From Megasphaera sp. NM10 (GTDB lineage: Bacteria > Bacillota > Negativicutes > Veillonellales > Megasphaeraceae), in assembly GCF_000417505.1 (NCBI RefSeq), contig NZ_APHY01000055.1, forward strand, positions 4 to 35,484: 35,481 nucleotides of DNA, given 5' to 3'. A model generated the notes under the pieces. It had not been told where the DNA came from. It was given only the letters and a program-made list of their open reading frames with translations, and made no database searches. This document shows positions 1 through 35,481 of this stretch, piece by piece; the first letter of the stretch is position 1; every line of letters starts with the position of its first letter. A program made the translations under genes and the position numbers.

Positions 1-171
1 GGCAATTTCGGGACATACCTTTATTCCTTAAAAAAAGTGAAAAAGAGTGCTTGAATAACCATATACATAGCAAAGGCACACGTTTTTTGCCGACTGGATG
101 GCCGGTCTGTTTCGTGTACCTTTTTTACGTTTAGCTAAAAAAAGAGAATAGAACGATGAAATAGAATAAAA
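1..171. other. Left-edge intergenic stretch, possible gene start on the minus strand
   Basis: No gene is contained here. On the minus strand an ATG at 16-14 is preceded by a purine-rich AAGGAATAAAGGT segment that could be a ribosome binding site, so a leftward gene may begin at the window edge (only about five codons, MSRNC, are visible). The rest is AT-rich and shows no clear ORF or RNA gene. Confidence 0.25.
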
Positions 172-224
172 AAAGAGAGCTGTCGCACAAAGCCGAAATG
201 GCTTAATGCGACAGCCCCTTTTTC
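172..224. terminator. Bidirectional intrinsic terminator after the APC permease
   Basis: A stem GCTGTCGCA / TGCGACAGC (179-187 with 207-215) encloses a second small stem AGCC/GGCT. Runs of T follow on both strands (CCCCTTTTT to the right, CTCTCTTTTTTT on the minus strand). It lies just past the stop of the minus-strand permease. The same TGTCGCAC-type stem recurs at 15981, 16133 and 26969. Confidence 0.8.
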
Positions 225-251
225 TGTATTGGTATTGGGTTGGAAAGCGGA

Positions 252-1730
252 TTAATGGTTAGCCGGATGGCCTTCGTGGACGCCTTGTTCAGCCGGTGCA
301 GCAGTACCCGGAATGGGAGCGGCACCGAGTTGTCCGCGGCGTGCCTGGGAGATGATGCTGTGGTTGTAGCCATAGCCGAAATAGATGGCCAGGCCTAACA
401 GAAGCCATACGACGAAGCGGATCTGCGTAACCAGGGGCAGCATGTAGATGAGGACACCGCAGAAGGCGATAGCCAGGAGCGGAACCAGGGGAACGAGCGG
501 ACATTTGAAGGCGCGTACCTGGTTCGGGTTCTTCTTGCGAAGGACGATGACAGCAGCCGAAACGATGATGAAGGCACAGAGTGTACCGATATTGGTCATT
601 TCAGCGACGATGTTGATTGGCAGGAACCCTGCCGTAATAGCCGTAACCACGCAAACCAGCATGGAGCTGCGGGCCGGAGTCTTATATTTCGGATGGACGT
701 GGCCGAAGAATTTCGGCAGCAGGCCATCGCGGGACATGACGAAGAGTACGCGGCTCTGGCCAAAGCTCATGACCAGGAGGACCGAAGTCAGGCCGCAGAT
801 GGCGCCGACAGAGATAGCCGCAGCACCCCAGTGATAGCCGACGGCCTGGAGGGCAAAGGCAACCGGAGCTGCTGTCGTCTTGAATTCGAGGTACGGAACC
901 ATGCCGGTGAGGACGGCCGATACGGCGATGTACAGGACCGTACAGATGATGAGCGATAAGATAATGCCGCGGGGCAGATCTTTCTGCGGATTTTTGACTT
1001 CTTCAGCTGCTGTGGAAACGGCATCGAAGCCGATATAAGCGAAGAAGATGATGGACGCGCCGGCGAAGACACCCGACCAGCCATAGGGCATGAAGGGAAC
1101 CCAGTTGGCAGCATCGACGTGGCTGAAGCCTAAAGCCAGGAACAAGGCGACGACGGCCAATTTGATGCCGACGATGATGTTGTTGACAGTTGCACTCTGG
1201 CGGACGCCGTGGATGTTGATGAAGGCGATGACGCAGAGGATGAGGACGGCCGGCAGATTGACGATGCCGCCGTTATATGGAGCCAGTGTCAAGGCTTTCG
1301 GCAGGACGAGGCCCAAGTTGGTGAGGATATTATTGAAGTACCCGGACCAGCCAATAGCGACGGCCGATACGGCAAAGGCGTACTCTAGTATCAAGTCCCA
1401 GCCGATGACCCAGGCCCAAAATTCACCGAGGGCGACGTAGCCGTAAGTATAGGCACTGCCGGCAACGGGAACCATGGCGGCAAATTCAGCATAACACAGG
1501 GCGGCACAGCCGCAAGCCAAAGCTGCGATGATGAAAGAAATGATAAGTGCAGGACCGGAATAATTGGCAGCGGCAACGCCGGTCAGAACAAAGATACCTG
1601 TACCGACGATAGCGCCGATACCGAGCATGGTCAGGCCAAAAGTACCGAGGACGCGGTTCATGCCGCCGTCTTGTTTCGTTTCCGAAATAAATTCACTGAT
1701 ACTTTTGGTTCTAAAGATGTGTTTCGTCAT
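252..1730 (-). CDS. APC-family amino-acid permease (YfnA / cationic amino-acid transporter type)
   Basis: An inner-membrane secondary transporter of about 492 residues with roughly twelve hydrophobic segments. The N-terminal part reads MLGIGAIVGTGIFVLTG, the unwound first helix (GxGIF) that binds the substrate amine and carboxylate in the APC superfamily. A following FAAMVPVAGSAYTYGY segment is typical of the YfnA/CAT branch. That family takes up amino acids, often cationic or branched, by proton symport; the substrate cannot be fixed from sequence. The start at 1730 has a GGGGAGAGG ribosome binding site five bases upstream. The gene has its own promoter at 1812-1839 and a terminator at 172-224, so it is probably monocistronic. 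Read-through from the molybdenum operon upstream is possible, because no hairpin is visible after mocA. Confidence 0.85.
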   Translation of the reverse strand: MTKHIFRTKSISEFISETKQDGGMNRVLGTFGLTMLGIGAIVGTGIFVLTGVAAANYSGPALIISFIIAALACGCAALCYAEFAAMVPVAGSAYTYGYVALGEFWAWVIGWDLILEYAFAVSAVAIGWSGYFNNILTNLGLVLPKALTLAPYNGGIVNLPAVLILCVIAFINIHGVRQSATVNNIIVGIKLAVVALFLALGFSHVDAANWVPFMPYGWSGVFAGASIIFFAYIGFDAVSTAAEEVKNPQKDLPRGIILSLIICTVLYIAVSAVLTGMVPYLEFKTTAAPVAFALQAVGYHWGAAAISVGAICGLTSVLLVMSFGQSRVLFVMSRDGLLPKFFGHVHPKYKTPARSSMLVCVVTAITAGFLPINIVAEMTNIGTLCAFIIVSAAVIVLRKKNPNQVRAFKCPLVPLVPLLAIAFCGVLIYMLPLVTQIRFVVWLLLGLAIYFGYGYNHSIISQARRGQLGAAPIPGTAAPAEQGVHEGHPANH

Positions 1731-1776
1731 AGAACCTCTCCCCTTATGATTGTAAAGTATCGTTGACTCCCCTATG

Positions 1777-1796
1777 GATTGACCGGATAGTCAATC
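1777..1796. promoter_or_regulatory. Inverted repeat in the permease leader
   Basis: GATTGAC and GTCAATC form perfect 7-bp arms around a 6-base centre. They are flanked by further TTGAC/GTCAA copies (around 1762 and 1798), giving a larger imperfect dyad. It lies between the promoter and the start codon, so it could be an operator or an RNA hairpin. Confidence 0.35.
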
Positions 1797-1811
1797 GTTC
1801 AACTGCCTTTT

Positions 1812-1839
1812 ATTATACTCGTACATTTTAATTTGTAAA
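1812..1839 (-). promoter_or_regulatory. Sigma-70-type promoter of the APC permease
   Basis: On the minus strand there is TTTACA at 1839-1834, a 16-base spacer, and TATAAT at 1817-1812. The start codon is about 80 bases downstream, leaving a leader that contains the inverted repeat at 1777-1796. Confidence 0.6.
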
Positions 1840-1949
1840 TGTTTTATCCTAAATTAATTATATTTTTATATTTAAAATTAAAAATAGCAAAAATATGTTC
1901 AATCAAAAAGTTGAGGTAAACTATAATATTAATACGCTTAAATCATAAT

Positions 1950-2555
1950 CTATTTATCCAGTGTTTTATTTAAAAAGATTAAATCATCCTGGTAATCTAT
2001 ATCAAATAATTCACCTTTTCTTTTGGGATAATAGACCCAGGTCTGAGGACGCTTCAGAAACTGCCGGCCTCCCGTATCGCCGCGCAGGGTCAGGAGTCCC
2101 GGTCCATAAGGGCGGCGGAAAACGGCAGGGCTGCAGCGCCGCTCGCCGTTATGCATACAGCCTACAGCTGCGCCAGAGGCCAGGAACTGCCGCAGGAAGT
2201 CGGCAATCGTTTCTGCCGTCAGCAAGGGCTGGTCTGCCGGAAAAAAAGCCCAGGCGTCGGCTTCACTATGAGCCTGGACGGCGCAGCGCAAAGACGCAGC
2301 CATACCTTCTCCCGCCTGACCGTTCCATATGACGTCAATGCCCTGAGCCTGGCAGGCTGAGGCAATGGCATCATGAGCCGTCACGACCGTCACCTGACAG
2401 TCGATACCGGAAGATGGCAAAAAAGCCTGTGCCGCCTGGCACAGGCTTTTCATTCCATACGTATATAAAGGGCGTCCATGAACGAGCACTTCCAATTTAT
2501 GGCTGCCAAAACGGCGGCCGAAGCCGGACGCCATCAAGACTAACTGTATTTTCAT
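1950..2555 (-). CDS. mocA: MocA-type molybdenum cofactor cytidylyltransferase (YgfJ-like)
   Basis: A 201-residue nucleotidyltransferase of the MobA/MocA fold. The N-terminal nucleotide-binding loop is LMASGFGRRFGSHK, a variant of the LAAGxSxRMGxxK motif. It also has GEGMAASL and the metal/nucleotide motif FFPADQPLL near residue 105. MocA transfers CMP from CTP onto Mo-molybdopterin to give the cytosine dinucleotide cofactor used by xanthine-dehydrogenase-type hydroxylases. Its start overlaps the stop of yqeC by an ATGA, and it is the last gene of the molybdenum operon. Being linked to yqeC and xdhC, it most likely serves the selenium-dependent xanthine dehydrogenase at 17896-20589. A MobA role is less likely because a separate mobA exists at 10863. 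Confidence 0.85.
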   Translation of the reverse strand: MKIQLVLMASGFGRRFGSHKLEVLVHGRPLYTYGMKSLCQAAQAFLPSSGIDCQVTVVTAHDAIASACQAQGIDVIWNGQAGEGMAASLRCAVQAHSEADAWAFFPADQPLLTAETIADFLRQFLASGAAVGCMHNGERRCSPAVFRRPYGPGLLTLRGDTGGRQFLKRPQTWVYYPKRKGELFDIDYQDDLIFLNKTLDK

Positions 2556-3211
2556 TTCGCTTCCCTCATTTCCACTGGATACGTCGTCACTATTCCTGGC
2601 CGGGACAGGCCGCTCAAAATCCGTTTCCCCGCCTGCTGCCGCCGTTCATCGTCGGCCTGGTTGAGGACGACGGTCGTCCTGTCTTTCCAGGACCCGATGC
2701 GGGCCAGGCAGCCGGCTTCTACAATATAGGCCAGGAGGCGTTCGGTCACGACGGCTTCCGGATTGAGATGCAATAACTCCCAGCGGAAACAGACGTCCTT
2801 CACGATCCGTCCCACGGCCGACAGGCCGGCCAGGCAGTATACATCACGGCTGTTGGCCGGGATGACCGGTTCATGGGGGCCCATGACCTTCAAGGGCAGG
2901 CGCCGTGAGCCATCGCCTTCGACGAGGACGACGTCGGCAGCCGCACATAAACGCAGGTAAACATCCTCGCCGGGCCAGGTGATTTTCCCGTTCAGCCCTT
3001 CCTGGCCGACGACGATGATGCCGTCGCGCCGCCATTGGCCCTGCCAGCCTGCCGGCAAAGCGGCCGGTACGAACCATCGGCTGGGGTGCTTCATATGGGT
3101 CGTCGTCACGACGGCCACGCGGCGCCCGGCAGCCCGTTCCTGCCGGGCCCGGGCAAAGATACTGGTCGTCTTGCCGCCGGCACCGATATAGGTGTATACC
3201 TCGGCCGTCAT
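2552..3211 (-). CDS. yqeC: YqeC, selenium-dependent hydroxylase accessory protein
   Basis: A 219-residue protein matching the YqeC family, which occurs with yqeB and SelD in genomes with labile-selenium molybdenum hydroxylases. The N terminus has a P-loop-like YIGAGGKTT motif (about residues 8-16), then VVTTTHM. The family signature VLVEGDGSRRLPLK, followed by HEPVIP, lies near residues 95-115. Its biochemical role is unproven; maturation or selenium delivery to the Mo site is inferred from genomic association. It overlaps xdhC upstream and mocA downstream by four bases each (ATGA), so the three are translationally coupled. Confidence 0.87.
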   Translation of the reverse strand: MTAEVYTYIGAGGKTTSIFARARQERAAGRRVAVVTTTHMKHPSRWFVPAALPAGWQGQWRRDGIIVVGQEGLNGKITWPGEDVYLRLCAAADVVLVEGDGSRRLPLKVMGPHEPVIPANSRDVYCLAGLSAVGRIVKDVCFRWELLHLNPEAVVTERLLAYIVEAGCLARIGSWKDRTTVVLNQADDERRQQAGKRILSGLSRPGIVTTYPVEMREAK

Positions 3212-4263
3212 GGTTTACGGTAGCGGCTCTTTTCCCGCCCTTCCCGCTTGGCCCGGACGGCAATGAGTTCGGCAGCGATGCTGATGGCGATTTCTGCCGG
3301 CGTCACGGCCGAAATGGCCAGGCCGATGGGCGCGTGGCAGGCATCGATTTCGGCAGCTGAAAAACCGTCGGCCAGGAGTTTCTCTTTGACAAAGGCCAAT
3401 TTGCGGCGGCTGCCGATGACGCCGAGGTAATACGGCTTGATGGCCAGCATCTGGCGCTGGACATCGTAGTCGCCGACGTGGCCACGGGTCATGATGCAGA
3501 CATAGTCATCCTGCGTTACGCCGAGGTCCGCCGGAAGGGCTTCATAATCAGCTTTATAGACGGCATCTGCCTGGGGGAACAGAGCCGGATCGGCAAATTC
3601 CGCCCGGTCATCGACGACGATGCAGGAAAAGCCGATACTGGCCAGGACCGGGACCAGGGCCTGAGACACGTGGCCGCCGCCAAAGACGAAGACCCGTCCC
3701 GGATAAGTCAGGGGTTCGCTGTACCAGCGCCGCTGGCCATCCGCAGCAAGGCCGGCTACATTCTGACGGCACCAAGCCGCATCGACGGCCTGCAAAGCCG
3801 CCATCTGGCCGCAGCCCTGCACCTGGCCTTCCCGGACCAGGGCCATGCCCCAATGGGCTTCATCGCTGACATCCAGGGCCAGCCACGACGCCGTCTTCTG
3901 GCGCAGGGCCTGGATGATAGCGGCCAGTACATCCAGCAGGCCCGGCAGGGCCGGGTCGAGGTACTGGCAGAAGACGGTCAATTCCCCGCCACAGGCAGCG
4001 TTGATATCTTCTTCGTCATTGGGGTGGAGGATGAGCCGGCGAAAAGCCGACTGGCGGCTCTCCAGGCATTGCCGTCCGGCCTGGATGGCCAGATATTCCT
4101 GATAACCGCCACCGACAGTACCGGCCGTCGTCCCATCGGCAAAGACGGCCTGATGGCTGCCGATGCCGCGGGGCGTCGAGCCCCGGCTGGCGACGACGGT
4201 CAGGAGGACAGCCGGCTGGCCAGACTGCAAAGTTTCATATAATCGGGTATAGAAAGCTTCCAT
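3208..4263 (-). CDS. xdhC: XdhC-family molybdenum hydroxylase maturation factor
   Basis: A 351-residue XdhC/CoxI-type protein. XdhC proteins bind the Mo cofactor, aid its sulfuration and insert it into xanthine-dehydrogenase-type enzymes. The N-terminal domain has SRGSTPRGIGSHQAV and GTVGGGYQEYLA. The C-terminal Rossmann domain begins at RVFVFGGGHVSQALVP and continues with MTRGHVGDYD and GVIGSRRK. I start the gene at the ATG at 4263, not at an upstream in-frame codon at 4413, because AGGTGAT lies six bases before it. The longer form would overlap modC by about 145 bases with a low-complexity, non-homologous N terminus. The Shine-Dalgarno overlaps the modC stop codon. Confidence 0.88.
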   Translation of the reverse strand: MEAFYTRLYETLQSGQPAVLLTVVASRGSTPRGIGSHQAVFADGTTAGTVGGGYQEYLAIQAGRQCLESRQSAFRRLILHPNDEEDINAACGGELTVFCQYLDPALPGLLDVLAAIIQALRQKTASWLALDVSDEAHWGMALVREGQVQGCGQMAALQAVDAAWCRQNVAGLAADGQRRWYSEPLTYPGRVFVFGGGHVSQALVPVLASIGFSCIVVDDRAEFADPALFPQADAVYKADYEALPADLGVTQDDYVCIMTRGHVGDYDVQRQMLAIKPYYLGVIGSRRKLAFVKEKLLADGFSAAEIDACHAPIGLAISAVTPAEIAISIAAELIAVRAKREGREKSRYRKP

Positions 4264-4267
4264 GATA

Positions 4268-5308
4268 TCACCTATATAAGAGTAAAATAGCCTGCCCATC
4301 GACAGTGAGGCAGTCCGGCAGGACAGCCGGCCGGTCGGGCTTGGCGAAACGCCACCAGATATCCGGCGTCCCGCCTTCCTGATGGGCATAGCGGAACTTG
4401 ACGATCCATTCAAAGGGCTGCTCGATTTCCTCGGTCACGACGATGGGCCTGGCATTTTCGCCGTCGCCACCGCAAAAGGCGTGGCCGCGGATGCCGATGG
4501 CACAGAGGTCGTCGCCGACAGGCCGTCCCGTCTGCAGCGTAATCTGCCACGACGGGATGAAGACGGCTGTCGGTCCGGCCTTGCGGGCCGCTACGATATT
4601 CTTGCAGCCCGTCAGGACCGCTGCCACCCGGGACTGGGGATCGGCAAAGAGTTCCTTTGTCGGCGCACAGGCCGACACGCGGCCGTCGTCTAGGACGGCG
4701 ATGGACTGACAGAGTTGATAGGCTTCGTCGCGGCTGTGTGTCACCAAGACGACGTCTTTCGGGAATTGACGCAGCAAGTCCTTGAGTTCTGTCATGACCT
4801 TTTCTTTTAAATAACTGTCCAGAGCGCTGAAGGGTTCGTCCAGGAGCAGGATGTCCGGCTCATTGACCAGGATGCGGGCCAGGGCCACGCGCTGCTGCTG
4901 GCCGCCGGACAATTCGGCCGGTTTCTGTTTCTCCAGGCCTGTCAAATTCAGGCGTTCCATCATGGAACGGACCTGCCGGCGGGCGTCAGCCTTGGACGAA
5001 GCCGAGCGGACGCCGCAGCGGATGTTGTCTTCGACGGTCATGTTGGGGAACAGGGCATAGTGCTGGAACAGATAGCCTACGCGCCGCTGCGGGACGGGGA
5101 CATTGATATGGCGCCCGCTGTCGAACAAGGTCCGCGCCCCGACGACGACTTTGCCTGCATCAGGCTTTTCAATACCGGCAATGCACTGCAGAGTCTTGCT
5201 CTTGCCACAGCCCGAAGCGCCGAGCAGGCCGAGGATGCCGCTCTCATGATGGAGCTTCACATCCAGCGTAAAAGAGCCCCAGTCCTTATGGACATCGATA
5301 TCGATCAT
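4268..5308 (-). CDS. modC: Molybdate ABC transporter ATPase ModC
   Basis: The 346-residue cytoplasmic ATPase of the molybdate importer. Walker A is GASGCGKS (30-37), the ABC signature LSGGQ (133-137), Walker B LLLDEP (154-159), and the switch histidine lies in VTHSRDEAYQ. About 110 C-terminal residues follow the ATPase core and correspond to the usual ModC regulatory (TOBE-like) region, although it is divergent. The start overlaps the modB stop as ATGA, the classic modBC coupling. The length is close to the 350 residues usual for the family. Confidence 0.93.
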   Translation of the reverse strand: MIDIDVHKDWGSFTLDVKLHHESGILGLLGASGCGKSKTLQCIAGIEKPDAGKVVVGARTLFDSGRHINVPVPQRRVGYLFQHYALFPNMTVEDNIRCGVRSASSKADARRQVRSMMERLNLTGLEKQKPAELSGGQQQRVALARILVNEPDILLLDEPFSALDSYLKEKVMTELKDLLRQFPKDVVLVTHSRDEAYQLCQSIAVLDDGRVSACAPTKELFADPQSRVAAVLTGCKNIVAARKAGPTAVFIPSWQITLQTGRPVGDDLCAIGIRGHAFCGGDGENARPIVVTEEIEQPFEWIVKFRYAHQEGGTPDIWWRFAKPDRPAVLPDCLTVDGQAILLLYR

Positions 5309-5976
5309 GCCAGGCGCCTCCTTTCACGGCTGCGCTTTTCAAAGAGATTGACTGTCAGCAGGACGACGGCGCTGATGGCGATGTTGACCAGGACCCAGAT
5401 GAAGGCGCTGTATTCGTCATTGGTCCGCCACAACTGGTAGACCGTCGTCGAAATGGTCGCCGTATTCTTGGGGATATAGCCGATGAGCATACTCGTCGCC
5501 CCGTATTCGCCCAGGGCCCGGGCAAAGGCCAGGACCGTCCCGGCGATGATGCCCTGCTTGCAGTAAGGCATGCGGATATGCCAGAAGATGAACGTATCCG
5601 ACAGGCCCAGGGTCTTGCCACTCCAGGCCAGGGTTTCGTCGAAACTCTCAAAGGCCCCGCGGGCCGTGCGGTACATGAGGGGAAAAGCGACGACAGCCGA
5701 CGCCAGGACGCCGCCATACCAGGTCATGACGAAGCGGATGCCCACGTCATTGAGAAAGATGCCGACAGGGTGCTTCAAGCCGAAGACCAGGAGCAGCAGC
5801 CAGCCGCAGACCGTCGGCGGCAGGACCAGGGGCAGTGTCAGGACGACATCGAGGAGCCCTTTGAGGACCCGCGGCAGGCGGGCGACATAATAAGCCAGGG
5901 CAATGCCGCTAAAGAAGACGAGGACACAGGAAATAGCGGCAATGCGCAGGCTGTTCCAAAGGGGATACCAGTCCAT
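5305..5976 (-). CDS. modB: Molybdate ABC transporter permease ModB
   Basis: A 223-residue inner-membrane permease with five to six hydrophobic helices. The segment RALGEYGATSMLIG is the EAA-type loop that docks to the ModC ATPase. LPLVLPPTVCGWLLL is strongly conserved in molybdate permeases. It starts at an ATG preceded by AAGGATAG, 13 bases after the modA stop, and overlaps modC. Confidence 0.93.
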   Translation of the reverse strand: MDWYPLWNSLRIAAISCVLVFFSGIALAYYVARLPRVLKGLLDVVLTLPLVLPPTVCGWLLLLVFGLKHPVGIFLNDVGIRFVMTWYGGVLASAVVAFPLMYRTARGAFESFDETLAWSGKTLGLSDTFIFWHIRMPYCKQGIIAGTVLAFARALGEYGATSMLIGYIPKNTATISTTVYQLWRTNDEYSAFIWVLVNIAISAVVLLTVNLFEKRSRERRRLA

Positions 5977-5988
5977 AAGCAGCTATCC

Positions 5989-6834
5989 TTAGCCGACAGG
6001 GCTGAAGCCGACGCCCTGGAAAATTTTCATGGCTTCTTGGCCCTTGAGGTAATTGAGGAAATCCTGAGCTTCCTGCGGGTGCTTGCTGTTCTTCATGACA
6101 GCCGCCGGATAAATGACCTGGCCGCACATATCTTTCGTCGCTTCGTCGACAGGTTTCAACTTGGCACTGAAGGCATCGGTCGCATAGATGACGCCGCAGT
6201 CGGCACTGCCCTCGCGGACCTGGGTCGTCACTTCTTTGACGTTCGAGCCATAGGTAATGTGGCCGGCCTGAGCGATGGCCTGTTCATCGAGGTTGTAGAA
6301 TTTCAGGATTTTCTGTGTATACTGGCCGACAGGAACGTCGCTGTTGCCCATGACCAGGCGGATGGAGCCATCCTTCAATTTCGCCGCCATATCATTGAAA
6401 TTCTGGACGCCCTTGGGGTTGCCTTCGGGCGTCACCAGGACAACCTTGTTTTCCAACAGGTCTATGCGGCTGCCGCTCTTGACGAAGTCCAGCTTATCCG
6501 GATTGGCTTTGGCGTCTTTTGAGGCGTCGAGCTGGTTCATCTGCTTCTGGGCTGCCGAAATGAAGAGGTCACAGTCGGCACCGTTCTGGATCTGCGTCTT
6601 CAGCGTGCCCGACGAATCGAAGTTAAAGGAAATTTCCACGTCCGGATGTTCTTTCTGATACTGGGCGGCAATCTGGTTCATCGTTTCCGTCATGCTGGCC
6701 GCAGCAAAGACGGTCAGGTGGACTTTATCGCCGTCCCCGGCGGCTTTGTCCTCTTTCTTGTCCGACCCGCATCCGGCCAGGGCAAAAGCCAGCGTCGCCG
6801 CCAAGACCGATGCGACTACTTTTTTCCACGTCAT
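5989..6834 (-). CDS. modA: Molybdate-binding lipoprotein ModA
   Basis: The substrate-binding subunit of the molybdate importer, 281 residues from the ATG at 6834. The signal peptide ends in a lipobox LAGC with the lipidated cysteine at position 22, followed by a charged linker GSDKKEDK. The mature domain opens with LTVFAAASMTETM, the conserved ModA start carrying the oxyanion-binding serines. The upstream in-frame ATG at 6873 would add 13 residues before the signal peptide and is less likely, because AAGGAGAT sits ten bases before 6834. It lies 39 bases after the MOSC-MogA gene and 13 before modB. Confidence 0.93.
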   Translation of the reverse strand: MTWKKVVASVLAATLAFALAGCGSDKKEDKAAGDGDKVHLTVFAAASMTETMNQIAAQYQKEHPDVEISFNFDSSGTLKTQIQNGADCDLFISAAQKQMNQLDASKDAKANPDKLDFVKSGSRIDLLENKVVLVTPEGNPKGVQNFNDMAAKLKDGSIRLVMGNSDVPVGQYTQKILKFYNLDEQAIAQAGHITYGSNVKEVTTQVREGSADCGVIYATDAFSAKLKPVDEATKDMCGQVIYPAAVMKNSKHPQEAQDFLNYLKGQEAMKIFQGVGFSPVG

Positions 6835-6873
6835 CACCGTACATCTCCTTTTTGTAAATCCATTTATATGCAT

Positions 6874-7809
6874 TTACTTGCGGCCACAATCCCGGACTTC
6901 GCCGCGCAGTAAGTCGAGGCCATGGGGAATCGTATCCAGGAAGACATCCATACATTCCTGACAGGCCTTGGGACTGCCGGGCAGGTTGATGATCAAGGTC
7001 TTCTTGCGGATGACGCTGACCGCCCGGGACAGCATGGCCCGCGGCGTAATCTGCATGGAAGCGGCCCGGATGGCTTCGGCAATGCCCGGCGCCTGACGGT
7101 CGGCAACGGCCAGGGTCGCTTCGGGCGTGACGTCGCGAGGGCCAAACCCGGTACCGCCTGTCGTCAAGATGAGGTCAGCCTGGCGCTGGTCGGCCAGCCG
7201 GCAGAGCTGTTGTTCCAAGGGGCCCTCGCCATCGGGCAGGAGCAGCTGTTCCATGACTTCAAACCCAGCCCGTTCCAGCCGCTGGACAATGACGGGGCCG
7301 CTGGCATCTTCCCGCAGGCCTTTGCTTCCCTTATCCGACAAGGTGATAACCGCCGCCTGATAAGGCCGTTTCCCTTGCCGCGGGACTTCGGTCATGACAT
7401 CGCCCGGGCGGATGACGCCGCCTTCAAGGACGCGGGCAAATACGCCTTCCCTGGGCATGATGCAATCGCCGACGGCTTCATAGACGGCACAATGGTTGTG
7501 ACATTCCTTGCCGATCTGGGTCATTTCCAGCAGGACGTCGCCACAGCGCAGCAGCGTCCCTACAGGCAGGGCCGAGAAATTGAAGCCGTCGACGACGAGA
7601 TTTTCGCCGAAAGCGCCGAATTCCACCTGACCGCCGCGGCGGCGGAAAGCTTCGATGCTTTCCAGGCCCAGCAGGCTGACCTGGCGGTGCCAGTGTTCGG
7701 CATGAGCGTCGCCTTCAATGCCCCAGTTGACTATGAAATTCCCTTCCGGTACGGCCTGTTTAGCCACGCCGCGGATGGTGCTGATGCAAACAGCATGTAC
7801 TTTCCCCAT
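6874..7809 (-). CDS. MOSC domain - MogA/MoaB fusion protein
   Basis: A 311-residue two-domain protein. Residues 1 to about 142 form a MOSC domain, with GIEGDAHAEHWHRQVSLL, GENLVVDG and the conserved-cysteine segment IGKECHNHCAVY. MOSC domains are linked to sulfur transfer or binding in Mo-cofactor metabolism. Residues from about 148 form a MogA/MoaB domain (VITLSDKGSKGLREDASG, then LTTGGTGFGPRDVTPEAT), which adenylylates molybdopterin before Mo insertion. Such fusions are known in anaerobes. The Shine-Dalgarno GGAGG lies inside the last codons of moaA, four bases away. The adenylyl-molybdopterin product is the substrate of MoeA (14770). Confidence 0.9.
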   Translation of the reverse strand: MGKVHAVCISTIRGVAKQAVPEGNFIVNWGIEGDAHAEHWHRQVSLLGLESIEAFRRRGGQVEFGAFGENLVVDGFNFSALPVGTLLRCGDVLLEMTQIGKECHNHCAVYEAVGDCIMPREGVFARVLEGGVIRPGDVMTEVPRQGKRPYQAAVITLSDKGSKGLREDASGPVIVQRLERAGFEVMEQLLLPDGEGPLEQQLCRLADQRQADLILTTGGTGFGPRDVTPEATLAVADRQAPGIAEAIRAASMQITPRAMLSRAVSVIRKKTLIINLPGSPKACQECMDVFLDTIPHGLDLLRGEVRDCGRK

Positions 7810-7812
7810 TTT

Positions 7813-8790
7813 TTATCCTCCGATCTGATTCATCGTCTTATGTTCACTGATATGGTTCTGTTCGGCGAAGCAATGCTTGGCCGGCTTGTCATAAACCGCC
7901 CTGGCCATGGCGCGCTGCAGCTCCTGACAGATAGTTTCCTCCTCTTGGCCGCTGCGGACGATGGCCCGCAAATCGACGCCATCGTCATAGCAGAGACAGG
8001 GCTTCAAAAAGCCCGTACTCGTCAGGCGCAGGCGGTTACAGGACGAGCAGAAGCCATGGGTATTGGCAGCGATGAAGCCAATACGACCTTGCAGCTGGCC
8101 GCTCCGGTAATACGAAGCCGGTCCGTTTCCCCGCCGTTCTTCTGTGGCAGCCAAATCCGGATAGGCCCGGCGCAGGACGGCCAGGGCCGCTTCTTCCGTA
8201 AGGCCTTTCAGCGTCGTCCCGTAGCCGATGGGCATGAGTTCGATGAAGCGCACATCGACGGGAAACCGGCCGGCCAAGCGGGCCAGCGGCAGGATCTGGT
8301 CCTGCGTTTCTTCCAGTAATACGGCGTTTACTTTGACGTTTACCCGAGCAGCCGCGGCCCGTTCCAAGGCTTCCAGGACGACGGACAGCTGGCCGCCTCC
8401 GGTCAGCCCGGCATACTGCCCGGCATCGAGGCTGTCCAGGCTGATGTTGATGCCGTTGATGCCCATACGGACCAAGTCCGGCAGGGCGTCGGACAACAGC
8501 AGGCCGTTCGTCGTCAAGGTCACAGAACGGACGCCTTTCATGGCTTTGAGGGATTCCATGAAGGCCACGGCCCCTTTGCGCACCAGCGGCTCGCCGCCGG
8601 TAATCTTGAAGCGGTCGATGCCCAGGGACAGAGCAGCCCGACAGATGAGCTGCATTTCTTCATAGCGCAGGACAGCTTCGTGGCCGACGCTGGTCAGGGC
8701 TTCAGGCATACAGTAGCGGCAGCGCAGGTTGCAGCGGTCCGTCAGGGACAGGCGCAGGTAGCCGATGGTCCGTCCCCATTTATCCTTCAT
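7813..8790 (-). CDS. moaA: GTP 3',8-cyclase MoaA
   Basis: A radical-SAM enzyme of about 325 residues that converts GTP to 3',8-cyclo-GTP, the first step of molybdopterin synthesis. The SAM cluster motif is C20-x3-C24-x2-C27, preceded by the [14 protein letters not shown] segment. TGGEPL follows, and the C-terminal second cluster has [10 protein letters not shown] and a further cysteine after GFLKP. The protein ends in Gly-Gly, a feature needed for MoaA activity. The ATG at 8790 has GGAGGGG just upstream; a start at 8808 is possible. It overlaps the corrected 3' end of moaC by 11 bases. Confidence 0.93.
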
Positions 8791-9276
8791 GGTGCTCCCC
8801 TCCGTCATATTGGAAATGGCCGCTCTTGCCGCCGATTTTTTCGACGAGGTGGATATCCTTGAGACACATGCGCTTATCGACGGCCTTGCACATATCGTAG
8901 ACCGTCAGCAAAGCCACGGATACGCCCGTCAGGCTTCCATTTCGACGCCGGTCTTGCCGTTGCACTTGACAGTACAGCGGCCTTCGAGTTCACAAGTATC
9001 GTCGTGGAAGATGAATTCGACGCCGCATTTGGTCAAATTGAGGATATGGCAGAGCGGGATGAGGTCGCTCGTCCGCTTGGCTCCCATGATGCCGGCAATG
9101 CGGGCCACGCCGAGGACATCGCCTTTTTTCACGGCACCGGCCCTGACGGCTTCATAGCACTCGCGGCTCATGGAAATACGGCCGCAGGCCACAGCCGTCC
9201 GGGCCGTCACGGCTTTACCGCTGACGTCGACCATGACGGCGTCACCGTTGTTGTCAATGTGTGTAAACGGGTTCAC
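8780..9276 (-). pseudogene. moaC: moaC, cyclic pyranopterin monophosphate synthase, frameshifted
   Basis: MoaC converts MoaA's product to cyclic pyranopterin monophosphate. The first part ([41 protein letters not shown]) is intact but meets a TGA at 8931-8929. The conserved continuation ([19 protein letters not shown], then GGKSGHF) is present in the next frame and ends at 8780. Restoring one base in the GG run at 8932-8933 (plus strand) gives the expected EALTG junction and a roughly 165-residue protein. The gene is essential to the pathway and sits mid-operon, so a sequencing indel is more likely than a real null allele. I prefer the GTG start at 9276, with AGGTGA five bases upstream, over the GTG at 9285. 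Confidence 0.85.
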
Positions 9277-9285
9277 CAGGATCAC

Positions 9286-10305
9286 CTACTTTCCAAAGCC
9301 ACAGTTCGGGAAGGTACAGACAGGACAGCCCAGGCATAAGCCGCCTTCGCCGAGACCGGCCAGGTCATCGGCCGTCACGGGGACATCGGCCATGAGCGAC
9401 GGCAGGACGAGGTCAAAGATCGTCCGCTTGGCATACATGACACAGCCCGGCAGACCGACGATGGGGCGATCGTCCCCGCTATAAGCCAGAAGGAACATGG
9501 CCCCTGGCAGGACCGGAGCACCATACGATACGATGCGGGCTCCCGTATTCTTGATGGCCAGCGGCGTCTGGTCATCGGGGTCGACACTCATGCCACCCGT
9601 ACAGAAAACCATATCCATGCCCTTATCCAGCATATCCTGGATAGCCGCCGTAATGGCAGCCGGGTCATCGGCCAGGGTCGTATGCATGGCCATGACGGCG
9701 CCGTATTCAGACAGCTTGCTTTCGATGACCGGCGTAAACGTATCTTCGATACGGCCATGGAAGACTTCATTCCCCGTCGTGACGACGCCGGCTTTCTTCT
9801 GGCCGAAGGGATGGACGTCGAGGAGCGGTGCCGGACCGGCTGCTTCCTGGGCAGCGGCCATCTTATCCTTCTTGATGACCAAGGGAATGATGCGCGTACC
9901 GGCCAGTTTATCGCCCTTGCGGACCGGGAAGCCGCCGTGGCGGGTGGCAATCATCATTTCGCCCAGGGAATTGACGGCTTTCAAGCCATCCCGGCGGATA
10001 GTCAGGACGCCGTCGCAGTCGGCGATGAGTTCGATTTTCCCTTCTTTCGGCGCACTGCCGTGCATATGAGCTCCCATGCAGATGTCGCGCAGGATGGCAG
10101 CGGCTTCATCTTCATGGAACAGGGTGTCATCTTTTTCCCAAATATAGACGTGGTCCTTGCCGACCGACAAGAGGACCGGAATATCTTCTTGGGTAATGAC
10201 ATGGCCCTTGCGGAAGACCGGGCCTTTGGTGACGCCGCGGATGATCTGCGTAATATCATGGCAGAGGACATGGCCGACAGCGTCTTCGGTTTTCATCATT
10301 TTCAT
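9286..10305 (-). CDS. MoeA-like molybdopterin-binding protein with a cysteine-rich tail
   Basis: A 339-residue protein with a MoCF/MogA-like molybdopterin-binding domain in its second half: GVVTTGNEVFHGRIEDTF, CTGGMSVDPDDQT and VGLPGCVMYAKRTIFD. It is shorter than MoeA (about 400 residues) and a separate canonical MoeA is present at 14770, so it is probably a paralogue with another job. The last sixteen residues include C-x2-C-x2-C-x5-C (CLGCPVCTFPNCGFGK), which could bind zinc or an Fe-S cluster or act as a persulfide or selenide carrier. Similar proteins occur in Clostridia next to molybdenum hydroxylase genes. The exact function is unknown to me. It starts at an ATG after GGAAGGAT, which overlaps the stop of the regulator gene. 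Confidence 0.8.
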   Translation of the reverse strand: MKMMKTEDAVGHVLCHDITQIIRGVTKGPVFRKGHVITQEDIPVLLSVGKDHVYIWEKDDTLFHEDEAAAILRDICMGAHMHGSAPKEGKIELIADCDGVLTIRRDGLKAVNSLGEMMIATRHGGFPVRKGDKLAGTRIIPLVIKKDKMAAAQEAAGPAPLLDVHPFGQKKAGVVTTGNEVFHGRIEDTFTPVIESKLSEYGAVMAMHTTLADDPAAITAAIQDMLDKGMDMVFCTGGMSVDPDDQTPLAIKNTGARIVSYGAPVLPGAMFLLAYSGDDRPIVGLPGCVMYAKRTIFDLVLPSLMADVPVTADDLAGLGEGGLCLGCPVCTFPNCGFGK

Positions 10306-10311
10306 ACTTAT

Positions 10312-10689
10312 CTATCCTTCCATTTTTTGTAATTTATGGAGTTCTTCATCATTGAACCATTGCCGGAACTGGCGGTCTGCCACGTCGTGCAGGGCCTCGT
10401 TCATCTCTTCATACCGTTCCAGGATGATTTCAGCCTGCTTGGTCAGGACGGACCGGCCGCCGTCTTTGCCGCCGACATAGCGGCGGATGAGGGGAAAGCC
10501 CCAGATTTCTTCGGCGTTGCGCATGACTGTCCAGGCCTTGGAGTACGACATGCCCATATCCCGGGCTGCGCCCTGCAGGGAACCATGACGGCGGACACCT
10601 TCCAGCAGTTCGGCCACGCCGGGCCCGAAGGCCCGCTTATCGCCCATGAGGCACAGGGTCACTTTGCAATGTAGTTTCTCTTCTGCCAT
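10312..10689 (-). CDS. ModE-type winged-helix transcriptional regulator, DNA-binding domain only
   Basis: A 125-residue protein that matches the N-terminal DNA-binding domain of ModE, the molybdate-responsive regulator. The helix-turn-helix lies around residues 25-60 (GSLQGAARDMGMSYSKAWTVM), followed by a wing with GGKDGGRSVLT. Full ModE proteins have about 260 residues with a C-terminal molybdate-binding (TOBE) pair, which is absent here, so any effector must be sensed differently. As first gene of the operon it probably controls its own transcription. An inverted repeat resembling a Mo-box lies in its leader. The ATG at 10689 follows GGAGGTGGCTCC. Confidence 0.85.
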   Translation of the reverse strand: MAEEKLHCKVTLCLMGDKRAFGPGVAELLEGVRRHGSLQGAARDMGMSYSKAWTVMRNAEEIWGFPLIRRYVGGKDGGRSVLTKQAEIILERYEEMNEALHDVADRQFRQWFNDEELHKLQKMEG

Positions 10690-10707
10690 GGAGCCACCTC
10701 CTTCAAG

Positions 10708-10731
10708 CGTTATTCGCGCTTACAAATAACG
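10708..10731. promoter_or_regulatory. Mo-box-like inverted repeat, candidate ModE-type operator
   Basis: CGTTATT and AATAACG form perfect 7-bp arms around a 10-base centre. The arms resemble the CGTTATAT/ATATAACG halves of the E. coli ModE operator. The site lies between the regulator's -10 element and its start codon, where a bound repressor would block transcription. Confidence 0.5.
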
Positions 10732-10745
10732 AATCTACTAAGCTC

Positions 10746-10751
10746 ATTATA
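10746..10751 (-). promoter_or_regulatory. -10 element of the molybdenum operon promoter
   Basis: Minus-strand TATAAT with a weak -35 candidate (TGGCCA) 17 bases upstream. Transcription would start just before the inverted repeat at 10708-10731. Confidence 0.5.
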
Positions 10752-10825
10752 CATGAAAATCTGTTAGCTGGCCATACTTTTTTTGTAACCCGTAGTGAAA
10801 TCATCACCGCTTATGCAAATTATGA

Positions 10826-10831
10826 TATAAT
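10826..10831 (+). promoter_or_regulatory. -10 element upstream of mobAB
   Basis: TATAAT, 31 bases before the mobAB start codon. No good -35 hexamer is visible at 16-18 bases, so the promoter may be weak or activator-dependent. Confidence 0.45.
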
Positions 10832-10862
10832 ACACGCATAACATACAAAAGGATGTGATAGG

Positions 10863-11890
10863 ATGACAAAAATACTTCGCCCTTTATCGCTGGGGCTGAT
10901 TATCCTGGCCGGCGGCCGCAGTACCCGCATGGGCCGCGATAAAACGGCCCTCCCCTGGCGCGATACGGACCTGCTGACGGATCTGCTTCTGCGCAGCCAA
11001 GCTTATCCCTTTACAGAGCGCTTGCTTTCCATCAACCGTCCTTATGAATCGTCCCATTTACCCGCCAAATTAGCCCGCACAGTCCGCCTGGTCATAGACA
11101 ATTATCCTGACTGCGGCCCCTTGGGCGGGATGGAGGCCGCCCTGTACAGCGGCCAGTGCGACTTCTATCTGGTCTTATCTGTCGACCTTCCCTTCTATGA
11201 TTTTGCCCCCGCCCCGGATTTGGTCAAATTACTCCGGCGCCAGCCACCCTGCAGGCCATCATACCCAGGACGGAAAACGGCCAGGACCAGCCCCTGGCCG
11301 CCTTATACAGCCGTCAGCTCCTGCCAGCCATTACGGACCATCTGCAGAAGGGCAATTACCGCCTGCGCCATCTGTATCAAGACGTGCCGGCAGCCTATGT
11401 CGATGAAACCTTCCGTTCGGCCTTATATTTCAATATCAATACGCCTGAAGCCTATGAGGCTGCCAAAGGCCGCGACACCAACAGCCGCCGCCAGGTACCC
11501 GTCGTCACCCTGACGGCACCGAAATCAGGCGATGGCAAGACGACAGCCGCTGCGGCAGCCATTACGGAACTGACGCACCGCGGCTATCAGGTCGCCTATA
11601 TCAAGAGCAGCCATCACACCGTGGCCCGCCGCAAGACCGGCTCCGATACGGACCGGGCCCGCAAAGCCGGTGCCGTTTCCGTCTGTCTCTGCGGTCCGGC
11701 AGATTATCCCATGGGAACGCGGAAAGAAGATTACATCCTGGCCCTGTCCCAGCAACAGCTGGCCGACCTGGTCCTCGTCGAAAGCCGCAGTCACGGTCCC
11801 TTTCCACAAATCGACGTGACCCAGGCCGATGACAACCAGCTGGTCAACAATATCTTATTCCTCACTGGCTACCGCTCGTCGGTGATATAA
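10863..11890 (+). pseudogene. mobA: mobA-mobB fusion, frameshifted in the MobA part
   Basis: The N-terminal domain is MobA, which adds GMP to Mo-molybdopterin to make the guanine dinucleotide cofactor of formate dehydrogenase. It shows LAGGRSTRMGRDKTALPW, GPLGGMEAAL and SVDLPF. The C-terminal domain is a MobB-like GTPase (APKSGDGKTT, IKSSHH, KTGSDTDRARKAGA). The reading frame breaks near 11230-11245: the upstream frame continues as non-homologous sequence to 11513, while ATLQAIIPRTENGQDQPLAALY and everything after are in the next frame. One extra C at the CC of 11240-11241 would restore a single protein of about 342 residues. This is probably a homopolymer miscall. The first residue of the MobB Walker A (usually Ala/Gly) is Pro. 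The gene starts a divergent unit upstream of fdhF. Confidence 0.8.
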
Positions 11891-11968
11891 GCAGTTTGTT
11901 CTTTTCTGTCTTGCACCCTGCTAAAATAAGTCCTACACTGAGACTAGTAAAGCGTACCCCGTCCGTGG

Positions 11969-11974
11969 TATACT
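11969..11974 (+). promoter_or_regulatory. Extended -10 promoter element of fdhF
   Basis: TATACT preceded by TG and one base (TGGTATACT), an extended -10. It lies 36 bases before the fdhF start codon. No convincing -35 hexamer is present. Confidence 0.45.
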
Positions 11975-12010
11975 AAAAATCTCCAGTTTATGTAAAAGTG
12001 AGGTGTTCCT

Positions 12011-14203
12011 ATGTGTGCCTATAAGAAAATCGACACGGTCTGTCCCTATTGTGGCACAGGCTGCGTCATCACCTGCACGGTCGACACGGAAAAAAACCAG
12101 GTCATCGAAGCCAAGGTCTCGCCGCGCGGTGTCAACAATGAAGGCCGGCTCTGTCTGAAAGGGCTGTACGGCTGGGACTATCTGAATGACCCTCAGATCC
12201 TGACCAAGCGTATCCGCCAGCCGATGATCCGCAAAAACGGCAAGGGCACGCCCCTCGTCGAAGTATCGTGGCAGGAAGCCATCGAATACGCAGCGGCCCG
12301 CCTCAAAGCCATCATCAAGGAATACGGCCCGGATGCCGTCATGGGCGCCGGTTCGGCCCGCGGTCCCGGCAATGAGGCCGCTTACATTACGCAAAAATTC
12401 ATGCGCGCCGTCGTCGGCACGAACAACGTCGACCACTGCGCCCGCATTTGACACGCTCCATCGGTTACCGGACTCGGTGAGTCCGTCGGTGAAGGTGCCA
12501 TGTCTTTCAGCGTTCCCGAACTCGAAGACGCAGAAGTCATCTTCGATATCGGTTATAACGCGCCGGTCTCGCATCCCCTCGTCGCCCGCCATATCGTCCG
12601 GGCCAAGAAGAAGGGCTGCAAGATCATCTGTGTCGATCCGCGCCTGACAGAAACGGGCCGCATCGCCACCATTTACCTGCCTATCAAGGGCGGCACGAAC
12701 ATGCTCTTCCTCAACGCCATGGCCCACGTCATGGTCACGGAGGACCTGGTCGACCACGATTTCATCGAAAAGCATACGACAGGCTTTGCCGACTATGCCA
12801 AAGAAGTGGCCCAGGATAAATACGCGCCCGAAGCCGTCGCCGCAGCGACCCACCTCGATCCCGACGATATCCGCCGGGCAGCGCGCCTGTTCGCTTCGTC
12901 CAAACATACCATGACCCTCTGGGGCATGGGCATCACCCAGTTCTCACAGGGCGTCGAATGCGTCATCGCCTGCTCCAACCTGAGTCTCATGACCGGCAAC
13001 TACGGCCATTACGCCACCGGCGTCGGCCCGGTCCGCGGCCAGAACAACGTCCAGGGGACCTGTGACATGGGCGTCCTGCCCAACCAGTATCCTGGCTATC
13101 AGGACGTCATGGACGATGAAATCCGCCATAAATTTGAAAAGGCCTGGGGCGTTTCCCTGCCATCCCACGTCGGCCTGCCCCTGACCTATGTGCCGGACAA
13201 AGTCCTGCGCGAACCGGACCCGAAGAAGCGGATTCACGCCTATTACATCATCGGCGAAGACCCGGCCCAGTCCGATCCGGACCTGCCGGAAATCCGCCGC
13301 ACCCTGTCGGCTATCGACCTGGTCATCGTCCAGGACATCTTCTTCAACAAGACCTGCGAATATGCCGATGTCATCTTCCCGGCTACGGCCTGGGGCGAAC
13401 ACAATGCCGTATATACCTCCTGCGACCGCCGCTTCCAGCGCGTCCGCAAGCTCATCGAACCCCAGCCGGGCTGCAAGACGGACTGGGAAATCCTCTGCCT
13501 CATGGCAACGGCCATGGGCTATCCCATGCATTACGACAATACCGAACAGATTTGGGACGAAATGCGCTCCCTGTGCCCGAAATTCGCCGGTGCCAGCTAT
13601 GAAAAGATGGTCGAGAACCACGGCGTCCAATGGCCCTGCACGGAAGACAGCCCGGATGATACGGGGACACAGTATCTCCACAAGGGCGCTCATTTTGCTA
13701 CGGCCGACGGCAAAGGCCATTTCTACTACTACCCCTGGACGCCGGCCAAAGAGCTGGAAAGTCCCGAATACCCCCTGTCCCTGTCGACAGTCCGCGAAGT
13801 CGGCCACTATTCGGTCCGTACCATGACCGGCAACTGCCGCCTCCTGGCCGACCTGGCCGATGAACCGGGCTATATCCAGATGAATCCCGAAGACTGCCAG
13901 GAACTGGGCATTGCCAACGGCGATCTGGTCCGCGTCGTCTCCAAGCGGGGCCATACCATCACCCGCTGCCAGGAAACAGACCGCGTATCCAAAGGGGCGA
14001 CGTACATGACCTATCAGTGGTGGGTCGGCGCCTGCAACGAATTGACGTCGGCCGCCCTGGACCCCAAGAGCCATACGCCGGAATTCAAATACTGTGCCTG
14101 CCGCGTCGAAAAAATCGACGACCAGAAACAGGCCGAACGCGATGTAAAAGCCCAGTATACCGCTATCCGCAGCCGCATGGGCATCGAAGTAAAGGAGGTG
14201 TAA
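12011..14203 (+). CDS. fdhF: Selenocysteine formate dehydrogenase, catalytic subunit (FdhF/FDH-H type)
   Basis: A molybdopterin-guanine-dinucleotide oxidoreductase of about 730 residues that interconverts formate and CO2. The N-terminal [4Fe-4S] motif is C11-x2-C14-x3-C18 (CPYCGTGC). The in-frame TGA at 12449-12451 falls exactly where E. coli FdhF has Sec140: the context DHCARI-U-HAPSVTGLGES matches DCCARV-U-HGPSVAGL. I therefore read it as Sec147 and not as a stop, and a hairpin suited to a bacterial SECIS follows. The remainder contains the usual Mo-bisPGD segments, such as GVGPVRGQNNVQG and PATAWGEHNAVYTSCDRR. The start has GTGAGGTG upstream. Its stop lies within three bases of the ferredoxin gene, its likely electron acceptor. 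Whether it feeds a hydrogenase or another acceptor cannot be told from this window. Confidence 0.95.
12449..12490 (+). promoter_or_regulatory. UGA codon with SECIS-type hairpin for selenocysteine insertion
   Basis: Directly after TGA the DNA can fold in two ways. One is a 6-bp stem TTACCG/CGGTGA with loop GACT, whose loop begins 19 bases after the UGA, the E. coli fdhF spacing. The other is GGACTC/GAGTCC with loop GGT. Both place a G in a small apical loop at a suitable distance. The first bases after the UGA (CACG, then CCATCGGTT) are close to the E. coli fdhF element. Confidence 0.8.
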
Positions 14204-14206
14204 ACG

Positions 14207-14767
14207 ATGTTTAAACACGTCAAGACGGACCCGGAACTGTGCATCGGCTGCAAGACCTGCATGGCCGCCTGTGTGGCCAGCCATACAGGCAAGGCCCTGT
14301 TTGCCCTCAAGCCCAAGAGCTTCGATTTCACGCCGCGGGTCCACGTCGTTTACACGTCGAAAGTCACCAAGGCCGTCCAATGCCAGCAGTGCCCGAAGCC
14401 GCGCTGTATGGAGGCCTGTCCGTTCCACTGCATTTCCCTGGGTCCCGACTCGGTCGTCATCGATGAAGAGGCCTGCCGGGGCTGCGGAAAATGTTCCCGC
14501 GCCTGTCCTTTCCAGGCCATCAACATGACCAAGATCTACCACGGCGATACCAAAGGCCGGCCCTTCCGCATCGTCGCCTACAAATGCGACCTCTGTGCCA
14601 ATACGGAAACGGGGGAACCAGCCTGTATCCCGGCCTGCCCAACGGAAGCCCTGAGTCTCTTCGACCCGGCCGTCGTCGCGGCTCAGCGGGCTAAACTGAA
14701 AGCCCAAAAAGAAGCGGCCAAAACACAGGCAGCTTATGAAAAAGCATTGAAAAAAGGAAAGCCATAA
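14207..14767 (+). CDS. hydN: HydN-like 4x[4Fe-4S] ferredoxin, electron-transfer partner of formate dehydrogenase
   Basis: A 186-residue iron-sulfur protein with sixteen cysteines in four ferredoxin-type groups: CIGCKTCMAAC, CQQCPKPRCMEAC, CRGCGKCSRAC, and CDLC with a later CIPAC. This is the layout of HydN/HycB-type subunits that carry electrons from FdhF. No signal peptide or membrane segment is present, so it should be cytoplasmic. The C-terminal tail of about 35 residues is lysine/alanine-rich and probably helical. Its Shine-Dalgarno AAAGGAGGTG covers the last fdhF codons, three bases separate the two genes, and moeA follows after two bases, so the three are one operon. Confidence 0.88.
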   Translation: MFKHVKTDPELCIGCKTCMAACVASHTGKALFALKPKSFDFTPRVHVVYTSKVTKAVQCQQCPKPRCMEACPFHCISLGPDSVVIDEEACRGCGKCSRACPFQAINMTKIYHGDTKGRPFRIVAYKCDLCANTETGEPACIPACPTEALSLFDPAVVAAQRAKLKAQKEAAKTQAAYEKALKKGKP

Positions 14768-14769
14768 CT

Positions 14770-15981
14770 ATGGAAATCGTCACGATTACCGAAGCAAGGC
14801 GCCGTCTCGACGGCGCCTTGCCTTCCTATGAAGCGAAAATAGAATATGTCACACCAAACCAGGCCCTGGGCCGCATCACAGCCCGGGACATTACGGCAGC
14901 CTGCGACTATCCGCCGTACCGTAAATCGCCCTTCGACGGCTATGCTATCCATAGCCATGACGGAAATGCCTATGAAGTCGTGGCGACCATCGGCGCCGGC
15001 ATCGTCTATGACGGCCCTGTTGCAGCCGGCCAGGCCGTACGCCTCATGACGGGCTGCGCCGTCCCGGATGATTGCGATACCGTCGTCCCCCAGGAATACG
15101 TCGAACGCCAGGGAAATCATATACGAGTTACAGAAAGCATCCCGCCGGGCAGCAACATCATCCCCAAAGGCGAAGAGTGCCGTTCCGGCGCCGTCATCAT
15201 CCCGGCCGGGACGAAGCTCACAGCCGGTGCCCTGTCCGTCGCCGTCGGCCTGGGAAATGAACGCCTTCCCGTTTACGCCAAAGCGAAGGTCCTCTTCCTG
15301 ACGTCAGGACGGGAACTGGTCCTGCCCGGAGAAGTGCGGCACCATGGCCAGATTTACAACTCCAACGCCTATCTCTTCCAGCCCTTATTGGAACAGTACG
15401 GCGCAGAAGTCACCTTCTATCACGTATCGGACGGACCGGACCAGCTGGCTGATGAAATGGCAGCCGTCCGCCGCCTGGCCCGGGACAAGGACCTCATCGT
15501 CAGCACGGGCGGCGTCTCCGTCGGCCTCTATGACACGATGCCCCAGATTTATCAATCCCTCGGTGCCGTCCAACTTTACGACCGCATCACTATGCGGCCC
15601 GGTTCGGCTTCCTATGGCGGCGTCATTGAAACAGACGGCCGCCGGACGCTCATCCTCGGCCTGTCCGGCAATCCTTCGGCGTCGTTCAATGCCTTCCATC
15701 TCCTGGCCGTCCCCATCCTGCGCCGCCTCAACGGCGAAAGAAACAGCGAATTTCCCGTCGTCACCTGCCATTTAGGCGACGCGATCTATAAGAAAAATCC
15801 TGTCGACCGCTTCGTCCAGGGCCGCCTGACCTACGAACAGGGCCAGCCCATATTCACACCCAATACGACACTGACGTCCAGTGCCCTGCTGGGCCTTGCC
15901 CACACCAACGCCCTGGCGTATATAAAAAAAGGAACGGCCCCGTTGCCAAAGGGCGCTCCCATTGAAGTAATATTCCTATAA
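14770..15981 (+). CDS. moeA: Molybdopterin molybdenumtransferase MoeA
   Basis: A canonical 403-residue MoeA, which inserts molybdate into adenylylated molybdopterin. The N-terminal part has YRKSPFDGYAI (conserved Pro and Asp-Gly-Tyr-Ala) and LMTGCAVPDDCDTVVPQE. The central MogA-like domain has TSGRELV and STGGVSVGLYD. The C-terminal part has LSGNPSASFNAF and a beta-barrel domain ending near PLPKGAPIEV. It follows the ferredoxin gene by two bases and ends just before a strong terminator. Confidence 0.93.
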   Translation: MEIVTITEARRRLDGALPSYEAKIEYVTPNQALGRITARDITAACDYPPYRKSPFDGYAIHSHDGNAYEVVATIGAGIVYDGPVAAGQAVRLMTGCAVPDDCDTVVPQEYVERQGNHIRVTESIPPGSNIIPKGEECRSGAVIIPAGTKLTAGALSVAVGLGNERLPVYAKAKVLFLTSGRELVLPGEVRHHGQIYNSNAYLFQPLLEQYGAEVTFYHVSDGPDQLADEMAAVRRLARDKDLIVSTGGVSVGLYDTMPQIYQSLGAVQLYDRITMRPGSASYGGVIETDGRRTLILGLSGNPSASFNAFHLLAVPILRRLNGERNSEFPVVTCHLGDAIYKKNPVDRFVQGRLTYEQGQPIFTPNTTLTSSALLGLAHTNALAYIKKGTAPLPKGAPIEVIFL

Positions 15982-16015
15982 AAAGGGCTTGTCGCACAGC
16001 GACAAGCCCTTGTTT
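15981..16015 (+). terminator. Terminator of the fdhF-hydN-moeA operon
   Basis: A perfect 13-bp stem AAGGGCTTGTCGC / GCGACAAGCCCTT with loop ACA follows the moeA stop codon at once. The right arm runs into TTGTTT. Confidence 0.85.
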
Positions 16016-16019
16016 GCAC

Positions 16020-16130
16020 TGTAGGGGTCGCCACGTGGGCGACCCGTTAGAAATTGGGACGATTTTTTAGCAACCACTTCGGGAAATCATACATATCCCG
16101 AAGCGGGCTCGCCACGTGCGAGCCCTACAT
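16020..16130. repeat. 111-bp palindromic repeat element with terminal inverted repeats
   Basis: The element starts with TGTAGGGGTCGCCACGTG and ends with an inverted partner finishing CCCTACA. Each end folds by itself (GGGTCGCC/GGGCGACCC and GGGCTCGC/GCGAGCCC, both around CACGT). The middle holds a third stem, CTTCGGGA/TCCCGAAG. It lies exactly between two convergent terminators. A related GTAGGGGCGCCACGTGGGGCGCCC hairpin occurs at 34779-34808, so this appears to be a dispersed family. Confidence 0.65.
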
Positions 16131-16132
16131 AA

Positions 16133-16180
16133 AAAAGCTGTCACACGAAGCCAAAATGCCTTCATGTGACACTTTTTTTA
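16133..16180. terminator. Terminator of the yqeB-fdhD unit (bidirectional)
   Basis: The stem GTCACA / TGTGAC, with inner GAAG/CTTC pairing, is flanked by A6 on the left and T7 on the right. It can therefore stop transcription from both sides. It lies just past the minus-strand fdhD stop and resembles the hairpin at 179-215. Confidence 0.75.
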
Positions 16181-16182
16181 TA

Positions 16183-16893
16183 TTATAATAAAATCCGTTC
16201 TGGATGAGCAAATATTTTGAAAGAATCAGGCCGCAAGCCGCAGGACAGGGTAATCTGGTACTGCTCCGCCAGGGACACGCCCAGACTCGTCGGCAAGGCC
16301 CGCGATGCCAGGAAGCGAACGCCCAGGCCATGGATCTTTTTGATGACCGATTGGGGAACGCGGCCGCTGAAGACCAGGACGGCCTGACTGACGTCGATGT
16401 GCTGTAATTCGACGAAGCCCCGCAGGCGGTCGAGGACATTGTGGCGGCCGATATCTTCCGTATAGACGAGGACTTCATCGCCTTGGACCAAGGCCCCTTC
16501 GTGGACGCCGTGCGAGGCGTGATGTGCCGTCGATAAGCTGTCCAAGAGACCTCCATAGGAATAGAGCTTCTCTGCCGTAATCGGCACAAAAGGCGGCTTT
16601 TCTACTGCCCGTGCCGTCCCGGTTTCCGTCGTGACCCAGGCCGCCCCATCGTGCAGGCAGACACCAGCCAGCTTGCGGCCAGCCGGTATTTTCTCTTCGG
16701 CCAGACAGTAACCCACAGCCAGGACATCGATATCTTCCGGCGAAGAAATGAGCGTACTGATGCGCTGCCCATCGAGATAGAGCGGCGTCATCACTTCGAC
16801 GGCAATGGACTGCTTCTTAGCTGCTGCGCCTTGGTAATAGTCGATATAGGGCAGCTCCCGGCACGACGAAAAATGTAAGTCATTCTGATTCAT
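16183..16893 (-). CDS. Atypical FdhD-family protein lacking the CxxC motif
   Basis: A 236-residue protein with the FdhD core: the N-terminal EVMTPLYLDGQRI and ISSPEDIDVLAVGYCLAEE segments, the signature EDIGRHNVLDRLRG, and the C-terminal FSGRVPQSVIKKIHGLGVRFLASRALPT. FdhD carries sulfur from IscS to the Mo cofactor of formate dehydrogenase, using two cysteines in a CxxC loop. Here that loop is shortened (between VPITAEKLY and GLLDSL) and has no cysteine; only isolated cysteines remain elsewhere. It may have a different role, perhaps with YqeB in selenium-dependent hydroxylase maturation, or be an FdhD that works without persulfide relay. I use the ATG at 16893, not an in-frame start at 16983 that would overlap yqeB by 88 bases. 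The GTG at 16899 overlaps the yqeB stop. Confidence 0.75.
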   Translation of the reverse strand: MNQNDLHFSSCRELPYIDYYQGAAAKKQSIAVEVMTPLYLDGQRISTLISSPEDIDVLAVGYCLAEEKIPAGRKLAGVCLHDGAAWVTTETGTARAVEKPPFVPITAEKLYSYGGLLDSLSTAHHASHGVHEGALVQGDEVLVYTEDIGRHNVLDRLRGFVELQHIDVSQAVLVFSGRVPQSVIKKIHGLGVRFLASRALPTSLGVSLAEQYQITLSCGLRPDSFKIFAHPERILL

Positions 16894-16895
16894 CT

Positions 16896-17744
16896 TCACG
16901 AAAATTCCCCCTTCCCCATCCAGAGCAGGGCCGTCAGGACGGCGCCGCCGAGGCTGCGGGCCTTGTCGGAAATCGTAAAGCAATTCTCCCGTTCATCATC
17001 CCGCGGGTCGATGTCGGCTATCTTGAAGCCTTGCGGTACCTGATAGCCGTCACGGATCAGTCCCCGGACGAATCCCGTCAGCGACGCCAGAATCGGCGTC
17101 CCCATACATTCCGTCACAGCCATTCCAAAAGGGATGGGCTCTTCTGTCAGGACAGCCATGGGCTGTCCTTTTTTTACTTTATCGCCGATGTGGACCAATC
17201 CGTATACGAACCCGGCCTGCTGACTGTGGATGACGCGCTCTTTGCCGTAGCCGGCAATCAATCCGGGAATCCCCGTATTGGCGATAGCCGTGCCCTGCCA
17301 AATGATACGCCCCAGCTGGTGGCCCCGCTTGGTTTCAATGACGGCATCGACATCGACCCCGGCCGTAAATCCCGGCCCCAGGGCCACGGTATGACGTGCC
17401 ATACGCCGGTTCGTCCCCAAGTTCTTCTTAGCCAGGATGGCATCGACGACGGCCCAGGGCTTCAGCGCCGCAATCGACGCCCCTTCCGGGTCCACCAGCA
17501 AGGGAATGGCCTCGCCTTCCCAGGACTTCCGGACCTCGGCCAAAGACCGACAGCGGCAGCAAGTCAGATTCTCGACGGCAGCCGTCCCATCGTAGACGGC
17601 TTCACAGAGGGCCACCTGACGCCGGATAGCCGACGGCTTCTCCACTTCCAGCAGCAGCAGGCGGAACCCAGCCTCATACAAAGACTGGGCCACGCCCGTC
17701 GCCAGGTCCCCAGCCCCGCGGATAATGACCAATTTATCTTCCAT
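16896..17744 (-). CDS. yqeB: YqeB-family selenium-dependent molybdenum hydroxylase accessory protein
   Basis: A 282-residue protein of the YqeB (EF2563-type) family, found only with labile-selenium molybdenum hydroxylases. It opens with a dinucleotide-binding-like loop VIIRGAGDLATGVAQ. It continues with conserved KPWAVVDAILAKKNLGT, VALGPGFTAGVDVDAVIET, RGHQLG, and a biotinyl-like segment GDKVKKGQPMAVL near residue 200. Its molecular function is unproven. The ATG at 17744 has AAAGGTGG upstream; the ATG at 17777 is less well placed. Downstream fdhD starts three bases past its stop. A strong promoter lies at 17782-17811, so it need not depend on the xdh operon. Confidence 0.87.
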   Translation of the reverse strand: MEDKLVIIRGAGDLATGVAQSLYEAGFRLLLLEVEKPSAIRRQVALCEAVYDGTAAVENLTCCRCRSLAEVRKSWEGEAIPLLVDPEGASIAALKPWAVVDAILAKKNLGTNRRMARHTVALGPGFTAGVDVDAVIETKRGHQLGRIIWQGTAIANTGIPGLIAGYGKERVIHSQQAGFVYGLVHIGDKVKKGQPMAVLTEEPIPFGMAVTECMGTPILASLTGFVRGLIRDGYQVPQGFKIADIDPRDDERENCFTISDKARSLGGAVLTALLWMGKGEFS

Positions 17745-17781
17745 AAGACCACCTTTCCACATCGAAACATCAAACATCCCT

Positions 17782-17811
17782 ATTATAAGAGTGCTTGTCG
17801 CAAGACGTCAA
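17782..17811 (-). promoter_or_regulatory. Sigma-70-type promoter of yqeB-fdhD, inside a hairpin
   Basis: On the minus strand there is TTGACG at 17811-17806, an 18-base spacer, and a perfect TATAAT at 17787-17782, 38 bases before the yqeB ATG. The -35 and spacer are built from the hairpin at 17787-17819. Confidence 0.6.
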
Positions 17812-17819
17812 GCACTCTT
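17787..17819 (-). terminator. Terminator-like hairpin after the xdh operon
   Basis: An 11-bp perfect stem AAGAGTGCTTG / CAAGCACTCTT with an 11-base loop lies between the xdh stop and yqeB. On the minus strand only a short TCTTATAAT tail follows, so termination may be incomplete. Confidence 0.6.
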
Positions 17820-17841
17820 TAGTTGTTAGTGGCTAGCAGAC

Positions 17842-17888
17842 GGCTTTAAATTTAAGGCCCTCTTCTACAAACTACAAACTCTGTACTA
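17842..17888 (-). repeat. Interspersed about 47-bp intergenic repeat, copy 1
   Basis: Read on the minus strand it gives TAGTACAGAGTTTGTAGTTT, then GTAGAAG, a few variable bases and TTAAATTTAAAGCC. The same sequence, slightly varied, is on the plus strand at 26886-26933. The two copies therefore bracket the purine operon in opposite orientation. Confidence 0.6.
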
Positions 17889-17895
17889 CAAACTT

Positions 17896-20589
17896 TTATT
17901 TCTTTTTCTTCCGGCTATACGGCGTCCCTTCTAAGGGCAATGTTGTCTGGAACTGGCCGTTCCATTTATAGTAGGCTCCGGCTACGGCAGGTGCCGTCGG
18001 GATGGAGGTGATTTCGCCGACGCCGATGGCTCCGTAGGCTACGTCGACGCCTTCTTTTTCGATGGGAATGGCTTCGACGTCAGGGGCTTTATCGGCCCGG
18101 AACAGGCCCAGGGTCCCGAATTTGGCCGTCGGTTTACAGTGGTCCAACGGATATTGTTCCGTCAGAGCATAACCGCAGCCCATGACGGTGCCGCCTTCGA
18201 TCTGGCCTTCCAGGCTCTTGCGGTTGACGACGCGGCCGACGTCGTGGGCGGCGACCATTTTGCGGATGGTACCGTCGTCATTGAGGATGCAGACGTGTGT
18301 GGCATAGCCGTAGGCGACGTGTGATACGGGATGAGGGACGTCAGCGCCCATCTTGTCGGTCTTGCCCAGGTATTCGCCGATGTATTCCCGACCGTTGAGG
18401 ACATCTAAGTCGCTACGGTTGAAGCGGACGGCGGCCGTAGCGGGCGATTCTTTTTCTACCGTTACGCCTTCCAGGTAGTTGCTGGCATGGCTCGTTTCTT
18501 CATAAGGCAGGCCCTTGGCGGCAAAGAGGTCGCGCCGCAGCTGGACGGCGGCTCGCCGGGCCGCTTCCCCGGTCAACGTCGTCTGCCGCGAACCCGACGT
18601 CGTACCGGCATCGGGTGAGGTCGCCGTATTGGGCATATGCCATTTGATATCTTCAATGGGAAGACCTGCAGCCTGGGATACCATCTGGACCAGGACCGTG
18701 CCGACGCCCTGGCCGATGCAGGATGCCGACGAGTAAATGTGTACCCTGTCGTCTTTGACGACCAGACGGCAGCGGCCATAGTCGGGCAGGCCGACGCCGA
18801 CGCCGGAATTCTTCAAGGCACAGGCAATGCCAACATAAGGCCCGCTGTGATAGTACGCCTCTTTGACGGCATCCAGCGTTTCGGCCAAGCCTGTCGACGG
18901 GTCGGCAATCTGGCCATTGGGCAGGATGTCACCGGGCCGGATGGCATTGCGATATCGGATTTCCCACGGGTCGATGCCGACCAGTTCAGCCAGTTTATTT
19001 AAGTTTAATTCCGTGGCAAAAATGGTCTGAGTGACGCCAAATCCGCGGAAGGCTCCGGCTGGTGGATTGTTAGTGTAAACGGCTGTCCCGTCGATGTCGA
19101 TGGTCTGGTAGTTATAAGGCCCTGCCGCATGGGTACAGGCGCGCTGGAGAACGGGTCCGCCCAGGGAGGCATAGGCCCCGTTGTCGGTGACGGCGACGAG
19201 CTTCATAGCCGTCAGTTTCCCAGTTTCATCGCAGGCCGTCGTCATGTCCATGCTGAACTGATGGCGCTTGGGATGGATGAGGATGCTTTCCTGGCGCGTC
19301 AACTTCACTTTACATATCCGTTTACATACATAGGCGACGAGGGCAGCCAAATGCTGGACCGTCACGTCTTCCCGGCCGCCGAAGCCGCCGCCGACGAAGC
19401 AGTTCTCGACGATGACTTTTTCTTCCGGCAGGCCCAGCATGAGTGCCGTTTCCCGGCGCGTATCATAAATGCCCTGGTCCGACGAATAAACGAAGACGCC
19501 GTCATCAAAGGGCATGGCGACGGCACATTCCGGTTCCAGGAAGGCGTGTTCCGTCCATGGCGTTTCAAAGTGGTGCGTCACCTTATACTTCGAGGCGGCA
19601 ATGACGGCATCAGCGTCGCCGCGGACCAGGTGTTCATGGGCCAGGACGTTCGTACCAGCCGACGGGTGTACCAGCGGCGCCCCTTCTTTCAGGGCGTCGG
19701 CTGCACAGGTCAGGGCCGGCAGTTCTTCATATTCGATATCGACGAGCTTCTTAGCCTGTTCCAGGATTTCCGGCGTTTCCGCAGCCACCAGGGCGATGGC
19801 GTCGCCCAGGAAGTGCGTCGTCGAGCCGACGGGGATGAGCGTATCCCAATCGGTCTTCAAATGGCCGACTTTGACGGACCCGGGGATATCGTCTGCCGTC
19901 AGGACGCAGACGACACCGGGCAGGGCCTTGGCCTTTTCCGCATGGATGGCCTTGACGACAGCCCGCGGATAAGCGCTGCGGATGGCACTGCCGTAACACA
20001 TGCCGGGCAGGTCGACGGCGTCCAAATCATCTGTATATCTGCCGACGCCCAGGACTTTGGCCTTGACGTTGACGCGCTGGCAGGGAGCGCCGACGCCGCG
20101 GTAGCCGCCGCGGACGGGAAGAGGCTGGTCCGTGCGCAGCAAATCTGCTGCCATAGCGATGGCGTCGATGATTTTCTTATAACCCGTACAACGGCAGATA
20201 TTATTGCGGATGGCCGCGGCGATTTCCAGCCGCGACGGCGCCGGGTTGGCGTCGATGAGGGCCTTGCCGCACATGACCATGCCGGGGATGCAGAAGCCGC
20301 ACTGGACGGCGCCGGCTTCGCCAAAGGCGTAGACGAAGACGTCTTTTTCCCGCTTGGACAGCCCTTCGACGGTCAACACGTGTTTACCAGCCATGCGGCT
20401 GACCTTTTGGACACATGTCTTGGTCGCCTTGCCGTCGATGACGACCGTACAGGTTCCGCAGGCCCCTTCACTGCAGCCATCCTTGACGGATTTCAGGCGC
20501 AGGTCATTGCGCAGGACGTCGATGAGCTTGCGTTCTCCATCGGCTTCTATTTCACGGCCGTTTACCCATAGTTTACATAATTCACTCAT
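17896..20589 (-). CDS. xdh: Selenium-dependent xanthine dehydrogenase (fused 2Fe-2S and molybdopterin domains)
   Basis: An 897-residue molybdenum hydroxylase. The N terminus is a plant-type [2Fe-2S] domain (C39, C44, C47 in GCSEGACGTC) joined to the helical second [2Fe-2S] domain (CGFC near 98, CRCTGY near 133). From about residue 160 the large molybdopterin domain follows, with FVGGGFGGRED, GAFRGFG, and the catalytic-glutamate loop GAIGVGEI near the C terminus. The fused architecture without a FAD domain, the neighbouring yqeB/yqeC genes, and the ssnA-ygfK context match the Se_dep_XDH family, which carries a labile selenium ligand on Mo. Expected chemistry is hydroxylation of xanthine/hypoxanthine-type purines, or the reverse reduction of urate. 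Selenium would come from SelD (outside the window). No separate FAD subunit is encoded nearby. It starts after AGGAAGGTGG. Confidence 0.9.
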   Translation of the reverse strand: MSELCKLWVNGREIEADGERKLIDVLRNDLRLKSVKDGCSEGACGTCTVVIDGKATKTCVQKVSRMAGKHVLTVEGLSKREKDVFVYAFGEAGAVQCGFCIPGMVMCGKALIDANPAPSRLEIAAAIRNNICRCTGYKKIIDAIAMAADLLRTDQPLPVRGGYRGVGAPCQRVNVKAKVLGVGRYTDDLDAVDLPGMCYGSAIRSAYPRAVVKAIHAEKAKALPGVVCVLTADDIPGSVKVGHLKTDWDTLIPVGSTTHFLGDAIALVAAETPEILEQAKKLVDIEYEELPALTCAADALKEGAPLVHPSAGTNVLAHEHLVRGDADAVIAASKYKVTHHFETPWTEHAFLEPECAVAMPFDDGVFVYSSDQGIYDTRRETALMLGLPEEKVIVENCFVGGGFGGREDVTVQHLAALVAYVCKRICKVKLTRQESILIHPKRHQFSMDMTTACDETGKLTAMKLVAVTDNGAYASLGGPVLQRACTHAAGPYNYQTIDIDGTAVYTNNPPAGAFRGFGVTQTIFATELNLNKLAELVGIDPWEIRYRNAIRPGDILPNGQIADPSTGLAETLDAVKEAYYHSGPYVGIACALKNSGVGVGLPDYGRCRLVVKDDRVHIYSSASCIGQGVGTVLVQMVSQAAGLPIEDIKWHMPNTATSPDAGTTSGSRQTTLTGEAARRAAVQLRRDLFAAKGLPYEETSHASNYLEGVTVEKESPATAAVRFNRSDLDVLNGREYIGEYLGKTDKMGADVPHPVSHVAYGYATHVCILNDDGTIRKMVAAHDVGRVVNRKSLEGQIEGGTVMGCGYALTEQYPLDHCKPTAKFGTLGLFRADKAPDVEAIPIEKEGVDVAYGAIGVGEITSIPTAPAVAGAYYKWNGQFQTTLPLEGTPYSRKKKK

Positions 20590-20613
20590 AATGCCACCTT
20601 CCTATAATCAAGA

Positions 20614-21993
20614 TTATCTTTTATCGCGGAATCGATACAACAAGGTTCCATAGCCGCGTTTTCCACAGAATTGATTGTCTTTGGCGATGATTTCGCCGCG
20701 GAGCATGGTCAGGCGGATCGTCGCCTGGACCGTCATGCCTTCATAGGGCGAATAGCCGCAGGTCGTGTGCAGGTTCTCCCTGGCAAAGGTCCGCGTCCCT
20801 TTCGGATCGATGAGGACGATGTCGGCATCGCTGCCGGGCAGCAGCGTCCCTTTGCGCGGATAGAGGCCAAAGATTTTGGCCACATTGGCACTGGTCACCT
20901 GGACGAAGCGCTCCAGGGTCAGCCGGCCTTTCAGGACGCCTTCACTGAACAGCAGGGGCATCCGTTCTTCGACGCCGGATACGCCGCCGGGACAGTTCCG
21001 GAAATCGCTGACATTCTCCTGTTTTTCAGCTATCGTAAAGGGGCAGTGGTCCGTCGCTACGGTCTGGATCGTCCCGTCGGCCAGGGCCTGCCACAGGGCC
21101 TGGTTGTCTTCGGCTTTCCGCAGCGGCGGCGCCAGCATGTATTTAATGCCTTCCATAGGGCCGCCGTGACGGAATTTCTCTTCTGTCAGCAATAAGTATT
21201 GCGGACACGTTTCACTGTAAATATGACGCTGGCCTTGGCGCCGGGCCAGGCGCAGCTGGTCCAGGCTCTCATGGGCCGACGTGTGGACGATATAGACCGG
21301 CGCATCGCCACAAGCCCGGGCTGCCGCCAGGACACGGCTCACGGCTGCGGCTTCGGCCACGTTGGGCCGCGTCTTCGCCTGGCCGATGGGCTGCAGGTCC
21401 TGCGGTCCCAGGGCATCCCGCAGGGCGTTGGTAATGCCGTCGCTTTCGGCATGGACCGTGAGCAGGCCGCCATGCTTCTTGATGACCGGCAGGAGCTGCA
21501 TCAGTTTCTTCTCGCCGACGGGATAGCCATACGTCGTATAGGCTTTGAAACTGGGAAAACCTTCGTCGATGAGCTGGCCCAATTCCTGCAGGACCTGGTC
21601 GTCGACATGCTGGATGACGCCATGGAAGCTGTAGTCGACCGGGCAGGGCACGGCCAGTTTCCGGTACCGTTCAAAGGGATAGCGCAGGGAACAGCCGGCC
21701 GGGCCAAAGGCCATATGATCCAGGATGGTCGTCGTGCCGCCGCAGGCCGCTGCCACGCCACCGCTGTAAAAGTCATCGCACGCGCGGTACTGCGGCGACT
21801 GCTGCAGGTCCATATGGGTGTGGGCATCGATGCCGCCAGGGCAGACATAGAGGCCGTCGGCGTCGATGACCTGTTCATGACCGCTGTGCACAGCCTGTCC
21901 CAAGGCCTGGATTTTTCCCTCACGGACGGTAACGTCGGCCCGGAAATGTTCCCCTTCCAGGCAGACCGTCCCGTTTTTGATGACGTAATCCAT
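20614..21993 (-). CDS. hyuA: Dihydropyrimidinase-family hydantoinase (HyuA/YgeZ-like)
   Basis: A 459-residue metal-dependent cyclic amidohydrolase. All binuclear-site ligands are visible: H58 and H60 in GIDAHTHMD, the lysine to be carboxylated K150 in PSFKAYTTYG, H181 in TVHAES, H237 in YIVHTSA, and D315 in VATDHCPF. The family opens hydantoins, dihydropyrimidines or related rings; in this cluster it probably opens a purine breakdown intermediate. It is preceded by ygfK with a 17-base gap holding GAAAGGGAAA, and followed by xdh after 24 bases, so it lies in the middle of the ssnA-ygfK-hyuA-xdh operon. Confidence 0.88.
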   Translation of the reverse strand: MDYVIKNGTVCLEGEHFRADVTVREGKIQALGQAVHSGHEQVIDADGLYVCPGGIDAHTHMDLQQSPQYRACDDFYSGGVAAACGGTTTILDHMAFGPAGCSLRYPFERYRKLAVPCPVDYSFHGVIQHVDDQVLQELGQLIDEGFPSFKAYTTYGYPVGEKKLMQLLPVIKKHGGLLTVHAESDGITNALRDALGPQDLQPIGQAKTRPNVAEAAAVSRVLAAARACGDAPVYIVHTSAHESLDQLRLARRQGQRHIYSETCPQYLLLTEEKFRHGGPMEGIKYMLAPPLRKAEDNQALWQALADGTIQTVATDHCPFTIAEKQENVSDFRNCPGGVSGVEERMPLLFSEGVLKGRLTLERFVQVTSANVAKIFGLYPRKGTLLPGSDADIVLIDPKGTRTFARENLHTTCGYSPYEGMTVQATIRLTMLRGEIIAKDNQFCGKRGYGTLLYRFRDKR

Positions 21994-22010
21994 GGTTTTC
22001 CCTTCTTTCT

Positions 22011-24521
22011 CTATTCAATCAGCAGGTAATCGTAATCGCGGCAGACCGTTTCCATGAAGGTCCGCAGGTCTTCCGGGATTGCTTCATCAGCCGTCCCTAA
22101 AGTCGTCGTCCGGATTTCTCCATCCAGGCGGACTTTGCAGAAGCCGCTGGCCTTGTCGAGGACGGCAAAGCCCGAATTATCGCTGTGGTCTAAATCGTCT
22201 TCATTAGCGAAGAGTGTAAACTTATCTACATACGGCGCACCGCCCCAGGGACAGAAGGTCCGGCAGTTGCCACATTCGTTACACATGTAGTCAATATGCA
22301 GAATCTGAGCCTGCATATGGCCCGGTACCTGGATGGCTGTATTGGCCCGATTGGGGCAGACTTCCGTACAGACTTCGCAGACGCTGTCACAATGGAGGCA
22401 GCGGCCGTCACAGCCTGTTTCCGGTGCCGTCTCCAGAATACCCCGCTTCGAGTAAACGTCGTTTACATCAGCTGGAATCAGGGTATCGACACTGGCCATC
22501 TGGCCTAAAATGCCTTCCGCCGCCCGCTTGCCGTCGGCAATACATTCGACGACGGATGTCGTCTTGCCGTAATGGCCATCGCCGATGACGGTCAGGCCTT
22601 CGATGGCGCCGGCCAGGGTGTCACCGATTTTCCCTTTGACGCCGCAGGCCGCCAGGATGATGTCATAGCCCTGCAATTCGTCGAGCGAGGCGATGGCCCT
22701 GCCGACGACGAGATGGACACCCATCTTTTCGATGAGGGCTACATCCTTGTCGATGGCTTCTGGTGAAATCTGCCCTTTCTTTTCACACAAGAAGGTCCGC
22801 ACCAGGCCGCCAGGTTCGTCGTTCTTATCGAAGACGGTCACATCCAGGCCGCCGCGGGCCAGGAAATAAGCCGCCGACAGTCCGGCCGGACCGGCGCCGA
22901 TGACAGCCGCTTTTCTCCCATTGGACGGCGTGGCCTGCAAAGTCGTCATGACGCTGGCATAGCCTTTTTCAGCAGCTATCAGCTTATTGCGCCGGATTTC
23001 AACAGGGGCATCACAGAAATTGCGCGTACAGCTGTTCATACAGGTATGGTAGCAGACGGTCCCCGTCGTAAAGGGCAGGGGATTCTTTTCCAGAATAATC
23101 TGCAGGGCCTGGTCATATTTCCCGGCGGCGACGAGGTCCATATAGGCCGGGATATCCTGATGGATGGGGCAAGTCTGGCTGCACGGTGCCATGAAGCAGT
23201 CCATCAAGGGCAGTGCCTGGTCGTTCTTGCGCTGCTGGGCCTTCGGGTCCAGACGGGCATAGTGGGCATCATCTTGAGCCTTAGCCAGCAAGTCATCCAG
23301 GGCCTTGACGTTTACACGAGTAAACGCCTGTCCACGCTGACCTTCAAAACACTGTGCCAGCTGGGCAAAGCGTTCATAGCCACCGGGCTTGAGCAGCGTC
23401 GTCGCCACCGTGACCGGCCAGATGCCGGCCCGGACGATATTCTTGATGTTGTGGGCATCGGCACCGCCGCTGTAAGAAATACGCAGGCTGCCGTCAAAGG
23501 CTTCACTCAGCTTCTTGGCCACATTCATGGACAGGAAAAAGAGGGGCTTGCCGGACATATACATTTCCGTCCCCGGCAATTCATGGCGCGTAATGTCGAC
23601 GGGGAAGGTATTGGTCAGTTTGACGCCGAACAACAGGCCTTCCTCTTTACCCGCTTCCTGCAGCCCCTTGAGCATGGGTACGGCATCACGGTACTGTAAA
23701 TCCGCCTTGAAATGGCTGTCATCGAAGACCATATGGCCATAGCCCAGGTCATCCATGCATTTCCGGACGAAGTCATAGCCCAGTAAGGTCGGGTTGCATT
23801 TGACGAAGGTATTGAGGTGTTTTTCTTTCAGTAAATAGCGGGCAATCCGTTCGATTTCATCGGGCGGACAGCCGTGCATGGTCGAGACCGTGACAGAGTT
23901 GCAGATTTCTGCCGGAATGGCTTCGACGTCTTCCCGACGGAGTTTCTGGAACCGGTCCAGATGGGCCAGGAGCCAGGCTTTGCACTCGGCAAAGATAGCC
24001 GTATGGGATGCGTCTTTCAGATTTTCGATGAACGAATCGATTTTTGCCGTCTGTATCCCTGCCAGGTCGTAGCCGACGGACATGTTGAACTGCATCCCGT
24101 CCGGACTTCCTAAGCCGTATTCGACGGCCATGACGTGGACCAGGAACCAGGCCTTGACGTATTCTTCCAGGGCCTTGGGGACGGTCAGTTCCGTCGACCA
24201 TTCGACATTGTAACATTCATCGTCGGCCTTGATGCAGGGTTTGGGAACGGGCAGGTCTTCGCCGTCGATTTTCTGGACCGTCTTCAGTTCAAAGAAGCGC
24301 GCTCCCGCCGCATAGCCGGCAGCGATATTCTGGGCCAGCTGGGTATGGGGACCGGCAGCCGGGCCAAAGGGCATTTCCAGCGGTCTGTCAAAGATAGTAT
24401 ATGTCCGATTCGGGTCGGCCTGTAGGCGATGGTGGACGCCAAAGATCGTCCCTGACGGCGCTTCGGTCAGGACCCAGTTCATCAATTTTCCAAAGGGAAT
24501 GGATGTCATGCGATCACTCAT
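22011..24521 (-). CDS. ygfK: YgfK-family putative selenate reductase / purine-catabolism oxidoreductase, shortened
   Basis: An 836-residue iron-sulfur flavoprotein matching YgfK. The first 430 residues form a dihydroorotate-dehydrogenase-like barrel region (GPAAGPHTQLAQNI, ELKTVQKIDGEDLP, STMHGCPPDEIERI, SYSGGADAHNIK). A glutamate-synthase-like cysteine domain follows near 435-500 (CSQTCPIHQDIPAY). An FAD-binding motif VIGAGPAGLSAAYFLARGG lies at about 538 and its second half, VIGDGHYGK, at about 641. C-terminal ferredoxin cysteines lie near 699-760. E. coli YgfK has about 1030 residues; here the roughly 190-residue insert carrying the NAD(P)-binding Rossmann fold is absent without a frameshift. 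It probably passes electrons between Fe-S/flavin centres, perhaps with Xdh. The ATG at 24521 has AAGGAGG; the ATG at 24548 would overlap ssnA. Confidence 0.88.
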   Translation of the reverse strand: MSDRMTSIPFGKLMNWVLTEAPSGTIFGVHHRLQADPNRTYTIFDRPLEMPFGPAAGPHTQLAQNIAAGYAAGARFFELKTVQKIDGEDLPVPKPCIKADDECYNVEWSTELTVPKALEEYVKAWFLVHVMAVEYGLGSPDGMQFNMSVGYDLAGIQTAKIDSFIENLKDASHTAIFAECKAWLLAHLDRFQKLRREDVEAIPAEICNSVTVSTMHGCPPDEIERIARYLLKEKHLNTFVKCNPTLLGYDFVRKCMDDLGYGHMVFDDSHFKADLQYRDAVPMLKGLQEAGKEEGLLFGVKLTNTFPVDITRHELPGTEMYMSGKPLFFLSMNVAKKLSEAFDGSLRISYSGGADAHNIKNIVRAGIWPVTVATTLLKPGGYERFAQLAQCFEGQRGQAFTRVNVKALDDLLAKAQDDAHYARLDPKAQQRKNDQALPLMDCFMAPCSQTCPIHQDIPAYMDLVAAGKYDQALQIILEKNPLPFTTGTVCYHTCMNSCTRNFCDAPVEIRRNKLIAAEKGYASVMTTLQATPSNGRKAAVIGAGPAGLSAAYFLARGGLDVTVFDKNDEPGGLVRTFLCEKKGQISPEAIDKDVALIEKMGVHLVVGRAIASLDELQGYDIILAACGVKGKIGDTLAGAIEGLTVIGDGHYGKTTSVVECIADGKRAAEGILGQMASVDTLIPADVNDVYSKRGILETAPETGCDGRCLHCDSVCEVCTEVCPNRANTAIQVPGHMQAQILHIDYMCNECGNCRTFCPWGGAPYVDKFTLFANEDDLDHSDNSGFAVLDKASGFCKVRLDGEIRTTTLGTADEAIPEDLRTFMETVCRDYDYLLIE

Positions 24522-24534
24522 GATAGATTCCTCC

Positions 24535-25872
24535 TTATAAGTATCCATTAATGCGTCCGGCCAGGGTCGCTGCGCCTTCGCGGATTTTAGCCATCAGGGC
24601 TTCTTCATCGACACCGGTGAGCTGGCGGTTTTCCATGAGGACTTTGCCATTGGCAATAGTCGTGACGACATCGTGGCCGCTCATGCCGAATAAGATGTGA
24701 CTGTTGATGTTTTCTTCATTCATCGGCGTCGGAGCAATGTAATCCATGACGATGACGTCGGCTGCAGCCCCTTCTGCCAGTACGCCTAAGGGCTTCTTGA
24801 AATAGCGGTTGGCCATGGCTGCGTTGTTATAGAACAGCATCTGCGGTACTTCAGCCCAGGCGGCTGTAGCGTCGCAGAGATGGTGTTTGTGCAGGATATT
24901 GGCGACTTTATAGGACTCAATCATATCGTGCGTATAGCCATCGGTCCCCAAGCCGGTCAGGATACCGCGGTGGACCATGTCCATCGTCGGCGGGCAGCCA
25001 CAGGCATTGCCCATGTTCGATTCCGGATTGTGGACGACCATGGTATTTGTCGCCTTGATGAGGTCCATTTCGTGGGGATTGACGTGGATGCAGTGGCCGA
25101 GCAGGGTCTTGGGCCCTAAGATATTCCAGTCATAAAGGCGGTCGATAATGCGTTTACCGTGTTTCTTCAGACAATCCTGCAAGTCTTCGATGCCTTCGGC
25201 GACGTGGATGTGGTAACCCACGCCGTCCGGTTTATGTTCGGCTGCCAGGGCCATCGTTTTGTCGCTGATGGTAAATTGGGCATGCATGCCCATCATGCCG
25301 GCAATCATGTCCGTCGTGTCGGCCTGAGCGTGGCGGATCCAGGCTTCATTTTCCAGGACTGCCTGGCAAGCTTTATCCTGACCGTCGCGGTCGGAGACTT
25401 CGTAGCACAGACACGAGCGGACGCCCAGTTCCTGCGCTGCCTGGCCGATGGCAAAGAGGCTGTCCTTGATTTCACCAAAACTGGCGTGATGGTCGAAGAC
25501 TGTCGTCACGCCGTTCTTGATACATTCGACATACGTTTCCATGGCGCTCAAATAAGTCAGGTCGTTGGTCAAGTGACGGTCGATGTTCCACCACAGGCCG
25601 TCGAGGATGTCCAGGAAGCCCTTGGGCGCATAGCCGTCGATATTCATACCCCTGGCCATGGCGCTGTAAATATGCTCGTGAACGTTGATGAAAGCCGGCA
25701 TGATGACACCGCCTTTGGCATCGATAAAAGCGGCGTCTGGATAGGCTCGGCGGATTTCTGCCGTCTGGCCGACGCGGCAGATTGTCGTGCCGTCTATGGC
25801 TACGGCGCCATCAGGGAAATATTGATTCTTCGCGTCGCGGGTAACGACGTGACCGTTTCCGACGATTAACAT
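24535..25872 (-). CDS. ssnA: SsnA, putative aminohydrolase of the purine cluster
   Basis: A 445-residue member of the amidohydrolase superfamily, subgroup of guanine deaminase/chlorohydrolase-type deaminases. It shows INVHEHIYSAMARG (metal-binding histidines), YHIHVAEG, LLGHCIHVNPHE and TGLGTDGYTHDM (the metal-binding Asp). SsnA is conserved in the selenium-dependent purine gene set and likely deaminates a purine or purine-derived intermediate; its exact substrate is unproven. It is the first gene of the leftward operon. The start has a perfect AGGAGG seven bases upstream, and a TTGACA promoter lies at 25964-25992. Confidence 0.88.
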   Translation of the reverse strand: MLIVGNGHVVTRDAKNQYFPDGAVAIDGTTICRVGQTAEIRRAYPDAAFIDAKGGVIMPAFINVHEHIYSAMARGMNIDGYAPKGFLDILDGLWWNIDRHLTNDLTYLSAMETYVECIKNGVTTVFDHHASFGEIKDSLFAIGQAAQELGVRSCLCYEVSDRDGQDKACQAVLENEAWIRHAQADTTDMIAGMMGMHAQFTISDKTMALAAEHKPDGVGYHIHVAEGIEDLQDCLKKHGKRIIDRLYDWNILGPKTLLGHCIHVNPHEMDLIKATNTMVVHNPESNMGNACGCPPTMDMVHRGILTGLGTDGYTHDMIESYKVANILHKHHLCDATAAWAEVPQMLFYNNAAMANRYFKKPLGVLAEGAAADVIVMDYIAPTPMNEENINSHILFGMSGHDVVTTIANGKVLMENRQLTGVDEEALMAKIREGAATLAGRINGYL

Positions 25873-25963
25873 AAGTATACCTCCTCTATGCTATACAAAT
25901 CATAAATCATAAGATTTCTTGCAGTTAATGCATGTTATTTGTGTCATTCTCGTATCTATCTTA

Positions 25964-25992
25964 ATAGTAACCCGTTCCGCCTTACCTGTCAA
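25964..25992 (-). promoter_or_regulatory. Promoter of the ssnA-ygfK-hyuA-xdh operon
   Basis: On the minus strand there is a consensus TTGACA at 25992-25987, a 17-base spacer, and TACTAT at 25969-25964. The poor -10 paired with a palindrome just upstream (26005-26019) suggests activation. Confidence 0.65.
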
Positions 25993-26004
25993 TTTTTTTT
26001 TAGT

Positions 26005-26019
26005 CTAAAAATTTTTTAT
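26005..26019. promoter_or_regulatory. 15-bp palindromic box 1 (ssnA side)
   Basis: CTAAAAA-T-TTTTTAT, one mismatch from the palindrome CTAAAAA-W-TTTTTAG. It lies 12 bases upstream of the ssnA -35, centred near -55 relative to the inferred start, a typical activator position. Confidence 0.5.
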
Positions 26020-26084
26020 TATCTTTTTGTTATAGCCTGTAATGGAAAGATGTTTTTTCGACATACCTTTTTTCACCAAGGGCG

Positions 26085-26112
26085 TTGATTTATCCCGAAA
26101 ATATGCTATAGT
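26085..26112 (+). promoter_or_regulatory. Promoter of the YheO/DauR-type regulator
   Basis: TTGATT at 26085-26090, a 16-base spacer, and TATAGT at 26107-26112 preceded by TG and one base (extended -10). The inferred start near 26119 abuts the palindromic box at 26121. Confidence 0.55.
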
Positions 26113-26120
26113 AACAGTAC

Positions 26121-26135
26121 CTAAAAAATTTTTAG
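26121..26135. promoter_or_regulatory. 15-bp palindromic box 2 (regulator start site)
   Basis: CTAAAAA-A-TTTTTAG is a perfect 7-1-7 palindrome directly downstream of the regulator's -10, covering about +2 to +16. A protein bound here would repress the regulator's own transcription. Confidence 0.55.
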
Positions 26136-26182
26136 CAGATAAGCTAATAATCTGTTTTTGATATGAGAAAGAGGTGCCCCTT

Positions 26183-26821
26183 ATGTTAGACGACGTCGTC
26201 CTCAACTTCTTGCGTCACTTAGCCAAAGGCCTGGCAGACCAATTCGGCCCGAACTGTGAAATCGTCATCCACGACTTGAGCGATAATTATAAGGAAAATT
26301 CCATCGTCGCCATCGAAAATGGCCACGTCACCAACCGCAAAGTAGGCGATGGCCCGTCTATGGCCGTCCTCGACGCCCTGCGCAGCGATCCCGACAAGCT
26401 CCAGGACCATACGAGTTACCTGACCAAGACCAAAGACGGCCGCATCCTCAAGTCGACGACCATTTACATCCGCAATGAACAGCAAAAAGTCATCGGCATC
26501 TTCTCCATCAACTATGACATTACCGAACTGATGATGGTCGAAAATGCCATCAAGCCGCTCATCTCGGTCACGTCCAAGGAAGATAAGGTCAGCCGCATCC
26601 CGCAGAATGTCACGGACCTCCTCAACGACCTCATCGACGAATCGACGCGTCAGGTCGGCAAACCCGTCCCCCTCATGACACGGGAAGACAAGATCAAAGC
26701 CATCAAATTCCTCAACGACCGCGGGGCCCTGCTGATCACCAAGGCCGGCGACAAAATCTCCAAACACTTCGGCATCTCCAAATATACCCTGTACAGCTAC
26801 ATCGACAGCGGAGAAGAGTGA
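26183..26821 (+). CDS. YheO/DauR-type PAS-HTH transcriptional regulator
   Basis: A 212-residue DNA-binding protein. Residues about 8-115 form a YheO-type PAS-like sensor domain (LADQFGPNCEIVIHDLSD, then a segment near 85-100 ending GIFSINYDIT). Residues about 155-210 form the C-terminal helix-turn-helix of the DauR family (KIKAIKFLNDRGALLITKAG, then HFGISKYTLYSYI). Family members such as DauR control amino-acid catabolic genes in response to a small ligand. It lies between the two purine-related operons and is divergent from ssnA, so it is the best candidate for their regulator; a purine-derived ligand or 2,3-diaminopropionate is a guess. I start at the ATG at 26183, seven bases after GAGGTG; the GTG at 26174 lies inside that ribosome binding site. 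Confidence 0.85.
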   Translation: MLDDVVLNFLRHLAKGLADQFGPNCEIVIHDLSDNYKENSIVAIENGHVTNRKVGDGPSMAVLDALRSDPDKLQDHTSYLTKTKDGRILKSTTIYIRNEQQKVIGIFSINYDITELMMVENAIKPLISVTSKEDKVSRIPQNVTDLLNDLIDESTRQVGKPVPLMTREDKIKAIKFLNDRGALLITKAGDKISKHFGISKYTLYSYIDSGEE

Positions 26822-26885
26822 GATTAAGGGGCTATCGCACGAAGGCTTCTATCATCATGCAAGATTCCTTTCTCTTTATCGTTTA

Positions 26886-26933
26886 TAGTACGGAGTTTGT
26901 AGTTTGTAGAAGCTGACTTTAAATTTAAAAGCC
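26886..26933 (+). repeat. Interspersed about 47-bp intergenic repeat, copy 2
   Basis: TAGTACGGAGTTTGTAGTTT followed by GTAGAAG, variable bases and TTAAATTTAAAAGCC. It matches the minus-strand copy at 17842-17888 with a few changes. Both copies lie next to terminators of the purine operons. Confidence 0.6.
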
Positions 26934-26968
26934 TTCACTAAAAACTACAAACTGCAAACTTAATACTC

Positions 26969-27006
26969 AAAAAAGGGCTTGTTGCACATGCGACAAGCCC
27001 TTTTTC
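26969..27006. terminator. Terminator after the regulator gene
   Basis: The stem GGGCTTGTTGCA / TGCGACAAGCCC (one G-T pair) is flanked by A-rich and T5 tails. It belongs to the same family as the stem at 15981-16015 and should stop transcription before the ygeX promoter. Confidence 0.8.
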
Positions 27007-27059
27007 TATGCCCAAATGTAACAGTTCTCTTTCTGTCATTGCAAAAAAAGTGTAGATAC

Positions 27060-27074
27060 CTAACAAATTTTTAG
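27060..27074. promoter_or_regulatory. 15-bp palindromic box 3 (ygeX side)
   Basis: CTAACAA-A-TTTTTAG, one mismatch from CTAAAAA-W-TTTTTAG. It lies 10 bases upstream of the ygeX -35, centred near -52. This is nearly the same position as box 1 relative to the ssnA promoter. Confidence 0.5.
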
Positions 27075-27084
27075 CTCTTTTCTA

Positions 27085-27112
27085 TTGCAAATCTGTAAGG
27101 TCATGTTATACT
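27085..27112 (+). promoter_or_regulatory. Promoter of the ygeX-ygeY-ygeW operon
   Basis: TTGCAA at 27085-27090, a 16-base spacer, and TATACT at 27107-27112 with an upstream TG extension. The leader to the ygeX ATG is about 60 bases long and ends with AGGAGG. Confidence 0.6.
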
Positions 27113-27179
27113 CTAGGTATACAAAAACTTTTAGATTTACTAAAATATTTTTTTCAGTTTATCTTTAGGAGGTACGGAT

Positions 27180-28388
27180 ATGAAGAAAGATATGAAATGG
27201 GCTATGAACCATCTGCCCAAATCAGATGATAAAAATTTGCCGATCATGTCCCTCAGCGAAGTCGCCAAGGCCCGGACATTCCACCAGAGTTTCCCGCAAT
27301 ACAGCGAAACGCCGCTGACCCGGCTCACGCAGATGGCCCGCTACCTGGGCGTCGGTTCGATTTTCGTCAAAGATGAATCGTACCGCTTCGGCCTCAATGC
27401 CTTCAAAGTCCTGGGCGGTTCCTATTCCATGGCCAAGTACATCGCCAAGGAAACGCACCGCGATGTATCGGACATGCCTTATGACGTCCTGACGTCAGAT
27501 GAGCTCCGCCAGGAATTCGGCCAGGCAACCTTCTTCACGGCAACCGACGGCAACCACGGCCGCGGCGTCGCCTGGGCCGCCCAGAAGCTGGGCCAGAAAG
27601 CCGTCGTCCACATGCCGAAAGGCACGACCCAGACGCGGCTGGAAAACATCAAGAAACTCGGCGCCGACGTCGACATCCTCGACCTCAATTACGACGATTG
27701 CGTCCGCCAGGCAGCCAAAGAAGCCGCCGCTACGCCGCACGGCGTCATGGTCCAGGACACGGCCTGGGACGGCTATGAAGAAATCCCGTCGTGGATCATG
27801 CAGGGCTACGGCACGATGGCCATGGAAGCTGGCGAACAGCTGAAGGCCCGGGGCATCGAACGGCCGACGCACATCTTCGTCCAGGCCGGTGTCGGGTCCC
27901 TGGCCGGTGCCGTCGTCGGTTACTTCGCCAACCTCTATAAAGACAATCCGCCGAAATTCATCGTCGTCGAAGCATCGGCCGCAGCCTGTCTGTATAAAGG
28001 TGCCGCAGCCGGTGACGGCAAGCCCCGCATGGTCGGCGGTGACCTGGATACCATCATGGCCGGCCTGGCCTGCGGCGAACCGAACACGATTTCCTGGGAC
28101 ATCCTCAAGAACCATGTGACGACCTTCATCGCAGCCGATGACCCCATCACGGTCCGCGGTATGCGTATGCTGGCAGCGCCCCTCAAAGGAGATGCGCCCA
28201 TCGTATCCGGTGAATCCGGTGCCGTCCCCTTCGGCACCCTGGCTACAATCATGTTATCCGATGAATGTAAGGACCTGCGCGCTGAACTCGGCCTCGACGA
28301 CCATTCACAGGTCCTGGTCTTCTCGACAGAAGGCGACACGGACCCGGAACGCTATAAGAATATCGTCTGGCGCGGTTTGAATAAGTAA
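27180..28388 (+). CDS. ygeX: Diaminopropionate ammonia-lyase YgeX
   Basis: A 402-residue fold-type II PLP enzyme that splits 2,3-diaminopropionate into pyruvate and two ammonia. The PLP lysine is K76 in FGLNAFKVLGG. The catalytic aspartates known from the E. coli enzyme correspond to D123 in FTATDGNHGRG and D193 in VQDTAWDGY. The glycine-rich phosphate loop is QAGVGSLAGAVVG. In this gene set the substrate is thought to arise late in anaerobic purine breakdown. It is the first gene of the rightward operon, with AGGAGG eight bases before the ATG. ygeY follows after about 30 bases. Confidence 0.93.
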   Translation: MKKDMKWAMNHLPKSDDKNLPIMSLSEVAKARTFHQSFPQYSETPLTRLTQMARYLGVGSIFVKDESYRFGLNAFKVLGGSYSMAKYIAKETHRDVSDMPYDVLTSDELRQEFGQATFFTATDGNHGRGVAWAAQKLGQKAVVHMPKGTTQTRLENIKKLGADVDILDLNYDDCVRQAAKEAAATPHGVMVQDTAWDGYEEIPSWIMQGYGTMAMEAGEQLKARGIERPTHIFVQAGVGSLAGAVVGYFANLYKDNPPKFIVVEASAAACLYKGAAAGDGKPRMVGGDLDTIMAGLACGEPNTISWDILKNHVTTFIAADDPITVRGMRMLAAPLKGDAPIVSGESGAVPFGTLATIMLSDECKDLRAELGLDDHSQVLVFSTEGDTDPERYKNIVWRGLNK

Positions 28389-28418
28389 AACATTATATAA
28401 GATATAGGAGTGATTTTC

Positions 28419-29738
28419 ATGACAGTACCGTACGAAAAAATCAAAGAAGCCGCCAAAGGCTATGAACAGGATATGACCCGTTTCCTGCAGGACATCGTTA
28501 AATTCCCCGGTGAAAGCTGCGGCGAAAAGGAACATATCGACCGCATTGCCGAAGAAATGCGCAAACTCGATTTCGATAAAGTGGAAATCGACCCCATGGG
28601 CAACGTCCTGGGCTACATGGGCACCGGCAAGACCCTCATCGGCTTCGACGCCCACATCGACACCGTCGGCATCGGCAACAAGGCCAACTGGGATTTCGAT
28701 CCCTACGAAGGCTTTGAATCGGAAACGGAAATCGGCGGCCGCGGCACGTCGGATCAGCTCGGCGGCATCGTTTCTGCCGTCTACGGCGCCCGCATCATGA
28801 AGGACCTGGGCCTCCTATCCGACAAGTACACCGTCCTGGTCACCGGTACGGTCCAGGAAGAAGACTGCGACGGCCTCTGCTGGCAGTACATCATCAACGA
28901 AGACAAGGTCCGTCCGGAATTCGTCGTCTCCACGGAACCGACAGACGGCGGCATCTACCGCGGCCAGCGCGGCCGCATGGAAATCCGCATCGACGTCCAG
29001 GGTGTATCCTGCCACGGCAGCGCACCCGAACGCGGTGATAACGCCATTTACAAGATGGCCGATATCCTCCAGGACGTGCGGGCCCTCAACGAAAATGACG
29101 CAGCCGACACGACGGAAATCAAAGGCCTGGTCAAGATGCTCGACAAGAAATACAATCCCGAATGGGAAGAAGCCAACTTTCTCGGCCGCGGTACAGTCAC
29201 GTGCTCCCAGATTTTCTATACCTCGCCGAGCCGCTGCGCCGTCGCCGATTCCTGTGCCGTCTCCCTGGACCGCCGCATGACGGCCGGCGAAACGTGGCAG
29301 AGCTGCCTCGATGAAATCCGGGCTCTGCCGAGCGTCCAGAAGTACGGCGACGATGTCAAAGTCAGCATGTATGAATACGCCCGCCCGAGCTACACCGGCC
29401 TGACCTATCCCATCGAATGTTACTTCCCGACATGGGTCATCCCGAAAGACCACAAAGTCACCAAAGCCCTGGAAGAAGCCTATACCTCCCTCTTCGGCGA
29501 CAGCCGCATCGGCACTGCCGAAGCGGAAGCCATGCGTAAAGCCCGCCCCCTGACGGATAAATGGACCTTCTCGACTAACGGCGTTTCCATCATGGGCCGC
29601 AACGGCATCCCCGTCATCGGCTTCGGCCCCGGCGCAGAAGCCCAGGCCCATGCACCGAACGAAAAGACATGGAAACAGGACCTCGTCACCTGTGCCGCCG
29701 TCTATGCCGCATTACCTTCTGTATACACCGATAAATGA
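28419..29738 (+). CDS. ygeY: YgeY, M20-family hydrolase linked to selenium metabolism
   Basis: A 439-residue zinc-dependent amidohydrolase of the M20/ArgE/DapE family. Metal and catalytic residues are visible: H79 and D81 in [10 protein letters not shown]112 in [10 protein letters not shown], the catalytic E147 with E148 in VQEEDCDG, a ligand in STEPTD, and a C-terminal histidine in EAQAHAPNE. YgeY proteins occur with ygeX and ygeW and probably hydrolyse an amide or carbamoyl intermediate of purine breakdown; the substrate is unproven. I use the ATG at 28419, nine bases after AGGAG. The upstream GTG at 28410 overlaps that site. Confidence 0.9.
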
Positions 29739-29772
29739 TCACATCCCATAACGATTAAAAGGAGACTGCCCT

Positions 29773-30965
29773 ATGAAAACCTTACAGGACTACATCGATA
29801 AATTAAATGCCCTCAATTTCAAAGACATGTATGAAAACGACTTTTTCCTCACCTGGGACAAGACCGATGACGAACTGGAAGCCATCTGGGTCCTAGCCGA
29901 CGCCCTCCGCTTCATGCGGGAACACAATATTTCCACAAAGATTTTTGAAAGCGGCTTAGGCATTTCCATCTTCCGCGATAATTCGACGCGGACCCGTTTT
30001 TCCTTCGCCTCGGCCTGCAATCTCTTAGGCCTGCAGGTCCAGGACCTGGACGAAAAGAAGAGCCAGATTGCCCACGGCGAAACGGTCCGGGAAACGGCCA
30101 ACATGATCTCCTTCATGGCCGACGTCATCGGCATCCGCGACGACATGTACATCGGCAAAGGTCATGCCTACCAGAAAGAAGTCGTCGATTCCGTCACGCA
30201 GGGCTATAAAGACGGCATCCTCGAACAGAAACCGACGCTGGTCAACCTCCAGTGCGACATCGACCATCCGACTCAGTGTATGGCCGACGCGGCCCACATC
30301 ATCCACGAAATGGGCGGCCTGGAAAACCTGAAGGGCAAAAAAATCGCCATGACCTGGGCTTACTCCCCGTCCTATGGCAAACCCCTCTCGGTCCCGCAGG
30401 CGTCATCGGCCTCATGACCCGTCTGGGCATGGACGTCGTCCTGGCTCATCCCGAAGGCTATGAAGTCATGCCGGACGTCGTCGACGTCGCCAAAAAGAAC
30501 GCCGAAAAATCGGGCGGCTCCTTCCGCATCACCCACGACATGGCCGACGCCTTCAAAGACGCCGACGTCGTCTATCCCAAGAGCTGGGCTCCCTTTGCAG
30601 CCATGGAAAAGCGGACTAACCTCTACGCCGCTGGCGACCAGGCCGGCATCGACGCCCTGGAACAGGAACTCTTAGCCCAGAACGCGCAGCATAAAGACTG
30701 GTGCTGTACAGAAGAATTGATGAAGACCACGAAAGACGGCAAAGCTATGTATCTCCACTGCCTGCCGGCCGACATCAACGGCGTCAGCTGTGAAGACGGC
30801 GAAGTCGAAGCCTCTGTCTTTGACCGCTATCGCGATTCCCTCTATAAAGAAGCCAGCTACAAACCCTATGTCATCGCCGCCATGATCATGCTGGCCAAAT
30901 GCCAGGATCCGGCTCAGACCCTGAAAGCCTTAGAAGAACGCGGCATTCTGCGCAAAATGAAATAA
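29773..30965 (+). pseudogene. ygeW: YgeW, knotted carbamoyltransferase-family protein, frameshifted
   Basis: A homologue of the aspartate/ornithine carbamoyltransferase family found in the purine gene set. The carbamoyl-phosphate loop DNSTRTRFSFAS (residues 69-80), HPTQCMADAAH and the C-terminal HCLPADINGVSCEDGEV are all present. After residues matching PSYGKPLSVPQ the frame runs into a stop at 30417. The conserved continuation (GVIGLMTRLGMDVVLAHPEGY to the end) is in the next frame. Adding one G at the GG of 30399-30400 restores an expected protein of about 397 residues. As both halves are perfectly conserved in type, I think this is a homopolymer miscall. The likely reaction is phosphorolysis of a carbamoyl compound to give carbamoyl phosphate for arcC. 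Confidence 0.87.
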
Positions 30966-30975
30966 TTTGACCGCC

Positions 30976-31009
30976 AAAGGTGCCGGTCCTCCGGACCGGT
31001 GCCTTTTTC
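30976..31009 (+). terminator. Terminator or attenuator between ygeW and arcC
   Basis: AAAGGTGCCGGTCC and GGACCGGTGCCTTT pair around TCC, with two mismatched bases in the stem, and are followed by a T5 run. Since arcC has no obvious promoter in the 65 bases that follow, partial read-through is likely. Confidence 0.75.
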
Positions 31010-31074
31010 ATCTCCCTGCCATGCGTTTTACTCATCGTTTATAAAACTTTTTCACACATAAAAGGAGATTTATC

Positions 31075-32034
31075 ATGACCGAGAAAAAGAAACGTATCGT
31101 CATTGCCCTCGGCGGCAACGCCCTGGGAAATACACTGCACGAACAGATGCTGGCCGTCAAGACGACAGCCAAAGCCATCGTCGACCTCATCCAGGAAGGC
31201 TGTGAAGTCATCGTCGCCCACGGCAACGGCCCGCAGGTCGGCATGATCAACCACGCCATGGCCGCCCTGAGCCGGGAAGACCCGAACCAGCCCAACACGC
31301 CGCTGTCGGTCTGTGTCGCCATGAGCCAGGCTTACATCGGCTATGACCTGCAGAATGCCCTGCGCGAAGAAATGTACAACCGCGACATCTTCGACATCCC
31401 CGTCGCCACCATGGTCACTCAGGTCCGCGTCGACCCGGAAGACCCGGCATTCAAGAACCCGTCGAAGCCCATCGGCCATTTCATGACCAAGGAACAGGCG
31501 GAATACGCTGCCAAAGAATACGGCTACATCGTCAAGGAAGATGCCGGCCGGGGCTGGCGCCGCGTCGTCGCCTCGCCGCTACCCCAGGAAATCATTGAAA
31601 TCGGCGCCATCCAAACCCTCGTCGATTCCGGCCAGCTGGTCATCGCCTGCGGTGGCGGCGGCATCCCCGTCATGCGCCACGGCAACCACCTCAAAGGGGC
31701 CAGTGCCGTCATCGACAAGGATTTTGCCAGCGAACGCCTGGCCGAAGACCTCCACGCCGACTACCTCATCATCCTGACAGCCGTGGAAAAAGTCGCCATC
31801 CATTTTGGCCAGGCAGACGAACAGTGGCTGTCGGAAATGACGACCGACCAAGCCCGGCAATATATGGCTCAAAATGAATTCGCTCCCGGCTCGATGCTGC
31901 CCAAAGTCCAGGCTGCCGTCAAATTCGCCGAATCCCGTCCCGGCCGGACAGCCTTGATCACACTGCTCCAAAAAGCCAAAGAAGGCATCCTCGGAAAGAC
32001 GGGGACCCGCATTTACCGGGGCGCAAGGATCTGA
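31075..32034 (+). CDS. arcC: Carbamate kinase
   Basis: A 319-residue amino-acid-kinase-fold enzyme that uses carbamoyl phosphate and ADP to make ATP, CO2 and ammonia. It opens with IVIALGGNALG, then VIVAHGNGPQVG, EDAGRGWRRVVASP (a carbamate-kinase signature), CGGGGIPV and the nucleotide-site segment LTAVEKVAI. In this cluster it is the energy-yielding last step (the YqeA position in E. coli), acting on carbamoyl phosphate probably released by YgeW. The start follows AAAGGAG. Its 3' end overlaps the convergent LysR gene by 22 bases. Confidence 0.93.
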   Translation: MTEKKKRIVIALGGNALGNTLHEQMLAVKTTAKAIVDLIQEGCEVIVAHGNGPQVGMINHAMAALSREDPNQPNTPLSVCVAMSQAYIGYDLQNALREEMYNRDIFDIPVATMVTQVRVDPEDPAFKNPSKPIGHFMTKEQAEYAAKEYGYIVKEDAGRGWRRVVASPLPQEIIEIGAIQTLVDSGQLVIACGGGGIPVMRHGNHLKGASAVIDKDFASERLAEDLHADYLIILTAVEKVAIHFGQADEQWLSEMTTDQARQYMAQNEFAPGSMLPKVQAAVKFAESRPGRTALITLLQKAKEGILGKTGTRIYRGARI

Positions 32035-32894
32035 CTGATTCCCTGTTGCACGTAATGGATGAATTTCTTGACTGCCGGTGATGCCCCATCCCGGCTGGGA
32101 ATGGCAATGCCAATGGTAATCGTATGGGGCGGATCCATGGGAAGGATAGCCACGCGGCCCTGCCACTGTGCCGTCATGAGGCGATTGTTCATACTGACAC
32201 CCAGGCCGGCTTCGACCATGCGATAGGTCGTATAGTTATCGATGGCCGTATATCGCGTTTCATAAGAAATATGTTCTTCCTTAAGGATCCGGACGACATC
32301 CGTATCCTGCTGCGGCAGTGGTTCAATAAAAGATTCATGACACAACTGCTTCAACGGGTATACCTCGGCTCGTGCCAAGGGATGATTTTCCGGAAGCCAC
32401 ATGACCATTTCATCTTCACATAAGGGAATCCAGTCTCCGGAAAAAGGGCGCCACGTCGTGATACAACAATCGAAGCGCCCTTCTTCCAATCCATCGTACA
32501 TCACTTTATTGGCGCATTCCTCGATGTGGACGTGGACTGCCGGATAGGCCTGCTGGAAAGCCTGTATGATCTGCGGCAGCCAGTTGGCGGCTACACTGAA
32601 ATAAGAGCCAATGTAAATATCCCCGGCCGTCAATCCCCGGATCTGGGCACTGTACTGCAACAAAGCATCTTCATCACGGATGAGGCGGCGCAGATAAGGG
32701 AGCACTGCCTGCCCTTCACGGGTCAGATAAATGCCTTGTGCCGTCCGCCCCAGCAGGGGAAAGCCGATTTCTTTTTCCAGCGATGCAATGGACCGCATGA
32801 CGCCAGACGGGGTATATCCCAATCGTTCGGCAGCTGAAGAAAAACTGCCCGCCTGGATGACTTGCAGCAAGAGCCTGCATTTTTCCGTATTCAT
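32013..32894 (-). CDS. LysR-family transcriptional regulator
   Basis: A 293-residue LysR-type regulator. The N-terminal winged helix (residues about 5-62) includes VIQAGSFSSAAERLGYTPSG and SIASLEKEIGFPLLGR. The rest is the periplasmic-binding-protein-like effector domain starting near GLTAGDIYIGSYFS. It is divergent from the EamA transporter, whose expression it probably controls in the usual LysR manner. I start at the ATG at 32894, six bases after AGGTG, and not at the GTG at 32903. The ligand is unknown. Confidence 0.9.
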   Translation of the reverse strand: MNTEKCRLLLQVIQAGSFSSAAERLGYTPSGVMRSIASLEKEIGFPLLGRTAQGIYLTREGQAVLPYLRRLIRDEDALLQYSAQIRGLTAGDIYIGSYFSVAANWLPQIIQAFQQAYPAVHVHIEECANKVMYDGLEEGRFDCCITTWRPFSGDWIPLCEDEMVMWLPENHPLARAEVYPLKQLCHESFIEPLPQQDTDVVRILKEEHISYETRYTAIDNYTTYRMVEAGLGVSMNNRLMTAQWQGRVAILPMDPPHTITIGIAIPSRDGASPAVKKFIHYVQQGISQILAPR

Positions 32895-32954
32895 ATCTAT
32901 CACCTTTGCTTTTTTATCAAAACTATATATATTATTTTGCTATTCTCTCCATAC

Positions 32955-32978
32955 TGCTTTTATCGTATCATAAAAGCA
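32955..32978. promoter_or_regulatory. 9-6-9 inverted repeat, candidate LysR operator
   Basis: TGCTTTTAT and ATAAAAGCA are perfect 9-bp arms around CGTATC, in the divergent LysR/EamA intergenic region. It lies about 10-15 bases upstream of the EamA gene's ribosome binding site. It contains T-N11-A matches, as expected of LysR-type sites. Confidence 0.5.
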
Positions 32979-33004
32979 AGAAAAAAGTAAGGAGGGACTT
33001 TTTC

Positions 33005-33888
33005 ATGAAACAAAGAAATGCAGAAATACTGCTCATCATCGTCATCGCTTCGCGCAGCATTTCCTATCTCCTGTCGAAAATCGGACTGAACGGGATACCG
33101 CCTTTAGAATTACTGGCAATCCGCTTCGCCCTGACGACACTTATCCTGCTGCTGCTCTTTCACCGCCGCCTCCCGCTGTTGACGCGCCAGCTATGGAAGG
33201 CTGCCGGCCTCTTAGGGACCTTCCTCTTCGCCTGCATGACCTGTGAACTCATCAGCCTGACGACGATTCCCTCGTCGACAGCGGCCTTCCTGGAAAATAC
33301 ATCCGCCGTCTGGGTCCTGATCCTAATGGCCGTCGTCAGCCACCATTGGCCGGGAAAGCAAGTCCTGACGGCTACGAGCCTGCTCCTCATCGGCATCGCC
33401 TGTCTTACCCTGCAAGGCGCCGTTTTCCATCTGGCACCGGGAGAAATCATCTGCCTGACCGGTTCCGTCTTCTACGCCCTTTGGATCTGCCTGACCGCCC
33501 GCCTGGCCCGGCAGTACGACCCATTGCTGCTGGGGATCTTGCAAATGGGATTCCTCGCCGTGTACAGTACAGCAGGCATGGTCTTATTTGAAAGCCCGGC
33601 CGTTCCTGCCGATACGACGACGTGGGGTGCCATCCTGGCCCTGGTCTTCATCTGTTCCGTCTTTGGCTTCACCTTCCAGCCCGTCGCCCAAAAGTATACC
33701 AGCGCCGAAAAAGCCGGCCTGTTTACAGCACTGAACCCGCTCATCGCCGCCGTCCTGGCGTCATTTTCCTGGGCGAAACCTTTACGCCCGTCCAATTAGC
33801 CGGAGCCATCTGTATCCTCCTGGGCATCATCATCGTCCAGCTTCCCGAAAAATATCGCTGCAAAACGCATAGCTGTCAAAATGGATGA
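33005..33888 (+). pseudogene. EamA-family (DMT superfamily) transporter, frameshifted near the 3' end
   Basis: An inner-membrane drug/metabolite exporter of about 294 residues with some ten hydrophobic helices and two EamA repeats (for example YLLSKIGLNGIPPLELLAIR in the first and YTSAEKAGLFTALNPLIAAV in the second). In the last helix pair the frame breaks at the T4 run 33764-33767. The expected continuation FFLGETFTPVQLAGAICILL is found one frame away and ends at 33888. The uncorrected frame stops at about 33799. One missing T explains this, again a likely homopolymer miscall. The ATG at 33005 has GGAGGG upstream. Divergent LysR control is likely; the substrate is unknown. Confidence 0.85.
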
Positions 33889-33904
33889 CACCTGCCTTGA
33901 CAAA

Positions 33905-33940
33905 ACACCTCCGCCCGGCCTATGCTGAATGCGGAGGTGT
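33905..33940 (+). promoter_or_regulatory. 10-bp hairpin that sequesters a ribosome binding site
   Basis: ACACCTCCGC (33905-33914) pairs perfectly with GCGGAGGTGT (33931-33940), which holds the GGAGGTG Shine-Dalgarno of the next gene, five bases before its ATG. It may also act as a weak terminator for the EamA gene. Confidence 0.55.
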
Positions 33941-33944
33941 CTTT

Positions 33945-34341
33945 ATGAAAAAAAATCGTCTTATCGCAGCCGGACTCTTAGGCCTATTGTGGCTTCCCGG
34001 CCTGGCACTGGGCCAGGAAGAGGATGTACAACAAGCCAAGCCAGCAACGGTATGGCAGGACCTGTATTACAGTCGCCAAGAAAAAAAAAGACCTCATCAT
34101 CAGTGCTGATGACAAAGTCCCTCATTCTTTCTACGGCCTGCAGATTGGCGACAAAAAAAGCGACGCCCTGAAAAAGCTGCGTCCAGCCTTCAAATTCATG
34201 TATGAACTCAAGGCCATCGGTAACGAATACCTCCTGTCCGACGTCGTCTACCCGGACTATTACCTGACCATCATGTTCGACGAAAAGGGCCGGGTATTCA
34301 TGATAAGCTATCAAAAAAACCAAAAATACGAATTGCTGTAG
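33945..34341 (+). pseudogene. Small secreted protein of unknown function, frameshifted at an A9 run
   Basis: I do not recognise this family. The N terminus is a clear Sec signal peptide (MKKNRLIAAGLLGLLWLPG, then ALG/QEED as a likely cleavage site). After QDLYYSRQEKK an A9 run at 34081-34089 shifts the frame into a stop at 34109. With eight A's it continues DLIISADDKVPHSFYGLQIG and on to the stop at 34341, giving about 131 residues. The mature part contains a segment (IGDKKSDALKKL) reminiscent of small periplasmic proteins with an SmpA/BamE-like GxxxxDVxxxLG pattern, a weak resemblance only. The A9 could be a sequencing error or a slippage switch. The ribosome binding site lies in a hairpin. 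Confidence 0.6.
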
Positions 34342-34716
34342 AACGGCGTTCAAAGAAAACATTATTCGCAGGCCGCCGATCGCAGTTAGCAGACGGTCCA
34401 CCGGACCGCTTTCGTAGGGGACATCCTGTAAGCCTTTTGGGCCCGTCAGGTGCCGACCAGCAGGAGGCGCAGGACGGCTGCCAAAACGGACAGCTGTGGC
34501 TAGGCGTCCCGTTGTGAGAATCCCGCGAAATGCTGTTCGGAGAAAACGCCATTCGCAGGCCGCAGTTCGCAAAACCATGCCTCATGGACCTGTTATGTAT
34601 ATCACCATTTATTCGCGGCGGGCCGCCCAAGGCTCCCTTTATAGGGGAGCTGACCGCTAAAGGCGGTCTGAGAGGTTAAAGATCGGCCCCTACGCAGGCC
34701 CCGGTCGGGGCGTTTT

Positions 34717-34778
34717 TACGAGCTGAGGGTTACTCGAAGCGATGTTGTTAGTTTGAGTTTATCGCTGCGCAGCCGCAT
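34717..34778. repeat. Direct repeat A of the mosaic region
   Basis: Begins TACGAGCTGAGGGTTACTCG and ends GCCGCAT. It pairs with the copy at 34806-34869, differing at scattered positions. Confidence 0.55.
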
Positions 34779-34808
34779 CGTAGGGGCGCCACGTGGGGCG
34801 CCCGCTAC
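34779..34808. repeat. REP-like hairpin related to the 16020-16130 element
   Basis: GTAGGGGCGCC and GGGGCGCCC pair around ACGT. The GTAGGGG start and GCCACGTGGG core are shared with the element at 16020. Confidence 0.5.
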
Positions 34809-34869
34809 GCGCTGAGGGTTTCCCGAAGCGTCGTTGTCAGTTTGAGTCTGTCGCGGCGGAACGCCGCAT
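34806..34869. repeat. Direct repeat B of the mosaic region
   Basis: Begins TACGCGCTGAGGGTTTCCCG and ends GCCGCAT. It is the second copy of the segment at 34717-34778; the REP-like hairpin lies between them. Confidence 0.55.
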
Positions 34870-34949
34870 CTGAGTCCGAGCCCGTCATGTATGGCGTGTA
34901 CATCACATTTCAGGCGGGCCGCCCTTTGGGACGGCCCCTACGAATAGCA

Positions 34950-34981
34950 AAAAAGCACTGGAATTTTCCAGTGCTCTTTTC
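34950..34981 (-). terminator. Terminator of the rRNA operon
   Basis: The perfect stem AGCACTGGAA / TTCCAGTGCT has a TT loop. On the minus strand it is followed by TTTTTTGC, directly downstream of the 5S rRNA. Confidence 0.85.
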
Positions 34982-34986
34982 ACTAA

Positions 34987-35100
34987 TCAGCGGCTTCCTA
35001 TCCTCCCAGGGGGCCTCCCCCCAAGTACTCTCGGCGTTTGCGGGCTTAACTGCTGTGTTCGGCATGGGAACAGGTGGATCCCCGCAGCTATCGCCACTGA
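34987..35100 (-). rRNA. rrf: 5S ribosomal RNA
   Basis: On the minus strand the sequence has the closing helix TCAGTGGC / GCCGCTGA. Between its strands lie the highly conserved 5S motifs, among them GATCCACCTGTTCCCATGCC, GAACACAG and GTTAAGC. The length, about 114 bases, is normal; the ends may be off by a few bases. It follows the 23S gene and precedes a terminator. Confidence 0.92.
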
Positions 35101-35383
35101 ATTATGTTATTCAGGCGTCGGACAAGTCCGACGTAAGCGATTCACACAGTTTTGCGTGTCGTCTCCGACTCCTTCAAAACTGGTTCTCTGCTTATCGTAT
35201 CCTGACAACTGCATAAAAATGTTTCATACATCCAACGAACTATCAAGAATCTTTCCGCTCGTCTCCGAATCGTCGTTCTCTCTGTGTATCTGTTTCCAAA
35301 TTCACAGCCTCCTGAGATTCGGAGTAAGCGATTCGCACATGTTTGTGCGTCGCCTTTCGGCTCCTTCAAACATGGCTCTCTGC
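35101..35383 (-). other. 23S-5S intergenic spacer with a duplicated hairpin
   Basis: No tRNA gene is visible. The spacer of about 280 bases holds two related 62-63-base segments (35133-35194 and 35324-35386). Each can fold through different but internally complementary arms. Confidence 0.6.
35133..35194 (-). repeat. Spacer repeat copy 1
   Basis: On the minus strand it runs from TAAGCAGAGAACCAG to GAATCGCTTAC. The inner arms CAGTTTTG and CAAAACTG are complementary. Copy 2 keeps the ends but changes both arms together. Confidence 0.6.
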
Positions 35384-35386
35384 TTA
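35324..35386 (-). repeat. Spacer repeat copy 2, abutting the 23S 3' end
   Basis: On the minus strand it runs from TTAAGCAGAGAGCCATG to GAATCGCTTAC. The inner arms CATGTTTG and CAAACATG are complementary. It begins at the end of the mature 23S sequence, so it may take part in rRNA processing. Confidence 0.6.
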
Positions 35387-35481
35387 AGTCAAGTCCTCGG
35401 TCTATTAGTACCGGTCCGCTCCGTACATCGCTGTACTTCCACTCCCGGCCTATCAACCACATCGTCTTTGTGGACCTTAGA
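35384..35481 (-). rRNA. rrl: 23S ribosomal RNA, 3' end (cut by the window edge)
   Basis: The minus strand reads through the conserved 23S terminus: GATAGGCCGGGAGTGGAAG, GTACTAATAGACCGAGGACT and TGACTTAA. Only the last 98 or so bases are inside the window. Confidence 0.9.

Follow-up and report, generated by a model that had tools for sequence, protein, structure and literature searches.

Which protein controls the purine-degradation operons of Megasphaera sp. NM10, and through which sites on the DNA? In the window, that is, the whole stretch of 35,481 nucleotides analysed here, a gene for a YheO-type regulator lies between two operons, one beginning with ssnA on the minus strand and the other with ygeX on the plus strand (Table 1). 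The enzymes of the reductive urate pathway of gut anaerobes have been described recently (PMC12507026), in a paper whose main text does not contain the word "regulator", and no YheO-type control of this pathway in Bacillota was found in the literature searched. The palindrome CTAAAAAWTTTTTAG is proposed here, with a probability of about 85%, to be the operator of the YheO-type PAS-HTH protein, which would act as a local regulator of anaerobic (reductive) purine/urate breakdown; the three main boxes of the interval would very probably be docking sites for the product of the gene in their midst.

Table 1. Genes, predicted promoters, boxes and other elements of the window, in order of position.
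Feature	Position	Strand	Sequence or family	Remarks
Molybdenum hydroxylase, xanthine dehydrogenase family (XdhD-like by context)	17896..20589	-	MoCoBD_1, MoCoBD_2, Fer2_2	
Dihydropyrimidinase/hydantoinase (HyuA-like)	20614..21993	-	TIGR02033, 482 bits	
ygfK	22011..24548	-	TIGR03315, 1034 bits	
ssnA	24535..25872	-	NCBIfam NF005540, 661 bits	first gene of minus-strand operon
Predicted ssnA promoter	25964..25992	-	TTGACA-17-TACTAT	-35 TTGACA at 25992-25987; hexamer regions conserved
Box 1	26005..26019	+	CTAAAAATTTTTTAT	ssnA promoter; 1 mismatch; 12 bp upstream of ssnA -35
Predicted regulator promoter	26085..26112	+	TTGATT-16-TATAGT with TG	-10 region conserved
Box 2	26121..26135	+	CTAAAAAATTTTTAG	regulator promoter; 0 mismatches; centre ~ +8
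Weak box after box 2	26144..26158	+	CTAATAATCTGTTTT	matrix score 9.4
YheO-type regulator	26183..26821	+	PAS_6 + HTH_22	212 aa; ATG 6 bases after GAGGTG
Terminator-like hairpin between regulator and ygeX	26970..27005	+	inverted repeat	17-nt arms; 3' arm ends TTTTT
Degenerate distal element	27041..27055	+	GCAAAAAAAGTGTAG	19 bp before box 3; conserved; box score -4.6
Box 3	27060..27074	+	CTAACAAATTTTTAG	ygeX promoter; 1 mismatch; 10 bp upstream of ygeX -35
Predicted ygeX promoter	27085..27112	+	TTGCAA-16-TATACT with TG	-35 TTGCAA at 27085-27090; conserved
Box 5 (weak)	27120..27134	+	TACAAAAACTTTTAG	ygeX leader; 20 bp before box 4; matrix score 8.0
Box 4	27140..27154	+	CTAAAATATTTTTTT	ygeX leader; centre ~ +27; 80 bp after box 3
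ygeX, diaminopropionate ammonia-lyase	27180..28388	+	TIGR03528, 614 bits	first gene of plus-strand operon
ygeY	28410..29738	+	TIGR03526, 671 bits	
ygeW, carbamoyltransferase	29773..30965	+	TIGR03316	two overlapping frames in this assembly
arcC, carbamate kinase	31075..32034	+	TIGR00746, 375 bits	
LysR-type regulator	32013-32903			far end of ygeX operon

The first-pass annotation had described boxes 1 to 3 and their gaps to the ssnA and ygeX -35 elements, and all of these positions, mismatch counts and gaps were reproduced exactly. It had also placed boxes 1 and 3 near -55 and -52 and box 2 on the start of the regulator transcript; the recomputed centres, -56, -53 and +8, agree to about one base, the starts being predicted ones set 7 bases after the predicted -10. 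It had overlooked box 4 and the weak boxes at 27120-27134 and 26144-26158. The two boxes past the predicted ygeX start (27120 and 27140) are conserved and are newly reported here. Regarding the other features of the locus, the halves of ygeW match positions 2-207 and 205-388 of TIGR03316, each below the whole-protein cut-off, and a simple terminator scan listed nothing at the hairpin that follows the regulator gene.

In the NM10 genome (2,614,341 bases, ~2.61 Mb), three sites match CTAAAAAWTTTTTAG with no more than one mismatch, and all of them fall within the 1.1-kb stretch of boxes 1 to 3. Two mismatches add eight further sites, none recognised at a purine operon; the counts for the reversed control are 10 (up to two mismatches) and one (up to one). 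One of the two-mismatch sites (L005) is followed, after about 1.3 kb, by what looks like the start of a GMP synthase gene, with a GATase domain. When the window was shuffled 100 times with dinucleotides preserved, three matches at up to two mismatches were never reached, although shuffling destroys A-tracts and thereby overstates significance; the placement in whole genomes and the half-site order test described below are independent of shuffles. From the genus background (7 off-cluster hits in ~33.6 Mb), the probability of at least three boxes in the interval is ~2e-12, or ~2e-9 when AT-rich DNA is given a tenfold higher rate. Pooling 15 genomes of the genus, 16 matches with at most one mismatch were found versus 18 for the reversed control, i.e., no excess, and the ssnA, regulator and ygeX promoters hold all three exact copies and nine of the 16. 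What distinguishes the genus-wide matches is their place, their number not being above the control. Hits with one mismatch in G006 and G010 were rejected as operators: they fall inside the coding part of a phosphorylase-superfamily gene, read here as a purine nucleoside phosphorylase, whose protein sequence accounts for them.

Within Megasphaera, counterparts of boxes 2 and 3 are present in all seven aligned species (0-3 and 1-3 mismatches, respectively), and box 1 is in place in six of them with 1-3 mismatches, having decayed in G001. The leader boxes of ygeX are unchanged in 7/7 species, box 4 as CTAAAATATTTT and box 5 as TATACAAAAACTTTTAG, and the weak box at 26144-26158 is retained in G000, G009, G010 and G006, with one change in G002. 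An eighth, rearranged cluster (G004) is also informative: the boxes travel with ssnA and ygeX, including a counterpart of box 3, while the regulator is found elsewhere in the cluster with no good box ahead of it (best matrix score 5.1). The first-pass annotation had staked its regulon on the 15-mer being rare in the rest of the genome and kept in relatives. By whole-genome counts it is indeed scarce outside these promoters, and it or a close variant is kept at all three. A wider regulon in the NM10 genome was considered and rejected, as none of four PF00860 permease loci (L176, L177, L178 and L180; the fifth PF00860 match, L179, adjoins L177) has a box comparable to boxes 1-3, the best matrix scores being 10.6 and 12.0.

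Beyond Megasphaera, 5 of 16 regulator-bearing genomes contain a single exact copy of the word, located upstream of the orthologous regulator in four of them and 174 bp before a PF00860 (Xan_ur_permease) gene in the fifth. It is important to note that this search took 16 of 61 regulator loci and that the four promoter copies were known beforehand, so that it adds the lack of any other copy in those 16 genomes; over 17 genomes searched, the word never exceeds one copy per genome. For another family, f4, a looser palindrome was sought in ten genomes (G004, G293 and 8 of the 19 f4 genomes that bear the regulator); seven had it, with ten sites in all, each 30-124 bp upstream of the regulator. As the pattern was written after the f4 sites had been seen, this adds genome-wide uniqueness only. 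With a matrix trained on Megasphaera, 17 of 25 purine-linked regulators from other genera had a box ahead of them at shuffle p<0.05, the other eight having no significant one, versus 3 of 14 unlinked regulators; the 25 were hand-picked from 40 loci, one or few per genus, whereas all 14 unlinked ones were used, and L065 and L103 were omitted. With intergenic controls matched in length and AT content, score 16 is reached by 4/27 controls versus 4/25 test regions. Three of these four controls, nonetheless, lie at purine genes, and the top-scoring "controls" include ygeX promoters (L048, L074), a xdh/hyd intergenic region (L069) and the region before a guanine-deaminase-like gene (L081). In the half-site order test, CTAAAAA, ends included, ranks best of 42 orders, with 82 control regions kept although they were found to contain purine promoters. 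When the ends were chosen blind outside Megasphaera, the outer C was enriched (10/28, p=0.0024) and the outer G not clearly so (7/28, p=0.085); because of the latter, part of the signal in Clostridia may be AT-rich promoter DNA. In some f4 genomes, the palindrome reads CTAACAATTTGTTAG, its A/T tract being interrupted by C and G. A covariation between recognition helix (SKFTLYND/SKFTLYSD) and these C/G-containing boxes is suggestive, yet it is one event and Megasphaera ygeX also has C at that place, and it was therefore not used.

The protein encoded between the operons passes the Pfam cut-offs for both domains of its family, PF08348 (PAS_6, 137.8 bits against 27) and the C-terminal PF13309 (HTH_22, 70.2 bits against 29.6). 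Its AlphaFold2 model (mean pLDDT 85) consists of PAS strands followed by helices, the last at 200-209. Solved structures gave no sequence match at E<=0.01, and the fold search returned general PAS folds, mostly LOV domains, and also VqmA and EL222, which we take to be PAS-HTH regulators, but no close relative. In a tree of PAS_6/HTH_22 proteins, built by a quick method without bootstrap, the purine-linked regulators form one clade (57 rows, SH-aLRT 99, 54 of them purine-linked), in which the window regulator is included; at its locus, boxes precede its own gene as well as ssnA and ygeX. Purine linkage means here the neighbourhood of ssnA, ygeX, ygeY or hyd genes, in some cases only a hydantoinase-like neighbour at ~36-40% identity. 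Among 380 genomes, 33 have the regulator and 42 have ssnA, with 27 (hand-counted) having both. The assignment of the boxes to the YheO-type protein, advanced tentatively in the first-pass annotation, is backed by this co-occurrence, by the single purine-linked clade and by the fact that, in several families, the promoter of the regulator gene itself has boxes; a purine regulon under this protein is well supported. The label "DauR-type" is right as a domain family (PAS_6 + HTH_22) and in that sense only.

The positions of the boxes suggest how such a protein might act. Among 57 boxes from 129 of 180 promoter regions (dereplicated at 0.80 similarity, with unlinked regulators included and some boxes counted twice where divergent ssnA/regulator regions overlap), 13 lie 7-10 bp upstream of a predicted -35 (shuffle mean 0.025; three of the 13 from species used to train the matrix), eight lie 27-30 bp upstream (shuffle mean 0.075) and 36 at other distances. 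Pair spacing was examined in 63 regions, belonging to the regulator or to ygeX, from purine-linked loci: 14 of 45 box pairs up to 60 bp apart are exactly 20 bp apart, and 19 are 19-22 bp apart versus 0.27 in shuffles. The preferred -35 distances, shared by 21/57 boxes, and the 20-bp pair spacing are new observations. One regulator dimer would bind each 15-bp palindrome, and a 20-bp distance between boxes would place the dimers in a stack on the same side of the helix. From boxes near -51 (and -71), the protein would most likely recruit RNA polymerase to both operons, that of ssnA and that of ygeX, its PAS domain sensing a purine or a pathway intermediate as the trigger, while from the box near +8 it would most likely limit its own synthesis. 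The earlier proposal of an activator that represses its own gene is kept as likely, though supported in part only: the -51/-71 positions upstream of the -35 favour activation, but a protein that only activates would not be expected to have sites past the ygeX start, and repression or dual control of this target is possible; this extra pair near +8/+28 would probably damp or time the promoter, perhaps jointly with the upstream sites.

The same regulator and boxes could also work by repression, with the ygeX promoter shut by upstream and downstream dimers, perhaps looped, until a purine releases them, and with ssnA and the regulator gene repressed as well. This is a possible but rather doubtful reading. 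The conserved elements at Megasphaera ygeX flank the promoter (~ -72, degenerate, -52, +8 and +28), as they do at an f4 regulator promoter (G354; -72, -52, +10 and +30), and for the YheO-like CfiR of Campylobacter jejuni, repression of the adjacent gene has been described (PMC4519771). However, several distant promoters (Blautia ygeX, C. muellerianum ygeX, UW_DM and LachC49) have only sites near -51/-71, which is unusual for a repressor alone, and no box with a score of at least 9 is located past the start in the first four Megasphaera ssnA promoters to be scored (G000, G001, G009 and G011), that of G004 having one near -7.

That the upstream boxes serve, not as operators, but as UP elements or phased A-tracts, contacting the alpha subunits of RNA polymerase or bending the DNA, is improbable. 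The UP-element consensus is an A-tract/T-tract centred near -52 and known only from about -59 to -38; the core AAAAAWTTTTT resembles it, the 13 boxes 7-10 bp upstream of a -35 are compatible with it and, beyond Megasphaera, conservation of the outer G is weak. Against this, boxes are also found near +8 and +27, the best half-site order includes the ends, the f4 palindrome interrupts the A/T tract, and the exact word occurs at most once in each of the 17 genomes searched, where UP elements would be many. Binding of the boxes by another protein, considered here for two candidates, is highly improbable. The LysR-type gene stands at the far end of the ygeX operon, but as a query it gave no listed match in 93 relative loci (with limited flanks, and overlapping weaker hits filtered); a second PAS_6 gene exists in the NM10 genome (G000:C1:49714), but its product is 22% identical to the regulator, a Ribonuc_L-PSP (RidA family) gene lies ~276 bp upstream of it, and its 3.3-kb locus (L173) contains no box within three mismatches. 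Chance AT-rich palindromes, or leader RNA hairpins or a riboswitch, are close to refuted, since intergenic DNA low in G+C and a genus-wide number of near matches at chance level do not account for the placement, conservation and joint probability of the three boxes, an Rfam scan of 24400-28500 gave one snoRNA match far under its gathering score and no riboswitch at E<=1, and boxes 1 and 3 precede the predicted starts.

A broader proposal, for which the balance is even, is that a distinct YheO subfamily constitutes a lineage-spanning master regulator of reductive urate/purine breakdown in Bacillota and Synergistota. It would read a tandem code of CTAAAAAWTTTTTAG every 20 bp in a fixed promoter phase (-71 and -51; in some Negativicutes also near +8 and +28), would be activator or repressor according to position, and in some lineages would extend its regulon to purine permeases and guanine deaminase. 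With similar sites at matching promoters of distantly related anaerobes, the control of bacterial uric-acid breakdown becomes open to testing. An operator recognisable by sequence may allow prediction of which bacteria switch urate breakdown together with what else, and gives a handle for finding the inducing purine. For a PAS family of which "very little is known" in the words of a 2015 paper (PMC4519771), this would be the first operator and a probable class of ligand.

With regard to known systems, both domains of the Megasphaera regulator are common to the YheO/PAS_6-HTH_22 regulators, such as E. coli YheO and C. jejuni CfiR. DauR of Pseudomonas aeruginosa, which we take to be another member, is the D-arginine utilisation repressor, linked to dauB/dauA and controlled by arginine, whereas the neighbours of the Megasphaera regulator are purine genes. 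E. coli YheO is ~30% identical to it over the matched stretch and falls in a separate clade. CfiR, which acts on its neighbour gene (PMC4519771), and the paralog of the NM10 genome stand beside L-PSP/RidA-family genes; the Megasphaera regulator, placed between ssnA and ygeX, falls outside this RidA-linked YheO/CfiR group. No operator sequence for the family was found in the literature searched. YgeV of E. coli is a sigma-54 activator. The uricolytic cluster of E. coli (ygeW, ygeX, ygeY, ssnA, ygfK and xdhD) encodes the same reductive urate pathway enzymes and has a Crp-binding site between ygeV and ygeW (PMC12507026). In Clostridioides difficile, control of purine genes has likewise been predicted, with DioR/SigL (sigma-54) acting on the utilisation genes yqeB and pbuX (PMC11448449); that system combines an enhancer-binding protein with a sigma-54 promoter, while in Megasphaera a PAS-HTH protein would operate on promoters of the sigma-70 type.

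The 15-bp palindrome CTAAAAA-W-TTTTTAG, referred to here as the box, had been placed by the first-pass annotation at three sites around the gene of the YheO-type regulator, one perfect and two with a single mismatch, and a re-scan reproduced both the positions and the mismatch counts. The regulator gene, which encodes 212 residues with PAS_6 and HTH_22 domains (domain profile search), sits between the boxes, with an operon on either side.

Features of the window and of the compared loci (G000, window genome; L numbers, loci cut from the genomes)
Feature	Location	Strand	Remarks
Box, ssnA side	window 26005-26019		one mismatch
Box, regulator	window 26121-26135		perfect
Regulator	window 26183-26821	+	
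Box, ygeX	window 27060-27074		one mismatch
Further ygeX sites	window 27120 and 27140		additions to the first-pass boxes
ssnA, ygfK, hydantoinase, molybdenum hydroxylase		-	left of regulator
ygeX, ygeY, ygeW, arcC		+	right of regulator
ygeW	window 29773-30965	+	two overlapping frames (29773-30417, 30252-30965), each matching one half of the family profile; true frameshift or assembly error
LysR-type regulator	window 32013-32903		convergent with arcC
Second PAS_6 regulator	G000:C1:49714-50052 (L173)		downstream of a Ribonuc_L-PSP (RidA-family) gene
Purine/uracil permease-family gene	G000:C72:19718-20850 (L177, L179)		seems split into two frames in the assembly
CTAAAAAATATTTTT, Megasphaera G004	L153 15836-15850		score 15.2; upstream of an M20-peptidase-family gene placed between ygeX and regulator
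Exact box, Synergistaceae	L122 1501-1515		174 bp upstream of the GTG of a gene matching PF00860 (Xan_ur_permease family) at 146.8 bits
Box-like CAAAAAATTTTTTTG, Ruminococcus bin	L081 455-860, site at 641		region between the genes for a guanine-deaminase-like protein and a Bmp-like lipoprotein (the latter just below the Pfam cut-off)
Box-like site, Planctomycetota	L094 839-853		upstream of an unlinked regulator
Box-like site, Synergistaceae	L089 5954-5968		upstream of an unlinked regulator

The first-pass annotation proposed counting the box genome-wide and looking for it in relatives, and both results speak for it. In the window genome all three matches with at most one mismatch fall within this region; eight more sites have two mismatches, and the reversed pattern, used as control, gives 10 sites at two mismatches or fewer. 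At the off-cluster rate of the 15 genomes of the genus, the probability of finding three boxes in the interval by chance is about 2e-12, rising to about 2e-9 if the rate is set ten times higher to allow for AT-rich DNA. Genus-wide, the box is not commoner than its control (16 near matches vs 18), and these promoters hold nine of the 16 together with all three exact copies: what sets the box apart is its placement, not the number of near matches. The layout ssnA-regulator-ygeX is common to seven Megasphaera species, in whose alignments the box counterparts hold position with 0-3 mismatches and much of the intervening DNA varies; the ssnA box has decayed in one genome (G001). Regulator and ssnA are present together in the same eight of the 15 genomes, the other seven having neither at the cut-offs used (E<=1e-40 and E<=1e-100, respectively). 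The cluster of the eighth genome, G004, is rearranged, with the regulator about 3 kb from ygeX and about 11 kb from ssnA, yet boxes still lie upstream of both genes (CTAAAAAAAATTTAG, 8 bp from the -35 of ygeX; CTAAATAAATGTTAG, 16 bp from that of ssnA). Scoring of the region upstream of the G004 regulator gave no good box (best score 5.1). In G015, a genome of a neighbouring genus, a 55% identical regulator is retained, ssnA is absent at the cut-off used, and the 16 kb scanned (L158) hold no box with a score of at least 11.5; this regulator may be a relict or a copy put to another use.

Several observations concern the protein involved. In a quick tree without bootstrap of 75 YheO-type regulators, the purine-linked ones (near ssnA, ygeX, ygeY or hyd genes, in some rows only via a hydantoinase-like neighbour) form one clade of 57 rows (SH-aLRT 99), comprising 54 purine-linked and three nested unlinked members, and the 18 others, including E. 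coli YheO and the paralog that the window genome itself carries close to a RidA-family gene, fall outside it. The last helix of the regulator, SKYTLYSYI, is well conserved in the clade. Regulator (33 genomes) and ssnA (42) co-occur in 27 of the 380 genomes of the class (the overlap is a manual count; Fisher p 5e-25 without correction for kinship). The LysR-type regulator, queried against 93 relative loci, had none among the matches listed. The locus of the second PAS_6 regulator, when scanned, contained no box; its neighbourhood resembles that of CfiR/CfiP in Campylobacter.

Outside the genus, the exact word was found, in single copy, in five of the genomes of 16 loci chosen among 61 regulator loci; the reversed control gave one copy across the same 16. 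Four of the five (two Scybalomonas, a Eubacteriales bin and a Ruminococcus bin) lie upstream of the orthologous regulator, and were already visible in a comparison preceding this search. The fifth, the only one of a Synergistaceae genome, lies outside the 12.6-kb regulator locus (L084), before a permease gene whose product may transport purines. In another family of the same order (f4), the looser palindrome CTAAMWAWTWKTTAG, composed after the sites had been seen, gives 10 sites, each of them 30-124 bp upstream of the regulator, in seven of the eight f4 genomes searched (reversed control, 2 sites); genome searches found it absent from G376 (f4), G004 and G293. A matrix built only from Megasphaera places a box (shuffle p<0.05) upstream of 17 purine-linked regulators outside the genus, out of 25 scored, vs 3 of 14 unlinked ones. 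When all 42 half-site letter orders are compared over the same 25 regions, CTAAAAA comes out on top, with a mean of 13.25 against 11.02 for the runner-up. The highest scorers among 82 'control' intergenic regions include ygeX promoters (L048, L074), an xdh/hyd intergenic region (L069), the region before a guanine-deaminase-like gene in L081 (TIGR02967 338.7 bits, below its cut-off of 375.4) and the unrelated regions L096, L092 and L098. The unlinked L094 and L089 regulators, which pair in the tree, likewise have box-like sites upstream; the operator may predate the purine clade.

With regard to geometry, among 129 dereplicated regions a TTG-type promoter is present in 83, and these contain 57 boxes, of which 13 lie 7-10 bp upstream of the -35 (shuffle mean 0.025; 10 of the 13 from species outside the matrix training set) and eight 27-30 bp upstream (0.075), the remaining 36 being scattered. 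Spacing is exactly 20 bp in 14 of 45 box pairs within 60 bp, and 19-22 bp in 19 pairs vs 0.27 in shuffles; since 20 bp is about two helical turns, neighbouring dimers would share one helix face. The Megasphaera ygeX elements lie at about -72 (degenerate), -52, +8 and +28, so that the conserved blocks of this promoter are largely these sites plus the -35 and -10; an f4 regulator promoter (G354) has sites at -72, -52, +10 and +30.

A box at about -51, alone or with one at -71, upstream of a sigma-70-type promoter would fit an activator touching the polymerase, and one at about +8 of the regulator's own gene would fit autorepression. Judged from sequence, activation of the targets with autorepression is the likeliest model. 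It had been put forward in the first-pass annotation, and the box positions agree with it, whereas the additional pair downstream of the ygeX start makes its purely activating form less likely: with boxes downstream of the predicted start, the regulator may be a repressor or dual controller of ygeX. In Clostridia, where its outer letters are less strictly conserved, the box may overlap with UP-element-like DNA. The signal sensed by the PAS domain is probably a purine or an intermediate of the pathway.

The regulator belongs to a known domain family, of which YheO, CfiR (PMC4519771) and DauR are also members. A literature search including PMC11448449, PMC3519856 and PMC10717218, partly as excerpts and with thin coverage of subscription papers and preprints, returned no operator for the YheO family and no YheO-type regulator for Bacillota urate clusters, which does not prove absence from print. 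What is new here is the regulon and its predicted operator, the regulator family itself being known. The genes listed on either side of the regulator, from ssnA to the molybdenum hydroxylase and from ygeX to arcC, have their counterparts among the reductive urate pathway enzymes of PMC12507026. For C. difficile, PMC11448449 gives a prediction of control by sigma-54/DioR, a mechanism different from the YheO-type control proposed for Megasphaera.
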